From the IMG/VR virus record IMGVR_UViG_3300050343_000001, positions 1 through 59,555 of that record: a stretch of 59,555 nucleotides of DNA. One strand, given 5' to 3'. The first letter of the stretch is position 1. Each line of letters starts with the position of its first letter. Both the position numbers and the translations under genes were made by a program. This DNA is from a virus. Under the pieces are notes generated by a model that worked only from the letters and a program-made list of their open reading frames with translations, ran no database searches and was not told the DNA's origin. Shown here piece by piece: positions 1 through 59,555 of the stretch.

Positions 1-1
1 G

Positions 2-289
2 CCATATGTAAATAAACCCCGCCCATATAAAAAAGAATATCAACAGCAGAAAGCAAGAGGAGAACACGAAGCTCGTATGGAGCGACAACGCGCCAGACGT
101 GCGATGGATAAGAAAGGTAAAGATGCCAACAAGAATGGCAAAGCCGACAAGCGAGAAGGTAAAGATATCGCTCACAAGAAGGCACTAAGTAAAGGCGGCA
201 CAAACAAGGACGGGTACAAAGTCCAGAGCCGTAAGAAAAATCGAGCCGCGGGTGGTGCTATGAGCAGCCCCAAAAAGAAGAAAAAGTAG
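2..289 (+). CDS. Small basic HNH-like protein, 5' end outside linear window
   Basis: This frame is open from base 2 with no in-frame ATG until 77, and residues encoded upstream of 77 (PYVNKPRPYKKEYQQQ) look like the natural N-terminus of this family, so the gene starts beyond the left edge. If the window is circular and its last G equals its first G, the ATG at 59553 is the start. The product is about 96 residues and very rich in Lys/Arg. The segment GKDIAHKKALSKGGTN followed by VQSRKKNR resembles the core of a small HNH nuclease (DH...P.S.GG...N...N), but the first His/Asp pair reads AH and no Cys pairs are present. It may be a degenerate or non-catalytic HNH protein. It lies immediately upstream of the helicase gene. 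Confidence 0.6.
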   Translation, partial: PYVNKPRPYKKEYQQQKARGEHEARMERQRARRAMDKKGKDANKNGKADKREGKDIAHKKALSKGGTNKDGYKVQSRKKNRAAGGAMSSPKKKKK

Positions 290-313
290 TGACTCACTAC
301 TACGGAGAACAAC

Positions 314-1849
314 ATGGAAATTTTGCGGGATAAAGCAATAATGCTACGGGTACGCAACCCAAAGCAAATAACAACAGCTATCCCCAACAGCAAGGAGCTA
401 CCTATGAACAAGGTCGTCGTAAAGTGGGGGTTAGATGAAGTTCTATCCCTGCGTTCGTTAAATATAAATGCACCATCACCGATTACAAAACGGTACAGTT
501 GGCCGGGGCAATACACGCCCTTCGACCACCAGAAAGACACCGCGTCTTTTATGACGCTGAACAAGAAGTCCTTTTGCTTTAACGAGCAAGGCACAGGTAA
601 AACTGCATCGGCTATATGGGCGGCAGATTATCTTATGACCCAAGGCAAAGTTAAACGTGTACTTGTTGTATGCCCTTTGTCGATTATGGATAGCGCATGG
701 CGCAACGACTTGTTCTCCTTCGCTATGCACCGCACAGTAGATGTAGCGCACGGGAGCAAACAGAAACGCAAGAAAATAATAAATAGCGGTGCTGAGTTCG
801 TAATCATTAACTACGATGGTGTTGAAGTTGTCAGAGACGAGATTGCGGCAGGGGGATTTGATCTGTTTATCGTTGACGAGGCTACACACTACAAGAACGC
901 ACAGACAAAACGGTGGAAGACACTAAACAAACTAATCAAAGAAGACGATTGGTTGTGGATGATGACAGGTACACCCGCCGCGCAAAGTCCAGTTGATGCC
1001 TATGGCCTAGCTAAACTTGTGAACCCATTGGCAGTGCCGAGATTCTTCGGTGCATGGAGAGATATGGTCATGTGGAAAGTCACGCAGTTCTCTTACAAAC
1101 CTAAAGAGACCGCCAAGGATACAGTGTTCCGCGCACTACAACCCGCGATCAGATTTACCAAAGAAGAGTGCCTTGACTTACCCGACATGATCTACACTAA
1201 GCGCTTTGTCGAGATGACACCACAACAGAAGAAGTACTACGAAACATTGCGCAAGCAGATGTTAATGCAGGTAGCAGGGGAGTCCGTGACTTCGGCCAAC
1301 GCCGCGATCAACATGAACAAGCTACTGCAGATTAGCGCAGGGGCAGTATATACTGACGATGGAGATTCGATAGAGTTCGACATCAGGAGCCGATACCAAG
1401 CGTTGAAGGAAACTATTGACGAGAGTAGCAAGAAAGTAATTGTGTTTGTTCCGTTCCGACATACCATCGACATGTTAGTACAGAAGCTCCGAGGAGACGG
1501 CATCACGTCTGAGGTCATACGAGGAGATGTTTCTGCGTCTAACCGCACAGAGATATTTGACAGGTTCCAATCAAAACCTGATCCGAAGGTTCTAGTAATC
1601 CAACCACAGTCTGCCGCGCATGGTGTGACCTTGACTGCGGCGAATACAATAGTATGGTGGGGGCCTACTTCTTCTTTGGAGACTTACCTACAAGCTAACG
1701 CCCGTATTCATCGTGCGGGACAAGACCAAAAGTGTACTGTAATTCAATTAGCGGGGTCTGCCGCGGAAAAACGTATTTACCGCATGCTAGACGAGCGTAT
1801 AAACATACACACTGCGATGATAGATTTATATAAAGAAATACTTGACTAA
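314..1849 (+). CDS. SNF2-like superfamily 2 DNA helicase
   Basis: The 511-residue product is a DNA-dependent ATPase/helicase of the SNF2/DEAD-like type, probably used in phage replication or recombination. Visible motifs in order: Walker A GTGKT (Lys about residue 96), Ia VLVVCPLS, Walker B DEATHYKN (Asp about 188), III MTGTPA, a C-terminal RecA-like domain with HGVTLTAANTIVWWG, and motif VI QANARIHRAGQ. The start is chosen because GGAG lies 6 bases before ATG in the string GGAGAACAACATG, the same leader used by the next gene. An in-frame ATG at 404 also has a good AAGGAG site, but the extra N-terminus (LRVRNPKQITTAIP) looks like that of other phage helicases. It opens the run of replication genes up to the primase. 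Confidence 0.93.
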   Translation: MEILRDKAIMLRVRNPKQITTAIPNSKELPMNKVVVKWGLDEVLSLRSLNINAPSPITKRYSWPGQYTPFDHQKDTASFMTLNKKSFCFNEQGTGKTASAIWAADYLMTQGKVKRVLVVCPLSIMDSAWRNDLFSFAMHRTVDVAHGSKQKRKKIINSGAEFVIINYDGVEVVRDEIAAGGFDLFIVDEATHYKNAQTKRWKTLNKLIKEDDWLWMMTGTPAAQSPVDAYGLAKLVNPLAVPRFFGAWRDMVMWKVTQFSYKPKETAKDTVFRALQPAIRFTKEECLDLPDMIYTKRFVEMTPQQKKYYETLRKQMLMQVAGESVTSANAAINMNKLLQISAGAVYTDDGDSIEFDIRSRYQALKETIDESSKKVIVFVPFRHTIDMLVQKLRGDGITSEVIRGDVSASNRTEIFDRFQSKPDPKVLVIQPQSAAHGVTLTAANTIVWWGPTSSLETYLQANARIHRAGQDQKCTVIQLAGSAAEKRIYRMLDERINIHTAMIDLYKEILD

Positions 1850-1900
1850 CTACCATACAGTCGTATATGACAGTAAAACAAGTATAAAACGGAGAACAAC

Positions 1901-2290
1901 ATGGCTGTGTCAATAGACAAGTTAGTTAAGGCGTACACTAAGATACGTGACAAACGATCGGAGTTAACTTCCAAATATAAAGAGGAAGAGGGCAAACTCC
2001 GTGAGCAACAGGACAAGGTAAAACTTGCCCTGTTGGAATACTGCAAGGAACACGAAGTTGATAGTGTACGCACTGCATCGGGTTTGTTCTATCGCACTGT
2101 GAAGCAACGCTACTGGACGAGTGACTGGGAATCTATGCACAATTTTATTATGACTAATGAAGTCCCTGAGTTCTTTGAGAAGCGTTTAAATCAAACCCAT
2201 GTACGTCAGTTCATTGAGGAAAACCCTGACCTAGTACCGGCAGGTCTCAATGTGGATTCTGAGTACGCAATATCTGTGAGGAAAAAATGA
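1901..2290 (+). CDS. Conserved phage protein with N-terminal coiled coil
   Basis: The 129-residue product has a charged helical N-terminal half (residues 5-45, KLVKAYTKIRDKRSEL and onward, heptad-like) and an aromatic-rich second half (FYRTVKQRYWTSDWESM) ending in EYAISVRKK. I recognise the pattern from helicase-adjacent genes of other marine phages but know no biochemical role. It uses the GGAGAACAAC leader before ATG seen at the helicase gene. It overlaps the downstream DNA-binding gene by 4 bases (ATGA), so the two are probably translated together. A role in replication is inferred from position only. Confidence 0.85.
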   Translation: MAVSIDKLVKAYTKIRDKRSELTSKYKEEEGKLREQQDKVKLALLEYCKEHEVDSVRTASGLFYRTVKQRYWTSDWESMHNFIMTNEVPEFFEKRLNQTHVRQFIEENPDLVPAGLNVDSEYAISVRKK

Positions 2291-2517
2291 GTGATATTGA
2301 ATCGCCATATGTGAATATAAATACTGTAGTGGACTACTTCCAAGTGTCCATATCTACAATTCGCAAGTGGGTATATACAGGTGAAATCCCTGCGAGTAGT
2401 TACATAAAGGTGGGTGATATCTACCGGTTTCGGCTCAATGAAGTGGAAGCGGCATTAGCTTCTAAAACCGACAAGGCTCAAAAAGAAGCCTCAAAAACAA
2501 ATTCAGAAGGAGAATAG
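2287..2517 (+). CDS. Small helix-turn-helix DNA-binding protein (excisionase/MerR-like)
   Basis: The 76-residue product looks like a winged helix-turn-helix domain of the excisionase/MerR N-terminal kind: INTVVDYFQVSISTIRKWV (helix-turn-helix, about residues 10-28), then TGEIPASSYIKVGDIYRF (wing) and a third helix RLNEVEAALA. The tail from about residue 60 is charged and probably disordered. It starts in an ATGA overlap with the previous gene and is followed after 3 bases by the SSB-like gene. With no integrase in the window, a classical excisionase role is unlikely. A transcriptional or replication-site binding role is more plausible, and it is one candidate to bind the repeated palindromes in the 45-55 kb region. 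That last point is speculation. Confidence 0.8.
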   Translation: MSDIESPYVNINTVVDYFQVSISTIRKWVYTGEIPASSYIKVGDIYRFRLNEVEAALASKTDKAQKEASKTNSEGE

Positions 2518-2520
2518 TAC

Positions 2521-3399
2521 ATGTCAGAAGTATCATTGTTTGGAGAAGGCAACTCCCTAGTAAGTAGCGACCTGTTTAAACAACTGCAGGAAGCCGACGA
2601 TAATTTAGCCGGTGGCGGCGGTGGCGGCGGATCAAACCGTATCAGCCTACGTGGTGGTCGTTTCCGTCAAATGGTTAGCGGTGAGCAAGTCAATGTTAAG
2701 AGCGATGGTCTCTTGAACGTAGTCGTTATCAACGCGGCAAAGTTATCGCGTACATACTACGCAGGGGCATACGATCCTGAGAACCCAACTCCACCTGCTT
2801 GTTGGTCTCCCGATACACAAACCCCGTCTAAAGATGTACCTGCGGATACCCGCCAAGCGTCTCGTTGTATGGATTGCCCACAGAACATTAAGGGTTCTGG
2901 ACAAGGCGAGAGCCGTGCATGTCGTTACAATCAGCGCGTTGCTGTAATGCTCGAAGGCGAGTACGATACTGTATACCAACTGCAGTTACCCGCTACGTCT
3001 ATATTTGGCGAAGCTAAAGATGGTAAGATGGGCATGCAAGCATACGCTAAGTATCTTAAAGCTCACAAGACGCCGTCTATCGCTGTGCTTACACAGATGT
3101 ATTTTGACGAAAACAGTGACACACCTAAACTGTTCTTCAAGCCAGTCCGTCCATTGACTGAGGAAGAACTAAATCAAGCTGTGTCCATGAAAGATAGCGA
3201 TGACGCTATTAAAGCAATTACGTTGACTGTTTCACAAACCGATAAGGTAGAGACGAAACGTAATGGATCAGTGGCAAAGCAAGAGCCTGTACTCGACGAT
3301 GCACCTGAACCTAAGAAGGTCGCCAAAAAGAAAGAGGTTTCTGCTCCCTCTCCTGACGAGGCCGATCTTGCTTCTATCGTAGACAACTGGGACGACTGA
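2521..3399 (+). CDS. Probable single-stranded DNA-binding protein
   Basis: The 292-residue product sits between helicase and primase. It has a Gly linker at about residues 31-38 (GGGGGGGS) and a central domain with a four-Cys cluster (one Cys in PPACWSP, then CMDCP and ACRYN) that could bind zinc. The C-terminal tail is disordered: Lys/Pro-rich and then acidic, ending in DLASIVDNWDD. An acidic tail with a terminal aromatic residue is the standard protein-recruiting tail of phage and bacterial SSBs (T7 gp2.5, T4 gp32, E. coli SSB). The zinc site recalls T4 gp32. RBS: AAGGAGAATAGTAC before ATG. The SSB role is inferred from tail, zinc-like site and position, not from sequence identity. Confidence 0.72.
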   Translation: MSEVSLFGEGNSLVSSDLFKQLQEADDNLAGGGGGGGSNRISLRGGRFRQMVSGEQVNVKSDGLLNVVVINAAKLSRTYYAGAYDPENPTPPACWSPDTQTPSKDVPADTRQASRCMDCPQNIKGSGQGESRACRYNQRVAVMLEGEYDTVYQLQLPATSIFGEAKDGKMGMQAYAKYLKAHKTPSIAVLTQMYFDENSDTPKLFFKPVRPLTEEELNQAVSMKDSDDAIKAITLTVSQTDKVETKRNGSVAKQEPVLDDAPEPKKVAKKKEVSAPSPDEADLASIVDNWDD

Positions 3400-3429
3400 G
3401 GGGTCAGTCACCTAGTTTAACGATAGGCA

Positions 3430-3478
3430 GTCGCGGCGGGTTTGTTACCCTTTCGAGAGCCCGCCGCGACATATTTTT
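3430..3478 (+). terminator. Intrinsic terminator after SSB-like gene
   Basis: A perfect 11-bp inverted repeat, GTCGCGGCGGG (3430-3440) and CCCGCCGCGAC (3460-3470), is followed by ATATTTTT. It separates the helicase/SSB group from the primase gene. The 19-base loop is long, so partial read-through into the primase is possible. Confidence 0.8.
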
Positions 3479-3490
3479 GGAGCAGAAACA

Positions 3491-6316
3491 ATGAACAACT
3501 TAGACTTTTTAAAAGGATTACTCAGCGACTCAGGTCACTATTGCGTGTTTGCCGCTAAAGGTGATGTACGTATACAGAAGTTTTACGATACTATTGAAGA
3601 CACAGAAAGAGCTACACGTAAGTTTATAGCAGACGGGCTGAACACATACTTTGCTTTAAGCACATTTAAAGAACCAACCAAGGATGCAGGTCGTAAAGGT
3701 ACGAACGCACACGAGTTGAAGTCTTTCTTCCTCGACTTGGATTGTGGACCAACATACGAATACCCTACTAAAGAAGCCGCAGTATCCGCAGTGCGTGATT
3801 TCTGTAAGAAGTTATCCCTACCTAAACCCTTGATGATTAACAGTGGGCGTGGTGTGCATGTATATTGGCCTCTTACCGAAGCACTTTCGGCGGAGCAATG
3901 GGCTGTGGAAGCTGACAGATTAAAGCGATGCTGTTCTGAGAACGGATTACTTGCTGACCCTGCAGTCACTGCTGACGTGGTACGTATACTACGTATGCCA
4001 AACTCAAAGAACTATAAAGAAGAGCCGCCCTTACCAGTAGAGTTCCTTGGTGTATCTATGCCAGAACCTATTGCGTTAGAAGACTTTACATCTAAGCTAG
4101 GTGTACTAGCGAAGCCAGTTATCAAGATTGACTTGGGTACTGACGCTCTTTACGAAGCCTACGCCGAGAACAGCGAGAATGTTTTCAAGACAATTATCAA
4201 GAAAACTGTAGAAGGTCGAGGATGCGGGCAGTTAAAGTATATTGCCATGAACCAAGCAGAAGTTAGCGAACCTCTGTGGAGAGCGGGGCTATCTATTGCA
4301 AAGTTCTGTAGTGACGGGGACATGGCCGCAGTAAAGATATCAGAGAAACACCCTGCATACAACGAAGCAGATATGCGCAAGAAGATGGACGAGATAAAAG
4401 GCCCATACACCTGTGCGCGTTTCAACGACCTTAACGAAGGTACATGTGAGAACTGTCCTTTATGGAACGAGATCAAATCGCCGATTGTACTGGGTAAACG
4501 TATTCGGGAGTCCGAAGGTGAAGTGGTGGTGTCTGCACCGATATTAAAGGCAGGGGTAAAGAAGTCCGAAGACTTTGAGATACCAGAATATCCTAAGCCC
4601 TACTTCCGTGGAGCGGCGGGTGGCGTATTCCTACGCAGTAGTAACTCTGACGGGGACATCGAAGAAGAGGTTATATACCATCACGACATTTATATTACTC
4701 GGCGTCTGCATGACATCGAGCTAGGTGAGACGCTAGTGTTTCGCTTACATCTACCGCGAGACGGTGTGCGCCAGTTTAACGTGCCTCTTACGAGTATAAC
4801 TTCCCGTGAGGAGTTCCGTAAGTGCATGGCAAAGGAAGGCGTAACTGCATTTGGAAAGGGTACAGACAAACTTATGGCATACACAACAAAATGGGTTGAC
4901 GAGCTACAGCGTACAACTGTAGCCGACGAGGCGCACCGACAATTTGGTTGGGCAGACGACAACATGGAAGCGTTCGTATTAGGCGACAAGCTAGTCACTG
5001 CGACAAGTACTGACTTTAATCCATCTTCTTCTAGTACAGCAGGGTTAATGGATTCGTTTGAGGCTAAAGGCACCCGAGAAAAGAACCTTGAACTGTTAGA
5101 GTTCTACAACAAACCAAACTACGAACTGCATCAATACGTGGTTGGCGTTGGTTTCGGCTCACCTCTCATGGCCTTGACGGGTTTAAACAGTATGTCTATC
5201 CACCTATACGGCGGTTCGGGCGTAGGTAAAACTACTGCGCAGATGGCGGCAATCGGTATATGGGGTAGCCCTGACGATCTGATGAACAAACCAGAAGATA
5301 CACATAACTCTCGTATGCTACGTGGTGAGGTGATGCACAACATACCCTTGGTGTCGGACGAGATGACTAACGTAAGTGGTGAACAGATGTCTGACTATGT
5401 TTACCAAGTGTCCGGTGGTCGGCAGAAAAACCGTATGTCTATGAACGGCAACACGGAGCGCGCACGGGGTAAACCTTGGCAACTGCTCGCGTTAAGCTCA
5501 GGCAACACAAGTGCATGGGAAGTACTGGGTCGTCACAAAGCATCGCCGAAAGCAGAGATGTATAGGATGTTTGAGATACGTGTTAAAAAGATGGATTTCG
5601 TTAAAGGGGACAACACTGCTACAGCCTACCTTATAAACGACTTTAAGAATAACTACGGGCATATAGGCGTAGAGTATATCCAATGGGTTATAAACAACAA
5701 AGAAGAAGTACGTCGTATTGTTGAGTCTGTACGTACACGTCTAGACAAAGCGGCTGGACTTAGCACGGAGCATCGGTTCTGGTCTAACGGGAACGCGGTT
5801 ATTATCGCAGGGCTTATCATCGCTAATAAGTTAGGTCTTGTTAACTACGATGTCAGTACTGTGTATAAGTGGGTTGTGGGTGAACTGCTTTCTCGAAACA
5901 GCTACGTCAGCGATACAGGTTCGTCTGTTACTCAAACACTAAACAACTACTTGTCAGAAAACTTCAACAACTTGCTGAAAATCGAAAGCACTGAAGACCT
6001 TCGTGGTAGGAACGAGAATGGCCTAGATCAACTTGTACCTGTCGGGGCATCACCTAAAGGCCATCTGGTTGCACGTTACGAGCCTGATACGAAGCTACTA
6101 TTCCTGCGGATAAAACCGTTTAAAGAGTGGTGTGTAGATCAGCAGATAAACTATCAAGGTATTGTAGACGACTTAAAGAAAAAGTTAGGCGCAAAGCGTA
6201 CCAAGAAACGACTTACTAAAGGCACTGACTTTAACCTACCGCCGGATTGGGTGCTAGAGATGGAGTTTGCAGAGATGGAGCAAGATAATGATGGATCAGA
6301 AGGTATTGAAGGTTGA
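3491..6316 (+). CDS. PrimPol-DUF927 primase-helicase
   Basis: The 941-residue product combines two activities. The N-terminal archaeo-eukaryotic primase (PrimPol) domain shows FLDLD (Asp82, Asp84), SGRGVHVYW (Ser118, His123) and RILRMPNSKNYK. A zinc-like CARF...CENC cluster follows (Cys308, 319, 322). The C-terminal half is a DUF927-type ATPase with Walker A GGSGVGKTT (Lys580) and SDEMTNVSGEQM as Walker B/sensor. It probably lays primers and unwinds the fork for the family A polymerase encoded at 56255-58081. RBS: TTTGGAGCAGAAACA before ATG. The gene lies just after a terminator, so it may be expressed at a different level from the SSB-like gene. It overlaps the next small gene by 29 bases. 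Confidence 0.9.
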   Translation: MNNLDFLKGLLSDSGHYCVFAAKGDVRIQKFYDTIEDTERATRKFIADGLNTYFALSTFKEPTKDAGRKGTNAHELKSFFLDLDCGPTYEYPTKEAAVSAVRDFCKKLSLPKPLMINSGRGVHVYWPLTEALSAEQWAVEADRLKRCCSENGLLADPAVTADVVRILRMPNSKNYKEEPPLPVEFLGVSMPEPIALEDFTSKLGVLAKPVIKIDLGTDALYEAYAENSENVFKTIIKKTVEGRGCGQLKYIAMNQAEVSEPLWRAGLSIAKFCSDGDMAAVKISEKHPAYNEADMRKKMDEIKGPYTCARFNDLNEGTCENCPLWNEIKSPIVLGKRIRESEGEVVVSAPILKAGVKKSEDFEIPEYPKPYFRGAAGGVFLRSSNSDGDIEEEVIYHHDIYITRRLHDIELGETLVFRLHLPRDGVRQFNVPLTSITSREEFRKCMAKEGVTAFGKGTDKLMAYTTKWVDELQRTTVADEAHRQFGWADDNMEAFVLGDKLVTATSTDFNPSSSSTAGLMDSFEAKGTREKNLELLEFYNKPNYELHQYVVGVGFGSPLMALTGLNSMSIHLYGGSGVGKTTAQMAAIGIWGSPDDLMNKPEDTHNSRMLRGEVMHNIPLVSDEMTNVSGEQMSDYVYQVSGGRQKNRMSMNGNTERARGKPWQLLALSSGNTSAWEVLGRHKASPKAEMYRMFEIRVKKMDFVKGDNTATAYLINDFKNNYGHIGVEYIQWVINNKEEVRRIVESVRTRLDKAAGLSTEHRFWSNGNAVIIAGLIIANKLGLVNYDVSTVYKWVVGELLSRNSYVSDTGSSVTQTLNNYLSENFNNLLKIESTEDLRGRNENGLDQLVPVGASPKGHLVARYEPDTKLLFLRIKPFKEWCVDQQINYQGIVDDLKKKLGAKRTKKRLTKGTDFNLPPDWVLEMEFAEMEQDNDGSEGIEG

Positions 6317-6518
6317 CGATTTAAACCCTGATGGGTTACGAATCACTGTTGACTGGGAGGACATGAGTGTGGGGGCATCCATATTCGTGCCTTGTGTCAA
6401 CACTGAGAAGGGTAAAGAGCAATTAAATAAGGTCGCAAAACGTAAAGAATGGAAGTTTGATACGCAAACCTGCATAGAAGACGGTAAATTAGGTTTACGT
6501 ACGTGGCGTACTGTGTAA
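6288..6518 (+). CDS. Conserved small phage protein, unknown function
   Basis: The 76-residue product begins MMDQKVLKVDDLNP. It contains ITVDWEDM and SIFVPCVNTEKG, suggesting a small mixed alpha/beta domain. The start at 6288 is preferred over 6267 because GGAG lies 8 bases upstream. It overlaps the end of the primase gene, so expression is likely coupled, and it is the last gene of the rightward arm. The TRTW-like C-terminus (LGLRTWRTV) and the size resemble accessory proteins found next to marine phage primases, but no function is known to me. Confidence 0.75.
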   Translation: MMDQKVLKVDDLNPDGLRITVDWEDMSVGASIFVPCVNTEKGKEQLNKVAKRKEWKFDTQTCIEDGKLGLRTWRTV

Positions 6519-6569
6519 CAATACTGGTACGACGTTCGCCTGTGAATGTTGTTCTCAACCTGAATACTT

Positions 6570-6595
6570 GCCCCTGCTTCGGCGGGGGCTTTTTT
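6570..6595 (+). terminator. Strong intrinsic terminator ending the rightward arm
   Basis: Stem GCCCCTGC / GCGGGGGC (8 bp with one G-T pair), TTCG tetraloop and a run of six T. It lies where the two arms converge and overlaps the stop of the leftward giant gene. Read leftward it lacks a U-tract, so it acts mainly on rightward transcripts. Confidence 0.9.
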
Positions 6596-9500
6596 ATTCG
6601 TACTCTTCGAAGCTCTTACGCATAGCGTCTGTGTACACGATACCGTTGACCATTTTACCGGTTGTTGTGAGGAACCCGCTGAGAGACTTCTTCAACGCTT
6701 TGCCATCAATCGCATCTTCCTTATATTCTGCAGGCAAGGATTGGTTGAACTCTCGTATATCTTCGCGTATCTTGCGAACCGCTTCTCTATCACCTTGAGT
6801 TTTAGCCATGTTATGCCGACGTAATAACTTACGGCGTCTTTCATCCACAGCGTTTTGTCTACGCCGCTCACTGCTGTTGATCTTTAAATTTTCTACATAG
6901 TCTGCGGGTGCGAAGCCTAACAACTGCATGAACGAGTTGTATGGGTTTATATCATCTACGATTGGGTTGCCCCGCATCGTGTTCGCCCCTTCAGTAGAGA
7001 ACCTTTGGAACTTACTTATGTTGCGCATAGCGGCAGGTGCCATAGCCTCAAGCCCACGTTGAACTTCACCTTCTTGTAAAAGATCATATCCTCGCTCAAC
7101 ACTCAAGCCTACACCAACAACAGGGCCGCCTAGCTGTTCTATAAGTGTGTAGAACCTGCTCTGGTCTTTGTCGATAAACGGCTGGCGATATAACAGGCTG
7201 TTCATAGACACACGACTAGCAATATCCACGCCTAGTAGTTCGTTAGCTAACCCATCATACAACGTACCGGGTAACATCTTACGCATCATAGCTTCGAAGT
7301 CGTCTTCGTCATCATCAGCAAACATATCGTAGATTGCGGCAGCTGCACCCATCAAAGGTAGCCCAGCGACACCGGCCAATGACCCAGTAGTTACCATAAA
7401 GTACGCAAGTTGTTTCCGTGCAATCTTACGGATGTCTGGGTCTGCTTCGGCTAGTGCTTGGTCTACTAAGTGTGCCATGAAGTAATATCGAGACACCGCG
7501 AACCGTTTAAACAAGAAGGCTACGTTACCCACGGGCTTCTGCGCCCACACCGGACGACCTGCGGAAGCCGTGGAACCTAGTGTTAATTCCGTAGTTTTCA
7601 TAGCTTTCTGCGCCGCTGCATCGTAATCGGCTTGGGTCGCTGGCTTTTTACCATTATCAGTACGGTTGTTTAACTCTAAGTCATATGCAGCCATTAACGA
7701 TATTTGGCGTCCAAATCGCTCGCCGTGATGCACAAGGAACCCGCTTACTTGGTTCATCTTAGCTAAAACATCTTTGCGGTTAGTTAGGTCCACATGCTCT
7801 TGATCTATACTTTGGTTAAACATACCTCTAGCACCGGCTTGCTCAACCAATGTCTTATATCTTAAAATATCTTCAGGTGTGTTTGGATCGTCGAAGTTAT
7901 AGTTATCAAACCCTTTGTTATGCTTACCGAGCTGTACTTCTCGTATCTCTGGCTTTCCGTCTGCACCCATAACAGTAATCATCTTTGTAGATGGAGACCC
8001 CATGAACAACTTCGTTGCTCGAGATATAGCTGATGTAGCTTTCCCTCCACCGTACTCCCCAGCTAAATAAGGATGTACCGCCATAGGTATATCAAACATT
8101 ATGTTAAAGGCAGACGATATATTAGCCCCCATCGTCCAGCCGAAACCCATAGAAGTAGCGATTTGTGACCACCGTGCCATTGATGGAGCTTGAGCAAACT
8201 CTGCAACTTGGTCTAGCTTCTCCGCTATATCCATAGTGTCGAGTCGTTTTAGGTAGTTGCCATCTGTAAGTTTGTTTCGGAAAACCTGTATCTTTGCGCC
8301 GTATTCCAACTGCACAAGTTGTTTTTCAATACTTCGAAAGTTATCACGAAATGTTTCTGCGGGATCAACTTCCATTCCCGGCATACCAGATGGAGTAACA
8401 TCACCCAAGGCACCTAGAATACCGCGTTTACCTTCGCTACGCTCTTTACGACTGCGAAACGACTGCATGAACGAGCGTTCTGGAATTGCATCTAAAGACA
8501 GGTCAATAATTCTATCTATAGCTTGTGGGTCTACCCCCGCCACCTGTAGAGCCTGCAACACTTCAAACACAAATGAGGAGGTTGGGGCTTTACCATAGTC
8601 CCTCTTTGCTTCCCGCTTACCAACTTCAATATTGCTGACCTCATCACCACGTCCAATACTTTCTAAGTATTTAACGACGTTTTCCTGTGCTTGCAGCATG
8701 TCTTTTTCAGATGTGTAGTACTCAGTAAACACTTCTAGACCACCATTCCTAAGAGGATCAGGGGCATTGTATGATAGTCTAAAATCTCCATCACGACTTA
8801 GTTTAAAGTAGGGGCGGATGATACCACCTTGAGCGTGTAGTAGGTCAGATAGTTTTTCGAAAGCAGTTTTCTGAGCTTCTGCATCTATACCCAAGGAAGC
8901 GATACGCGCTCTAATGGCAGGCATAATACGGTCCTGCGCGGCCTCACCCATATCACGAGTAATTTTATACAGGTCTTGCCCTTGTTTGCCGAGTAACTCG
9001 TATTCGTCGTTTAAGGTTTTCCAGAGTGCCTTCTTTTCGTCAGACGGTTCACCTGCTTTTTTAGCTTTTGACCTCGGCATGTCTTGACCACCGAACTTTT
9101 GCTTCAAATCGTCATTTAATTTTTTAATCTCTGCGTTCCGCTTTTTAACGTCAACAAAAGATTTCATAACCGTTCTTTCAGTTACCATGTCGTAGTAGGA
9201 TAACCAGTACTTATCATACGTGCTTTGCGGTCGGGCAGGATCAACTTCGTCTTGCGTAGCACGGTTCATCAGTGCCTGCATCCTATTGTACCCTTCAGGG
9301 TTCGCGTTGCGGTAAGCTCTGTAGTCGTTGTATAGTACGTCCACAGGCTCGAATGATTTACGCAGTGCGCCTGATGTTTGGTCGATTAAAACGTTTAACT
9401 CATTAGCAAAAGGTATTCTATCTTCAGCTAATCGTGCCAAGTTGTTTACAGGCTGTACTGCAAGTACCCACTGTTTTAACTTACGAGGCGTGTTCTCGCT

Positions 9501-12500
9501 AATAAAGTCTCTTGCTTGTTCGTAACGACTTTTGTCTCCCAACGGCACTGCTGTAACGTGCTTACGTAACAACTCGGTTGCGCCTTTTGCAGTGCGTCCC
9601 AGCAACAACATGTCAGGTACTGCTCGTGTATCCGGTGCTGGAGTAAGTAACCCCATAACTAAACGATCTATATCGTCGAGCGGTGATTCTGGGGGTTTCG
9701 GCTTAAACCCTAGCATCTTGCGGAAAGCTCGCATGACTGCACTTGCAAACTTCTTCCACCCTGCCATTTTGCCGCCGTCTACACTCATAAGAGCTAGCGC
9801 TCTTTGGAACTCAGGATTACCGAACGCCTCTGCAACAAACTCGTCTAAGTTTTTCGTACCGTACACGTCGCCAAGTTGCGCTCTCGCCGCTTCAAGAAGT
9901 GCTTGCAACTGCTTAACTTCTGGTAAATTAGGGTTAGCTAAAGATGCTGAAGTAACCGCGTGAGCCATCTCGTGTAAAACAGTATGCACGTTCATACCAT
10001 TGTTAGCGTCTATAAATACTGTGTTCGTTGCGGGGCGGAACATACCAGCCGCTTTGCGTCCTACCATTGTAGATAGATCGTCAACTACTTGCACTTGTGT
10101 AGTACCAATAGTTTCGGCCAACTTACCCGCAATCTGACGAACACGCTCTACTGGGTTTGTAGCGGCTATCGCATTAAGAGCAAACTGTAAGTCACCTCTT
10201 TGCAGTGCGTTCTGTATACTAGGTAGCAGTGCTTGGTCTAAACCATGTACCGGATCAGCGAGTAAGAAGCCCAAATCTCGTGAGTGCGCATAGCCATCAT
10301 ACAGACCCATAATTTCTTCGCCTGATATAACTGATTTAGCTTCAGGGTCATACACTATCCTTGTAGTTTGCGGTAGGACGGTAGATACTTTATTATTTTC
10401 TCTAAGCTGAAGACCCGTGCCGATAAGATATGATTCAAACGCAGTGCGACCTCTAACCGGTGTAGTTACGCGGAATAATTCCTCGCCTGACTTCAATGTA
10501 GTTGTTTTAACATCGCTAGCCATAGAACTGTCTAATGCAAGAGTTTTGTTTATCCGTTCGTTTGCAACTTTCAAACGTTCTGCAGCTGCGATTTCTTTTG
10601 CATCTTTGTTTTGCTGCTTTTTAAACGTCCTATCTATACTTTTCTGTATTGATTTAGCGGCATTGACCACGCCTATGTAGGCATCAGACGGATTAAACTT
10701 AGAAGTATCACGGTTAGCCATACGGCGGGCACGTATCATCTCTTGGATAGCACTGTCAGACATGTTTTCGTGAACCCAACGACGTGCGTTCATAGCCGCG
10801 GGCTGTGTTATACCATTATAGAAAGCAAACTGTGCAGGAGTATAATCTTTCTTAATAGTTTGCGTAGCCCCGATAGTCGCTTGCGAACCGATTTCAGCTA
10901 GGGCATCAACAGGTCTACGGAATCGTTTGAAGAATAACTTAGCTTTTTGAGCTGGTTTGTTCCCTTTAAGGGCAGTGTCCGGAGTAGTGAGGAGTTCAAT
11001 AATACCTTCTTTATCCACTGCGGTAGTAACTTCAGGGGCAGCTTGTGCGTCTATCTGTGTATCGTGATACTCTTGTAACCCTTCTGAACGACGCCCGTCT
11101 TCGAATAAGGCGTCAAGTTTAGCCTGAGCTTCTTGGTTGCGAGTATCTTCAGTGGCTTGTAGTTGCTCTTGTGATACTGCTTCCCCTTGAATTTCATTGG
11201 GGGGTGTCGGTGCAAGTGCTGTACCTTCGTTTAGTACGGGCATAACGCGGCGCGGACTATCTTCATCAACACCTTCTACTACTTGCTCGTCAACTTGCTC
11301 TGTAAGGGCTTCAACAGCTTCTGGGGCAACATCTTCGGCTTTGTCTTGAATATCTACTTCAACGATCTCGTTGCCGAAATGTATGTTTCTGCCTCCTCCC
11401 GGAGCATTGTTCTTATCGTTTAAAATCTCTACAGGTATAAGACCTACTCTGGGCTGAACCTCAAAAGTAACAGTTTCACTAGCATCGGAGCCAGCCTTCT
11501 TTTGATTCTTCCCTGTGCCATAAGATTTTAGATGTACAAGTTTAGCTTTGTTGTCGCCAATAGTGGTAAACTGCACAGGCATTTCTTCGTTTTGGAATAA
11601 ACCACCTACTTTAGCGGCTTCCTCATACGGCATGTATATAGTCCTACTTACACGAGGCTGTATTCCTGCACCCTTACCATATTTTTTATCTCGTATTGTA
11701 GTTGCGTCAGGGTACAGATCGTAGATAGAACCTTTCTCTACACTACGCCCCTTTTTCAAAGTCCTAAATCTGCTTACAGGATCGTCTTCTTGTTGGGCTG
11801 CGGCTTCTTCTAGTGTATTGAACTCTGGTCCCGCTGGTCCTCCAGACTCATCAACATTTGACAAATCTGTTCCCACTGGCCCGAGGTTAGATGCTGTAGG
11901 TTTTCCGGAATTTCCACGTTTACCTGACTCATCTCCGACGTTTGCCACGCCGTCTCCACTACCCGAAACGCCTCCTCCAGCTCTTTCGTTTCCAAGTTCA
12001 GATTGTCCATCTGTATCTCCTAACAACGCCCTTACTTTAGCCTTTGTGTCGTCGGAAGTACGAGAGTTTTTTAGGTACTCCTCTAACTGTTCTTTTACTT
12101 TAGGATCAGTAATGGGTAAGCCAAGTATATTCTTATTTTTATTCTTACGTAAAGAGGAGCTTTTAATTATGCCTAGCTCGTCAAACAGCTCGTCAGTTAC
12201 AATAATTTCTTCAGTGACGGGTGTCACTGTACGAGTAGGGATTATGCTTTTACCCTCGCCAAACGCACCAAGTGTAGCTCGTGTACCACCACCGATTAGA
12301 CCACCTGCAATGGCGGCTTCACGATACTCTGCAATGGCATCGTCACTATCAATAGGTAATCCAGCTTGCGCACGTTCTAGCATTTGTTGTCCGACTTCAG
12401 TCAAACTTTCAGTACCAGCACCGCCTGTAGCACGAGAACCTGTACGTGTGAGTACGCCTTTCCAACCTTCTTTAGTAGAACCAACCGGTTTTAGTAACTT

Positions 12501-13205
12501 AAACCCACCTAGCAATAACTTGTCTGCAACACCTTCAAGTGCCGCTTGGCCGAAAGTAGCGGTCAGCGCATCGCCTACATCGACTCTATCTTTTGTACCT
12601 CTAGCTACTTCGTCCTCTTGACGTTGTATGTTGTTACCAAACAGAATCGGAGCGGTTACAAGACCAGCAGCTGTAGCACCAACAACAAACGGCGCAGCTG
12701 CACCCAAAACAGGAGCCGCAACAGGAGCCGCTAGAGTACCTAACGCCGCCGCGCCAAGACCAAGACCTAGTTGTGTACCTTGCTCACCAATAGTTTCACC
12801 TGCGAATGTCAACGCCGAGCCAAAACCATCAACGTCTGTAGACTGTAGTCGCTTAGGTTGTTCAAGGGACAAGAGCCCAAGTTGTTGGCCAGCACGTTCT
12901 TCTACACCGGTACCATACTTCTCAAGAAACCCAAGGCCAGTCTGCTCTCCGATAGTGCCGATAGTCTCACCAACAGCTTGCTTAACTTGTTGGAAACCCC
13001 TAGCACCGCCACGACCTAACGCAGTGCCATCGTCCACGTATAAGTCTTCGCCGTACCTATCTTTGTATGCTTTAAGGTCTTCTTCTCTATCACGCTGAAG
13101 AATCTGCGCTATTTTAGCAAACTCTACGTCTGAAGGATTTTCTCCGGATATAGTAAAGTCGTAACCTTTACCCGTTTGGGAGTCTACGTATTGGAAAATA
13201 CCCAT
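6594..13205 (-). CDS. Giant internal virion protein with zincin-like protease motif
   Basis: The 2203-residue product is by far the largest in the genome and the last of the late operon. N-terminal 200 residues: YVDSQTGKGYDF start, then two Ala/Gly-rich hydrophobic stretches (about 150-195) that could insert in a membrane. Middle: long charged or disordered segments. HEMAH at residues 1078-1082 with a downstream VAEAF Glu (about 1122) fits a gluzincin-type metalloprotease. C-terminal third: helical, with FKRFAVSRYYFMAHLVDQAL and a hydrophobic segment (TGSLAGVAGLPLMGAAAAIY), like the large polyvalent PLxRFG-type proteins of podoviruses. It is probably packed in the capsid and ejected with DNA to form a channel. 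The protease role is inferred from the motif only. Confidence 0.85.
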   Translation of the reverse strand: MGIFQYVDSQTGKGYDFTISGENPSDVEFAKIAQILQRDREEDLKAYKDRYGEDLYVDDGTALGRGGARGFQQVKQAVGETIGTIGEQTGLGFLEKYGTGVEERAGQQLGLLSLEQPKRLQSTDVDGFGSALTFAGETIGEQGTQLGLGLGAAALGTLAAPVAAPVLGAAAPFVVGATAAGLVTAPILFGNNIQRQEDEVARGTKDRVDVGDALTATFGQAALEGVADKLLLGGFKLLKPVGSTKEGWKGVLTRTGSRATGGAGTESLTEVGQQMLERAQAGLPIDSDDAIAEYREAAIAGGLIGGGTRATLGAFGEGKSIIPTRTVTPVTEEIIVTDELFDELGIIKSSSLRKNKNKNILGLPITDPKVKEQLEEYLKNSRTSDDTKAKVRALLGDTDGQSELGNERAGGGVSGSGDGVANVGDESGKRGNSGKPTASNLGPVGTDLSNVDESGGPAGPEFNTLEEAAAQQEDDPVSRFRTLKKGRSVEKGSIYDLYPDATTIRDKKYGKGAGIQPRVSRTIYMPYEEAAKVGGLFQNEEMPVQFTTIGDNKAKLVHLKSYGTGKNQKKAGSDASETVTFEVQPRVGLIPVEILNDKNNAPGGGRNIHFGNEIVEVDIQDKAEDVAPEAVEALTEQVDEQVVEGVDEDSPRRVMPVLNEGTALAPTPPNEIQGEAVSQEQLQATEDTRNQEAQAKLDALFEDGRRSEGLQEYHDTQIDAQAAPEVTTAVDKEGIIELLTTPDTALKGNKPAQKAKLFFKRFRRPVDALAEIGSQATIGATQTIKKDYTPAQFAFYNGITQPAAMNARRWVHENMSDSAIQEMIRARRMANRDTSKFNPSDAYIGVVNAAKSIQKSIDRTFKKQQNKDAKEIAAAERLKVANERINKTLALDSSMASDVKTTTLKSGEELFRVTTPVRGRTAFESYLIGTGLQLRENNKVSTVLPQTTRIVYDPEAKSVISGEEIMGLYDGYAHSRDLGFLLADPVHGLDQALLPSIQNALQRGDLQFALNAIAATNPVERVRQIAGKLAETIGTTQVQVVDDLSTMVGRKAAGMFRPATNTVFIDANNGMNVHTVLHEMAHAVTSASLANPNLPEVKQLQALLEAARAQLGDVYGTKNLDEFVAEAFGNPEFQRALALMSVDGGKMAGWKKFASAVMRAFRKMLGFKPKPPESPLDDIDRLVMGLLTPAPDTRAVPDMLLLGRTAKGATELLRKHVTAVPLGDKSRYEQARDFISENTPRKLKQWVLAVQPVNNLARLAEDRIPFANELNVLIDQTSGALRKSFEPVDVLYNDYRAYRNANPEGYNRMQALMNRATQDEVDPARPQSTYDKYWLSYYDMVTERTVMKSFVDVKKRNAEIKKLNDDLKQKFGGQDMPRSKAKKAGEPSDEKKALWKTLNDEYELLGKQGQDLYKITRDMGEAAQDRIMPAIRARIASLGIDAEAQKTAFEKLSDLLHAQGGIIRPYFKLSRDGDFRLSYNAPDPLRNGGLEVFTEYYTSEKDMLQAQENVVKYLESIGRGDEVSNIEVGKREAKRDYGKAPTSSFVFEVLQALQVAGVDPQAIDRIIDLSLDAIPERSFMQSFRSRKERSEGKRGILGALGDVTPSGMPGMEVDPAETFRDNFRSIEKQLVQLEYGAKIQVFRNKLTDGNYLKRLDTMDIAEKLDQVAEFAQAPSMARWSQIATSMGFGWTMGANISSAFNIMFDIPMAVHPYLAGEYGGGKATSAISRATKLFMGSPSTKMITVMGADGKPEIREVQLGKHNKGFDNYNFDDPNTPEDILRYKTLVEQAGARGMFNQSIDQEHVDLTNRKDVLAKMNQVSGFLVHHGERFGRQISLMAAYDLELNNRTDNGKKPATQADYDAAAQKAMKTTELTLGSTASAGRPVWAQKPVGNVAFLFKRFAVSRYYFMAHLVDQALAEADPDIRKIARKQLAYFMVTTGSLAGVAGLPLMGAAAAIYDMFADDDEDDFEAMMRKMLPGTLYDGLANELLGVDIASRVSMNSLLYRQPFIDKDQSRFYTLIEQLGGPVVGVGLSVERGYDLLQEGEVQRGLEAMAPAAMRNISKFQRFSTEGANTMRGNPIVDDINPYNSFMQLLGFAPADYVENLKINSSERRRQNAVDERRRKLLRRHNMAKTQGDREAVRKIREDIREFNQSLPAEYKEDAIDGKALKKSLSGFLTTTGKMVNGIVYTDAMRKSFEEYE

Positions 13206-13214
13206 TTATTTAAC

Positions 13215-15257
13215 CTATTTAGTTTCGTAATCGTATGCAGTGTTTTTACTACCTGTAGGGTTAACGTTAATGTTAGCACTACGGTATGCTTGTCTTATAG
13301 CCTGTTCTAACTCAGCTATTCGGTCGTTTATTCTTTCACGAGCTACTCTATCAGGATCGACCATTTTCCCCGTGCCAAATCCTAGAATCGACGATTCTTC
13401 AGGTTCTCTAAGCGACTCACGTTCTGCTACTAGCGCCTCTAGCTGCTTTCGCATATCTGTAAGGTACGCCCCAGTAACGGGTTTGCGCATGCCTGCTTTT
13501 GCTTTGGCTAGCTGAATCGACGTTAAGTCTTTATATGCAGATAGGCCAGCTTGCCCTGCTTTACCAAAGTCACCTGTACTCATTAACGTAAGGCCAGCTT
13601 GGGCTAGCGCCAACCACTGATCTTGATTTAGCTTACTTGCACCGGCCTTAAATGACTTGTCATCGGATGTTTCAACCGGAGCCTTTTTAACACTCGCAAT
13701 ACCTACTTTTGACATAGCCTCATCTTCATCCGCTATTCGTTTAGCTCTTTCGGCGTCGTCTTTCTTCTCCTGCATCTTAACTTCATAAGGGGTCGGCGGA
13801 GCGAACACCTCGGCTGCAGCACCCATAGCGTTACCTTGTCTCTCAGCTGCGTTAAACCTAGCGATGTTGTTGTTGGTTTGATCGCGCTTCTCTTGCGCTC
13901 TTTTTTCCACGTCTATAAAATACTGGTCAAGTCCGCTGGGGTTGTTGGGGTCACGCATGAACCCACTAAAAGCAGATTGCCCTTCATATCTAGGGAATCC
14001 CTTAGAAGCACGGTCAAGAAAAGGGCCGACCCCTTCCGCTATTCTTTCTACAAAGCCGGGATTTTCTGGGTCACGGCCATACCCACCATAGATAGAAGTG
14101 GCGTTAGGGTCTAAGATTTGACCTAAGCCCATGCCTCCTTGCACCTGCTGTCCGGGGTATGCTTTAGGAACAAAATTTGGATCAGCGTTTGGATAAAATT
14201 TATCTAACTCAGTAGTCTTAATAGCATCAGGAGCATATAGCCCTTGCTTCTGTGCTAGTATAGCCTGTGCGACTTCGTCCGGAGAGTTAGAAGTTTGGTT
14301 TATCGGGTTAGTCGTAGGATCGTTAAGTAACTTAGAAGTTTGGTTCAACTGCCCAGAGAACTTTAGGCCATAATCCCTTAAAGTCGTGCCGTTGGAATCC
14401 GCTGGGTTATACTCACCCCCAGATTCTATAAACTGACGCATACCACTTTTACCACCTAAATGAGCCATAGCCATGATGCTGTCGTCGTTAATTAACACAC
14501 CATTAATTGTTTGCCCCTTATACTCATCCAAGCCTGTGCCACTTGCATAGTCCGAAATATCTTTTTGGTGCCATTGGACAACTTCTTCTTGTAGAGCTGG
14601 AGTAGCTTTAAACTGCTCCATAGTAAAATCTTTACCTGTCGCGTCACGAAAATCTGTTAGCCTATCTTCTCCAAACTGGTACTTACCAACAAAACCTTCA
14701 CTGTTCTGTGCGTTATACCCCCCACTTCCTTGACTCTCACTCTCGCCAAGCTGTGTTAACATGCTAGAGGATAAAGACGCTGCAATCCGAGCAAGTTCTT
14801 CTGGGTTGTCTTTGTACTGTTCGTATAAAGCTGGATTGCTTACTTTTAATCTTGCAATAGCGCTCATATCATCACCTGACACAAACCCACCGGGGGCTAG
14901 GCGCATAATGCCACCCTCAGCCATACGTTGAGGTTGATTAGGTTGTCCGGGTAGTTTCGATGCTTGCATGTTCGACACGCCTGTATTCTGTGTCATGTCT
15001 GTTTTAGGAGCCATAGACTGTGCAACTTGTGCAATACCTTGTTGTGGTACGCCCGCCGCAGACACAGCTTCCTGAGCAACAGTAGGTTGCATTAATCCTT
15101 CTTGTCGCTGTGCATCTGATCGCATACGCTTTCGACGCTCAATCTCACTCAACACCATGAACTGAGGCGCAGAACCCGTAGGCATTTGCATTTCTCTTAT
15201 CAACTGTTCTTCGGAGAAGTTCTTTAGTTTGTCTTGAGTGTCGATCATATTAAGCAT
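13215..15257 (-). CDS. Internal virion protein with lytic transglycosylase-like domain
   Basis: The 680-residue product carries a lysozyme-like peptidoglycan-cleaving domain at about residues 165-300. LGESESQGSGGYNAQ contains the likely catalytic Glu. It is followed by GFVGKYQFG, MAHLGGKSGM and GGEYNPADSNGTTLRDYG, the arrangement seen in phage virion transglycosylases. The N-terminal 130 residues are Gln/Met-rich and probably disordered; the C-terminal 250 residues are helical. It would open the cell wall locally during genome entry, like T7 gp16. Its ATG overlaps the stop of the upstream gene as TAATG, with AAGG about 9 bases before. An alternative start is three codons in. Confidence 0.85.
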   Translation of the reverse strand: MLNMIDTQDKLKNFSEEQLIREMQMPTGSAPQFMVLSEIERRKRMRSDAQRQEGLMQPTVAQEAVSAAGVPQQGIAQVAQSMAPKTDMTQNTGVSNMQASKLPGQPNQPQRMAEGGIMRLAPGGFVSGDDMSAIARLKVSNPALYEQYKDNPEELARIAASLSSSMLTQLGESESQGSGGYNAQNSEGFVGKYQFGEDRLTDFRDATGKDFTMEQFKATPALQEEVVQWHQKDISDYASGTGLDEYKGQTINGVLINDDSIMAMAHLGGKSGMRQFIESGGEYNPADSNGTTLRDYGLKFSGQLNQTSKLLNDPTTNPINQTSNSPDEVAQAILAQKQGLYAPDAIKTTELDKFYPNADPNFVPKAYPGQQVQGGMGLGQILDPNATSIYGGYGRDPENPGFVERIAEGVGPFLDRASKGFPRYEGQSAFSGFMRDPNNPSGLDQYFIDVEKRAQEKRDQTNNNIARFNAAERQGNAMGAAAEVFAPPTPYEVKMQEKKDDAERAKRIADEDEAMSKVGIASVKKAPVETSDDKSFKAGASKLNQDQWLALAQAGLTLMSTGDFGKAGQAGLSAYKDLTSIQLAKAKAGMRKPVTGAYLTDMRKQLEALVAERESLREPEESSILGFGTGKMVDPDRVARERINDRIAELEQAIRQAYRSANINVNPTGSKNTAYDYETK

Positions 15258-16312
15258 TATGCGAAAGCCTTATATAGAGATAGTCCAGTTAAACCTGCAC
15301 CAACCGCTTGCTGTGCCGCGCCGGGTTGTTGTCTAGGAGTAGTCGTAGTGCTTGTTCCTGACGTTGAACCCGTTGCAGCAATAGGCATACCAGATAAGAT
15401 ACCCGTCATATTACCAATCTGCTCACGAGTGTAGCCTTGCTGTTCAAGGAAGTTAGCATAGTCTAAATCGAGCCCTGCTTGACCTTCAGCTTGTATGTCT
15501 TGGCCTACGCCTTCACGCAACTGCTCGTTCTGTATTTGTGTCTGCCGTTCAATCTCACCCAAACGAGTAAGCTCTGTACCCATACCAGCACCGGCTCTAA
15601 GTGCCGCAAGTCCTTGCCCTGCACCGAATTGATCCGATGCTTCTTGACCTGTTTGTACTCGTCCAAGCTCTGCGGCTTGTCGTTGCTCTGCGGTCATCTG
15701 TGCGGCTCTATCGGCACCGAACTGTTTCGATGCAGCGTCAAATGCACTCTGTGAGCCTTTGGCTTGGATGTTAGCCAACTGACCTAGTAGTTGTTCTTCC
15801 GCTAGACCTTGTTGTACTGCTTGTCGTGACCCACCGAAAGCACCGGCTTGGACTGCCTTAGCATCTCTAGCACCCTGTAAACGATTAAAGTCTGTGACCG
15901 CTGCTTCTTTTTGCTGGTCTGTCACTAGCTGTTGATACGGAGACATGTACTGAGATACGTTGTCACCAGTAAACATAGCTGGGTCAGAGTAGCCAAACTG
16001 TGAATAGTTGTCAGCGTTGTAATTACCAAGCTCAGTAGCACGATCCATGCCTGCAGCAGCGTAGTCTTGTGCATCTCCAAGTCCAGAAACTCCGGTATCG
16101 GCTATGCCCAGCATGTTATCACGAGATGCGGTTACATTCGGATCGGTTGCCGCTAGGCGATCACCCGTGTAGGCCTCATACGGTTTGTTAAACTCTGCCT
16201 CTGCTTTGGCTATGTTGCGCTCAAAGTAAGGCTTCGCCCAATCTGGTAAATCTGACTGAGTAGTTGTCTGCCCAGTAGTTTGATCGTATACAGTTTTACT
16301 GCCACCACACAT
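15257..16312 (-). CDS. Virion/internal core protein beginning MCGG
   Basis: The 351-residue product is Gln/Ala-rich and mostly helical (DAASKQFGADRAAQMTAEQR and similar stretches), with a Thr/Ser/Pro-rich C-terminal region and a final small hydrophobic helix (AVGAGLTGLSLYKAFA). It begins MCGGSKTVYD, and the upstream neighbour also begins MCGGG, an unusual shared N-terminus with a Cys at position 2. Strong RBS AAGGAGCTAAATT before ATG. Position between two large virion proteins, and similarity of composition to podovirus internal core proteins, point to a capsid interior or ejection role. No enzymatic motif is visible. Confidence 0.8.
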   Translation of the reverse strand: MCGGSKTVYDQTTGQTTTQSDLPDWAKPYFERNIAKAEAEFNKPYEAYTGDRLAATDPNVTASRDNMLGIADTGVSGLGDAQDYAAAGMDRATELGNYNADNYSQFGYSDPAMFTGDNVSQYMSPYQQLVTDQQKEAAVTDFNRLQGARDAKAVQAGAFGGSRQAVQQGLAEEQLLGQLANIQAKGSQSAFDAASKQFGADRAAQMTAEQRQAAELGRVQTGQEASDQFGAGQGLAALRAGAGMGTELTRLGEIERQTQIQNEQLREGVGQDIQAEGQAGLDLDYANFLEQQGYTREQIGNMTGILSGMPIAATGSTSGTSTTTTPRQQPGAAQQAVGAGLTGLSLYKAFA

Positions 16313-16323
16313 AATTTAGCTCC

Positions 16324-18090
16324 TTACGCTGTTCTAGCTGCAAGCTCGCGTATAACACGCGGTGCATTATCTTCGGATTCGTTTATAGTGTCGAGAAACC
16401 CGCCACCGTACATCTTTTCAAGTGCTTTTGCAGTTTTTGCACGGAGTACATATTCTCCATCTGCAAGTAACACATCTTCCTGTCCTTCAAGGGACGCAGG
16501 TACTTTGTCGTCAACACCAGAACCATCGCCCGGCCCGTTGACTTCACCAGCTTCACCATTAGCGAAACGCTCTATTGTATCGTCTAGCTCGCCAGACTGT
16601 ACTGCCTCAACTAAGTTTTTAAGAGCTTCTTCACCGTAGGTAGCTAAGAATTTACCTAACGCAACGGATGCTTCCTCTTTAGACATATCACCTTTTACAG
16701 CTCTAACTGCATCGACTATATCAGTCTTCTCATTACCACCTTCTTGTGGGACAGCTGCAATACCTTCTTGTGGGACTACTTCAAGCTCACCACCCGGTGC
16801 AAAACCTCTCACTGAGCCTAGAATGTTCTGTGGGAAAGTGCCTTGATCGACGATATTCCTTTGAAGTTCTGCGAAACCTTGGAAGTTATTGGGTCCACGA
16901 GGATCGGGTCTAGGCTGTGCCATAAACATGCTCGAGAGTCCGCCACCAGCAGTAGGAAGAACTCCACTGTTACTAAATGTCTGCCGTTCTTTCATGTTGA
17001 CTTCTTCTAGAAAGTTATCCTTCTTTTGCTCAAAGCCAGCATCGCCGTATTCACCCTCTAGGTAGTTACCGTACTGCTTTAAAGGCTCGCTATACGCAGG
17101 TCGTCGCATTTTAAATGCTGCATTTGCTGATAGCATTTGACCCGGATACCCACCGCCGCGCATCTTTGTTACTTGGCTTTGTTGGTACTCAAGTAACTGT
17201 GCATAGCTTGGGTTGATTATGAATCTAGGAGACATCGGATCGTTAGGGTCGTAGTCAGGATTTGGAATCGGCTCAAATGCACCTTCTGCAGCTGCCGCAC
17301 TCATATTAGACATAGCTGGCCCTGCTGGCCCTGCAACTGTAGGTGTAGCTACTGTTTGTCTAACTCTATCGTCATTATTGTCAGAGCCATCTGCCATAGA
17401 CCGCCCAGCTTCAACAGCTTTCCGTTTTTGTTCGAGCATGTATTTTGATCGTTCTTCAGCACTGCTAAACTCCGGACCTGCAAAAAAGCCTCCGGGTTGG
17501 AACATACCTTTAAAACCACCATCGTTTGTTGTACCGTAATGTACGCCTTTAGTATAGGTACTTGGGTCTCCCATTCCCCCCGGAACTATGCCTGAAGCAA
17601 TCCCCGTAGCGCCTTGTATAGTACTGCCGTTACGCCCGCTCAGTATACCGGTATTAACATTTGTATTTGCTGCAGAAACGTTTCTTCTATCCCTGTTACC
17701 GTCACCGCCACCGGAGAACAAAGCGTTTTTTACAGCGTTCCCGCCTATACCAAGAGCTACACCACCAAGTCCACCAGTCAGCCCGCCAATAACAGCTGCC
17801 CTAACTATGCCATCGTTATATGCTTTAGTTTCGCTTTTCGGCACAAAGAACGACCCCGTGTCATCGTTATTGCGTACAAGGATATTTCTGTCTCGCTCTT
17901 CGTTAGGGTTTGAGGATACTGCTGTATAAGTATTCCTAGCCCTATCGGCAGTTAACACACCGTCTCGATACGAAAACCCGTCGTTCGGAGTGATAGCGTT
18001 GGCTAACTTTTCTCCAGCACTGTTGCCAGAGCCTTTTTTCTTGTCGTTATCTTTATTGTTTGATCCGCCTAAGTCACCGCCGCCACACAT
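16324..18090 (-). CDS. Gly-rich virion protein beginning MCGGG
   Basis: The 588-residue product starts MCGGGDLGGSNNKDNDKKKG. A Gly/Ala hydrophobic stretch follows at about residues 90-115 (AAVIGGLTGGLGGVALGIGG), which could cross a membrane. The body is long and Gly/Pro/Asn-rich. The C-terminal segment GPGDGSGVDDKVPASLEGQE followed by DVLLADGEYVLRA is a pattern common in phage virion proteins. It lies with the internal virion genes and is probably ejected or part of the core. RBS is AAGGG-like at about 9 bases. No catalytic motif was recognised. Confidence 0.8.
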   Translation of the reverse strand: MCGGGDLGGSNNKDNDKKKGSGNSAGEKLANAITPNDGFSYRDGVLTADRARNTYTAVSSNPNEERDRNILVRNNDDTGSFFVPKSETKAYNDGIVRAAVIGGLTGGLGGVALGIGGNAVKNALFSGGGDGNRDRRNVSAANTNVNTGILSGRNGSTIQGATGIASGIVPGGMGDPSTYTKGVHYGTTNDGGFKGMFQPGGFFAGPEFSSAEERSKYMLEQKRKAVEAGRSMADGSDNNDDRVRQTVATPTVAGPAGPAMSNMSAAAAEGAFEPIPNPDYDPNDPMSPRFIINPSYAQLLEYQQSQVTKMRGGGYPGQMLSANAAFKMRRPAYSEPLKQYGNYLEGEYGDAGFEQKKDNFLEEVNMKERQTFSNSGVLPTAGGGLSSMFMAQPRPDPRGPNNFQGFAELQRNIVDQGTFPQNILGSVRGFAPGGELEVVPQEGIAAVPQEGGNEKTDIVDAVRAVKGDMSKEEASVALGKFLATYGEEALKNLVEAVQSGELDDTIERFANGEAGEVNGPGDGSGVDDKVPASLEGQEDVLLADGEYVLRAKTAKALEKMYGGGFLDTINESEDNAPRVIRELAARTA

Positions 18091-18120
18091 GTAAAAACCC
18101 TTTTTCTTAAACTTGTTGTG

Positions 18121-18579
18121 TTATTCTACTACACGTTGCTTATAATTTCCACCCACAACATTATATCCTAACTTTTGTAACATTGCACCGGTTTTACCGG
18201 CACTTAAACCACTAGAAACACCCATGTATATCTCTGCGGCTTTACGCTCTTTAGCCCATTTTTCAAAGGCTCTCAGCAACTGCAGTCCAACGCGAGAACC
18301 TCTACTTTGTGTAGACACATACCACACTGTGTCGGATGCTATCAAGTCAGTACCGAAATAATGTTCGCCTATAGACCCAAGAAGAATACTATTAGGTACG
18401 CCATTAGCAGTGCCAATGTATGCAAAACGTGTGTCTGGGTTAGTCATAAAGTCATATATTAATCGACCACACTTATCTGGGTCGTAGTTAAAATGCCTAT
18501 AAACACTTTCTTGGTGCATCTGATAGCCAAGATCAATAGCCGCAGGTACATCTTTTGGTTCTATAGGACGTATAGGCAT
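18121..18579 (-). CDS. GNAT-family N-acetyltransferase
   Basis: The 152-residue product begins MPIRPIEPKDVPAAIDLGYQ, the usual GNAT strand 1/helix 1. It has the acetyl-CoA-binding region STQSRGSRVGLQLLRAFE (Q/R-x-x-G-x-G/A-like) and a C-terminal LQKLGYNVVGGNY. Length is typical for a single-domain GNAT. Its substrate is unknown. It lies between the endolysin and the internal virion genes, so it is expressed late; phage virion-module GNATs of this kind are common in marine phages. Possible targets are a virion protein or a host protein, neither testable from sequence. Confidence 0.85.
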   Translation of the reverse strand: MPIRPIEPKDVPAAIDLGYQMHQESVYRHFNYDPDKCGRLIYDFMTNPDTRFAYIGTANGVPNSILLGSIGEHYFGTDLIASDTVWYVSTQSRGSRVGLQLLRAFEKWAKERKAAEIYMGVSSGLSAGKTGAMLQKLGYNVVGGNYKQRVVE

Positions 18580-18580
18580 A

Positions 18581-19195
18581 CTAGCTTAACCACCCATGTA
18601 TCTTATTAGTTTGCTCTATACGGTCGTCTAACCCATGATACCCACCATTAACACGCTTAGTAATCCGTTTGATTACATCCTCGGTTACACCTTCGTCGGC
18701 GATATCAAAGAGTTTGTTCTTCTTAAAGAACCACAACGCTGTCTCAAACGCATAGTCTGTAGCAGCTAGGTCGGGGTCAGTCATTACATCAGGTAAACCC
18801 ATATCACTAGAGAAAGAGCGGTAATTTGCCTTACCGGTTAATTGTAAAAATCCTCGACCGATAAAATCTTTAGCATCTTGCTCCGTGAGGTTTCCAAGTG
18901 ATTTACGTAAGTATACTTTCCCTGCAATCTTACTAGGCTGTCTTTCGTACTCTTTGGCTTCTTCTTCCGTAAACCTGCTAGGCCAAGTTCTCATAAGAGC
19001 TTCCCAACCGTAGTTTAAGTTTTCTCGGCAAAGTCTAAAGCCGCCGCTTTCGTGCGCGGCTTGCCCCAGTAAGTGCGCCCCATGTTCAGGAGACAACTCG
19101 TAGTGAGATACAATAGCACGGGCTGTATTTGGCCCGAAGCCTCCGTCGGGTGTAACCCCACATTTCTCTTGCAGTAGTTTTAAAGAGTCACTCAT
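18581..19195 (-). CDS. GH19 endolysin with N-terminal binding motif
   Basis: The 204-residue product is a glycoside hydrolase family 19 (chitinase-like) muramidase that degrades peptidoglycan at lysis. Visible: a short peptidoglycan-binding-like repeat (LLQEKCGVTPDGGFGPNTAR), the active-site helix HLLGQAAHESGGF (catalytic Glu49), GRGFLQLTGKANY and the late RVNGGYHGLDDR. No signal peptide, so it depends on the holin encoded immediately upstream, with which it overlaps by 4 bases. Full length for phage GH19 enzymes. Confidence 0.93.
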   Translation of the reverse strand: MSDSLKLLQEKCGVTPDGGFGPNTARAIVSHYELSPEHGAHLLGQAAHESGGFRLCRENLNYGWEALMRTWPSRFTEEEAKEYERQPSKIAGKVYLRKSLGNLTEQDAKDFIGRGFLQLTGKANYRSFSSDMGLPDVMTDPDLAATDYAFETALWFFKKNKLFDIADEGVTEDVIKRITKRVNGGYHGLDDRIEQTNKIHGWLS

Positions 19196-19596
19196 TTTGT
19201 AATTCCTTGTTTCTTCTCGTAGCTGCGGAGTCCGCCCAATCCTAACATTCCCATCATCACAGTCATCAAGCTACCCATATCAAACTCTGGTAACGCAGGT
19301 ATGTCAACTCCAGCAGCAGTTACACCAAAGACTATAAGAGGTTGCAACACAAAATGGTAGGCAAAAGCAACGCCACATACCCAACCTATGAATGGTCGCC
19401 ACCCACCTTTGAACAAAGAACCCGATGCAGCTTCGGCTTTGTTTATCTCTAACTGCCCCATTAAGGCTTGCTGGGCATGGTTATCGGACATTGTGGCAAT
19501 CTCATGGGCTAACTTGGCCTTTTGATCTTTGTCCTCAATAACTTTGTCTAGTAGGCCAGTGACAGGCCCTACCAAATTACTTACTAAACTCATCAT
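19192..19596 (-). CDS. Holin, 3-TM type (GTA holin-like)
   Basis: The 134-residue product has an N-terminal amphipathic part (NLVGPVTGLLDKVIEDKDQK), then SLFKGGWRPFIGWVCGVAFAY and two more hydrophobic segments ending in GMLGLGGLRSYEK. The GGWRPFIGW motif is characteristic of the holin family of gene-transfer agents and Haemophilus HI1411 (PF11351). It overlaps the endolysin start (ATGA) and is itself preceded by the EF-hand membrane gene. Its role is pore formation at the end of infection, releasing the endolysin. Confidence 0.88.
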   Translation of the reverse strand: MMSLVSNLVGPVTGLLDKVIEDKDQKAKLAHEIATMSDNHAQQALMGQLEINKAEAASGSLFKGGWRPFIGWVCGVAFAYHFVLQPLIVFGVTAAGVDIPALPEFDMGSLMTVMMGMLGLGGLRSYEKKQGITK

Positions 19597-19916
19597 TAGT
19601 TATTTTCCTTCCCTTTTGTGTAGGCTTCTTTACCATAAAATGCGGCAACTATAGCAGCTACAGAAACAAAATACACACCAGCGATAGAAGCTAGCGACTT
19701 CATGGCTTCGTCGAGACTAGCCAAGTTACAAATAATTATTGCAAAAGGGTACAACAACATGCCGAATAATGCAAACCATGCCATCTGTCTTTGGGCATCT
19801 CTTTGAGCATCCTCATCAGCCATTTTAAGACGTTTGTCTTCTAATGCTAATTTATCCCATTCGGCTTGGTCTATTGTACCGCTACCATCTAAATCGGCTT
19901 TGTCAAATTCTGTCAT
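19596..19916 (-). CDS. EF-hand calcium-binding membrane protein
   Basis: The 106-residue product carries one textbook EF-hand loop near its N-terminus: D8-L-D10-G-S12-G-T14-I-D16-Q-A-E19, with every Ca-coordinating position filled. Two hydrophobic helices follow (about residues 45-66 and 74-95) and a short charged tail. RBS TTAGGAGATTATT before ATG. It overlaps the holin gene by 1 base (TAATG), so it belongs to the lysis unit. It could be a holin partner or antiholin sensing divalent cations, or a small membrane protein with a structural role. I know of no described function. Confidence 0.8.
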   Translation of the reverse strand: MTEFDKADLDGSGTIDQAEWDKLALEDKRLKMADEDAQRDAQRQMAWFALFGMLLYPFAIIICNLASLDEAMKSLASIAGVYFVSVAAIVAAFYGKEAYTKGKENN

Positions 19917-19925
19917 AATAATCTC

Positions 19926-20435
19926 CTAATCTGCAAGGGGGTTGTCTAATGCCCGCTGTAGTTTGCCCATTAATTTATCTTCTAACTCTTTCATATCGCC
20001 ACTTTGGGATACTCTAACACGTTCTCGTTGATTTTCGAAGCGAACTTCTGCGTTATCAATCATAGTACGAACCTTGTCTTCAGATTTACGCACCATATCC
20101 TCTATACGATCTGTCTGTTGTTCTATGCGTAGTATATCATCCTTCAAGCCGTTCTTGATATCACGACTGTACTCCACAGATTCTTCTACCTTATCAGCGA
20201 TACCCGTGACTTTTGCATCCATGACATCCATCGCTTGTTGGTACGCACCTAGGTCTAGCCCTGCGACCTCCTCGATCTTTTGGTACATAACAAACCCACC
20301 GTACAGACCACCTACCACTGTAGATAAGAACGCAAGTATAGCCATGATAGAACCAAACGACATCTTCATGCCACCGGTCTTAAACTCACGATCTGCGAGT
20401 CCATCAATGTTATCGGCTATCTTGGTAGTATCCAT
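19926..20435 (-). CDS. Membrane-anchored coiled-coil protein
   Basis: The 169-residue product has one N-terminal transmembrane helix (about residues 27-52, FGSIMAILAFLSTVVGGLYG) followed by a long predicted coiled coil (DAKVTGIADKVEESVEYSRD through EDKVRTMIDNAEVRFENQRE). This is an inner-membrane anchor with an extended helical domain, as in i-spanins and other lysis accessory proteins. Its TAATG overlap with the exported coiled-coil protein upstream suggests the two act together. That pair resembles an i-spanin/o-spanin pair in layout, but the partner lacks a clear lipobox, so a spanin call is tentative. Confidence 0.72.
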   Translation of the reverse strand: MDTTKIADNIDGLADREFKTGGMKMSFGSIMAILAFLSTVVGGLYGGFVMYQKIEEVAGLDLGAYQQAMDVMDAKVTGIADKVEESVEYSRDIKNGLKDDILRIEQQTDRIEDMVRKSEDKVRTMIDNAEVRFENQRERVRVSQSGDMKELEDKLMGKLQRALDNPLAD

Positions 20436-20833
20436 TAGTTCTCAAACTCCATCTCTCCACCGGCGTTCTGTAAGTTTTTCAATGCTTCTAGCTCGTCTCG
20501 TAGCTTTTGTATCTCTAGCCTACGTTGCGCTAACTCTATTTGGTAAAGGTCGTCGCAGTTAATACGAGCCTTGGGTTTATCCAAGGGTATGACTATACGT
20601 GCGTACACGCCTATGTCCTTGCCTCTACTCACTGTATTTAGCCCTGATAGTACACCTGTTACGCCATACTCTAAGTTTACACCACCACCTACAGCATTAC
20701 TGCACCGTGTAGTACCTGTTGAAAACGAATCCGATTGATAGTTCATCGGAGGGCTCGGCAACGCAAGAGAAAGAGAGCTACTGTCTGCTACAGCAGAACT
20801 AGATAACAAGCAAAGAGCTAATACTAATCTCAT
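20435..20833 (-). CDS. Exported protein with C-terminal coiled coil
   Basis: The 132-residue product has a signal peptide (MRLVLALCLLSSSAVA, cleavage likely after AVA), a beta-rich middle with two Cys (TTRCSNAVGGGVNLEYG; INCDDLY) and a C-terminal helix suited to coiled-coil formation (LAQRRLEIQKLRDELEALKN). It would lie in the periplasm, where the coil could meet that of the membrane-anchored protein encoded just downstream. It overlaps the upstream gene by 4 bases. I recognise the general type from marine phage genomes but know no function. Confidence 0.72.
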   Translation of the reverse strand: MRLVLALCLLSSSAVADSSSLSLALPSPPMNYQSDSFSTGTTRCSNAVGGGVNLEYGVTGVLSGLNTVSRGKDIGVYARIVIPLDKPKARINCDDLYQIELAQRRLEIQKLRDELEALKNLQNAGGEMEFEN

Positions 20834-21216
20834 GCAGGTTCACCATCTAACCTTGAGCATATCCTAGAAGATATAAGAGTTCTTGATTGGTTAGTCTTCC
20901 TTACCTTTGACGTTGTGCATAGGTATACAGCTTCGGGCATATCTCTTTTTCTTATGTAGACATCAAAAGCTTTATGCTCTTTGTACTCAACTTTCATAAT
21001 CCTATACGTTGTAGAAAAAGGTATATTCATCCAGTTTAAATCAAACAAATCAATCTGGTAATACCTTATCTCTTCTCTTGAATTAAAGAGAGACATCTCT
21101 ACCTTAACCACGTCCTTGACGTGAGACATCTTTACTTCTGGGTATGCGGGGGTCATCTCATGCGGAATTGCACAAGTCCCCCAAACCAAAAAGGCTATGG
21201 TTATCCTACTTAGCAA
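20830..21216 (-). CDS. Exported protein, possibly Ig-like/chaperone-like
   Basis: The 128-residue product starts at TTG, since no ATG is available before the signal peptide MLSRITIAFLVWGTCA. An AGG at 10 bases supports this weakly. The mature part is beta-rich, with alternating hydrophobic residues (VVKVEMSLFN, RYYQIDLFDLNW, AFDVYIRKRDMP, VYLCTTSKVRK) and two Cys. This resembles half of an Ig-like PapD-type periplasmic chaperone. It is encoded directly after the pilin-like gene, which it overlaps by 3 codons. The chaperone reading is a fold-level guess from pattern and neighbour, not a family match. Confidence 0.6.
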   Translation of the reverse strand: MLSRITIAFLVWGTCAIPHEMTPAYPEVKMSHVKDVVKVEMSLFNSREEIRYYQIDLFDLNWMNIPFSTTYRIMKVEYKEHKAFDVYIRKRDMPEAVYLCTTSKVRKTNQSRTLISSRICSRLDGEPA

Positions 21217-21694
21217 TGCAACTTGCCTGCACTACTGCCGTGTAATTGCCACCGGGTAAGGGTTTAGCTGAACCATACGTAGCACTAGAAGCAGTAGAGA
21301 ACCACGTCGATCCTGCTAGTGTTAAGTTGAAGTTTGTAGTGTTTCCCACAACTGTCTTAGCGGCTTCGTAGGCTGACATCCCAGAGACAGACGTTTGTGT
21401 AACGCTTGTGCTACCTGTCCATGCAACTGTGTCAGATAAGGAAGGCGATGAGCTAAAAGCTGTTGGGTGTGTTATACTAGCTATATAAGCATCTGCTATT
21501 GAAACGTCATACCTCATTATAGGTAGGACACCTCCGTCTGCAGGGGTAGTGCTTAACTTACTAGCAATAGGGTTGCCGTACGCCCCTGCTTTAGTTGTTT
21601 GAATAACACATTTAGCTTCTACGCTACCTGTGATCTCGACGTTAGCTAATGCAGGAAACGCGAATAGCGAAAGTATCGCAATAGAATATTTCAT
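21206..21694 (-). CDS. Exported pilin-like beta protein
   Basis: The 162-residue product has a signal peptide (MKYSIAILSLFAFPALA) and a mature part that begins NVEITGSVEAKCVIQ and ends GGNYTAVVQASCIAK. An early Cys, a Ser/Thr/Ala-rich beta body and a final GxYxAxV-x-C strand are features of chaperone-usher pilins and spore-coat-U-like proteins. The ATG at 21694 is preferred over 21706 because TGAGGT lies 7 bases upstream. It may be an exported surface or virion decoration subunit. No usher gene is present in the window, so true pilus assembly by the phage alone is unlikely. Confidence 0.65.
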   Translation of the reverse strand: MKYSIAILSLFAFPALANVEITGSVEAKCVIQTTKAGAYGNPIASKLSTTPADGGVLPIMRYDVSIADAYIASITHPTAFSSSPSLSDTVAWTGSTSVTQTSVSGMSAYEAAKTVVGNTTNFNLTLAGSTWFSTASSATYGSAKPLPGGNYTAVVQASCIAK

Positions 21695-21702
21695 ATTAAA
21701 CC

Positions 21703-22575
21703 TCATTTGTTATACTGCATATCGACCATTTGTTCGTGCAGAATCTGTTGTGCTAAGTTATTACGCAAGGCTTTCTTGTTGTCAGCTATCTCTGAATCAG
21801 CAAGACCGGGGGCGTCAGCATACACGCCTCCATTGATAGACGCATTGTAGTACATAGCTATATTAGTCTGTTGGTTAATAGCCATAATAATGTCATCTTG
21901 TCCTTGTGTCTTAAACAGGGTCAGTGCATTGGCAGATGCAGTCAAACCCATTTCAATCCTATTCTCTTCCTCTTCCTCTTCTTCAGAAAGTATCAGATTG
22001 CCATCTTCATCATACTGAAAGTCTGTATCCGCGTCTATAGCAGCCATAGCATCTTCATCTTCTAGTACATCATACAGCTCAACTACGGGTATTACAGGTA
22101 TAGGTTTGACATATCCCGGACATGCAGGGTTAGATTGTTCGTCGTAACATTCGTCTATTCTATAGCTATATATAACCATAGCATCTTCGACCGTACCTTC
22201 CCCTTCAATGTCAATCGAACCCGTACCCCATTGGGGAGCTGGAATATTCGATAAAGGAAATGATCTAACGATAGTGTTACCGGGAACTCCTGACCAATCG
22301 TCTGTTTTTCGAAAGATATAGCCACCGCCATCAACATTCTTGTTGCCAACGTGGACTTTCATATCATCTTCAGGGTTCTTCACAGTGGTATATCTATACA
22401 GGAGACCATTGATATCAATCCCGGGAATATCCGGTAAAACGGAACCCATGCTCCAGCTCAGTGCTGTGGACGCCGCGTTCCCTGTTGCCCCGTAGCTATA
22501 GGGGTCACAAGAAGAGTAAGAAGGCCAAAGTGCTAATAATAACACTAAGACCTGTTTTTGTTTCAACGTTTTCAT
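21703..22575 (-). CDS. Exported acidic protein, unknown
   Basis: The 290-residue product has a signal peptide (MKTLKQKQVLVLLLALWPSYSS, Cys following), a beta-like domain with Tyr/Gly/Trp-rich motifs (GYIFRKTDDWSGVPGNTIV), a pair of Cys in DECYDEQSNPACPGY, then an acidic segment with a run of Glu (EEEEEEEN) and a helical C-terminus. SSCDP could be a lipobox-like site, but LxxC is not clear. It overlaps the upstream exported gene by 71 bases in another frame. Function unknown; it belongs to the exported-protein cassette between tail and lysis genes. Confidence 0.72.
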   Translation of the reverse strand: MKTLKQKQVLVLLLALWPSYSSCDPYSYGATGNAASTALSWSMGSVLPDIPGIDINGLLYRYTTVKNPEDDMKVHVGNKNVDGGGYIFRKTDDWSGVPGNTIVRSFPLSNIPAPQWGTGSIDIEGEGTVEDAMVIYSYRIDECYDEQSNPACPGYVKPIPVIPVVELYDVLEDEDAMAAIDADTDFQYDEDGNLILSEEEEEEENRIEMGLTASANALTLFKTQGQDDIIMAINQQTNIAMYYNASINGGVYADAPGLADSEIADNKKALRNNLAQQILHEQMVDMQYNK

Positions 22576-23071
22576 TGAAAATCTTTCTCATTGGGTTGTT
22601 CTGTTCGCGTTGAATAGTTTGCTCAACAGCTTCCATTTCCCATGCTAGCCTAGCTTTATCCCCCACCAACCCATCCTTGGGGCAGGGCGTCCCCGCGTTG
22701 AGCATGGCTTCAAACACGCGAGAATCTTGGCACATTACAGATACCGCTGCCACTTTCATACCCATATCATACATGGTTTTGGCGTTCTTTAACTTTTCAC
22801 AGTTCATATCCCGTACAGTTCTACCTGCGGATATACCTAGTATTTGTGTTTGCACAGCACCAGCAACGCCTACAGTACATAAGTCAGAGTTACTTGCGCT
22901 AATCTGGGGTGATATAGCAGAAGGTGGTGGACTATTAATTGTAGTGTCCATCGTGCCGCTAGAAGTGACTGTGCTTTCCGACTTAATTGTGTCGTCTTCG
23001 TTAGCAGGGACAACGTTACCTATAGCAAGACCTGCAACAAAGAAGAGTATCGCTATAAATAAACGTTTCAT
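22505..23071 (-). CDS. Exported protein with C-terminal membrane anchor
   Basis: The 188-residue product has an N-terminal signal or anchor (MKRLFIAILFFVAGLAIGNV), a Ser/Pro/Thr-rich linker, and a Cys-containing helical domain (SDLCTVGVAG, MNCEKLKNAK, VMCQDSRVFE, GTPCPKDG: four Cys, possibly two disulfides). It ends in a hydrophobic tail, SVIISTLAFLLFL, that could be a second membrane helix. RBS GGTGGAAAG just before ATG. ATGA overlap with the previous gene. Seen in other marine phages as a hypothetical protein; no function known to me. Confidence 0.72.
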   Translation of the reverse strand: MKRLFIAILFFVAGLAIGNVVPANEDDTIKSESTVTSSGTMDTTINSPPPSAISPQISASNSDLCTVGVAGAVQTQILGISAGRTVRDMNCEKLKNAKTMYDMGMKVAAVSVMCQDSRVFEAMLNAGTPCPKDGLVGDKARLAWEMEAVEQTIQREQNNPMRKIFNENVETKTGLSVIISTLAFLLFL

Positions 23072-23304
23072 TTTCTTTCCACCAGTCTGTCTAGCTTTTC
23101 TTCTATCTTGTCAAATTTACTCATTATTTGACCAAGCACTTGGTTAGAGTCGTACTTAGTGACGTACTCTTTAGCTAGTTCTTCTCGAGTTCTGTTAAGT
23201 AGGATAGTTACCCGCTTGACTTCTTCATGGTGGGATTTAATCCACCACACCAAAAAACCGCCCCCTGCGGTTAAGCCAATATTCCAAATTGCAGCCATCT
23301 CCAC
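23068..23304 (-). CDS. Small membrane protein with coiled coil
   Basis: The 78-residue product has one N-terminal hydrophobic helix (AAIWNIGLTAGGGFLVWWI) and a charged C-terminal coiled coil (FDKIEEKLDRLVERK). A GTG start at 23304 overlaps the stop of the 27-codon gene upstream (TAGTG) and has a G-rich site 7 bases before. The ATG at 23298 is too close to its GGAG to be efficient. The design (single TM, cytoplasmic or periplasmic coil) is seen in holin-like and antiholin-like small phage proteins, but no family is recognised. Confidence 0.7.
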   Translation of the reverse strand: MEMAAIWNIGLTAGGGFLVWWIKSHHEEVKRVTILLNRTREELAKEYVTKYDSNQVLGQIMSKFDKIEEKLDRLVERK

Positions 23305-23387
23305 TAGAATACGCCCCCGCCAGCAGGTTTCGGCGCAGTGATCGGCACAGATATATCTTTACGTTCAGGTGTTGTTTTATCAGTCAT
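23304..23387 (-). CDS. 27-residue Pro/Gly-tailed microprotein
   Basis: The peptide reads MTDKTTPERKDISVPITAPK and ends PAGGGVF. Evidence that it is translated: AAGGA lies 7 bases before its ATG, that ATG overlaps the stop of the upstream gene (ATGA), and its TAG overlaps the GTG of the next gene (TAGTG). It fills what would otherwise be an 80-base gap in a tightly packed operon. Function unknown; probably a minor virion or assembly peptide. Confidence 0.55.
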   Translation of the reverse strand: MTDKTTPERKDISVPITAPKPAGGGVF

Positions 23388-23635
23388 ACTACTATCCTTA
23401 GTTCTCCAGTTGCGGTCTTATATACATCATTAACCGCAAGACCACCAGACACGGCGGCCGCATTGTTTGCGTAGACGGAAAGTCCGGTCAAGTTAAGCGT
23501 ACTAGCCCTACTCGGACCGGGGTTCTGCTGCTGTTGTGCATACAAGGCAAACGCTCTTGTAACTTGCGCCATGTAGGACTGCGTGTACTCTTGAGGAGCA
23601 TCAGCGAAGAATGGTATTGTTGTTTGTTGGGCCAT
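23384..23635 (-). CDS. Small tail-module protein
   Basis: The 83-residue product begins MAQQTTIPFFADAPQEYTQ and has a mid-segment AFALYAQQQQNPGPSRAS, then a beta-like C-terminus GGLAVNDVYKTATGELRIV. The ATG at 23635 is preferred over an upstream in-frame ATG because it has GGGAGG 5 bases before and overlaps the stop of the tail stabilisation gene (TAATG). Small proteins ending in AVNDVY...GxLxIV are regular companions of podovirus tail genes. Likely a virion accessory or tail protein; no enzymatic motif. Confidence 0.75.
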   Translation of the reverse strand: MAQQTTIPFFADAPQEYTQSYMAQVTRAFALYAQQQQNPGPSRASTLNLTGLSVYANNAAAVSGGLAVNDVYKTATGELRIVV

Positions 23636-25491
23636 TACCGCCTCCCATCTGTACGCATATCTGCGCGTGGTGTGCCAAGTCTCCACTGCGTTCCAAGAGT
23701 ATTCGAGGAAACTTTCAAGGCCATAGATCGGCCCCGTAACCGGAAGAACAACTGCTCCGTAAACTGTTCGACGGGTGCTATTGATGTACGTACTGCGCTA
23801 CCAGAATTTGTCTGATCGAAGCTGGCTCCGGGGAAGTCCCTCGCACTTACTTCAAACGTAGCCTGTGGAGTAGACGTGGAGTTTCGGAATGTCAGGTCTG
23901 GTAAAACCCTTGACATAAACATAAATTGATCTCCGTCACCCATATCTATAGAACTAGATTCTATGTAGCTACTTATCGGGCTAGGTGGGTTGGTACTTCC
24001 GTCGTCTACACCGTTTTCTTGGAAATATAAGTACCCATCGGGTGAAGCAGCGATAGGTAAATTAGAAACAGCATTATCGAACCACGCAGTGCGGGGTAGA
24101 GTCCCGTAATACCAACTGTTTTCTACATAGTTAAATACAACGTAGCTATCGTTTGTTTGGCTAGTAGCTGAAGGATAAAACCACCATATCTCATTAAACT
24201 TACTATTGGCTGCAGCAGTGACTTTAGAACGTTGTGGAATGTTCATGTTTTCAAATACATATTCTTCTATAGGGCATGGTATAGGTTGTACGTTACCGTC
24301 ATACTTGTAAAATACTTGATCGCCCATCCAATACACTGCATCTCCAAAAGCAACAGCAGCGTTTTGCCCTGCGATAGACGTGTTTGTGGAGACTTCAGTA
24401 AGGCCAAAAGTAAACGGAGCACCAATAAATTGCATCGAAGACACGGAACGATCTGTAAAAATTATAACTTGTTGCTTTGTTTGTACTGCAGCTATAATTT
24501 CAGACCCGGTACCAATGCGTAGCTCTCCAGCAGTGTTAGTTGACGTTGCCGCCCAATCAGTAAAACTCTCTTGGTCAGAAAAACGTATAGTTAAAGGGTC
24601 AAGGTTTCCGGGATCACCTTGTGGGTCACAACCAAATGCAATGACGTGTCTATCTCTTTCAGAAACAAGAACAATATTAGCAACTTGAGGTTGATTGCTA
24701 CCACTTAAAGTAGTTATATCTACAGCACGGGAAGAAGTACCTGTAGAAGTATCCCAATAATAAATACCCCCGCCCCGTACATTTGCTAATAAATCTTCTC
24801 CGAAGTTGTCCATAGACCATAAACGAAGTTGCGCACCCGGAATTGTTACGTCGGCTGGAGAGTTCCATGTACTACGCCCCCAAACGCCCGCACCCCATCC
24901 ACTACCAGTAGCGGGAGATTCTAATCCTGTGTTTATTTGGTAAACACCTACTACGGAACTCCCACCATTCCCTGTATCTGAAGAATTAGCCGTAGCTGAA
25001 ACGGTAATAGTGTAGGAATTAGCATTTATAATAGAAGTTACCTGATACTCTTTGTTTAGTACTGCGGCGGTTATAGCTCCCCCAAGGCTGGCAGCCCCGG
25101 AAAACGTAACGAAATCATTTAAAAAAACGGCGTTGCTTGCATCTGAAACAGTAATTGTAGAAGAGCCATTTGTAGCCGCAAAGGTAACATCCCCTGCAGA
25201 AGTAGTTTGTCTGATAGGCGTAATGTCTACAGGGCTATTGCCGTCTAAAACATATAGTTTTAAATTAGTACCCGCTGAAACAAACCTTGTACCCGCCAAA
25301 GAAGTCCACGCATGCAGGTCGCGGCAAATACCAAGCATAACTGAGTTTGTGTACTGAGTCCAACCACCTATAGTTTCGGGGAAACCCAAACGAAAACGGA
25401 TTTTATCCCCGTCACGCCAACCGCCTTCGTTAGTGTAATCAGTTGTATCCCTTACAATCCCGGGGCGAAACTGGAGTTTTTGTAGTGGCAT
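23635..25491 (-). CDS. P22 gp10-like tail/DNA stabilisation protein
   Basis: The 618-residue product begins MPLQKLQFRPGIVRDTTDY and continues NEGGWRDGDKIRFR...GGW, a signature of the packaged-DNA stabilisation/tail hub family related to P22 gp10 and T7 gp12. The body is beta-rich (VIAFGCDPQGDPGNLDPLTI, IIFTDRSVSSMQFIG) as in a beta-propeller. It would plug the head-tail connector and hold packaged DNA. Position between fibre genes and exported genes fits a short-tailed virion. RBS about GGAGG upstream. Confidence 0.85.
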   Translation of the reverse strand: MPLQKLQFRPGIVRDTTDYTNEGGWRDGDKIRFRLGFPETIGGWTQYTNSVMLGICRDLHAWTSLAGTRFVSAGTNLKLYVLDGNSPVDITPIRQTTSAGDVTFAATNGSSTITVSDASNAVFLNDFVTFSGAASLGGAITAAVLNKEYQVTSIINANSYTITVSATANSSDTGNGGSSVVGVYQINTGLESPATGSGWGAGVWGRSTWNSPADVTIPGAQLRLWSMDNFGEDLLANVRGGGIYYWDTSTGTSSRAVDITTLSGSNQPQVANIVLVSERDRHVIAFGCDPQGDPGNLDPLTIRFSDQESFTDWAATSTNTAGELRIGTGSEIIAAVQTKQQVIIFTDRSVSSMQFIGAPFTFGLTEVSTNTSIAGQNAAVAFGDAVYWMGDQVFYKYDGNVQPIPCPIEEYVFENMNIPQRSKVTAAANSKFNEIWWFYPSATSQTNDSYVVFNYVENSWYYGTLPRTAWFDNAVSNLPIAASPDGYLYFQENGVDDGSTNPPSPISSYIESSSIDMGDGDQFMFMSRVLPDLTFRNSTSTPQATFEVSARDFPGASFDQTNSGSAVRTSIAPVEQFTEQLFFRLRGRSMALKVSSNTLGTQWRLGTPRADMRTDGRR

Positions 25492-25512
25492 TATAAACCT
25501 CCAACGAGATAG

Positions 25513-26301
25513 TTATGAAATAGTTCCATTAGTAGTTATATCACCCGATGCTATTAAGTTGCCGGAGCTATCTACACGAAGAACATTTGTGCCGTTATAA
25601 GCAAAGGTTAAATTTGTTCCCGCCGCTGTTACTGTCCAGCTTTGTGTGCCACCTGTTATTGTGATAGTACCACCAAGGGTAGGGTTTGAAGAGGGTGCTT
25701 TAGTGTTAAGTTGTGTTTGTACGTTGGATGTGACCCCGTCAACGTAGTTAATTTCAGCTGCTGTAGCTGTAACACCATCCATTATGTTTAACTCTGCGGC
25801 AGTTGCAGTGACCCCGTCTAGTATATTGAGTTCTGCCGCCGTAGAAGTGACAGTTACGCCTCCTACTATCAGTGCGCCAAGGTCCAAAGAGCCCGTAACA
25901 TCTACAACAGCTGCACCTGCACCTGCCCCATCACAGTATATAACCTTAGTTGTACCTGTTAATACATTGACATTTGCCCCAGAACCTTGAGTAAATACAG
26001 CTGTTTGGCCGCTATTGTTCTTAACAATGTATATATGTTGTCCGTTATTTGGGGATACAGTCACCGTATTGGTACCTGAAGGAGACCCTCCAAGCACGAG
26101 GGTTTTATACTGTCCATCCGAGAGAGCGCCGTCACTAATCGCTAGAGTATGTGTTGTACCAGATAAAGTAATAGCACCGACACCGTTTGTTAAGCGGTCT
26201 ATAATGCTCATGTTATCGTTTACGGTGTTGCCCCATGTAGCGGACTGTTCTCCGCTGGCTGGAAGCTCAATGCCACCGTTGTCTGTGTATGTACTAGGCA
26301 T
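25513..26301 (-). CDS. Tail fibre-like protein with AAELN repeats
   Basis: The 262-residue product begins MPSTYTDNGGIELPASGEQS, a common N-terminus of marine phage virion attachment proteins. Residues about 150-195 hold three tandem copies of a 14-15-residue unit (TAAELNILDGV, TAAELNIMDGV, TAAEINYVDGV), a repeat frequent in marine tail fibres and probably a triple-stranded fibre shaft. C-terminal beta segment: GTITITGGTQSWTVTAAGTN. No chaperone domain. It likely sits on the tail with the two larger fibre proteins. Confidence 0.8.
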   Translation of the reverse strand: MPSTYTDNGGIELPASGEQSATWGNTVNDNMSIIDRLTNGVGAITLSGTTHTLAISDGALSDGQYKTLVLGGSPSGTNTVTVSPNNGQHIYIVKNNSGQTAVFTQGSGANVNVLTGTTKVIYCDGAGAGAAVVDVTGSLDLGALIVGGVTVTSTAAELNILDGVTATAAELNIMDGVTATAAEINYVDGVTSNVQTQLNTKAPSSNPTLGGTITITGGTQSWTVTAAGTNLTFAYNGTNVLRVDSSGNLIASGDITTNGTIS

Positions 26302-26310
26302 TGTTCATCC

Positions 26311-26946
26311 TTACGCTGCTATTCTTGTCCATATTGTACCGGGATCAGGTTTAATCCTACCCCATACAAGTGCTTGTCCAACGGTTCCTGTAGCTGATAC
26401 TCCAGTAGTAGTTACCAATGCTGCGGCCGTCGTTGTTACAGAGCCTACACTACCTGTAGCTAAAACTCCAGTAACATCCGCACCTGCACCTGCTTGGCCT
26501 TGTGCGCTGCCCACAGACATAGTTCCAGCTACACCGGTTACGGAGAATGTAGCGTTAGAGATAGTAGAAACACTAGGGGTATTCGTAGTACCCGCAAGTC
26601 CCGTAGGGCTAATAACCGAGGCGTTTATTATAGTAACAGTGCCCAGCGACCCAGTAGCCGCAACGCCTGTAAGTGTAAGCTCTAAGTCTGTAGAAGCTAT
26701 AACTGTGCCTAGACCACTTACCATAGCGTTTGGAGATGTGATTACAGGTGTTCCGCCAGCGTCTACTGCCACGCCACCGATTGTTGCAGAACCTTGCACT
26801 GAGCCAAGAGTTAACCCGCTCTGATTCCCCGTAACTGATACCGTACCAACAGCCCCAGTACTAACAACGCCTGTAGCAACAAATAGCTGTTCCCCACTAC
26901 CTACATCGGAAAAGGCTGCAGCTGAATATGGGGAAAATCCTAACAT
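26311..26946 (-). CDS. Repeat-rich structural beta protein
   Basis: The 211-residue product is almost entirely Gly/Val/Thr/Ala/Ser and built of imperfect repeats of about 25 residues with the core TGVAATGSLGTVTI (variants TGVVSTGAVGTVSV, TGVLATGSVGSVTT, TGVSATGTVGQALV). It ends VWGRIKPDPGTIWTRIAA. The repeats suggest a beta-solenoid or repeated Ig-like strand pattern of a virion appendage. It lies between a fibre gene and the halogenase gene. The low-complexity DNA of this region explains long but meaningless open frames on the other strand. Confidence 0.75.
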   Translation of the reverse strand: MLGFSPYSAAAFSDVGSGEQLFVATGVVSTGAVGTVSVTGNQSGLTLGSVQGSATIGGVAVDAGGTPVITSPNAMVSGLGTVIASTDLELTLTGVAATGSLGTVTIINASVISPTGLAGTTNTPSVSTISNATFSVTGVAGTMSVGSAQGQAGAGADVTGVLATGSVGSVTTTAAALVTTTGVSATGTVGQALVWGRIKPDPGTIWTRIAA

Positions 26947-26947
26947 G

Positions 26948-28138
26948 TTATGTTAATCCAAGTCCTTTAGTGTTTTGAGAGAACGAACCCTCCCACCAGT
27001 TTTTATACAACGCTTCAAAATGTTCGGTCATAACAGGGGGCAGTTTAAATACGTCAGAATACGAACCTGTACTACTAGGCTCTTTCGAGTTTTTAATCAT
27101 GTAATCCAAGCTAGGGTCTGCATTTTCCATACATTTTATACCTCTTTCTTTAGCGTAGGACCAAAAGTCACTTTTGAAAGAAGACCCCGATGCGTAGTGC
27201 AACATTATAATGTTTTCGCAGGCGTCTAAATTAGCGTGATATCTAAGGTTCGATAGCTCTAAAGAAGTATTCCCAAACCATCTTTGAACCGCCATAGTAT
27301 TAACATTGTCTACAGTAGCGAACGAAGTAGCTTCAAGAGGTTCTAAAAAGAAAGAAGCATTGCCGTTATACACAATATTGTCTTTAAAATTACTCTTACG
27401 CCTATAGTTAGAAAAGCTAAATGAGTTAGTATCCCCATTAGGCACTAAGTTATATTCGTTTAATATAACCTCTACATCCGCTTTAACTTCTTCTAAAGTA
27501 TTTATATCTTTATTGTACATATACCCTACAGAGCAGCGGTTTTTAAGGGGTATACCAAACACCCAACCATAAGGTCTTGCGATAGCTAATGTCTCACTAA
27601 ACCGTGGATATTCCCAAGAACACTGTGTTACATGTACGGCGTTTACAGGAATATACTTTGACATCTCAAAGTCTTCAAAAGAGGAAGGTCTGCCAGAACA
27701 GTCAATAATATAGTCTGCATCTATGTCATCTGAAGATACGTTAGCTTCTTTTATAGACACTGAATCTTTTAACTTATCATAGACAAAACCCTGCAATAGA
27801 GTTGCATCAAAATGCAAAGCCGTTGAAGGGCTCGGGAAGTCATGGATAAAAGGCTTTCGTTTACTCCCCCAACCTTCTTTATAGATACCTGTCTTTACAG
27901 TCGCGCCTACAGAATCAAAATGTCTTGGCGAAAAGTTTAAAGAATCGTTAAGCCTATTAGGTAGATTTAAAGTTGACCCTTCGCCTACAGCCTGCGGTTT
28001 TATAGAAGGGTCAAAGTACCACTCTATTTCGTCCGCATTTATCCATCTTTTGCAGTGCGCGGCTGTCATACATCCCGCTGTACCTTTACCTATTATAGCA
28101 ACCTTCAATCCATCATCCCCGCGCCAAGGAGCATCCAT
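26948..28138 (-). CDS. Flavin-dependent (tryptophan-type) halogenase
   Basis: The 396-residue product has the FAD-binding GKGTAG (residues 17-22), a GEGST flavin-site segment (52-56), Lys82 in GATVKTGIYKEGW at the place of the catalytic Lys of PrnA-type halogenases, and PLEATS with Glu269 at the place of the catalytic Glu. The halogenase-specific WxWxIP reads GWVFGIP (W192, F194), the second Trp replaced by Phe. The ATG at 28138 has GGGAGTGGGA before it; the GTG at 28153 is less likely. It halogenates an unknown substrate. It lies inside the tail-fibre module and overlaps the assembly-chaperone gene, so it is made late. Confidence 0.87.
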   Translation of the reverse strand: MDAPWRGDDGLKVAIIGKGTAGCMTAAHCKRWINADEIEWYFDPSIKPQAVGEGSTLNLPNRLNDSLNFSPRHFDSVGATVKTGIYKEGWGSKRKPFIHDFPSPSTALHFDATLLQGFVYDKLKDSVSIKEANVSSDDIDADYIIDCSGRPSSFEDFEMSKYIPVNAVHVTQCSWEYPRFSETLAIARPYGWVFGIPLKNRCSVGYMYNKDINTLEEVKADVEVILNEYNLVPNGDTNSFSFSNYRRKSNFKDNIVYNGNASFFLEPLEATSFATVDNVNTMAVQRWFGNTSLELSNLRYHANLDACENIIMLHYASGSSFKSDFWSYAKERGIKCMENADPSLDYMIKNSKEPSSTGSYSDVFKLPPVMTEHFEALYKNWWEGSFSQNTKGLGLT

Positions 28139-28377
28139 TTTTCCCACTCCCACTCTGTGAAATAATCATCATCTAGGCCATTAAGGAAATTAAGTTGGTT
28201 TTGGGGTATATCCCTTAGTTTTTGACGGAACTGATTCCATCGCTCATCAGGGTTTCTATCAGGCATGATAATCGCATCTGTTTTTTTCAGCATATTATTT
28301 CTATTAACACGAAACTGTGCGGTAAGATTGTTAATCTCTGTTTCAGTGAGGTTCCAAACATTGTCAAAGTCGCTCAT
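28105..28377 (-). CDS. Tail fibre assembly chaperone-like protein
   Basis: The 90-residue product contains RNPDERWNQFRQKLRDIPQ, the W..xRQ.LRDIP signature of the phage tail assembly chaperone (APC) family. The N-terminus is a helix (LTETEINNLTAQFRVNRN) and the C-terminus is aromatic and acidic (DDYFTEWEWEKWM). It immediately follows a large fibre gene and overlaps the halogenase gene by 34 bases. In this family the protein helps fold or attach the fibre. Translational coupling with the halogenase is likely. Confidence 0.78.
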   Translation of the reverse strand: MSDFDNVWNLTETEINNLTAQFRVNRNNMLKKTDAIIMPDRNPDERWNQFRQKLRDIPQNQLNFLNGLDDDYFTEWEWEKWMLLGAGMMD

Positions 28378-28391
28378 TTTCTATCTCCCTA

Positions 28392-29597
28392 TTACTGCGG
28401 CTGTCTATAAATTCGAATATTACCTGCGGCGCTAGTACCCCCAGTGGTTCCAGAGTAGCTGGTTGGGCCGCCTCCGGCGCCGCCCGGATAAGTTCCATTT
28501 GCGCCAAAACTGGCGCCCCCGTTTCCAGAATAAAGACTTACCGATCCCGCTGCAGATGTTTCACCAAATCCAGTACTTCTACCATTCCCGCCACTAAATA
28601 TACTAGGTCCTACTACCCCGGGGTTTTGGCCAGAGCTGTCGTGGTCTCTATTACCGAACGTTACACTTAAACTTACTGTACCCGTGTTTATAGGGTTAAC
28701 TGTAGACTGTGTATATGACATATAAGAGTCCTGTACCGCTGAAGCGCTGGTCGCAGTAAAGTTTGTCGTAGAGACGATCTGTCCTATATTAGTGTATGTA
28801 CCGACGCTTTCAGACCCTGTAACTAATGCGCTGTATGTATTAACGCCTAAATTGTCCGTTATCTTCGTTTCTTGATCGTTCTGTAAAGGTTGCCTATTCC
28901 AGCTGGTCGAAGTGGCTCCACTACCACAAACATAAGCAGCTCCGTCAAAATCTGAAACATTACCGATAAAGAATCTGGCTGAACCACCAGTCCCTCCCGG
29001 CTGCCAACTTTGTCCTGAGTATATAAAGGCCGCCGCTTTGGAACCCCCGCATGTAAGATACATAACTATAATGTCTTCTTCTCTCCAACTAGCTGGGGCG
29101 TTCCATGTCCCCGATCCTGTTAGTGTTACATCTGGTGAAGTCCAATCACTAGGTATAAACAACAGTGAGGGGAACTCGCCCGAGACAGTTTGTTTAAAGT
29201 ACCATGCTCCGTCTGCTCTATATATAAATTCAAGCGCTTTAGATTGGTTGAAAGCTGTACTATTAGACGCTGTAATTCCTCTCTCGTCTGTAATCGTTTT
29301 GCCACTAGCAGCTACAGTTAAACTGTTGGTCACCCAAGACCTATTAACATCTATTATACCTACTGAATCGCCCGCCGAAGGATTTGAAGGCAGTGTTATG
29401 GTAAAAGCTCCGCCAGTGGTGTTAGCTGTCAATAAATCCCCCGCCGAAGCAGTATAGTTAGCGGTTTTATTAGCATAAGAAGAACCTCCAACACCGGCGT
29501 TGTTCAAAGCTGTCACTGTAGCTGAATCAACAGACGAAATATTCTGTAAAGCCCTACTATCGTTAATAACAGTAGTATTATTTACTTTTATAGCCAT
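28392..29597 (-). CDS. Tail fibre/adhesin with Gly-rich tip
   Basis: The 401-residue product begins MAIKVNNTTVINDSRALQNI, a frequent N-terminus of marine tail fibre proteins. A beta domain follows (GAFTITLPSNPSAGDSVGII) and a C-terminal region very rich in Gly/Ser/Asn (SGGNGRSTGFGETSAAG; YPGGAGGGPTSYSGTTGG) ending GNIRIYRQPQ. Gly-rich tips with short variable loops are the receptor-binding part of several phage adhesins, including T-even gp38. It is the best candidate for the host-range determinant here. It is followed by the chaperone-like gene. Confidence 0.8.
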   Translation of the reverse strand: MAIKVNNTTVINDSRALQNISSVDSATVTALNNAGVGGSSYANKTANYTASAGDLLTANTTGGAFTITLPSNPSAGDSVGIIDVNRSWVTNSLTVAASGKTITDERGITASNSTAFNQSKALEFIYRADGAWYFKQTVSGEFPSLLFIPSDWTSPDVTLTGSGTWNAPASWREEDIIVMYLTCGGSKAAAFIYSGQSWQPGGTGGSARFFIGNVSDFDGAAYVCGSGATSTSWNRQPLQNDQETKITDNLGVNTYSALVTGSESVGTYTNIGQIVSTTNFTATSASAVQDSYMSYTQSTVNPINTGTVSLSVTFGNRDHDSSGQNPGVVGPSIFSGGNGRSTGFGETSAAGSVSLYSGNGGASFGANGTYPGGAGGGPTSYSGTTGGTSAAGNIRIYRQPQ

Positions 29598-29615
29598 CTT
29601 CGTTTTCCTTTACTA

Positions 29616-31787
29616 TTAGCCGTTAAGTTTTTGTTTTAGCTCGTCAATCTGAGCCTGTTGTTCTTTGATTGCTTCGATTAACAAACCAACCATGTTGCCG
29701 TACTGTACAGATAGGAGCCCTTCAGCACCTTCTTGAACTAGCTCTGGCATAACTTTTTGTACCTCTTGAGCTATAACACCTGAAGACTTCTCGTCAGTTG
29801 CTTTAAGAGTAAATGAATACCCACCCAGCTGTTGAACCTTATCCAAAGCATCAGTGATCGGCGTTATGTCGTCTTTAGCACGTTCGTCTGAAGTGGTATT
29901 AATTGTACCCGCGTTAACCGTAGTAAACGTTACCGTGCTATTTGTGTTCGTAGCCTGATTAGAGGTGTACGTTGTGTACCCAGAACCGTTAGTAAGCTGG
30001 TTATTGTTTGTAATATAGTTAGCGTTTGTTGCACCAGTATAGCCTAAGTTAGCTAAAGTCAGGGTGTGAGAGCCAAGCCCTGTAACATGCCCATATGTAT
30101 CAAGCGTAACGTCTTGGATGACTGTAGCACCGGAGTTGTTAACACTGCTTTGTGAGGAAGTGTCAGAGTGGCTTAGTGTTACATTGCCAGTGCCGCCGCC
30201 TGATAACCCAGAACCTGCAGTGATTGTCTGATCCGCTGTAGCTCCGGTCTCAATACCATCTAACTTAGAGCCGTCTGCAGCTACGTCACGTCCGTCAAAG
30301 GTTGAGTTAGTTGTGATAGCACCTGTCATAGCCCCGCCAGCTTTAGGTAAAGCAGCGTCAGCCTTAGTTCCTTGTCCCGCTGTAGCATATGCGGAGCTTG
30401 CAGTGGTAGCGGCTGTGCCTAAACCTAATGTTGATCTAGCTGTAGCAGCGTCGGCATCGTCAACTAGCGTTTTACCAAATGCACTGATAGTTGTATTAGC
30501 CGGTAACGACAAAGTCTTAATATCACCATCTACTTCAGAATCCATCAAGGCTCCTGCGGCAGTAACGTTGGCGGTGTCTGTCTGATCTGCACCGGACTCT
30601 ATGCCATCAAGTTTTGTGCCGTCTGTAGCTACATCTCGACCATCGAAGGTGCTGTTGGTAGTAATCGGACCTGTCATTGCACCACCAGATAGTGCCAAGG
30701 TGGTTGATTCATTAGCTAACGGAACCCATGCACCAGAGTGTGCGAAGTAGGCTTTTCCTGTTGCATGGACGTGAGCAAACATACCGTGATAAGTAGTAGC
30801 ACTTGGCAAGTTAACTAGGTTTGAATACATGTTAGCGAATAGCATCTTGTTGCCGTTGCCATCTATATCACCCGACATAGTACCACCAGACAAGTTCAAC
30901 TTAGTGGATAAATCTACAGTTGACCAAGCGTAATCACTACCGTTCCAACCAAGATACTGCCCACTGCCCGCACTACTGACATTTACATGTGAATCCACTA
31001 GCGGGTTTACGTTAGCCGCATCTGTTACGTTCGCGCCATCTTCTACGTTTAGTGCAGATAACAGTCCGCTTTTTGATACAGACCCAGTTAAACCCACAAC
31101 AGCTTGTACGGCGTCTGTCTGATCGTGTTTTGACCAATTATTTGCATAAGTAGAAGTAGACGCATTGTCTGTAGTAGCAACGATGTTGTCCCCCACTACA
31201 AACGATATACCATTAACCGTACCCGCCCCTGAAACGTAATAGAACCAGCCTGTTTGAGCAGAGCCACCACCGGGGAAACTACCTGAACCTGCGTTCCAAT
31301 CACCTTTATAGACCATACCGTTTTCAAGTGCGGCAATATCAGTTTCCATTTGGTCAAGATCGACCGCTTGTGTAACCGTAACAAAGTCTAACTTAGTTCC
31401 GTCAGCGGCTACATCACGCCCGTCAACTGTGCCGCCCACAACTAAGTTGTTACCAATGGCTACATTATTACTCGCATCCTCAACTACAGCCTTATCTGCT
31501 GGGTAGGTCAGGAATATATTCTTTGTTCCTATACCCCAGTTAACAGCGTTGTTGGAGTTAGACGATGTAAATACCGTCGTGCGGGTAATAGTCCCCCCAC
31601 TAGACGCATAAGTTCCAAGGCCAACCTCGAAATCCGCATTATCCGTTACCGAGTAATAGACAGTGTCAGCGTTAGATACCTCGGAAGAAAATGTTTGAAA
31701 GCCCGGAACCGCGCCTCCCAGAGTATAAGCCCCAGTCCCCGTAGAGTTAGTGGTTTCTTGTACGCGATCAGCGACGATTAAGGCCAT
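29616..31787 (-). CDS. Tail fibre with self-cleaving S74 chaperone
   Basis: The 723-residue product begins MALIVADRVQETTNSTGTGA. It carries three long-spaced repeats with the core FDGRDVAADGTKLDGI (positions about 118, 375, 495) and a trimeric beta body. The last about 95 residues form an intramolecular chaperone of peptidase family S74 (endosialidase type): TTSDERAKDDI with the catalytic Ser near residue 632, GVIAQEVQKVMPELV and a terminal helix QAQIDELKQKL. The chaperone folds the fibre trimer and then cuts itself off. It is the major tail fibre or spike of the virion. Confidence 0.92.
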   Translation of the reverse strand: MALIVADRVQETTNSTGTGAYTLGGAVPGFQTFSSEVSNADTVYYSVTDNADFEVGLGTYASSGGTITRTTVFTSSNSNNAVNWGIGTKNIFLTYPADKAVVEDASNNVAIGNNLVVGGTVDGRDVAADGTKLDFVTVTQAVDLDQMETDIAALENGMVYKGDWNAGSGSFPGGGSAQTGWFYYVSGAGTVNGISFVVGDNIVATTDNASTSTYANNWSKHDQTDAVQAVVGLTGSVSKSGLLSALNVEDGANVTDAANVNPLVDSHVNVSSAGSGQYLGWNGSDYAWSTVDLSTKLNLSGGTMSGDIDGNGNKMLFANMYSNLVNLPSATTYHGMFAHVHATGKAYFAHSGAWVPLANESTTLALSGGAMTGPITTNSTFDGRDVATDGTKLDGIESGADQTDTANVTAAGALMDSEVDGDIKTLSLPANTTISAFGKTLVDDADAATARSTLGLGTAATTASSAYATAGQGTKADAALPKAGGAMTGAITTNSTFDGRDVAADGSKLDGIETGATADQTITAGSGLSGGGTGNVTLSHSDTSSQSSVNNSGATVIQDVTLDTYGHVTGLGSHTLTLANLGYTGATNANYITNNNQLTNGSGYTTYTSNQATNTNSTVTFTTVNAGTINTTSDERAKDDITPITDALDKVQQLGGYSFTLKATDEKSSGVIAQEVQKVMPELVQEGAEGLLSVQYGNMVGLLIEAIKEQQAQIDELKQKLNG

Positions 31788-31805
31788 AGGGCAACCCCTT
31801 TATTT

Positions 31806-32243
31806 TTAAGCGATTCGAATAATAGCGTTCGAAGCGTCCGCTGTTGGGAACTGAATAGTAAATGTACCAGTAGTCGAAGTTTTGTCTGCACCGAAGTCCA
31901 ACACTGCAACTGTTGGATCACCTGCGGCAGTGTCGTTATATATTAACGCGCCCCGTGCTGTAATCGTAGCAGATGTAAACGCAAGGTCAGCAAAGTCTGT
32001 TAACCCTGTTGTCCCTGAAGATGTCGGTGTCACGTTTGTAAGTGTACCCCCACCAGCGCTGTACGAACCTGAGTTAGATACTTCGTTTGCAGAAGTATAC
32101 GCAGTAGTAGTCGCGTTGAACGATGCGCTATTTGTATATAGAGCAAGTTTGAATGTATTGCCTGAAGAAGCAGTGAAGTTGTGTTTACCTTGAAGAAGTT
32201 CTTTCTTGAACGATGTACACATGAAGTTACCTGAAAAGGCCAT
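31806..32243 (-). CDS. Conserved virion protein, beta-rich
   Basis: The 145-residue product has the pattern SGNTFKLALYTNSASFNATT, TSANEVSNSGSYSAGGGTL and FTSATITARGALIYND. This is a small beta-sandwich protein found widely in marine podo- and siphovirus tail modules. No enzymatic motif. It lies just before the S74 fibre gene, so a tail or fibre-base role is likely. The start is the first ATG in the frame, 3 bases after the preceding gene's stop region. Confidence 0.8.
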   Translation of the reverse strand: MAFSGNFMCTSFKKELLQGKHNFTASSGNTFKLALYTNSASFNATTTAYTSANEVSNSGSYSAGGGTLTNVTPTSSGTTGLTDFADLAFTSATITARGALIYNDTAAGDPTVAVLDFGADKTSTTGTFTIQFPTADASNAIIRIA

Positions 32244-32534
32244 TTAAAGTCTCCTAAGTTGATTTGCGAGGTCAGGAAACCCAGCCTCTTGTAGTTTTAC
32301 GCACGTTGTTGCGCGGTCTTCCTTAACCGCTACTTTAATATAATGCGCGATAATTTGCAACATCTGCGATTTATACGCTTCTGCTTGCATTCGTATCTCG
32401 GGCGGGGCAGAAGTAGACACACTCATTAGCTTGTCTACACACATTTCCGCTACAGAATCAGGACTGTGCCCTCCTTTGTTAGCGGTATGTACTTTTATGG
32501 CGTCAAAGCCAAAATCCATTTCAACTTGCATCAA
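32244..32534 (-). CDS. Small helical protein, tail/head module
   Basis: The 96-residue product is mostly helical (PPEIRMQAEAYKSQMLQIIA; KLQEAGFPDLANQLRRL). It starts in an ATGA overlap with the adaptor gene; an alternative ATG is the second codon. Proteins of this size and position are often connector or tail-assembly factors, but I cannot assign a family. It contains two Cys and no enzymatic motif. Confidence 0.72.
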   Translation of the reverse strand: MMQVEMDFGFDAIKVHTANKGGHSPDSVAEMCVDKLMSVSTSAPPEIRMQAEAYKSQMLQIIAHYIKVAVKEDRATTCVKLQEAGFPDLANQLRRL

Positions 32535-33166
32535 AGTCTCCCATCTCTGTACTCGTCTGTCGAGCTACGTATTTGAACCCCGGTAAGCTGCCCAAGAGCT
32601 TCGTCGTAACGAGTAGTGTATAGTTGGATGAGGTCGGCCTCACCCTTCATGTATGTGTACGCCTCAATCAAAGAACCATAAAGCAAAGCGGATTCGGCGT
32701 TGTCGCCATACCAAGATGTCCCTGCAGCAACGATTGAAGCCGGGTCGTAGTAGTAATGTAGCTCAACTGTGTAGGTGTCGTCAGGTGTTGGGCCAAGAAT
32801 AAAGTTACCTTGCTCCCCCTCGTAGTCTCCGTCAAACTGAGCGTAGTATTTTGGTAATGCAGAAGTACTCGCTGAAGGGTAGGCTTCACGAATAAAGTTA
32901 ACGTCTTTGTCTATAAGGAACGAATAATCCCCAGACGAATCTATAACAGCTAAAGAAAACACAGAGAGAAAATCATCTGGTCGGCCTAAATATACACTGC
33001 CATTAGAAGTAAGTCCCGTAACATTTTTACGTAGTTCAGGTACCATAATAGATCGGTTAAGGCGTTCTTCTGACTGCCTAACGAACGTAGGAATGTTAGA
33101 GACGAAGCTCGTCTCCTCATTCTGTGTATAATCTTTTATCGCTGCAACCAGCTCTGTGTAGTTCAT
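32531..33166 (-). CDS. Head-tail adaptor protein
   Basis: The 211-residue product begins MNYTELVAAIKDYTQNEETS and continues with a helical bundle (IPTFVRQSEERLNRSIMVPE), then a beta insertion (SVYLGRPDDFLSVFSLAV) and a final helical part (ESALLYGSLIEAYTYMKGEA). This organisation, with RLNR and ALLYGSLIEAY, is typical of the podovirus adaptor that binds under the portal (SU10-/gp6-like family). It connects the portal to the tail stabilisation proteins. Confidence 0.82.
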   Translation of the reverse strand: MNYTELVAAIKDYTQNEETSFVSNIPTFVRQSEERLNRSIMVPELRKNVTGLTSNGSVYLGRPDDFLSVFSLAVIDSSGDYSFLIDKDVNFIREAYPSASTSALPKYYAQFDGDYEGEQGNFILGPTPDDTYTVELHYYYDPASIVAAGTSWYGDNAESALLYGSLIEAYTYMKGEADLIQLYTTRYDEALGQLTGVQIRSSTDEYRDGRL

Positions 33167-33172
33167 TAGAAC

Positions 33173-33463
33173 TTACCCCGCCTTATAACCGCCACCACGA
33201 GTAGCAGCTCCCATACCACGGCATTGACCGCCGGAAGCCGTCATTAGTTTGCCACCCGGAGCCATCTTCTTGACTTTGCCACCGTAAGCCTTCTTCTTAA
33301 CGTCTTCCCTCTCGCGGCCTTCCATCTTTTGAATACGGAAACCTCGGTCCATTGCGTCCATCTCTTCTTTAGTAGCACCCAAACCTGCTGGGCGAAGTTT
33401 AGGTTTATTCGAAGATTTTTTCTTCTTGCCTAAGTTTTTTGGTCTAAGTCTAGGGGTCTGCAT
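33173..33463 (-). CDS. Small basic Gly/Lys-rich virion-module protein
   Basis: The 96-residue product starts with MQTPRLRPKNLGKKKKSSNK. It contains ATKEEMDAMDRGFRIQKME and ends with GGQCRGMGAATRGGGYKAG. The start at 33463 has GGAG 7 bases before, while the in-frame ATG at 33475 would overlap the previous gene. The C-terminal RGMGAATRGG tail recurs in small proteins of many marine phages. High positive charge suggests contact with DNA or with an acidic capsid surface. Function unknown. Confidence 0.72.
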   Translation of the reverse strand: MQTPRLRPKNLGKKKKSSNKPKLRPAGLGATKEEMDAMDRGFRIQKMEGREREDVKKKAYGGKVKKMAPGGKLMTASGGQCRGMGAATRGGGYKAG

Positions 33464-33464
33464 A

Positions 33465-33785
33465 TTAGTCTCCATCTGTTGTTGCTATGGTAACGCTTCC
33501 TACAGAGCCTACCATATATTGAGCCGGGTTCCAAATAGGATTCCAACCAAATAAACCTCTTCCCGGATTAACATCTGGGCGTGGGTTAAGTAAAGATTGC
33601 GGGTCTGTCGAATTAACGTCCCCAAGAAAGTTCTGTGGTTGGTCAGGATCAAGCACATCCTTACCAACACGTAGCCCTGTACGTACTCCATGTTGAACCT
33701 CATATATAAGGTCTTCCAGCTTGTAGCGAAACCCAGTCCGGTCACATATACCGTATGCGTGTTTACCACTAGCATATCCGGGCAT
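33465..33785 (-). CDS. Conserved head-tail module protein
   Basis: The 106-residue product begins MPGYASGKHAYGICDRTGFR and continues YKLEDLIYEVQHGVRTGLRV with DPDQPQNFLGDV. This series is conserved in many marine podoviruses next to adaptor genes, with a Cys in CDRTG; I know no function. It overlaps the upstream gp4-like gene by 1 base (TAATG). A structural role at the neck is inferred from position. Confidence 0.8.
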   Translation of the reverse strand: MPGYASGKHAYGICDRTGFRYKLEDLIYEVQHGVRTGLRVGKDVLDPDQPQNFLGDVNSTDPQSLLNPRPDVNPGRGLFGWNPIWNPAQYMVGSVGSVTIATTDGD

Positions 33786-34462
33786 TACATAGCTCCTCTA
33801 AACGGAACCATACGAAGAGTAGACCTGTCTTGGTCTTGGTCTGCAGCCATACGGAATTGCTCTTCATACTCTTGTTTTAAAGGGCCAACTCTTTCTGCGA
33901 CTTCGGGTTTTTTCATAGCGATGTAGTACGCTAAACCAGACACAAGAGCGGGTACAAAACGTGGTGGTATAGAAGTAGTAGCTCCTCCAACACCACTTGA
34001 TAGCCCATCTATACCTTTAAGACGGTAGTAAGCTAACTTGTATGTAGTATCATCATTTGGTACAGGCCAAAGGGTAACTTGCACGTCTGTGGCATTACGC
34101 TGTACATATATTTGGGACGGACGCCCTTGTGTGTTCTTATTCCCTTGCTGTGAATATGTAGAAACACTCATACGTTGGATATACGAATCAAGTTGTTGCG
34201 TCGTGCCTTCATCAGTGCGAAGTTGATGTTCTATCAGGTCAATAGTATCAGAAGGCAGTGTATAAGTAGCTGTACCTGCAGTGAGAGGTATAGTTCCAGC
34301 CTCTATAGTAAATAGGTTTAAACCACGGTTCTGCCACTCTAGCGTCATAATATTAAGGCTTCGACGGGCGGTTTTTAAGTCATACCCCGAACGCATTTCA
34401 AGTCCCGCACGTTCGTACGCCTCTTCAAATAATTCATTTAGCTCTGGTACAACAACTGCCAT
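33785..34462 (-). CDS. P22 gp4-like head-tail connector protein
   Basis: The 225-residue product begins MAVVVPELNELFEEAYERAG. Helical segment: LEMRSGYDLKTARRSLNIMT, then EWQNRGLNLFTIE, a beta strand region (ATYTLPSDTIDLIEHQL) and PPRFVPALVSGLAYYIAMKK. The pattern EAxERAG...G.....ARRSLN...W.N.G.NL is the signature of the P22 gp4-like tail accessory/connector family. It binds the portal after packaging and makes the platform for the tail. Confidence 0.87.
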   Translation of the reverse strand: MAVVVPELNELFEEAYERAGLEMRSGYDLKTARRSLNIMTLEWQNRGLNLFTIEAGTIPLTAGTATYTLPSDTIDLIEHQLRTDEGTTQQLDSYIQRMSVSTYSQQGNKNTQGRPSQIYVQRNATDVQVTLWPVPNDDTTYKLAYYRLKGIDGLSSGVGGATTSIPPRFVPALVSGLAYYIAMKKPEVAERVGPLKQEYEEQFRMAADQDQDRSTLRMVPFRGAM

Positions 34463-34465
34463 GAT

Positions 34466-34723
34466 CTAGGTCTTTCTATACTTTGCCGTCTTCTTGGCTA
34501 TCTTTTTAGGTTGCTTAGAAACCTGTTTACCTTTTTTAGTAGCCGCTCGTTTAGCCTTGGTAGTAGCAGCGTATTCTTTAGATGACAAAGCTTTTATAGC
34601 TTTAGCGGGTAGATACCGCTCACCTGTAGCCTTTTTCCCTTGCGTCGATGGCTTACCAGACTTTGTACGCCATTTCTGCTTAGTCCATTTACTAAGACTT
34701 TTTTGACTTTTTGCTTTTGCCAT
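34466..34723 (-). CDS. Lys-rich basic protein (DUF5872-like)
   Basis: The 85-residue product begins MAKAKSQKSLSKWTKQKWRT and continues SGKPSTQGKKATGERYLPAK. The SLxKWTKQxW...SGKPSTQG.KATGERYLP pattern is that of a small domain found in aquatic viruses (I recall it as DUF5872). The C-terminal half is almost only Lys/Ala (TKAKRAATKKGKQVSKQPKK), histone H1-like in composition. It is first of four basic proteins in a row when read from the connector side. Likely DNA-associated; unproven. Confidence 0.75.
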   Translation of the reverse strand: MAKAKSQKSLSKWTKQKWRTKSGKPSTQGKKATGERYLPAKAIKALSSKEYAATTKAKRAATKKGKQVSKQPKKIAKKTAKYRKT

Positions 34724-34883
34724 CGGCTTTAGCCTTCGCTTTCTTACTCAAATCTTTGTAGTGGGATAACTTAACACTTGTTTTGCCGTGGGTCTTGCCT
34801 GTGTGCAACGAACCGTTAGGCATCTTGTGTGTACCTCCTGTATAAAGAGTCCCATCTTTTTTATAGTGCTTTACACCCTTCAT
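34692..34883 (-). CDS. Small basic protein with GGTHKMPNG motif
   Basis: The 63-residue product begins MKGVKHYKKDGTLYTGGTHK and has MPNGSLHTGKTHGKTS, two similar beta-hairpin-like units (DGTLYTGGTHK / NGSLHTGKTHG), then a Lys tail (KAKAKADGKSKKSKKS). It overlaps both neighbours, by 32 bases downstream and 4 upstream. Found in other marine viruses next to the same neighbours. Probably binds DNA or virion components by charge; no known function. Confidence 0.72.
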   Translation of the reverse strand: MKGVKHYKKDGTLYTGGTHKMPNGSLHTGKTHGKTSVKLSHYKDLSKKAKAKADGKSKKSKKS

Positions 34884-35152
34884 TTCCTGTAGCCCCCACC
34901 TTTAGCTTTATACTGTTTTGCGAGCATCTGAGCTTTACGTGCAGACCACTGTCCGGGTTTACCACCTTTACCACCAGCCTTAATCTTGTTGAATAATGCC
35001 TTACGCATTGTAGGTTTAGTGTAATTACCAGCCTCGTTCACACGACTCTTGGCCTTACCACCCTTAGCCATAGCCGCTACAGGTTTACGGGGCACTGCTT
35101 TTTTAACGCGGTTTCCTGTAAGTTGTCTTCCCATAGAACTACGTCCCATCAT
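34880..35152 (-). CDS. Basic protein with NEAGNYTKP motif (DUF6321-like)
   Basis: The 90-residue product contains VNEAGNYTKPTMRKALFNKI followed by KAGGKGGKPGQWSARKAQML, a recurrent domain of aquatic virus genomes that I recall as DUF6321. GxPGQWSARKAQxLAKxYK is the most regular part and probably forms a helix. The N-terminus is Arg/Lys-rich. It has a Shine-Dalgarno-like AGGTGG 11 bases before ATG. The DUF name is from memory and needs a profile search. Role unknown. Confidence 0.75.
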   Translation of the reverse strand: MMGRSSMGRQLTGNRVKKAVPRKPVAAMAKGGKAKSRVNEAGNYTKPTMRKALFNKIKAGGKGGKPGQWSARKAQMLAKQYKAKGGGYRK

Positions 35153-35153
35153 A

Positions 35154-35447
35154 TCAACATTTCCACCTTTTTCTAGCTTGCCGCAATCTACTGTTAGGGT
35201 CTTTGGCCGCTTTAGGGAATTGTTTCATCTGTCCCGCAGAACGTGCGCAATAGGACTTACGGCGTTTAGCTGCCGCACTTCCCTTTTTAACCTTGCCAGT
35301 AACGGCTGTTTTTAGTTTAGAGCCGGGGTTATCCCGACGATACTTGGCCACACCTTTTTTAGTCATCCCCGCGCCAGACTTAGTTGGGCGTTTTTGACCA
35401 CCTTTTATGGTGTGACCTTTCATTGTACCTTTTTTCTTAGCAGCCAT
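35154..35447 (-). CDS. Lys-rich basic protein with CARSAGQ motif
   Basis: The 97-residue product has MTKKGVAKYRRDNPGSKLKT, then AVTGKVKKGSAAAKRRKSYC, ARSAGQMKQF and an end RKRWKC. The motif run NPGSKLKTAVTG...KRRKSxCARSAGQM is widely conserved in aquatic phages and larger DNA viruses, usually uncharacterised. Two Cys at the ends of the C-terminal part could form a disulfide or bind metal. The net charge is extremely positive. It lies between the capsid region and the other basic proteins, so packaging with the genome is plausible but unproven. Confidence 0.78.
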   Translation of the reverse strand: MAAKKKGTMKGHTIKGGQKRPTKSGAGMTKKGVAKYRRDNPGSKLKTAVTGKVKKGSAAAKRRKSYCARSAGQMKQFPKAAKDPNSRLRQARKRWKC

Positions 35448-35448
35448 G

Positions 35449-35733
35449 TTACTCTATAAGCAATGTCATCTTGTTTCCTGAACCTGTAAAGGCAGAAACA
35501 AAACAACCGTTATCAGCTAAAATACCATCGTTGGGGATATAAACATCGTTCCAACCAGTAGGTAAAGTTAACTGTAGTATAATAGGGCCGGTAGCTGACC
35601 CACTACGAATAGTGAAAGCGGCTGCAGATGCAGCGTTCACTAGAACCCCCTGCAGTCTACCGCGTGATGGGCCTACAAGTGCGGCGCTATCGCCTACCGC
35701 AAAGTTATAAGCTCGTACTTCTTGACCAGCCAT
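35449..35733 (-). CDS. Small virion protein, beta-rich
   Basis: The 94-residue product begins MAGQEVRAYNFAVGDSAALV and has alternating strands (GRLQGVLVNAASAAAFTIRS, TGPIILQLTLPTGWNDVYIP, GCFVSAFTGSGNKMTLLIE). This looks like a single beta-barrel or jelly-roll subunit, similar in size to capsid decoration proteins. Position downstream of the capsid genes supports a virion role. No catalytic motif. Confidence 0.75.
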   Translation of the reverse strand: MAGQEVRAYNFAVGDSAALVGPSRGRLQGVLVNAASAAAFTIRSGSATGPIILQLTLPTGWNDVYIPNDGILADNGCFVSAFTGSGNKMTLLIE

Positions 35734-35736
35734 AAT

Positions 35737-35922
35737 CTAGTCCTTTTTCTTTGCAGGACGGCCACGTTTCTTAACAGGTTTTTCTTCCCACGCCTCATTT
35801 ACATCAGGTGTAGAAGGATCATCCGCTTGGAGAGTGCCGTCTTTTTTTCGTGCGCGAACTTTAACAGTACCAATTCCTCGGGCTGCTAGTTCTTCTTCGG
35901 ATGGAGGGGCAAATCTACTCAT
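35737..35922 (-). CDS. Small protein with C-terminal AT-hook
   Basis: The 61-residue product begins MSRFAPPSEEELAARGIGTV, has VRARKKDGTLQADDPSTPD in the middle and ends KPVKKRGRPAKKKD. The RGRP core flanked by Lys is a classical AT-hook, which inserts into the minor groove of AT-rich DNA. With the nearby Lys-rich proteins it adds to a likely DNA-binding set in the capsid module. Function unproven. Confidence 0.72.
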   Translation of the reverse strand: MSRFAPPSEEELAARGIGTVKVRARKKDGTLQADDPSTPDVNEAWEEKPVKKRGRPAKKKD

Positions 35923-35932
35923 TAGATACCCC

Positions 35933-36157
35933 CTATGCTGCTGCTATTGTGCCGCCTGTGTCAGAACGCTTCCAGTTTGTTCCGTCAGAGAAAGCTAATA
36001 TTGCTGCGCCTGCTGCGCCGTTTGAAACAAATACAACAGTACCTGCGCCAGCCGCTGAAGCTGAAGGTGCATTTGCAACTGTATATGTTGGGACGACAAT
36101 GTCGCCAATAAATCCAGCAGTTGAAGTCACTGGACCTGAGAATGTAGTTGAAGCCAT
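35933..36157 (-). CDS. Small structural beta protein
   Basis: The 74-residue product begins MASTTFSGPVTSTAGFIGDI and ends FSDGTNWKRSDTGGTIAAA. The GPV.S..GF...V...TV...PSA..AG...FVSNGA.G..ILAFSDGTNW pattern is a frequent small virion protein of marine phages, probably a head or tail decoration subunit. It lies 115 bases beyond the terminator-like hairpin that follows the capsid gene, so it may depend on read-through or a promoter I could not identify. Confidence 0.78.
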   Translation of the reverse strand: MASTTFSGPVTSTAGFIGDIVVPTYTVANAPSASAAGAGTVVFVSNGAAGAAILAFSDGTNWKRSDTGGTIAAA

Positions 36158-36271
36158 TTTAGTACCCTTTGCATAAGGATTCGCCTTGTAGTCTATGCAA
36201 CGTCAGGTGGGTATATAAACCTGTCTACAAAGCTAATGTTGTACCCGTTAACTGGATCATACAACACCTTT

Positions 36272-36305
36272 AGACAAAAAGAAAGCCCCACCGAAGCGGA
36301 GCCTT
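36272..36305 (-). terminator. Terminator after the major capsid gene
   Basis: On the minus strand, AAGGCTCC pairs with GGGGCTTT (8 bp with two G-T pairs) extended by two pairs around a TTCG loop, and is followed by TTTCTTTTT. It lies 22 bases past the capsid stop. It probably trims most late transcripts here, so that capsid mRNA exceeds tail mRNA. Confidence 0.82.
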
Positions 36306-36326
36306 CCAAATTTAAGTATTAGGAGC

Positions 36327-37232
36327 TTACGCGCCTTGTGATCCGTAGATACCTAATGGGTCAGAAACACCGAAGCTGTAACGCTCACGCGCTTTGTAGC
36401 GCACGTTGCCAGTGTCGAAGTCTCCATCCATTCCTGTAGCCATCGCAGAACGTACGAAGTGCTTCATACCATTAGGGATGTCTGTAGTCAGGAACCAAGC
36501 GTCAGCGTCTGTAAGATAATGGTTTACGCCATATCCTTCAGCAACTGCACCGTTAGAGCTGATTGCATTGATATCGTTATCCGCTGTACCTACACGTAAA
36601 GTTGTTTCCAACAAACGAGTTGCTACGAACTGTAACGCAGACGGGATGATTAGCTTTCTAGCGCGAGCTGCGATAAGTAAGCCACGTTCGTCTGTGTATC
36701 CACCAATGTCGATAATCGCTTGTTCAAGCGAAGTCTCGTTAAGGTCAGCACTAACCGCTGGACGGTTAGAGTTTGTACCGCCACCAACTGTTGGGTGTGC
36801 AGTGTTGAACAATGTTACACCATCACCAGACTGGAAAGTGTCAAAGCCCGTGTTGAGCAATGAGGCGGCTTTAACCTGCTTAGTGTATGCCATAGCGCGA
36901 GCTAAAGCTTTTGTGTAACGTGAGGACAAAGAATCGTACAAGTTATCTTCCATCGCTTCTTCAGTGATGGCGAAACCCATAGCGATAGTTTCGTGTGTGT
37001 AGCGAGCTGTGAACGCCTCTTGCGCATTATCGTACGCAATAGATGAACCTTCAGCCTTTGTTGGTGCTGCACCGAAACCAGACAATTTAACTTCTTCTTC
37101 AAAGCTACGCTCTGAATTTTCTGTCTCATAGATGTCCGCGTGTTCGTTTTCGTATTTGCCGTACTCAAGCCCAAATAAGGCATTAAGTCCGGGTAAGAGC
37201 TCTTTAAGCGCCTGTGCGCGTGAAATAGCCAT
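36327..37232 (-). CDS. Major capsid protein (HK97 fold)
   Basis: The 301-residue product begins MAISRAQALKELLPGLNALF. Features: an N-terminal helix, NSERSFEEEVKLSGFG (E-loop-like), ITEEAMEDNLYDSLSSRYTK (spine helix), LFNTAHPTVGGGTNSNRPAV and a late KHFVRSAMATGMDGDFD. The series FN..HP...G....N is typical of Mu gpT-like capsid proteins of the HK97 fold. Exceptionally strong RBS, AAGGAGGGATAACAC before ATG, and a terminator directly after the gene, both expected for the most abundant virion protein. No delta domain is obvious; a separate scaffold gene lies upstream. Confidence 0.9.
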   Translation of the reverse strand: MAISRAQALKELLPGLNALFGLEYGKYENEHADIYETENSERSFEEEVKLSGFGAAPTKAEGSSIAYDNAQEAFTARYTHETIAMGFAITEEAMEDNLYDSLSSRYTKALARAMAYTKQVKAASLLNTGFDTFQSGDGVTLFNTAHPTVGGGTNSNRPAVSADLNETSLEQAIIDIGGYTDERGLLIAARARKLIIPSALQFVATRLLETTLRVGTADNDINAISSNGAVAEGYGVNHYLTDADAWFLTTDIPNGMKHFVRSAMATGMDGDFDTGNVRYKARERYSFGVSDPLGIYGSQGA

Positions 37233-37245
37233 GTGTTATCCCTCC

Positions 37246-37851
37246 TTACAAGCCAACAGCGTTAGTCATGCTGCTGTAGCCGGGGTTAAGTTTAACCAAA
37301 AGATCAGGAAACGCATCACCAATAGGTGATACAGCGGCCACGATACGGAAGGCGGCGGTGGTAGTCTTAGTTGTCGCGTCAACGGCACTTGTAGAGTTAC
37401 CAGTAGCAGTTCTGCCAGTAGATGTAGACTGAGCAGCTGCGAAGAAAGTGTTCGCACCTATATCAGACTGGTCCATAGCGCCATCTGCTTGTACTTGGAA
37501 TAGTACGTTTGGATCGTCTACAACCAATGCTTTCGCGTTTATTGCACCAGACGGGTAATATTGCGAGTATACAGTCTGACCAAGGTCATTCTCGTACTCA
37601 CACCCTACAAACACACCAAGAGAACCAGTTAAGGTTGTTCCTGTTGGTAATGCGTTTGTAGTACCGTCGGCACCTGTTGCAGTTGATAGTGCGATGTAAC
37701 CATCAGCACCGATATGAACGACTTGACCGTTAAAGAGGTTTGTTGCCTCTCCAGCGGGGTCGATCAAGTACTGGGATGTCGCCCCAGCGTAGGCCATTCC
37801 GTCGGCACGTTTTACCGGCTTTAGACCATAGGGAGCAGCTGTAGTAGCCAT
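37246..37851 (-). CDS. Capsid-associated structural protein
   Basis: The 201-residue product begins MATTAAPYGLKPVKRADGMA and has segments AYAGATSQYLIDPAGEATNL, GSLGVFVGCEYENDLGQTV and YPSGAINAKALVVDDPNVLF. Proteins with this start and the F.GC.Y.D..G sequence accompany the capsid gene in many marine podoviruses and were found as virion components. Strong RBS TGGAGGAAGAGCATC. It lies just upstream of the capsid gene in the transcript. Likely a capsid decoration or stabilising protein. Confidence 0.82.
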   Translation of the reverse strand: MATTAAPYGLKPVKRADGMAYAGATSQYLIDPAGEATNLFNGQVVHIGADGYIALSTATGADGTTNALPTGTTLTGSLGVFVGCEYENDLGQTVYSQYYPSGAINAKALVVDDPNVLFQVQADGAMDQSDIGANTFFAAAQSTSTGRTATGNSTSAVDATTKTTTAAFRIVAAVSPIGDAFPDLLVKLNPGYSSMTNAVGL

Positions 37852-37915
37852 GATGCTCTTCCTCCAGATTTATTTACTTTTGAAGTAAAGAGCCTCATTG
37901 CCCCTTACCTTATAG

Positions 37916-38344
37916 TTACCGCGAACTACGCTCAGGTTTAAGCATAGGCATCCGCGGGTCAGACTCACGCATGTAGTTTCTATCGACAGCCTCAGCCTGA
38001 TTTTGTGCAGACTCAAGTTGACCATGAATACGATCATCTCTTAGTTCGGTCGGGATAGCGCAAAGCAATAACCCACCAACTTCGATATTGTCTTTAAATC
38101 GAGAATCAATATCTGACATGATGTGTAGCTCAGGATAATCCACTGCCTTTACGGGCACATAGCCATCACGAAACCTCCCAGAGACATTTGTCATATCTGC
38201 GTTACCCAATGTAGATGTGCGAATCCAGCGAAACGAAAGTCCGTCTCGTGGTTCGGGGGTAGGTAGCATTGACGAGCGCTTCCAAGGTTTACGACGTTCT
38301 CCCGCTTCGCGGGTTTCGGTTGTACGTGGTTTTCTATCAGCCAT
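37916..38344 (-). CDS. Conserved capsid-module protein
   Basis: The 142-residue product is basic at both ends (MADRKPRTTETREAGERRKP; MLKPERSSR) with a central domain FRWIRTSTLGNADMTNVSGR followed by DGYVPVKAVDYPELHIMSD. The pattern FRWIR....G..D..N.....R.G..PV is common beside scaffold genes in marine phages and likely contacts the capsid or scaffold. It overlaps the scaffold stop by 8 bases. No enzymatic motif. Confidence 0.78.
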   Translation of the reverse strand: MADRKPRTTETREAGERRKPWKRSSMLPTPEPRDGLSFRWIRTSTLGNADMTNVSGRFRDGYVPVKAVDYPELHIMSDIDSRFKDNIEVGGLLLCAIPTELRDDRIHGQLESAQNQAEAVDRNYMRESDPRMPMLKPERSSR

Positions 38345-39296
38345 TTTGCATATCCTTTAGCTTTTGCGCCGCATATTCTTTATTAGATAATCCAAGGCGC
38401 TTGGCGATTGCGGCCTCAGATGAGGTGATGACAACTTTATTGCGTGATGCGGCGGTACTTCTACCGCCCGGGGCCACCACGGAGCCAGCTTTACGTTGTG
38501 GTTGTCGAACCTCTGGTTCCACGTCCGCAAAGCGATCTGGGTATCGAGACCGCATGGCCTCGTTTATCTTACTATAGTACACATCTGACGTAGAATCAAC
38601 GCCTGTCTCTAATAGTTCTTCATGTATGAGCATAGCATACCTTGTCATGCCCGTGTCTTTCTGGAACCAATCGTTCTCAGCTACCCATTCCTGTGCCTTA
38701 CGATCTGGTACAGGAACACGAGGCGCTGCTTGCGGTGCTGGAGCTTGAGACTGGTCTTGTACAACCCTCTCTGCTGGTTTCCAGTTTTCTACACGATCAG
38801 CTTCAAGCTGTAGCTTAGACAATGACATTTGCGCTTCAAGCACAGCATCGGTGTCCCCAGCTTCATAAGCTTCTTTGTAGGCGCGTTTAGCACTATTAAG
38901 TTCTGATGCTACTCGTGCCTTGGCTTCATTAACCAATACACCTTCACCTTCAGAAAGATTTTTACGGAGACGCGCTGCTTCGTTCTTCTGCGATTCTGCA
39001 TACTGAACTGCCACTTCACGTTCGCGTTCAGCTTCTTCCTTACGACGACGTTCTTCGTGATACTCGAACTTTAGCTTCTTGATACGCTTCTGTACCGAGT
39101 CGCTGTGCTTCTCAAGCTCTTCGTCTTCTGGGATATCCGCCTCGGCATCAGCTGCCCTACGCGGGCGACCTTTGTCCTCTTCAGGAGTATCGTCAGCGAT
39201 TTCGACTTCAAAATCATCTTCACCTTCAACGTCTACTTCTAACGCTCCGGTCTCTACTACTGTGTCTTCAACGACTGTTTCTAATTCTTCACTCAT
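38337..39296 (-). CDS. Capsid scaffolding protein
   Basis: The 319-residue product has a very acidic N-terminus (VEDTVVETGALEVDVEGEDD), a long central coiled coil (KRIKKLKFEYHEERRRKEEA through NSAKRAYKEAYEAGDTDAVL), a Gln/Pro linker and a basic C-terminal helix-turn-helix region (AGSVVAPGGRSTAASRNKVV). This layout, with capsid binding through the basic C-terminus, is that of podovirus scaffolds such as T7 gp9 and P22 gp8. ATGA overlap with the GroES-like gene upstream and 8-base overlap with the next gene. Confidence 0.85.
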   Translation of the reverse strand: MSEELETVVEDTVVETGALEVDVEGEDDFEVEIADDTPEEDKGRPRRAADAEADIPEDEELEKHSDSVQKRIKKLKFEYHEERRRKEEAEREREVAVQYAESQKNEAARLRKNLSEGEGVLVNEAKARVASELNSAKRAYKEAYEAGDTDAVLEAQMSLSKLQLEADRVENWKPAERVVQDQSQAPAPQAAPRVPVPDRKAQEWVAENDWFQKDTGMTRYAMLIHEELLETGVDSTSDVYYSKINEAMRSRYPDRFADVEPEVRQPQRKAGSVVAPGGRSTAASRNKVVITSSEAAIAKRLGLSNKEYAAQKLKDMQNG

Positions 39297-39661
39297 GCTC
39301 TACTGTACCCCCGTGGGTCTTCGACTACCGCTTCAACAGTATCGTCGTTGATAATACGGAACTCTTTGTTATGTAATTTAAAACGTGTACCTGAATACGA
39401 ACGGAAGATGATAAAATCACCTTTTTCGCACCAAGGTCCATTCGGGAACCGCTCTTTATCTGTATAGGCTTCTTCACCTATACTGATGACATATCCAATA
39501 ATGGTCGCGGTTTCTTCCATTTTGGTTAAAGAATCGGGCATATAAACACCGCCATCTGTCTTGCCTTCAAGTTCTGGTATTGCGATAAGCAGCTTATAAC
39601 CTTTCGGTTCGGGCAATTTTGCCAGTAGTTGCTTGTCGTCTACTTTGTCGGTAGCGTACAT
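39293..39661 (-). CDS. GroES-like co-chaperonin
   Basis: The 122-residue product matches the GroES beta-barrel: EPKGYKLLIAIPELEGKTDG at the start, a mobile-loop region GGVYMPDSLTKMEETATIIG, then YVISIGEEAY, GDFIIFRSYSGTRFKL and a final YEFRI-like NKEFRIINDDTVEAVV. It probably replaces host GroES on the host GroEL ring to fold the capsid protein, as T4 gp31 does. It lies in the head operon directly before the scaffold gene. RBS GGAGACGAAG before ATG. The N-terminal 20 residues extend beyond bacterial GroES. Confidence 0.85.
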   Translation of the reverse strand: MYATDKVDDKQLLAKLPEPKGYKLLIAIPELEGKTDGGVYMPDSLTKMEETATIIGYVISIGEEAYTDKERFPNGPWCEKGDFIIFRSYSGTRFKLHNKEFRIINDDTVEAVVEDPRGYSRA

Positions 39662-39746
39662 CTTCGTCTCCTGCAGTGATTAAAGGCTCACAGCGCCCTT
39701 TGCATGGATTATTCCACGTTATGTCATATATGTACACGTATGATAT

Positions 39747-39935
39747 CTAATCTTCAATATACCTTTGTTCAATATCTTTAACATCATTACGTATAATAGT
39801 TAATGCTTCATACTTCCCTACTAGCTTCCAGTAGGTCTCTTGGTCTTTAGCGCCGCCCTCTGCGAGATGTTCGGCGATAGATGTGCGACTTTCTTCAAGT
39901 CGGGTTAGTACATGGTGAAATACAGTATCAGCCAT
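39747..39935 (-). CDS. Small helical protein after portal
   Basis: The 62-residue product begins MADTVFHHVLTRLEESRTSI and continues AEHLAEGGAKDQETYWKLVG. This is a compact two- or three-helix protein with KYEALTIIRNDVKDIEQRY at the end. It overlaps the portal stop by 8 bases. Small helical proteins of this kind follow portal genes in many marine phages. Function unknown. Confidence 0.78.
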   Translation of the reverse strand: MADTVFHHVLTRLEESRTSIAEHLAEGGAKDQETYWKLVGKYEALTIIRNDVKDIEQRYIED

Positions 39936-42360
39936 CTAAGTTCACTTTCTCTGCAATATCTAGGGCTAGGCGGGCTGCAGATTCTTTCTGGTCTGTTTCA
40001 AGCTCGGCCACCTTAACGCCGATACGTGCCGCCTCTTTCTCTTCCTCAGAGTCGATACGCGCTTGTTGTAGTCGGGCGTTCTCTTGTTTAGCCATAGCGT
40101 CGATGTTTACTTTCAGCTTGTCCATCTCGATCTTATGTTTCAGCTCAGTCTCTTTAATCATCAACTCACGCTGCTGTATTTGAGTAAGTGGGTCGGCTTG
40201 TTGTGCCGCTGCTTTCTCTGCAGACGCTTCAGCTTGGTCTTTCTTGAACAACTTCTCTGCGGCTTGTGCAGCTAGACGTGAAACTTGAAGTTCTACATCT
40301 TCTGGTAGCGGTGCCTCTGGGTCTGGTAGTTCTACACCCAACTGTTTCTGTATCTCCACACGGTACTGCAGGGCTACGTGTTCCGTAATATGGGACATCA
40401 TAGCAGACTGAATTGCGCTTGCGAACGGTGATTGTCCCACAATTTGCATGATCTTAGGGTCTTGCATCGCCATCATGTGTGTCTGGATGTGCGCTTCGTG
40501 GTCTTGGTAAGCGAAAGGTTTGACTGGTTCTTGTTTAAGAATAGCCATATTCTCCGTTACTGGGTCAGCAGGTTTAATATCATCTGGTAATTTAATGATG
40601 TCCTCCGCATCCTTGATGCCTAGAACCTCTAACATTTGGCGATGTAGTTTGCCCATGTCGTACATTTGAGGTGCTTGTTGCGCTAACTGTAGGGCTGCTT
40701 GGTACTGCATTATGCGCTGTGCCATTGTAGCTGCGTTAGGGTCAGATACCGGAATAACGTCCACCCGACCATCAAAGTCAGATATACGGTCTGCAGGTTC
40801 ATCCATCTCGTACGCATATTCAGCGGGCATGTAGTCATGTACGATCCCAGCTAAGATACGAAGCTCTTGTTTCATAGCTGCGTGTAAGCGAGCCTGAATA
40901 CCAGACATAACCTGCATAGAACGCTCCATAAGCGCCAGAGTTGTGCCTACAGGAGCTTGGGCGTTGATATCACCCACTTGTATGTCACCTACAGCTCCAA
41001 TACGTCTTCCCTCGTCTACGACGTTGCCTAAAAGACTGTAAAGTACGCTTGATGGCTCTTTATAAGGTAATGGAACAATCGCATCCTTAATAGTACCTGC
41101 CGGTACATCTACATCTCGGAACTCACCGGGCATGATGGGAGTGTTGTCCCCGGTGATACGCATGCCTCGGGCTTTAAAGCCTGCAGGGAGGTTAGACAGC
41201 GTACCTGCGTCAATAAGTTGGCGCATGATGGAGGTGGCAGACTTTGTAAGGCCACCAAGCGTATGTATAAGCCCTGTGCCGTAGAAGCCCATACCGGGCA
41301 AATACGGGTAGTGTACGACGTGCATACGTTTCTCACGTTTGCTATCGTCTTCGTACCAATTTCGGCGAATAGACAGGACGATGCTAGATGATTTATCAAC
41401 TGTCACTACGTAAGGTAGCGCAACGCCATCTATATCGTCAAAAGGTTCCGGCAAGTCTAAATCTACGTGCATCTCTAAGATAGTATGTCGTGGATCGTCA
41501 GAGAAAGTAGGTTCAGAACCTTCTAGCTCGTTGTATTTTTCTTCAATGTCAGTAACATCCCTAGTTGCTTCAGGGAGCTCAACATCACGATAGAACCCGT
41601 TAACCTGTAGCTTGAGTACTTCTTCAGGTGTCTTCTTCATAACGTGCGTAAACCGCGGGGCTGTACGTAAGTTAGACGCACCGTAGGACACTACGAGGTC
41701 TTCTGCAGGTACAAACTGGGATACAGGACGTTCTGTAATAGGATCGAAGTATATTTTCTTGAACGCAGAGCCCGCCATAGGTAATTTAAACAGCATCTGC
41801 TCCATTTCGTCACGATAGTCGGGCATTTTCTCAGTGATGAGGTAGTTAAGTTCAGTCTCGACACGTTGTGCCTGCTCAAACTTCTCAGTTGTTACTTTGC
41901 CTACAATCTTACTACGTACTGGGCCTGATGCTGGAAGAAGTTCCCCCATCGCTTGTGCTTGGAATTTAACCACTGCCTCGGTCATCATAGGGTGGTACAC
42001 GCCAGAAGCACCGTTCCACGGCTCCGTACGCTCCTCCACTTTCATCCCTAAAAGGTCCATACCCTTAATATAGGCACTAGCCCACTCACCACGAGACTCA
42101 CGATCAGATGAAAAATGTTCTATCAGTTCGTTTGCTATTTCTTCTAGTTCGTCATCCTCAATGTATTCGGCGAGGTTAGAGTCGTGAGAGACATCTTCGT
42201 CCATTTCAGGAGTGTCGCCAAACTCAATAACAACTGATCCATCGTCCATTTCGACTTCTACAGCCTCGGGGTCTTCTACTACGACCGTTAGATCGGGGGA
42301 TAAAGACTCCTCGGATGTTTCAAGGATATCACTAGGTTCCATAGGTTTTTCGACTGCCAT
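39928..42360 (-). CDS. Portal protein
   Basis: The 810-residue product is the dodecameric DNA gate at the capsid vertex. An acidic start (EVEMDDGSVVIEFGDTPEMD) is followed by RGEWASAYIKGMDLLGMKVE, TEPWNGASGVYHPMMTEAVV, PSGPVRSKIVG-like segments and PYLPGMGFYGTGLIHTLGG, MERSMQVMSGIQARLHAAMK in the long stem helix region, then a helical barrel C-terminus (KKDQAEASAEKAAAQQADPL). Size and order fit P22-type long portals. RBS GAGG 7 bases before ATG. Confidence 0.92.
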   Translation of the reverse strand: MAVEKPMEPSDILETSEESLSPDLTVVVEDPEAVEVEMDDGSVVIEFGDTPEMDEDVSHDSNLAEYIEDDELEEIANELIEHFSSDRESRGEWASAYIKGMDLLGMKVEERTEPWNGASGVYHPMMTEAVVKFQAQAMGELLPASGPVRSKIVGKVTTEKFEQAQRVETELNYLITEKMPDYRDEMEQMLFKLPMAGSAFKKIYFDPITERPVSQFVPAEDLVVSYGASNLRTAPRFTHVMKKTPEEVLKLQVNGFYRDVELPEATRDVTDIEEKYNELEGSEPTFSDDPRHTILEMHVDLDLPEPFDDIDGVALPYVVTVDKSSSIVLSIRRNWYEDDSKREKRMHVVHYPYLPGMGFYGTGLIHTLGGLTKSATSIMRQLIDAGTLSNLPAGFKARGMRITGDNTPIMPGEFRDVDVPAGTIKDAIVPLPYKEPSSVLYSLLGNVVDEGRRIGAVGDIQVGDINAQAPVGTTLALMERSMQVMSGIQARLHAAMKQELRILAGIVHDYMPAEYAYEMDEPADRISDFDGRVDVIPVSDPNAATMAQRIMQYQAALQLAQQAPQMYDMGKLHRQMLEVLGIKDAEDIIKLPDDIKPADPVTENMAILKQEPVKPFAYQDHEAHIQTHMMAMQDPKIMQIVGQSPFASAIQSAMMSHITEHVALQYRVEIQKQLGVELPDPEAPLPEDVELQVSRLAAQAAEKLFKKDQAEASAEKAAAQQADPLTQIQQRELMIKETELKHKIEMDKLKVNIDAMAKQENARLQQARIDSEEEKEAARIGVKVAELETDQKESAARLALDIAEKVNLDG

Positions 42361-42369
42361 GTTTTTGCC

Positions 42370-42540
42370 TCACTCTGTGCGTTTGATGGCACTATAGCAG
42401 ATATAGTACCTAAATAGAAAGATATCTTCGTAGGGTGGAGACACAACGAACGAGGGAGAGCCGATGCGCAGTGTCCCCACGGACGCTACCAACGTCCTGT
42501 AGACAGCCATACTACACATGTACATGTATGTCATCCCCAT
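42370..42540 (-). CDS. 56-residue ORF between terminase and portal
   Basis: The reading frame starts in a TGATG overlap with the terminase stop and ends with a TGA inside the portal Shine-Dalgarno sequence (GAGTGAGGC), so it fits a translational relay exactly. The peptide starts MGMTYMYMCSMAVYRTLVAS, with four Met in the first 11 residues and a Tyr/Phe-rich C-terminal half (FLFRYYICYSAIKRTE). No convincing RBS is visible, so coupling would be needed. It fills the only large gap of the head operon. It may be a spacer; the fit at both ends makes a real gene slightly more likely than usual. Confidence 0.4.
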   Translation of the reverse strand: MGMTYMYMCSMAVYRTLVASVGTLRIGSPSFVVSPPYEDIFLFRYYICYSAIKRTE

Positions 42541-44120
42541 CAATAATACGCCGCCCTGCGATGTAAATACGAATCATCGTCTTCCATATCCGTAGGTAAG
42601 CGGATAAATCCACCCTGACGGAATCTTAGGAGAGCCATGACCGTGCTATCGACCAAGTCATCGTTCGACATGAACGGAAACCCAGCCACTTCTTCTACAA
42701 GCTCGTCCGCCCAGCGTGTCGCCGGTACCCAGACCATGCCTGAAGATATAATATCTGATACAGAGTTGAGCCTTGCCAGCTTATCACCAGTCCCCCGGTG
42801 GGGTGTATACTCGGTGACGGGCAGTCCCATGCGTCTCATCTCTTGATAAAGTGCAACTCCAGAGCTTTTCTTCTCCACAATGAACGCATCAGGGTCCCAA
42901 TGTCTGTAGTTTTCCATCGCCAACTCTTTGAGTTCGGGAAATTCTAGCCGTTCTTTTATGCTATCAAGTAAAATAATGTTGTGTGAGCCTGATTCTTCGT
43001 GAAAGAACACGCCCCAAGTGGTAAGTGCGGTGTAATCGGCCCTATTATGCTTCTCTGCGGCCGCATCTAAGGACATAATCACGTACTCAACGCTTGGCAT
43101 AGTGTCATTTTCCCATATATTCCACCATTCACGCTTAACAATCGACGCTTCTTCGGACGTGGGCTGCTGTTGATACTGCGAGTTCCACTGGAACGCAGGC
43201 ATCGAAGCCTTGGTTCGTTCTAACGCAGGGAGATCAAAGAACTCCGGCCACAAAGGTTTCTGTATTGGCTTACCATCTTTGTCCTCAGAGTCTAAAATAG
43301 CTGGAAACTCAACGATTTCGTACTGATCGGCCATCTCATTCTTGACCATATCGTTGGTTACACGCCCTGTCAGGTCGTCCATATGCCATCTAGTCTGCAC
43401 GATAGCTACACGCCCGCCGGGCATTAGCCTTGTTCGCGCTCCGAAGGTAAACCATTCGTAAGCTTTTTCAAAGACAGAAAAGTTCCCGTTGATAACATCT
43501 TGTTCAGAGTGTGGGTCGTCGACCAGCAATAGGTCAGCGCCACGCCCAGCCAAAGCAGAACCAATACCACACGCAAAATACTCTCCTCCAAAGTTTGTAT
43601 TCCATCTCCCCGCTGATTTACTGTCCACCGCAAGAGAAACCTCCGGGAATATGGACTTATAGTCGTCTAAGGCGATCAAATTACGGACTTTACGTCCAAA
43701 ATCCACCGCCAAGTCTGTGGTGTGCGACACCATCATTACTTTCTTATCAGGATTCCGCCCTAAAAACCAAGCGGGGTAAAATATTGACACGAGCTGCGAC
43801 TTACCATGACGCGGGGGTATGTTTACGCACACCCTGTCCTTACCATCCTTAGCTGTCGGCCCACGTTCAACGTCCATTAACATGTTTGCAAGTATGCGGT
43901 GATGCCTCCCAACCTTATAATCTGGCTGCATCCGCTTGCAAAACTCTATCAGATCGTCGTGCGCGGCCTTGTTTGTCTGCCGTGAGGACAATTCCCCCAC
44001 GATTGAGTCTATCTCGACCAGCTCTTCAGGACTAAACGAGTCTAGATTGTCCAATATGTGCTGGATATCCTCCGGAGAGAAATCCATATCTTTAGCTAAA
44101 CTAGCTAAATTGTCAGACAT
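42540..44120 (-). CDS. terL: Terminase large subunit
   Basis: The 526-residue product is the DNA packaging motor. ATPase: Walker A PPRHGKSQL (Lys107), Walker B LLLVDDPHS (Asp201, Asp202), TRWHMDDLTGR in the coupling region. Nuclease (RNase H-like): MSLDAAAEKHNR with Asp352, DAFIVEKKSSG, and a late DLVDSTVMALLRF. The length is normal. RBS AAGGAG 9 bases before ATG. It overlaps the small subunit gene by 8 bases. The lineage of the TerL would tell the packaging type (headful versus others), which cannot be judged without a tree. Confidence 0.95.
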   Translation of the reverse strand: MSDNLASLAKDMDFSPEDIQHILDNLDSFSPEELVEIDSIVGELSSRQTNKAAHDDLIEFCKRMQPDYKVGRHHRILANMLMDVERGPTAKDGKDRVCVNIPPRHGKSQLVSIFYPAWFLGRNPDKKVMMVSHTTDLAVDFGRKVRNLIALDDYKSIFPEVSLAVDSKSAGRWNTNFGGEYFACGIGSALAGRGADLLLVDDPHSEQDVINGNFSVFEKAYEWFTFGARTRLMPGGRVAIVQTRWHMDDLTGRVTNDMVKNEMADQYEIVEFPAILDSEDKDGKPIQKPLWPEFFDLPALERTKASMPAFQWNSQYQQQPTSEEASIVKREWWNIWENDTMPSVEYVIMSLDAAAEKHNRADYTALTTWGVFFHEESGSHNIILLDSIKERLEFPELKELAMENYRHWDPDAFIVEKKSSGVALYQEMRRMGLPVTEYTPHRGTGDKLARLNSVSDIISSGMVWVPATRWADELVEEVAGFPFMSNDDLVDSTVMALLRFRQGGFIRLPTDMEDDDSYLHRRAAYY

Positions 44121-44700
44121 CGAGCCCTAGCTCCTTATCTACGTCGATAACATCCCCATTTATTGTAATCGCGTCCTCAATCTCTTCAGGATTCACCAGT
44201 CGAGACAGCTTTTCGCGCAATTTGTCCTTCAGATCGTCCGATGTCTGGTGCGTTATAGTCACTTCAGACTTCTCAGCGAATAACCCAACGTCTGAGACCT
44301 TACCCAACAGCTCCAACGCACGTATTCGTATCCGCGGATCAGGGTTCTCGGTCTCTTCTATCAGTTTATTTGTAACTAGGTGGCGTACCTGCGTCGCACT
44401 TTTCACCACAGAGTGCCCAAAGTCCTTCAGGATTCTATCTGTCAGCAATAAAGTCGCGGGTGTCAGCTGGGCCACTCGTTTCGGCGTTGCAACTTTGGAT
44501 GTTTTGTGAGGGTTCTCAGCATAAGATACAGCTAAAGCCGCCGCATTATCCTTGTCTTCACTGGTTGCTTCGACCTCTAACCCGTTGGCATGCAGATACT
44601 CTACCGTCTTCGCAGCTGCAGACGTTTTGATCGCAAGGTCTTTCATGTCCGGAGCTTTGCGGGTCGGTACTCCGCGCTCAGGTTCAATATGTATAGTCAT
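44113..44700 (-). CDS. terS: Terminase small subunit
   Basis: The 195-residue product binds packaging sites and feeds TerL. It has helices IKTSAAAKTVEYLHANGLEV, TPATLLLTDRILKDFGHSVV and DPRIRIRALELLGKVSDVGL, then FAEKSEVTITHQTSDDLKD, a C-terminal segment seen in many marine phage TerS proteins. The ATG at 44700 is preferred, with GAGGG 7 bases upstream. An upstream in-frame TTG at 44721 would overlap the -10 box of the late promoter. It is the first gene of the leftward operon. Confidence 0.85.
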   Translation of the reverse strand: MTIHIEPERGVPTRKAPDMKDLAIKTSAAAKTVEYLHANGLEVEATSEDKDNAAALAVSYAENPHKTSKVATPKRVAQLTPATLLLTDRILKDFGHSVVKSATQVRHLVTNKLIEETENPDPRIRIRALELLGKVSDVGLFAEKSEVTITHQTSDDLKDKLREKLSRLVNPEEIEDAITINGDVIDVDKELGLDV

Positions 44701-44720
44701 TTTTAGCCCTCGTTTGTGCA

Positions 44721-44749
44721 ACTATACAAAAAATTTTACAGCATTTCAA
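44721..44749 (-). promoter_or_regulatory. Late-arm promoter (TTGAAA-N17-TATAGT)
   Basis: On the minus strand the -35 box TTGAAA (44749-44744) and the -10 box TATAGT (44726-44721) are separated by 17 bp, an optimal sigma-70 geometry. The transcript would start near 44714, leaving about 14 bases before the terS ATG. It is the only strong promoter I found for the leftward arm of about 38 kb. Confidence 0.75.
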
Positions 44750-44961
44750 TCCAGTTTGATAGGAGACGTTTTTATATACGAGGGGGTGGGGTAACTTAGC
44801 GCGCCGAAAACGCTAGGTAGGGGGGTCTGTTTTGATACCCGTGACGATACTTTGTGGAGTCAGATTCGTTTTTGGAAAAACGTAAAATATTTGTGAATAA
44901 TAGTATTATATAGGCGCGCGGACAGGTAGCCGTACTGGGGGGTGGGGGGTAGGTGGGGTAT
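44750..44961. other. Non-coding divergent control region with G-runs
   Basis: This stretch between the two arms holds no gene. The plus strand has runs of G (5, 4 and 6 near 44782-44828; 6, 6 and 4 at 44937-44958), able in principle to form G-quadruplex structures. It is followed by the first GTAGTT palindrome. An AT-rich piece (44885-44912, with TAGTATTATATAG) lies between the G-rich blocks. Confidence 0.6.
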
Positions 44962-44976
44962 GTAGTTTAAAACTAC
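44962..44976. repeat. Palindrome copy 1: GTAGTTTAAAACTAC
   Basis: A perfect 7+1+7 inverted repeat that belongs to the family GTAGTT-N3-AACTAC found nine times between 44.96 and 54.6 kb. This copy ends 12 bp upstream of the -35 box of the early promoter at 44989, a usual place for an activator or repressor site. Confidence 0.75.
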
Positions 44977-44988
44977 ACTCGCGATACT

Positions 44989-45017
44989 GTGACATAACAC
45001 ACACAAACAAGTATACT
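44989..45017 (+). promoter_or_regulatory. Early promoter (GTGACA-N17-TATACT)
   Basis: A -35 box GTGACA (44989-44994) and -10 box TATACT (45012-45017), 17 bp apart, lie 65 bp before the first rightward gene. A GTAGTT palindrome lies immediately upstream, which suggests regulated early transcription. Confidence 0.7.
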
Positions 45018-45081
45018 GGTGTTATCAAAAGCGAAACATGATGTGACGCTACGATAAAATATTCTATGAAAGGAATATAAA

Positions 45082-45690
45082 ATGACTAAAACTAAAACAA
45101 ACCAAAAGATCAATAAATCAAACGTGGTGTTAGGAGAAAAGTTTCTAACACTATTACAAGAGGATGGCGACGCGCAAACAGCTGGCAAGCTAAAGCGCGG
45201 CGAGCTTATAACTCAGGCCATGGACGATGGTATCGACTTTACAAGTAAGACAATGTCTAAAGAGCAAATAATAGAAGTTAAAGCTCTTATTGCTTTACGC
45301 CATCCTATAGCGGCTCAGGAATTACTAAAAATGGGCGCGGCAAAGGCAGATGGCGCAATCGCGGCAGACCATGATGGTAATCGTTTTACTAGCCAAGGTA
45401 GAGCCAAAAATTGGAACTACTGGAATAGTAGACAAAAAGACATCTTTAAGAAATTAGGTGAAGCGGTTGTTGCTCGCAATATCAAAAAGGCTCGTATCGC
45501 AGAAGGTGGCAACCAATCAAGAGGTCTAGTCGAGCGTCTTGCTACTGAATGTAACAAGCTTTTCAACGCGGTTGTTAGGGCAGACGTTGACACATTGCCA
45601 GATGATTTCGATACCTTGGAAGTAATTGCAGGTTTCAAGACCATCGCAAGAAATTCTGGATTTCAATTAGTAAAGAAATCTAAAAAGTAA
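45082..45690 (+). CDS. First early protein, unknown function
   Basis: The 202-residue product is basic at both ends (MTKTKTNQKINKSN; LVKKSKK) with a mostly helical body: GEKFLTLLQEDGDAQTAGKL, MSKEQIIEVKALIALRHPIA, SRQKDIFKKLGEAVVARNIK. GNRFTSQGRAKNWNYWNSRQ is the most distinctive stretch. RBS AAAGGAATATAAA before ATG. It is the first gene behind the early promoter and the first palindrome, so it could be an early host-takeover or regulatory protein and a candidate binder of the palindromes. I recognise no family. Confidence 0.78.
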   Translation: MTKTKTNQKINKSNVVLGEKFLTLLQEDGDAQTAGKLKRGELITQAMDDGIDFTSKTMSKEQIIEVKALIALRHPIAAQELLKMGAAKADGAIAADHDGNRFTSQGRAKNWNYWNSRQKDIFKKLGEAVVARNIKKARIAEGGNQSRGLVERLATECNKLFNAVVRADVDTLPDDFDTLEVIAGFKTIARNSGFQLVKKSKK

Positions 45691-45700
45691 AACTTAACTT

Positions 45701-45720
45701 GGAGCGGCCGCGGCCGCTCC
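45701..45720. promoter_or_regulatory. 20-bp perfect GC palindrome after first early gene
   Basis: The sequence GGAGCGGCCG followed by its mirror CGGCCGCTCC is a 20-bp perfect palindrome holding a NotI-type octamer. It starts 10 bases after the stop of the upstream gene and has no U-tract, so it would be an mRNA-stabilising or attenuating hairpin rather than a classical terminator, or a protein-binding site. Confidence 0.65.
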
Positions 45721-45751
45721 TTACTAACATTCAAATACAGGAAACAAAACA

Positions 45752-46012
45752 ATGTTAAAAGAATTACCTTATACTGTCGGAGATCAAGACCTAATTGACG
45801 AAAGATGGCATTGGAACCGCATCGGTAAAGTAATGATCGGTGTTATGATCAAATGGGATGACGAAAAGTTTGATAGGTTTTTTAATGCAATCAAACCGCA
45901 ATTACCGCCAGACGAAGTCGAAGAAATTTTAAATCGTCGTGCATGGTATACTTCGTGCCATGATATATTAAAACAACCTAGCCAAATGTCTTTTACATTT
46001 ATGCCAAAATAA
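45752..46012 (+). CDS. Second early protein, unknown function
   Basis: The 86-residue product begins MLKELPYTVGDQDLIDERWH and continues with WNRIGKVMIGVMIKWDDEKF, RFFNAIKPQLPPDEVEEILN and RRAWYTSCHDILKQPSQM. It looks like a small globular helical protein with many aromatic residues; no family recognised. AGGA about 9 bases before ATG. Followed directly by a strong terminator, so the early unit consists of two genes only. Confidence 0.75.
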   Translation: MLKELPYTVGDQDLIDERWHWNRIGKVMIGVMIKWDDEKFDRFFNAIKPQLPPDEVEEILNRRAWYTSCHDILKQPSQMSFTFMPK

Positions 46013-46018
46013 CTACAC

Positions 46019-46049
46019 GCGCCGAGCCGAAAGGTTCGGCGCTTTTTTT
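46019..46049 (+). terminator. Terminator of the two-gene early unit
   Basis: A 10-bp stem (GCGCCGAGCC / GGTTCGGCGC, one G-T pair) with a GAAA tetraloop is followed by seven T. It isolates the first early unit from the replication-arm operon. Confidence 0.92.
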
Positions 46050-46132
46050 GTGTCTTTTTTTGCGGAAGCCAGTTCTCTGAATAGCTTCGCGTCACAGAGC
46101 AATCGGCTTTGTTGCGATGCTTACTAAAACAT

Positions 46133-46147
46133 GTAGTTACAAACTAC
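46133..46147. repeat. Palindrome copy 2: GTAGTTACAAACTAC
   Basis: Member of the GTAGTT-N3-AACTAC family, with arms of 6 bp. It is followed after 10 bp by copy 2 of the 23-bp repeat. Confidence 0.75.
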
Positions 46148-46249
46148 ACTGTGGAAACCAGTTCTCTGAGTAGCTTCGCGGATCATGTGTACTTCGTGTG
46201 TACATCTCCTCGTATGTTTATGTATGTTAACTCATCGGGCCCGTTACGT

Positions 46250-46264
46250 GTAGTTTTAAACTAC
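46250..46264. repeat. Palindrome copy 3: GTAGTTTTAAACTAC
   Basis: Perfect 7+1+7 member of the family. It is followed after 10 bp by copy 3 of the 23-bp repeat and lies 117 bp from copy 2. Confidence 0.75.
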
Positions 46265-46329
46265 GAGACGTATACCAGTTCTCTAAGTAGCTTCGCGGAG
46301 CAACATGTACGCAGATGCCTTGTTTTTAT

Positions 46330-46605
46330 AATGTTCCATTATAATGTTCCTAATGTTCCACAAGAAGTTCCATAATAGGCAAAAATAAGTCATTGATTTT
46401 ATTACAATGTTCCTAATGTTCCTAATGTTCCCTATAAAAAAATATAGCACTACGTACGCGACCCCCTCTATAATGAAAAATCAACGGAACATTTGGAACA
46501 TTGGAACATTCCAATGATTTCAAGGACTTACAGACACCCTAAATGGAACATTATAAAACCCGATTGGAACATTGTAATCATATCAATAACTTAGCACGGA
46601 ACATT
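46330..46605. repeat. Twelve iterons in two mirrored blocks, putative ori core
   Basis: Forward AATGTTCC at 46330, 46343, 46352, 46406, 46415 and 46424 (first base given). The last three are spaced exactly 9 bp. Reverse GGAACATT at 46486, 46495, 46503, 46545, 46566 and 46598. Between them is an AT-rich core (46432-46485) containing CTATAAAAAAATATAG. Six against six in mirror orientation around an AT-rich centre fits a bidirectional replication origin bound by an initiator, or a large operator. No DnaA box was seen. Confidence 0.82.
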
Positions 46606-46618
46606 ACCTTTTAACCCT

Positions 46619-46633
46619 GTAGTTTAAAACTAC
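46619..46633. repeat. Palindrome copy 4: GTAGTTTAAAACTAC
   Basis: Identical to copy 1. It closes the iteron region and lies 58 bp upstream of the -35 box of the strong promoter at 46692. Confidence 0.75.
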
Positions 46634-46691
46634 GTCACACAACCTCGCAATACCTGACGATACCTGACACAACAGGACACGCTCAGAAAGC

Positions 46692-46720
46692 TTGACATTG
46701 GCCGTATACTATGGTATAGT
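46692..46720 (+). promoter_or_regulatory. Strong promoter of the replication arm (TTGACA-N17-TATAGT)
   Basis: Perfect -35 TTGACA (46692-46697), 17-bp spacer and -10 TATAGT (46715-46720), the best promoter of the window. The 5' leader of about 105 bases before the first gene contains palindrome copy 5. It probably drives the long rightward operon. Confidence 0.88.
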
Positions 46721-46782
46721 AGTATATGTTCTGGAGTGATAGTCAACATATCGGCTCTCTCTTCAGACTGTATCTACTTCGT

Positions 46783-46797
46783 GTAGTTACTAACTAC
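46783..46797. repeat. Palindrome copy 5: GTAGTTACTAACTAC
   Basis: Perfect 7+1+7 member of the family, in the transcribed leader 62 bp after the -10 box and 37 bp before the first ATG. It could act as a roadblock operator or as an RNA hairpin. Confidence 0.75.
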
Positions 46798-46834
46798 TAA
46801 TCAAAACTAACTAATCAAACCAATGGAGATTATC

Positions 46835-47047
46835 ATGCCTATCAAAGCTCACTGCATATCATGCGACCAACCCTACTCACAACGCCGAAAAGAATTGGGA
46901 TACAACTTCTGCCTAGACTGTGGCGAATACCAAGCGACTAAGCAACGCGCAGGTTGGTGTGTCGCACCTATCGCGCACAAGCAAGGCGCAACACTTGTCA
47001 CCAACTTCAACGACCTCAAAGGTCTCAACAAATACACGGGAGAGTAA
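46835..47047 (+). CDS. Small zinc-ribbon protein
   Basis: The 70-residue product begins MPIKAHCISCDQPYSQRRKE and has two CxxC pairs (CISC and CLDC, 20 residues apart) that would bind one zinc ion. The start at 46835 has GGAG 8 bases before; the upstream ATG at 46823 lies on top of that signal. First gene after the strong promoter. Small zinc ribbons of this kind are common in early regions of marine phages; DNA, RNA or protein binding cannot be decided. Confidence 0.78.
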   Translation: MPIKAHCISCDQPYSQRRKELGYNFCLDCGEYQATKQRAGWCVAPIAHKQGATLVTNFNDLKGLNKYTGE

Positions 47048-47048
47048 G

Positions 47049-47297
47049 ATGAAGTTCGAAAACTACAGCGTGGTGAAATGCCCTATGGGTATATCTATCA
47101 AACCTAACAATGGTGACAGCGATTTAGAAGTAACCTTAACTATAGAAAATGATACTCTACACGTAACTTTGCACGCACACGACAATGATTGGTGTGGCTC
47201 TGACCACATCGTAAGTGAAGCTCGATACCCAATCAAACATTACTGTGAATGTCACGCAACATACCAAGACTGTGGCTATCAGGATTGTTGCAGATGA
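47049..47297 (+). CDS. Small Cys/His-rich protein
   Basis: The 82-residue product begins MKFENYSVVKCPMGISIKPN, has a beta-like middle (SDLEVTLTIENDTLHVTLHA) and a C-terminal Cys/His cluster (HYCECHATYQDCGYQDCCR) that could bind metal. GGGAGAG precedes the ATG at 47049 by 6 bases. It overlaps the next gene by 4 bases (ATGA). No known family. Confidence 0.75.
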   Translation: MKFENYSVVKCPMGISIKPNNGDSDLEVTLTIENDTLHVTLHAHDNDWCGSDHIVSEARYPIKHYCECHATYQDCGYQDCCR

Positions 47298-47524
47298 TGA
47301 AATTCTGGACAGTACTTCTACTGACGTATCACGCAGGGTCTGACGATGTCGAACCTATGACTTCAAGTATCCTGTTACCTTCGATGGAAATATGTGGCGA
47401 TGTGATGGACGACTTCTATCCAACTATATTCGCGCACTATCCTGACAGCATGGCTCAATGCCTAGAAACCGCCGAGGCTTCAACAACTATGACAAGCCCA
47501 ATGCCAAAACTAAGACCGTTCTAA
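47294..47524 (+). CDS. Small exported-type protein
   Basis: The 76-residue product begins MMKFWTVLLLTYHAGSDDVE, a short hydrophobic N-terminus that may be a signal peptide, followed by SMEICGDVMDDFYPTIFAHY and SMAQCLETAEAS, with two Cys. Similar small proteins with a signal-like start occur in early operons of marine phages. Starts by ATGA overlap. Possible role in the periplasm, for example superinfection exclusion; not demonstrable from sequence. Confidence 0.7.
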   Translation: MMKFWTVLLLTYHAGSDDVEPMTSSILLPSMEICGDVMDDFYPTIFAHYPDSMAQCLETAEASTTMTSPMPKLRPF

Positions 47525-47535
47525 AGGAGAACATT

Positions 47536-48453
47536 ATGAACAACGTACACCAACTAACCGCCGAGTGTAGTCAACAACTACACACAGATGCACCAACACT
47601 TGGCTCATCTGCAATGCTCGTAGAAGTCAACATCTCTACATGGGCAGGTCGAAAGAAAGACAAGCGGGCTTCCGCTGATGTCGCTTCCGCGAACCACGCC
47701 GACAAAGAGGTTGCTAACGTGATCAAGAAGTTACTCGCTAACTCTGACACACTCAAAGCAATACAGACACATGTCACCGCGGCTCGCAACATGCACTCGA
47801 ACATGACGATGCCTTGGTCTAACTCTGGGCTACGTCTGTTACCTACAGCGCAATACTTCAACTACAGCGAAGCTATGTCGCAAATGCAGAATGAGTTCGA
47901 AGCACTCAAGACTAAGTTTCTAAATTCGTACAACGACGAAGTAATAAACGTACAGCTAAAGCTCGGCTCGTTGTTCTCGCGTGACGACTATCCCACGATT
48001 GAAACACTCGACAGTAAGTTTGCTTTCCGTATGAACTACATGCCATTGCCAGATGTCGGTGACTTCCGTGTCGATGTGGGTAATGAAGCACTACTCGAAA
48101 TCAAGCAGAAGTATGAGGACTTCTATTCCAAACAATACAATACAGCTATGAATGACGTGTGGACACGTTTGCACAAGGCACTGACAAATATGTCTGAGCG
48201 CCTAGACTACAGCGGTAAAGAGGACAAGAAAGTATTTCGTGATACGCTCGTTGGTAATGTCACTGACATGATAGAACTACTACGTGTGTGTAATGTTACG
48301 CAGTCTACCCAGATGTCCGACATGGCAAACAAACTCGAAGATGCAATGTCTGGTGTATCCGCCGTGGTATTGCGTGACGACAATACGTTCCGCGTCAGAA
48401 CCAAAGCGAAGGTCGACGACATTATCAAATCACTACCATCATTAGATATATAA
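47536..48453 (+). CDS. DUF3150-like partner of MoxR/VWA module
   Basis: The 305-residue product begins MNNVHQLTAECSQQLHTDAP. It is mostly helical, with DVASANHADKEVANVIKKLL, ARNMHSNMTMPWSNSGLRLL, AMSQMQNEFEALKTKFLNSY and a C-terminal CNVTQSTQMSDMANKLEDAM. The pattern of W..S...RLLP...Y..Y and long helices fits the DUF3150 family (from memory), which in phages accompanies MoxR-type ATPases. RBS AAAGGAGAACATT before ATG at 47536. It probably is the substrate-linking or structural subunit of the downstream ATPase/VWA pair. Confidence 0.78.
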   Translation: MNNVHQLTAECSQQLHTDAPTLGSSAMLVEVNISTWAGRKKDKRASADVASANHADKEVANVIKKLLANSDTLKAIQTHVTAARNMHSNMTMPWSNSGLRLLPTAQYFNYSEAMSQMQNEFEALKTKFLNSYNDEVINVQLKLGSLFSRDDYPTIETLDSKFAFRMNYMPLPDVGDFRVDVGNEALLEIKQKYEDFYSKQYNTAMNDVWTRLHKALTNMSERLDYSGKEDKKVFRDTLVGNVTDMIELLRVCNVTQSTQMSDMANKLEDAMSGVSAVVLRDDNTFRVRTKAKVDDIIKSLPSLDI

Positions 48454-48471
48454 ACAAGAAGGAAGAACAAC

Positions 48472-49566
48472 ATGACTAATCAAACACACGCAATGTATCA
48501 CATAGATTTACCACAATGCGTCGATCTTATCGTAGGCGTAGCTAAAATACGAACCGTACTCGCACAGGGTCATATGGGTAGTGGCAAATCATCTATGTTG
48601 GATATGGTAGCAGAAAGACTACCGAACCATCGCAAAGTATATTTCGACGCAACCACAAAAGACCTCGGTGACATTATGATACCGTCTTTGCAGTCTATAC
48701 AAGAAGAAGGTTGCGTCCGTATGATTCCTCACGAAGAACTCGGTCTACATATAGACGGGCCGATTATTCTTATGCTCGACGAGTATGGCAAGGCGAACCC
48801 TGCAGTGAAGACCGCTATGCTACGTCTGATGTTGGAACGTAAAATGGGTAGTTACAAACTACACCCTGACAGTGTTGTCTTTGCTACAACGAACATGGGT
48901 AGCGAAGGAGTTGGTGACATACTACCACCACACGCACGTAACCGTATAACTGTAGTACAGATCAAAAAGACTAATAACATGGATTTGATTGAATACGGTA
49001 TCAACAAGAATTGGGATCACAGCCTACTTGGTTGGCTCAAAGACAACCCACACTTGATGCACTCGTTTGAAGATGTGAAAGACCCAGACGAAAACCCATA
49101 TATCTTCCATCCAAAAGCGCAACGTGCCGCCTTTGTTACAGGTCGCTCACTCGAAGCCGCGTCTGACATACTCAAAGCACGAGCAGGGTTTGACGATATT
49201 ACTCTGACCGCCGCATTGATAGGTACGATTGGTGATCGCGGTGCGATGGACTTGATGGCGTTTGTGTCACTATCCGATCAGCTACCTACCTTGCAAGCTA
49301 TCAAAGACAATCCAAAGAGTGCCAAAGTACCTGACAGCGCCGCCGCCATATGTATGGTTGTGTATAGAACTCTGTCCGCGTTGGACAAAGACTGGCTCAA
49401 CAGCTGGATGGATTACTTGCCGCGCCTCGATACCGAAGCACAAGCTATGTTCGCTAATGGTGTACGCGCACCGAAGTATTCAAAGCAGTCAATGGTTATG
49501 ACTAACAAGAAGTTCACCGAGTGGGCTATGAAGAACAACCACCTATACACAGCAGATAAAATATAA
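48472..49566 (+). CDS. MoxR-like AAA+ ATPase
   Basis: The 364-residue product has Walker A GHMGSGKSSML (Lys39), Walker B IILMLDEYGKAN (Asp103, Glu104), a sensor-1-like VVFATTNMGSEGVGD and arginine-containing HARNRITVVQ. It is a MoxR/CbbQ-type remodelling ATPase acting with a VWA protein, here encoded three genes downstream. In bacteria such pairs mature or insert metal cofactors or remodel complexes (RavA-ViaA, CobS-CobT). The substrate in the phage is unknown. It carries palindrome copy 6 inside its coding sequence. Confidence 0.88.
   Translation: MTNQTHAMYHIDLPQCVDLIVGVAKIRTVLAQGHMGSGKSSMLDMVAERLPNHRKVYFDATTKDLGDIMIPSLQSIQEEGCVRMIPHEELGLHIDGPIILMLDEYGKANPAVKTAMLRLMLERKMGSYKLHPDSVVFATTNMGSEGVGDILPPHARNRITVVQIKKTNNMDLIEYGINKNWDHSLLGWLKDNPHLMHSFEDVKDPDENPYIFHPKAQRAAFVTGRSLEAASDILKARAGFDDITLTAALIGTIGDRGAMDLMAFVSLSDQLPTLQAIKDNPKSAKVPDSAAAICMVVYRTLSALDKDWLNSWMDYLPRLDTEAQAMFANGVRAPKYSKQSMVMTNKKFTEWAMKNNHLYTADKI
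48848..48862. repeat. Palindrome copy 6, inside the MoxR gene
   Basis: GTAGTTACAAACTAC lies within codons for Gly-Ser-Tyr-Lys-Leu, identical to copies 2 and 9. Its presence in coding sequence argues for selection on the DNA or RNA itself, or chance; see findings. Confidence 0.65.
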
Positions 49567-49577
49567 GGAGAGATATA

Positions 49578-49940
49578 ATGGGTAAACGATGGACAGATAA
49601 AGAGGACGGTATCCTCGAAACACTACGCGATGGTGGCATGACCTTTGAGGAGATTGCTTCCGTAATGGGTCGCACAAAGCAAGCAGTACAGCAACGTGCG
49701 CATATGTTGAAACGTAACGAGCCTACGTTTCGTGAAGTTGTGGATACAGCTTTTGAGAAGCACGGTATCGAGTTCGGTGAACCTGATCAGGAGCTTAAAG
49801 AGCTATTACCCGGAATCAATGCCTTATTCGGTGAACCTGATAAGCCGTTGCCGAGAATACAATACATGCTCAGTCAAATGGAAAGAGACTTAAAGCCGAA
49901 GCCGCAGTGGTGGAAAGCTATGATGTGGTGGAGGAAATAA
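49578..49940 (+). CDS. Myb/SANT-like DNA-binding protein
   Basis: The 120-residue product begins MGKRWTDKEDGILETLRDGG and continues MTFEEIASVMGRTKQAVQQR, the W..E(x)D.L..L...G....IA..MGRT..AV..R pattern of a Myb/SANT-like or GcrA-like helix-turn-helix (residues 3-45). The C-terminal part is helical and Trp-rich (QWWKAMMWWRK). It could bind DNA at repeated sites such as the palindromes. It lies between the MoxR and VWA genes, so may be co-expressed with them. RBS AAGGAGAGATATA before ATG. Confidence 0.8.
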   Translation: MGKRWTDKEDGILETLRDGGMTFEEIASVMGRTKQAVQQRAHMLKRNEPTFREVVDTAFEKHGIEFGEPDQELKELLPGINALFGEPDKPLPRIQYMLSQMERDLKPKPQWWKAMMWWRK

Positions 49941-49941
49941 C

Positions 49942-50223
49942 ATGAAATATTGGATCGCAAATATTGATGAACGTAATGGGGAGTTTGAGTACGAGCAAAC
50001 TATAATATTCACAGCCGCAACCAAAGCGGAAGCTGACGATACGCATGAGTTTTATGCAAGTACATGGTACGGCGAAGACAATATGCGGTGGGACGAAGAC
50101 GATAATTGTTGGTGGAACGAACCCGTTGCTGTCACTGAAGGTCGTATGACCGAGATTGATGAACACACGTTCGATCAAATACGTAAACATGGTCTGCCAG
50201 ACCTAACAAGAAAGGGAGCATAA
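49942..50223 (+). CDS. Acidic small protein, unknown
   Basis: The 93-residue product begins MKYWIANIDERNGEFEYEQT and shows a strand-helix pattern (IIFTAATKAEADDTHEFYAS) plus a Trp/Asp-rich middle (WYGEDNMRWDEDDNCWWNEP). Strongly acidic; such proteins may mimic DNA or inhibit host factors, but no known family is visible. It starts 1 base after the previous stop and is followed immediately by the VWA gene. Confidence 0.72.
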   Translation: MKYWIANIDERNGEFEYEQTIIFTAATKAEADDTHEFYASTWYGEDNMRWDEDDNCWWNEPVAVTEGRMTEIDEHTFDQIRKHGLPDLTRKGA

Positions 50224-51495
50224 ATGCTAGCAATCAAACAACTAACTGAGGAGCAACGACTAACAAAAGCCGTTGTATCTATTATGAGTAGCCCGAAGTA
50301 TGTCGCACTCGCAGGGGTGCTAATGATCGGGGAGCGTTCTGTAGTGGACGACCCGAGCGTACCGACGGCATGTACCAATGGACGTGACGAGTTCTACGGA
50401 CGTGAGTTTGTAAGTAAGCTCAACGATGCCGAGCTTAGATTTCTGGTGTTGCACGAAGTGTACCACAAGTTGTTCCGTCACTTGACCACATGGAAACATC
50501 TATACATGCAAGACGCATACCTTGCGAACGTAGCGTGTGACTACGTGATCAACCTAAAGATTGTAGATGATAACTACCAAGATGGGTTTGCTACTATGAC
50601 AGGCGAACTTTCAAAAGGTTGCTATGATCGTAAGTATGTGGGTATGGACACCGCGCAGGTGTACAACTTGCTACGTAAAGACCAACCGCAAGGCGGCGCG
50701 GGTCGTGGTGGTGTTATCGTAATCGGTGATCCCGAAGATGGTGATGGTACACCGCAGAACGGTAGTGGCTCACTACCTGATGGACAAGAACCATTCGATG
50801 CACATGATTGGGAAGGCGCACAAGAAATGACCGCCGACGAACAACGTGATCTTGCCAGAGAGATTGACGAGGCAGTACGTCAAGGTGCATTGGTTGCAGG
50901 GAAGATGGGCAGTGGTGGTGATCGTGACCTAGAAGCATTGCTAGAACCACAAGTCGATTGGCGTGAAGTGTTGCGTGAGTTTGTGCAGACTACATGTACA
51001 GGCAGTGACTACTCTACATACCGCAGACCTAATCGTAGGTATCTGAGTAGTGGTATCTACATGCCAAGTGGTGTCAGTGAACAGGTCGGGGAACTGGTGG
51101 TCGCAATCGACACGTCTGGATCAATCGGTCAGGAAGAAATCACCGCGTTTCTTTCCGAGGTCAAAGCAATATGTGACACGGTACACCCAGATAAAGTACG
51201 TCTGTTGTATTGGGACACACAGATATGTTGTGACGAGACGTATGAAACGCACGAACTCGATACACTCGTACAATCTACTAAGCCGAAAGGCGGTGGTGGT
51301 ACAGATGTAGAATGTGTGACTGAGTACATTCGTGAAGAAAGCATCAACGCGCAAGCATGTATCGTGATTACTGATGGCGACCTATACAGTGGTTGGGGTC
51401 AGTGGACTATGCCTGTGTTGTGGTGCGTTATCGACAACAAGCACAAAGTGCCAGACGTAGGTAAATGTGTACACATAAAATCGAGGGACATGTAA
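50224..51495 (+). CDS. VWA-domain metallopeptidase-like protein (DUF2201)
   Basis: The 423-residue product has an N-terminal zinc motif HEVYHKLF (His77, Glu78, His81), a Gly-rich linker region (about 150-180) and a C-terminal VWA-like domain with a MIDAS site: DTSGSIG (Asp296, Ser298, Ser300), KGGGGTDVECV and VITDGDLYSG. This is the DUF2201 architecture. It is the likely partner of the MoxR ATPase. The HExxH suggests peptidase ancestry; activity is unproven. RBS AAGGGAGCATAA overlapping the previous stop. Confidence 0.88.
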   Translation: MLAIKQLTEEQRLTKAVVSIMSSPKYVALAGVLMIGERSVVDDPSVPTACTNGRDEFYGREFVSKLNDAELRFLVLHEVYHKLFRHLTTWKHLYMQDAYLANVACDYVINLKIVDDNYQDGFATMTGELSKGCYDRKYVGMDTAQVYNLLRKDQPQGGAGRGGVIVIGDPEDGDGTPQNGSGSLPDGQEPFDAHDWEGAQEMTADEQRDLAREIDEAVRQGALVAGKMGSGGDRDLEALLEPQVDWREVLREFVQTTCTGSDYSTYRRPNRRYLSSGIYMPSGVSEQVGELVVAIDTSGSIGQEEITAFLSEVKAICDTVHPDKVRLLYWDTQICCDETYETHELDTLVQSTKPKGGGGTDVECVTEYIREESINAQACIVITDGDLYSGWGQWTMPVLWCVIDNKHKVPDVGKCVHIKSRDM

Positions 51496-51947
51496 TGGGG
51501 TATCGTAGTGAAGTGCATATTGCTGTAGCCTTTGACAGCAAGAAAAACATGGACGAAGTCATAGCGGCGTACGCCTTGAACATAAATGTAGAGAAGCACA
51601 ACTTAGTAAATGACTGGGTCATAAAAGACGACAACATTCTGTATTTCCACGCAGACCATGTAAAGTGGTACGACAACTACGAGTGGGTGCAGGGCTACGA
51701 GTATATGTTCGAGCTTGTGAAGGAGTTTTGTGAGGCGCGAGGTTTTTCTTCCGCCTTCCGCCTCTTGCGTGTTGGTGAAAGCGACGACGATGTAGAGGAT
51801 AGGCACGATTGGTTTGATGGCGATTATGAACATAACGCCGACGACGATCCCCTCTTTGAAAATGAAGACGACGATACAGACACCACGTTGATGGACAAGC
51901 TAATGCTAAATATGGAGATTGTGAGAAAGGTAGAGGTAACACTATGA
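51495..51947 (+). CDS. Conserved acidic phage protein (MGYRSEV)
   Basis: The 150-residue product begins MGYRSEVHIAVAFDSKKNMD, a start seen in many phage early proteins. It has a strand-rich first half (DDNILYFHADHVKWYDNYEW) and a strongly acidic C-terminal part (FDGDYEHNADDDPLFENEDD). The ATG at 51495 overlaps the VWA stop (TAATG) and has GAGGGA 7 bases before. Function unknown. Confidence 0.78.
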   Translation: MGYRSEVHIAVAFDSKKNMDEVIAAYALNINVEKHNLVNDWVIKDDNILYFHADHVKWYDNYEWVQGYEYMFELVKEFCEARGFSSAFRLLRVGESDDDVEDRHDWFDGDYEHNADDDPLFENEDDDTDTTLMDKLMLNMEIVRKVEVTL

Positions 51948-52165
51948 GTAAGATTGGCAACTATGTAGTAGGACTACAGGAGCAAGAGATTTTCATCGAA
52001 TGTCCTGAGTGCAAAGACACAGACCGACAGGGCAAAGTTACAGGCGAGGAGTTCAAGTGGACAGGTGACATGTACGAGCCGTTTGAAACATGGGTTGATT
52101 GCGAAAACTGTAATGGACTTGGGGAGATCGAACGTGACTTCGACGACGATTCGTGTGGGCAATAA
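51944..52165 (+). CDS. Small DnaJ-type zinc-finger protein
   Basis: The 73-residue product has two CxxCxG-like pairs (ECPECKDT and DCENCNGLGE, about 38 residues apart), as in half of the DnaJ Cys-rich domain, binding one zinc ion. It starts in an ATGA overlap with the previous gene and ends in a stem-loop that includes its stop codon. The C-terminus is acidic (RDFDDDSCGQ). Protein-protein contact or chaperone interaction is possible. Confidence 0.75.
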   Translation: MSKIGNYVVGLQEQEIFIECPECKDTDRQGKVTGEEFKWTGDMYEPFETWVDCENCNGLGEIERDFDDDSCGQ

Positions 52166-52175
52166 ATGCCCACGC
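52153..52175 (+). promoter_or_regulatory. Intercistronic stem-loop over a stop codon
   Basis: GTGGGCA (52155-52161) pairs with TGCCCAC (52167-52173) around ATAAA, with two further pairs outside. The TAA stop of the upstream gene lies at the loop. No T-run follows, so it is more likely an mRNA-stability or processing element than a terminator. Confidence 0.55.
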
Positions 52176-52222
52176 AGATGCTTTAAACTAAACAATAACA
52201 TTTAACAACAGGATAAAAACAA

Positions 52223-53308
52223 ATGGCACTAACATATTCATCATTCAGTAGCTTTGACGACGTAGTTTATAACTACGAAAACACAAAGCCAATGGGCGGT
52301 AGCACTAACAAGGGTAAAGATATCAGACCCATAGGTGATCGCAAACGTAAGTACGAACGTATCGTAAAGATCAGCAACAACTGCTACGCACTATCAGATG
52401 GCTTTCACTTTGGCGACGCACACTTTAATTGGGGTTGGGGCTATACAGCTTCTGCTGAGTATGTACCTACACTAAAGGACATGGAGAAGTATGCACCTAT
52501 CATATGGCGCAAGAAACGTGATGGCACAGAACAAGTCACAATACGCAACGGGTATGGAGATCATGCACACAACTCACGTTATGCTTTTATAAACAGACAC
52601 ACACCGAGAGGTTTGGGGTTCACTATTGCTAGCGGCAAACAGTACATAACTAAGACAATGGGTAGGTATCCTGACCATAGGCATGATGAACGGTACTATC
52701 TAGCCAAGACCCATACCGCACCGCGTGTTATCTACGACCACATAAAAGATCAGCTGAACGCTAGTTGGTATCAAGAGAACGCTAAGAAGTGGGTCATGTT
52801 ACACGACGACAACTCTGCCTTAGTGTTCAACAAAGCCGAAAGTAAAGATCGGTTCTCTGGTATTGAGTGGGTACATGTTGAGGGGACAGGACGCACACTG
52901 CCGAAAGCGCCGCGTGTGAACATAGAACTCAAAGCCAAGTACAAGGACTCAATCAAAAAGTTTTTCGAATGGGGTATGACTATGTCACCGCTAATGCCAT
53001 TGGAGGACAACGAGTACCTACACAAACACAATCAAGACTTGGTTGAAGCCTATGGTCACGTAAGGGGCAACTATTGGCGTAAGGTAAACGCAAGTATAGG
53101 ACGTGAAATTGTACGAGGCGAAAGACACCCTGTACGACTAGCGTTTTGGGTAGAGTTTGCCAAACAATGCTACGCGCCAGACGAGCAGAGTTGGAGTTTC
53201 AACAGTACGCCGTTGCTGACTAAAATAAAAACCAAAGAAGATATTTCCCATGTACGGGCATGCTTCAACAGATTTATCAACACAGAACTTGGGTTCGTAA
53301 CAAAGTAA
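52223..53308 (+). CDS. Conserved phage protein, unknown (361 aa)
   Basis: The 361-residue product begins MALTYSSFSSFDDVVYNYEN and has many Tyr/His/Asn-rich beta-like stretches (FHFGDAHFNWGWGYTASAEY; NGYGDHAHNSRYAFINRHTP) and a helical C-terminal half (KDSIKKFFEWGMTMSPLMPL). It is a soluble protein with no signal and no recognised catalytic motif. A similar series is known to me from other marine phages as hypothetical. Palindrome copy 7 lies near its 5' end. Confidence 0.78.
   Translation: MALTYSSFSSFDDVVYNYENTKPMGGSTNKGKDIRPIGDRKRKYERIVKISNNCYALSDGFHFGDAHFNWGWGYTASAEYVPTLKDMEKYAPIIWRKKRDGTEQVTIRNGYGDHAHNSRYAFINRHTPRGLGFTIASGKQYITKTMGRYPDHRHDERYYLAKTHTAPRVIYDHIKDQLNASWYQENAKKWVMLHDDNSALVFNKAESKDRFSGIEWVHVEGTGRTLPKAPRVNIELKAKYKDSIKKFFEWGMTMSPLMPLEDNEYLHKHNQDLVEAYGHVRGNYWRKVNASIGREIVRGERHPVRLAFWVEFAKQCYAPDEQSWSFNSTPLLTKIKTKEDISHVRACFNRFINTELGFVTK
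52262..52276. repeat. Palindrome copy 7, in early codons
   Basis: GTAGTTTATAACTAC, a GTAGTT-N3-AACTAC member within codons 14-18, 40 bp after the ATG. It may act as an internal operator. Confidence 0.65.
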
Positions 53309-53319
53309 GGAAAACAACT

Positions 53320-54210
53320 ATGAGTGACTTAGAATTAAAATTAGTAAGAGATTTAGAAAAACCAAACCCAGATGATAAGGTGTATACACCTAATCTAGAT
53401 GTGCAGATGATGGCAGATGCACTAACCAAAAAGGTTCGTGGTTACAAGACCGCGCCTAAAAGTTGGGAATCCATATGGGTTTACAGGCCGCAAGATACCT
53501 ACGCTATGGGTTGGATAAGATACGCAGACGTGTTTGAAGGCGGTACAGGTGACAAGCGGCATGCTGTTTATTCGCCTAACATACAGAACGGCAAGTACTC
53601 GTATGGGGATAATTGCTTTATGTCTTCAGCACTGCATTTCAACAAGGGGTTACTTAACGCATGTAAATACCTACGCCCACCAACCGCAAAGCAAGTTGTG
53701 GAACAAGTGCAAAGGGATTTTGCTAGAGGTGTGTCTCGTTCGTTGGACGAAGTAAAGACCAAGGCGCACAAGATAACGAACAAGATCGACACCGATGTAT
53801 TTGGTAGGACACGCCTAAACACTGCACCTCTTAAAAGAGAACTCGCTAACATACTAAAGTCAGACTATGAGTTTCTCGACAAAGAACTTGAAGTGCAACT
53901 AACCGAAGCCTTTGAAGCGGTTAAGGAGCTACATGATGGCAGAGATATACATGATAGAGACCACACATTTATTGAGGTCATACAAGCTCAAGGTGCTAAT
54001 CTATATCGAGGCTTCAAGAGAGTAAGCCAAAGCTACTCACTGTTTCGTCACGACGATAGCGCTGAGAACAAGATAGTGTACACACAGGAAGAACTACCAG
54101 AGAACCTACTCGGTGCGATGTCTGTGCTATCTATGGTCGAGGAAGATCAGTATGTTGCAGGTGTTGGGTATCGTGCAGGGGCAAATATGTTCTACATTAA
54201 AGGCGAGTGA
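53320..54210 (+). CDS. Conserved phage protein, unknown (296 aa)
   Basis: The 296-residue product begins MSDLELKLVRDLEKPNPDDK. It shows a mixed N-terminal half (PKSWESIWVYRPQDTYAMGW, GDKRHAVYSPNIQNGKYSYG) and a helical C-terminal half (KQVVEQVQRDFARGVSRSLD, ELEVQLTEAFEAVKELHDGR). The Tyr-rich first half resembles that of the preceding protein, which suggests a paralogous or partner pair. The ATG at 53320 has AAGGA 8 bases before. It overlaps the next gene by 4 bases (GTGA). Function unknown. Confidence 0.77.
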   Translation: MSDLELKLVRDLEKPNPDDKVYTPNLDVQMMADALTKKVRGYKTAPKSWESIWVYRPQDTYAMGWIRYADVFEGGTGDKRHAVYSPNIQNGKYSYGDNCFMSSALHFNKGLLNACKYLRPPTAKQVVEQVQRDFARGVSRSLDEVKTKAHKITNKIDTDVFGRTRLNTAPLKRELANILKSDYEFLDKELEVQLTEAFEAVKELHDGRDIHDRDHTFIEVIQAQGANLYRGFKRVSQSYSLFRHDDSAENKIVYTQEELPENLLGAMSVLSMVEEDQYVAGVGYRAGANMFYIKGE

Positions 54211-54470
54211 GTGTGGGAACAACTGACACTATCACGTACCGCGTGACAATACATCCTACTACAAATAAGGTTAATGTAATGTCTTTTGATCTAGACGCTA
54301 TTGACGCGACAGGTTTAGGAGTATATGACACTATAAACCAAACACCTAAATGGATCAGGGAGCGCATTGCTACACTTATGCTTGTTGATCCTACACCACC
54401 GACTGAACCAATAGAAGGTGTAGGTCATAGGATCGACAAAACTACTTATTGGATTTACGCTGATCGGTAG
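54207..54470 (+). CDS. Small protein starting with GTG
   Basis: The 87-residue product starts at a GTG that overlaps the previous stop (GTGA), with AAGGCG just before. It reads MSVGTTDTITYRVTIHPTTN and ends GVGHRIDKTTYWIYADR, a small beta-rich domain. The stop TAG lies inside palindrome copy 8. No known family. Confidence 0.65.
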   Translation: MSVGTTDTITYRVTIHPTTNKVNVMSFDLDAIDATGLGVYDTINQTPKWIRERIATLMLVDPTPPTEPIEGVGHRIDKTTYWIYADR

Positions 54471-54481
54471 TTACTAACTAC
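54467..54481. repeat. Palindrome copy 8 over a stop codon
   Basis: GTAGTTACTAACTAC, identical to copy 5. The TAG stop of the upstream gene is part of it. It lies 116 bp before copy 9, close to the 117 bp between copies 2 and 3. The 54482-54549 stretch contains a 7-bp hairpin GGGCGGA / TCTGCCC. Confidence 0.72.
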
Positions 54482-54549
54482 TATTTTAACTTTGGGGGGC
54501 GGACATCTGCCCTCCATCGAAGCCAGTTATTTTTACATGGAGACTATCA

Positions 54550-54858
54550 ATGGCAACAACACCAGAAGCTAAAGTAAAGAAGGTAGTTACAAACTACTTA
54601 AAGAAGATGGGAGCATACTACTTCTACCCTGTTACGGGTGGATTTGGACGAAGCGGCGTACCTGATATAGTCGCATGTTACAAAGGGTTGTTCCTTGGTA
54701 TTGAATGTAAAGCAGGGAAGGGGAAAACTACCGCACTACAACAAAAGAACCTAGACGATATTAAAACAGCAGGGGGTTTTGATTGGGTCGTAAATGAAAC
54801 AAACATGCACCAAACAGAAACACAGATTAAGTATTGGGCATCAACACAACAGGAATAA
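54550..54858 (+). CDS. VRR-NUC nuclease (Holliday junction resolvase-like)
   Basis: The 102-residue product is a stand-alone VRR-NUC/PD-(D/E)XK nuclease. It has the motif SGVPDIVACYKGLFLGIECK (Asp, then Glu-x-Lys) and TALQQKNLDDIKTAGG. It probably resolves branched DNA before packaging or during recombination. Palindrome copy 9 lies in its 5' coding part. GGAG precedes the ATG by 8 bases (CATGGAGACTATCA). Confidence 0.88.
   Translation: MATTPEAKVKKVVTNYLKKMGAYYFYPVTGGFGRSGVPDIVACYKGLFLGIECKAGKGKTTALQQKNLDDIKTAGGFDWVVNETNMHQTETQIKYWASTQQE
54583..54597. repeat. Palindrome copy 9, inside the VRR-NUC gene
   Basis: GTAGTTACAAACTAC, identical to copies 2 and 6, lies 33 bp after the start codon. 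Confidence 0.65.
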
Positions 54859-54863
54859 ACAAT

Positions 54864-55397
54864 ATGAACATTTTGAATAACATGGAATCGCAAGAAGTTT
54901 TTATCGTACATCAAATGCCTACAGGCACTGCCTTTGGGGTACGTGTCGATAACGGCGAAAAGGTTTTTATAAACTCTAAGCTAGCTAAGAAGCACACTGT
55001 CGCAGAAGAACAAGTACGGACACTTATACTAATCCCGAACACTAAGATCGACACACCTTGGCAAGCTGTTGGTGTATCTGGGATTGATATTTCGCACTTT
55101 GAAAAGCCGACACCTCGAGTAAACACTATCGACTTAGAAGATCGTATTGTGAAGTATTTCAGAGAGGATGAAAATATGCACGCGATTGATGCTGAAAAAT
55201 TGGCGGAAGCATTAGACGTAGACGTTATATCTATGCAAAAAACACTGGAATATATGCACACTGCAGGGGAAATAAGTAGGGCTGAGGTACATTGTGAGAG
55301 TGGGCAACATGCACCCGATTGGGTTTTATGGTCTCCCCACAACGAATGGTTCGAGCTACGGGTAGATACTTCTGCGGTGGATGGGTATAGAGATTAA
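54864..55397 (+). CDS. Protein with beta domain plus winged-helix domain
   Basis: The 177-residue product begins MNILNNMESQEVFIVHQMPT. Its N-terminal half is beta-rich (GVRVDNGEKVFINSKLAKKH; LILIPNTKIDTPWQAVGVSG), like a small OB or cold-shock-like fold. The second half DLEDRIVKYFREDENMHAID followed by AEKLAEALDVDVISMQKTLE looks like a winged helix. It may bind DNA. AGGA lies 9-10 bases before the ATG at 54864. Overlaps the next gene by 1 base (TAATG). Confidence 0.72.
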   Translation: MNILNNMESQEVFIVHQMPTGTAFGVRVDNGEKVFINSKLAKKHTVAEEQVRTLILIPNTKIDTPWQAVGVSGIDISHFEKPTPRVNTIDLEDRIVKYFREDENMHAIDAEKLAEALDVDVISMQKTLEYMHTAGEISRAEVHCESGQHAPDWVLWSPHNEWFELRVDTSAVDGYRD

Positions 55398-55588
55398 TGC
55401 ACGACAAAAAGAAACTAACACCCGCCCTCGAGTACGAATTACAGTTCTTACGAAAACAAGTAGACTTCTGGCAACAGCAATACGTACAGCCAACTGCATC
55501 ACCATCTGCACGGGATCGTTACGATTACGCCAAAACAGATTTGACTAAGTTTGTAAGCAACCGCCGCAAAGAAGGATATAACATATGA
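55397..55588 (+). CDS. Small helical protein
   Basis: The 63-residue product begins MHDKKKLTPALEYELQFLRK and continues QVDFWQQQYVQPTASPSARD. It is charged and helical, overlapping both neighbours (TAATG and ATGA). No family recognised. A role in replication complex assembly is possible from its location only. Confidence 0.68.
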   Translation: MHDKKKLTPALEYELQFLRKQVDFWQQQYVQPTASPSARDRYDYAKTDLTKFVSNRRKEGYNI

Positions 55589-56040
55589 CCAAGAAAGAAG
55601 AACGTGTGTGGACGTATCTACTTGCCAACCGCAAGGCAAGTTCTAGCCAAGTAGCTGAAGCCGTAGGGGTAACTGTAAAATATGTAGACAAGATGATAGA
55701 ACGTATATCGTCGCCCAACTGGAGAGAAGAAGTACCTGTGCCTAAGTTTGTAAAGGATGACAACGCTAAGACTAGGTACGATCTACTGCCGCCAGAGTTG
55801 CTCGAAGAAACAGCAAAAGTTCTTACGTTTGGCGCACAGAAGTATAGCGCGCACAACTGGGCGCAAGGTGCATCTTGGAGTAGATACTTTAGCGCAATGA
55901 TGCGTCACATGTGGGCTTGGTGGAGAGGTGAAGATAACGATCCCGAAACAGGGTTCTCACATTTAGCTCACGCCGCATGCTGTCTTAGCTTTCTCATAGC
56001 TTATCAGCGGCGCGGCCTCGGGGAAGATGATAGAGTATGA
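55585..56040 (+). CDS. Winged-helix plus MazZ-like dATP/dGTP diphosphohydrolase
   Basis: The 151-residue product has an N-terminal winged-helix segment (WTYLLANRKASSSQVAEAVG, about residues 8-40) and a C-terminal all-alpha NTP-pyrophosphohydrolase domain of the DUF5664/MazZ kind: KTRYDLLPPELLEETAKVLT, FGAQKYSAHNW, MRHMWAWWRGED and FSHLAHAACCLSFL. MazZ-type enzymes remove dATP/dGTP, and in Z-genome phages act with PurZ. No PurZ is seen here, so pool adjustment or host dNTP control is more likely. The fusion with a DNA-binding-like domain is unusual. Confidence 0.8.
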   Translation: MTKKEERVWTYLLANRKASSSQVAEAVGVTVKYVDKMIERISSPNWREEVPVPKFVKDDNAKTRYDLLPPELLEETAKVLTFGAQKYSAHNWAQGASWSRYFSAMMRHMWAWWRGEDNDPETGFSHLAHAACCLSFLIAYQRRGLGEDDRV

Positions 56041-56255
56041 TGGGACGTAACGTGAAAGCTATAAAAGACATAGCAACCTTTAGACGTAAGTACATAGTAA
56101 AGACAGGTAGTGTTGGCACTACTTTGGTTGAGAACACTAACCAAGAAGTATGGGAGTTCGCCGCAGATCAAATTATACGGCATGGCTACCCTAGTTTAGC
56201 AGATTATCTTGTCGATCTGTTGGTAGATGAATACTACAGTAAGAAAGATAAATAA
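56037..56255 (+). CDS. Small protein before polymerase
   Basis: The 72-residue product begins MMGRNVKAIKDIATFRRKYI and continues VKTGSVGTTLVENTNQEVWE, ending with YLVDLLVDEYYSKKDK. Compact mixed fold. It starts in an ATGA overlap with the diphosphohydrolase gene and shares its last base with the polymerase start (TAATG). No known family; probably a replication accessory protein by position. Confidence 0.7.
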   Translation: MMGRNVKAIKDIATFRRKYIVKTGSVGTTLVENTNQEVWEFAADQIIRHGYPSLADYLVDLLVDEYYSKKDK

Positions 56256-58081
56256 TGGATGTATATACACTCGACTTTGAGACCTACTACGATCAGGAAT
56301 ACTCACTGTCTAAGATGACGACAGAAGATTATGTGCGCGACTCAAGGTTCGAAGTAATCGGCCTTGCTATAAAAAAGAATGATAAAGCCACTCAGTACTT
56401 AAACGACCCCCAGGTAATTGAACGTCTACTATCATACATAGACTTCTCTGAGAGCGCTATCTTAGCACAGAACACTATGTTCGATGGAGCTATACTAAGT
56501 TGGAGGTATGGTGTGAAGCCGAAGGTTTGGTTCGATACTATGTGCATGGGTAGAGGTTTACACGGCGTGGATGCAGGCGCATCATTGCGGGCTTTGTCTG
56601 AACGCTACGGTATTGGCGAGAAAGGTTTCGAAGTACACAACGCCAAGGGCAAACGCCGCGCCGATTTCACTGCGGAAGAAGCTAAGAAGTATGGCGAGTA
56701 TTGCATACAAGATGTCGAGCTAACGTATAAACTGTTTAAGATCATGGGGGCTAACTTTCCGCGCACTGAGTTAAAGCTGATCGACGTTACACTGCGTATG
56801 TTTATTGATCCGATACTCGATCTAGACCTTGGGTTGTTGGAACAGCACTTGGAAGACACGCAAGACCGTAAGGATAAACTACTGCGCGATGCAGGGGTGA
56901 CAGATAAGAAAGACTTGATGTCAAATCTCAAGTTCGCTGACATGCTACGTGATCTTGGTGTCGAGCCGCCTATGAAGACCAGTCTGACAACAGGTAAGGA
57001 GACGTACGCCTTTGCTAAGAGTGACGAAGACTTCAAGGCATTGCAGGAACATGAGGATGATCGTGTGCAATCCCTAGTAGCGGCGCGCCTTGGGAATAAA
57101 TCTACCCTTGAGGAAACACGTACACAGAGGTTTATAGGTATCTCTAAACGTGGGCGTTTACCTGTACCGATTAGGTACTACGCGGCGCACACGGGTCGAT
57201 GGGGTGGAGCAGATAAGATTAACTTACAGAACCTACCGAGCCGTGGACTAAATGGTAAGAAGTTAAAGAAGGCCATCATTGCACCAGAAGGACACACAGT
57301 TGTCGAAGCCGATTCGTCCCAAATCGAGGCACGGGTACTCGCGTGGTTTGCGGGACAGAATGATTTAGTAGACCAGTTCTCCAAGGGTGAGGACGTGTAT
57401 AAGTACATGGCTTCAAGTATATATAACGTGGCTGTAGAAGATGTAACTAAAGATCAAAGGTTTGTAGGTAAGACTACAATTCTAGGTGCGGGCTACGGCA
57501 TGGGCGCAGAGAAGTTCGGCATGCAGTTGAAGACGTTCGGGTTTGAGGTGTCTGAGGACGAAGCGAGACGGATTATATCTATCTACCGAGAAGCTAACTT
57601 CAAGATAAGCAAGGTATGGAGAGACGCTAACTATATGGTTAAGCAGTTGGCTAACCATAGAGCAGTGCAGTTTGGAAAGAAGGGTATCATTGGAGTAGAC
57701 CCTGAGAACCAAGCCTTGATAGTACCTAACGGGCTAAAGATATTTTATCCTGATTTACATGGGGAGCAGTCTGAGAGTGGTTTCGAATATACATACAAAG
57801 TACGTCGGGGTCGAACCCGTATATACGGCGGTAAAGTTATCGAGAACGTGTGTCAGGCTATAGCGCGTTGCATAATAGGTGAGCAGATGCTACTAATTAA
57901 TAAGAAGTATAAAGTAGTGCTTACTGTACACGATTCGATTGCATGTTGTGTACCCGACGAGGAGGTCGCCGAAGCACAAGCATACGTGGAGAGATGTATG
58001 AGATGGACACCAGACTGGGCAGAGGGCCTACCTGTCGATTGCGAAAGTGGTACTGGCAAATCGTACGGAGATTGTGAATAA
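56255..58081 (+). CDS. polA: Family A DNA polymerase with 3'-5' exonuclease
   Basis: The 608-residue product is the replicative polymerase. Exonuclease: DFE (Asp7, Glu9), ILAQNTMFDGAIL, and YCIQDVELTYKLF. Polymerase: HTGRWGGADKINLQNLPSRG, motif A EADSSQIEAR (Asp353), O-helix RFVGKTTILGAGYG (Arg402, Lys406, Leu410, Tyr414), and motif C TVHDSI (His559, Asp560). There is no 5'-3' exonuclease domain. Residue 410 aligns with E. coli Phe762 and is Leu, a type known from marine viral PolA studies. TAATG overlap with the previous gene. Confidence 0.95.
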   Translation: MDVYTLDFETYYDQEYSLSKMTTEDYVRDSRFEVIGLAIKKNDKATQYLNDPQVIERLLSYIDFSESAILAQNTMFDGAILSWRYGVKPKVWFDTMCMGRGLHGVDAGASLRALSERYGIGEKGFEVHNAKGKRRADFTAEEAKKYGEYCIQDVELTYKLFKIMGANFPRTELKLIDVTLRMFIDPILDLDLGLLEQHLEDTQDRKDKLLRDAGVTDKKDLMSNLKFADMLRDLGVEPPMKTSLTTGKETYAFAKSDEDFKALQEHEDDRVQSLVAARLGNKSTLEETRTQRFIGISKRGRLPVPIRYYAAHTGRWGGADKINLQNLPSRGLNGKKLKKAIIAPEGHTVVEADSSQIEARVLAWFAGQNDLVDQFSKGEDVYKYMASSIYNVAVEDVTKDQRFVGKTTILGAGYGMGAEKFGMQLKTFGFEVSEDEARRIISIYREANFKISKVWRDANYMVKQLANHRAVQFGKKGIIGVDPENQALIVPNGLKIFYPDLHGEQSESGFEYTYKVRRGRTRIYGGKVIENVCQAIARCIIGEQMLLINKKYKVVLTVHDSIACCVPDEEVAEAQAYVERCMRWTPDWAEGLPVDCESGTGKSYGDCE

Positions 58082-58869
58082 TGGCATTTAATATTTTTAA
58101 ACGTAAAGAAGAACCTATATATTTAGACTGCTATACACATAGCCATTACGCATACAATCACGCTAAAATTAATTACGCGAAGAATTACATTCCTGATTGG
58201 TGGAAGAAAGAGCCCTCAAAGACTAAAGACGGGGCTGCAACTATAAAGCATTGTTCTGCGTTTTCTAGATTCTATGCAAAGGGTATTGTAATACCTTTAT
58301 GGGGCGAAGTTGAAATAACTATTAACCCTTTAAATAGTGATAAGAACGGATATGATTGGAAATCATCAAATGAAGATTTTGATTTACATAGCTATTGCCA
58401 CAGCAGAGAACAGTGGAATGGGTTTGGCGACGACAGCTTCTGTAATATAAAGTTTCATTCCCCTTGGGTATTTAAGACAAGAGATGCTGTTGATTTTGTT
58501 TGGAGTAGCCCAACTTGGAGTACGCCTGACACGTTTAATACTTTAACTGTACTACCCGCCGTAGTACAATTTAAAACGCAGCATGGTTCAGAAATAAACT
58601 TTATTATACAGCAGAAAGAAAAAGAGCAGAAAGTAAATCTGCCGGCATTAACACCTCTAGCGATATTGCATCCTATGACTGAGCGTAGGGTAGAGATAAG
58701 ACACCACCTTATAAGTTTAGAAAAGTATTATAAGATAGGTCGCAAAAGTGGTGGTATGATTTTAGGCGGTACAAATGAAGACGCAATAGCAGGAACGCCT
58801 AAACGTCTAACAAAGAACGAAAAGTTTTGGCAAAAAGCCGACGAACTAAACAAATGTCCATTCGAATGA
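58081..58869 (+). CDS. AT-rich moron-like gene (DUF6065-like)
   Basis: The 262-residue product begins MAFNIFKRKEEPIYLDCYTH and contains NYIPDWWKKEPSKTKDGAAT, SAFSRFYAKGIVIPLWGEVE and WVFKTRDAVDFVWSSPTWST. The PDWWK...IK.C..F......GI.IPLWGE pattern recalls DUF6065-like proteins of cyanophages (from memory). Function unknown; a small-molecule enzyme or a structural protein are possible. Its DNA is visibly richer in A/T than the polymerase and nuclease genes on either side, suggesting recent acquisition. Start shares the A of the polymerase stop (TAATG). Confidence 0.78.
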   Translation: MAFNIFKRKEEPIYLDCYTHSHYAYNHAKINYAKNYIPDWWKKEPSKTKDGAATIKHCSAFSRFYAKGIVIPLWGEVEITINPLNSDKNGYDWKSSNEDFDLHSYCHSREQWNGFGDDSFCNIKFHSPWVFKTRDAVDFVWSSPTWSTPDTFNTLTVLPAVVQFKTQHGSEINFIIQQKEKEQKVNLPALTPLAILHPMTERRVEIRHHLISLEKYYKIGRKSGGMILGGTNEDAIAGTPKRLTKNEKFWQKADELNKCPFE

Positions 58870-58878
58870 GGAAATAAA

Positions 58879-59553
58879 ATGAGTAAAGCCGCGCCGTGGT
58901 CGTTTAGTCGGATCAAAGCATTTGAGCAATGCCCTAAACAGTTCTACCATGAGAAGGTACTCAAGCAGTACCCGTTCAGAGAAACCGAGGCCATGCGCTA
59001 CGGTACTGAGTTTCACAAGGCATGTGAGGATTACATAGGTAAAGGTACTCCTGTACCCGCCAAGTTTAACTTTATAAAACCTACGTTGGATTCCCTTAAC
59101 GACAAAAAAGGCAAGAAGATAGTGGAGCAGAAGTTAGGCTTGACCGCTGACCTAGAACCCTGCAGTTTCTTTGCAAAAGATGTATGGTTTCGAGGCATTG
59201 TTGATCTTGCGATCATAGACAAAGAAACTGGGGTGGGTTGGATCATTGACTACAAGACAGGCAGATCGGCGAAGTATGCTGACAAAGGCCAGTTGGAGTT
59301 GATGGCGTTGACAATCTTTAAACATTACCCCGAGGTCACTAAGCTAAATGCAGGTCTGTTGTTCGTTATTGCCAAGAGCCTTGTCAAAGCCGAATATGAA
59401 ATAGACTTACAGCAACTTCTATGGGGGAAATGGTTAGCAAACTATGCTAAGATGGAGAAAGCGTTCGAGGTGGATGTTTGGAATCCAAAGCCATCTGGTC
59501 TGTGTAAACGACACTGTCAAGTAGTTGAGTGTCCCCATAATGGAGCAAACTAA
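58879..59553 (+). CDS. Cas4/RecB-like PD-(D/E)XK exonuclease
   Basis: The 224-residue product begins MSKAAPWSFSRIKAFEQCPK and has FRGIVDLAII (Asp), WIIDYKTG (Asp-x-Lys), QLELMALTIF and a C-terminal CKRHCQVVEC segment. The early Cys (EQCPK) with the late Cys triple is the Fe-S cluster pattern of Cas4/AddB-type nucleases. It likely processes DNA ends in phage recombination and replication. No CRISPR array is present. RBS AGGAAATAAA before ATG. Its stop TAA shares A with an ATG at the window end, which may open the first gene of the window. Confidence 0.9.
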   Translation: MSKAAPWSFSRIKAFEQCPKQFYHEKVLKQYPFRETEAMRYGTEFHKACEDYIGKGTPVPAKFNFIKPTLDSLNDKKGKKIVEQKLGLTADLEPCSFFAKDVWFRGIVDLAIIDKETGVGWIIDYKTGRSAKYADKGQLELMALTIFKHYPEVTKLNAGLLFVIAKSLVKAEYEIDLQQLLWGKWLANYAKMEKAFEVDVWNPKPSGLCKRHCQVVECPHNGAN

Positions 59554-59555
59554 TG

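Follow-up and report, generated by a model that had tools for sequence, protein, structure and literature searches.

The lambda-type cI repressors recognize palindromic operators as dimers, and these regulators diverge together with their sites; in lambda, the operators are few and are located at two promoters. The C1 repressor of phage P1, a plasmid prophage, has many dispersed operators, which are asymmetric. The alphaproteobacterial LexA sites are of the direct-repeat type, GTTC-N7-GTTC, and are read by the host LexA. Cluster A mycobacteriophages are temperate, with an integrase or parABS, and their bound repressor stops elongation and confers superinfection immunity. For the evolution of immunity groups, how specificity shifts jointly in a regulator and in all of its sites is, to our knowledge, not settled. 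Cluster A mycobacteriophages, such as L5 and TipsytheTRex, carry many repressor sites per genome, located in promoters and short intergenic spaces, with one site in the repressor's own leader; the sequences of the sites and repressors diverge together, and the same repressor blocks both initiation and elongation (PMC6550527, PMC9283540). These sites, the stoperators, are asymmetric 13-mers, mostly oriented with transcription, and are recognized by a monomeric repressor that contains an HTH (PMC9283540, PMC6550527). A limited literature search found no description of a palindrome/regulator system of the kind reported below.

Palindromic words in the early arm

The DNA analyzed here (the window) corresponds to an entire IMG/VR virus record, 59,555 bases long. 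Protein family matches mark it as a tailed phage: the leftward arm has the portal, structural, and tail genes, together with a terminase-like gene, and the rightward arm encodes an ATPase, a DNA polymerase, an exonuclease, a helicase, and a primase. The structural genes surround an unusual cargo gene (26948-28153, minus strand) with a PHROG match annotated as tryptophan halogenase, and the C-terminal part of a 2203-aa protein (6594-13205, minus strand) matches DarB-like antirestriction proteins. Searches of 19 records of 41 to 70 kb returned no match to the integrase/resolvase families PF00589 and PF00239. No relatives of the ATPase were found in bacterial genome contigs and no close relative of the DNA polymerase on plasmids.

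Nine perfect copies of the palindrome GTAGTT-N3-AACTAC, listed for the rightward arm in the first-pass annotation, are all present there with the same positions and spacers. A pattern search allowing up to two mismatches yielded 17 matches against 3.7 expected, a number reached by 0 of 100 dinucleotide shuffles, and the reversed, non-complemented control pattern had 0 matches in the window. The leftward arm has no perfect copy, as the annotation had it; however, positions 1-6500, also called empty, contain at 286 a site of the type found in relatives, GTAGTG-N3-CACTAC. Similarly, the count of nine holds for perfect copies, but the full set also includes a mixed site at 47567 and sites of the relatives' (old) type at 50762 and 286; about a dozen copies of one short word are spread over the early genes. 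Imperfect copies found at positions 50530, 50563, and 56223 do not switch between types and look like coincidences of protein-coding sequence.

Palindrome 1 (44962-44976, GTAGTT TAA AACTAC) is 105 bp before the ATG at 45082, in the leader that belongs to the first rightward gene. Palindromes 2 (46133-46147, spacer ACA) and 3 (46250-46264, spacer TTA) are found in a non-coding leader, each followed by a CCAGTTCTCT repeat. Palindrome 4 (46619-46633, spacer TAA) and palindrome 5 (46783-46797, spacer ACT; the zinc-ribbon gene, 46823/46835-47047, has this site in its 5' leader) flank a strong sigma-70-type promoter, TTGACA-N17-TATAGT (46692-46720, plus strand; 11 of 12), palindrome 4 being on its upstream side. 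They are 164 bp apart, and the same distance is seen in the related loci L028, L032, and L087. The mixed site, GTAGTCAACAACTAC (47567-47581), is ∼31 nt into its gene if the start is at 47536. Palindrome 6 (48848-48862, spacer ACA) is within the ATPase gene (48472-49566), and the unconverted old-type site GTAGTGGCTCACTAC (50762-50776) is within the gene at 50224-51495. Palindrome 7 (52262-52276, spacer TAT) starts 39 nt into the gene at 52223-53308, palindrome 8 (54467-54481, spacer ACT) overlaps the stop codon of the gene at 54207-54470, and palindrome 9 (54583-54597, spacer ACA) is 33 nt into the gene at 54550-54858. The old-type site GTAGTGACTCACTAC (286-300) directly precedes the helicase gene (314), and in L006, L021/L022, and L044 this position is occupied by the lineage's own word.

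The leader region contains several other elements. Twelve AATGTTCC words, six per strand and in two facing groups, are packed into positions 46330-46605, with 1.8 expected in the whole window. Similar arrays are present in L087, L032, L028, L197, and L203, whose palindromes differ, and the array does not switch with the word; it is iteron-like and possibly marks a replication origin. The CCAGTTCTCTRARTAGCTTCGCG repeat is found in three near-identical copies (46069-46091, 46158-46180, and 46275-46297), two of them directly after palindromes 2 and 3, and related CCAGT elements come after palindromes in other lineages. A G-rich stretch, GGGGGGTGGGGGGTAGGTGGGG (44936-44960), which might form a quadruplex, lies upstream of palindrome 1, and its position is conserved, together with a AATAGTATTATATAG element, across lineages.

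The loci of relatives (designated by L numbers) were fetched with three queries: the ATPase, the first early protein, and its zinc-ribbon neighbor. In close relatives, GTAG-N7-CTAC is enriched too, and the motif positions are conserved, but the two inner base pairs change together: most of these phages have TG-CA in place of TT-AA, with GTAGTG-N3-CACTAC at matching places. A de novo palindrome scan, made without knowledge of the motif, revealed in most loci a single dominant perfect palindrome that differs between lineages. The words found (named by one arm and spacer) are GTAGTT-N3, GTAGTG-N3, GTTAGTG-N3, TTTAGGGA-N2, GTTAGGGA, TTCGGGCA-N2, GTTAGC-N6, TAGCCA-N1, GTTATACG-N3, GTATGGG-N4, GTTAGTC-N4, GTACGTCA-N1, GTATGCG-N3, TTATGC-N5, and GTTGGTCA-N2. 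The wider relatives have at least 14 different words in 8 to 14 copies per phage, restricted to the early rightward arm, and the fetched loci together hold 651 unique perfect sites. Near-complete contigs (61 to 65 kb) carry one word 8 to 11 times in the early arm and 0 to 1 copy of the other words searched for. Orthologous intergenic gaps hold one word or the other, and the ribosome-binding site beside it is conserved. No such palindromes were seen in the stretches read of KPP25 and Rollin, the named relatives by DNA polymerase, or in HTVC023P, HTVC027P, 023Pt_psg01, and DSL-LC04 (50 kb each).

The gene that tracks the word

The first-pass annotation viewed the palindromes as a possible operator set of a regulator and named three candidate binders. 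Comparison of the relatives supports the operator reading, and the candidate that tracks the motif across them is the first early protein (45082). The Myb-like protein (49578) is not the determinant, as it is missing in many site-bearing phages and is 82% identical in the window and L006 despite their different site types. Homologs of the HTH protein (2287) are 44 to 47% identical in phages with other word types. The zinc ribbon (46823) and the second gene (45752) were also considered as binders and rejected, since neither tracks the word.

The first rightward gene (gene 1; 45082-45690, plus strand) is fast-evolving and codes for a 202-aa protein of an orphan all-helical family, the proposed cognate DNA-binding regulator. 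Its homologs are recognizable in loci with the TT-AA word, and a diverged version occupies the same place in other loci. No Pfam model matched the family, sequence searches gave no PHROG or PDB match of note, no HTH was detected in the protein, and fold searches with two gene-1 models matched no solved (PDB) or viral fold. AlphaFold models of two subfamilies have the same order of helices, and profile comparison joins eight subfamilies, leaving the regulators of L111, L138, and L206 (single members) unlinked to the rest.

The association of gene 1 with the word was analyzed in 74 non-redundant versions of the protein, clustered at 40% identity; a word was typed in 69 of the loci, with the spacing variants of TTAGGG treated as a single word. 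Among the typed loci, two different words never occur within the same cluster (23 clusters). A point on the other side is that TTCGGGC and TTAGGG each occur with several clusters of the regulator. Gene-1 identity predicts a shared word with an AUC of 0.974, versus 0.926 for gene 47458, 0.896 for gene 50224, 0.877 for the zinc ribbon, and 0.793 for the ATPase. In every band of ATPase identity, the median gene-1 identity is much higher in same-word than in different-word pairs; at ATPase identities of 90% or more, these medians are 74% and 15%, respectively. Phages that use different words and have 92 to 99% identical ATPases encode gene-1 versions that look unrelated. L062 and L069 have 99% identical ATPases and 11% identical regulators, with the words TTAGGG and TTCGGGC, respectively. 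The L059 and L064 loci are 97% identical in terminase, 92% in ATPase, and 95% in polymerase; in this pair and in L028/L032, all sizeable rightward genes in the compared arm except gene 1 have a detectable counterpart. It is highly likely, judging from these sequence comparisons, that gene 1 and the word form a regulator-site pair, and gene 1 very probably encodes the protein that reads the word.

A separate case is L048, whose regulator is 43% identical to that of the window and whose sites are imperfect, such as GTAGTTTTGTACTAC and GTAGTCATAAACTAC; it may represent another intermediate specificity.

Site replacement between close relatives

The window phage and L006 have 98% identical ATPases and different site types (the regulator type of L006 is deduced from its sites, and its contig does not include the leader). 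The four distal sites of the window at 48848, 52262, 54467, and 54583 correspond in L006 to GTAGTTACTCACTAC, GTAGTGGCTCACTAC, GTAGTGACACACTAC, and GTAGTGACTAACTAC, respectively. Differences between the two phages fall on 11 of the 60 positions in these sites versus 12 of the 240 flank positions (p = 0.0016). A label shuffle, which ignores relatedness, was not taken as evidence by itself. At site 48848, the flanks show 0 differences in 60 positions, and the change in the site costs an amino acid replacement (S to K). At site 54583, both changes are synonymous, and the encoded VVTNY is kept (codons read from the sequence).

The window has four converted distal sites, two with the old word (286 and 50762), and the mixed one at 47567, where L032 has GTAGTGAACCACTAC. 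L032 and L087 combine the new regulator and new leader sites with distal sites that are mostly old or half-changed, one of them being converted in L087. The window phage is partway through a switch of words, with L032, L087, and the window as apparent intermediate stages that can be seen in nature. The simplest history suggested by these sequences is that a regulator was imported with its leader sites and the distal sites were then rewritten by point mutation.

Possible mode of action and relation to known systems

On balance, the arrangement is probably explained by a dimer of the gene-1 protein that binds the dispersed palindromes and represses the early/middle arm in a stoperator-like manner, the gene and its sites co-diversifying. 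The gene-1 protein would be made first and, as a symmetric dimer, would bind ∼8 to 14 sites over the early/middle arm, including those in its own leader and on both sides of the promoter at 46692-46720. At promoter sites, it would block initiation, with autorepression in its own leader, and at sites between or just inside genes, it would obstruct RNA polymerase as an elongation roadblock. In this reading, gene 1 moves between phages along with the leader sites, and the distal sites are later rewritten by point mutation. Such a protein might have an immunity-like effect on co-infecting relatives.

The placement of the sites bears on the sign of this regulation. Simple scans of the arm for promoters and terminators showed no excess over shuffles, so promoter calls other than that at 46692-46720 are weak. 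Many distal sites have no recognizable promoter nearby, and the sites elsewhere are found between stop codons and ribosome-binding sites or just within genes. In most lineages, site 1 is upstream of the apparent gene-1 promoter, which would fit an activator as well, and two sites come after the terminator behind gene 2. The gene-1 protein could then be the cognate binder but act as an activator or antiterminator of early/middle transcription, with the sites marking its loading or action. This is unlikely: in some GTTAGTG-type phages, a site occupies the spacer that separates the −35-like from the −10-like element in the apparent promoter of gene 1, which is the position of a repressor operator, and activation is awkward to reconcile with sites in coding sequence and just before the ribosome-binding sites of operon genes.

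The suggestion in the first-pass annotation of a DNA-organizing or partition-like role found no support. In that case, the protein would be an architectural dimer whose effects on transcription are secondary, and the palindromes would organize the phage DNA, whether for condensation, partition, replication, or packaging. About ten dispersed sites and an iteron-like array between palindromes 3 and 4 would suit such a role, but the restriction of the sites to the early arm and gene boundaries, the constancy of the iteron words across phages with differing palindromes, and the empty integrase/resolvase search of 19 records make it improbable.

A slightly less probable possibility still is that the word is read by another protein of the exchanged leader cassette, or by a host protein, with gene 1 merely linked to it. 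Because gene 1 travels with the leader sites in exchanges, linkage accounts for part of the gene-word association. However, when L028/L027 are compared with L032, the second gene is 72% identical and the zinc-ribbon gene 90% identical though the leader word differs, and distal sites over several kilobases track gene 1 rather than their own flanks. The alphaproteobacterial LexA is not matched, as the annotation had recognized: the site repeats GTAGTT in inverted orientation, and near-identical phages carry different versions of it.

Translational control, by binding of the gene-1 protein to RNA hairpins near translation starts, would suit the many sites that are no more than ∼40 nt from a start codon and come immediately before a ribosome-binding site, but is very improbable, given that several words are symmetric to within the central 0 to 2 bases, too tight for an RNA loop, and that spacers in both orientations (read about equally in both directions, with CC 20 versus GG 19 in TTCGGGCA-N2, although some others are skewed) and the lack of a G-U excess among single mismatches (14 G-U versus 23 A-C) indicate sites acting as DNA. 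An Rfam search of the leader gave nothing near the gathering score.

A broader proposal can be put forward tentatively: a so far unrecognized, orphan class of phage DNA-binding proteins may sort phages in which no integrase was detected into immunity-like types, with at least 14 recognition groups, each consisting of one regulator and about ten palindromes, that change through regulator swaps and stepwise distal rewriting and are upheld by interference during co-infection. Such phages would be a new, testable case of viruses that split into distinct recognition groups by means of a protein that resembles nothing known. At least 14 words are matched to this new family of probable sequence-specific DNA-binding proteins, so that its recognition code can be tested directly. 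The dispersed-palindrome arrangement itself seems to be wider than the gene-1 family. Planktothrix phage Pag-Yong1 (L216) has 14 copies of GGTTCAG-N1-CTGAACC, most of which lie in the interval from a stop codon to a ribosome-binding site, and Rhizobium phage RHph_TM3_14A (L090) has 12 copies of GTTACC-N6-GGTAAC, with none expected by chance in either case; the first genes of these two phages show no profile similarity to the gene-1 family.

Compared with the known repressors, the window system differs from lambda cI in its 8 to 14 dispersed sites and in a protein that looks unrelated by sequence and fold search. It is similar to P1 C1 in having one regulator and many dispersed sites, but its sites are palindromic, and no integration function and no close DNA polymerase relative on plasmids were seen. 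The closest parallels are with cluster A: there are 8 to 14 copies per phage, many of them between a stop codon and a ribosome-binding site, the regulator has a site in its own leader, and the regulator and sites co-diversify. In contrast to the cluster A sites, those described here are perfect palindromes of about 13 to 19 bp with spacers in both orientations; the protein has no likeness, by sequence or PDB fold, to repressors of the L5 gp71 type, which have a stoperator domain and an N-terminal HTH. The 19 records searched yielded no integrase. By analogy, the window system would work like stoperators, but it is not classed as a member of that group, because the symmetry of its sites and its protein family differ.
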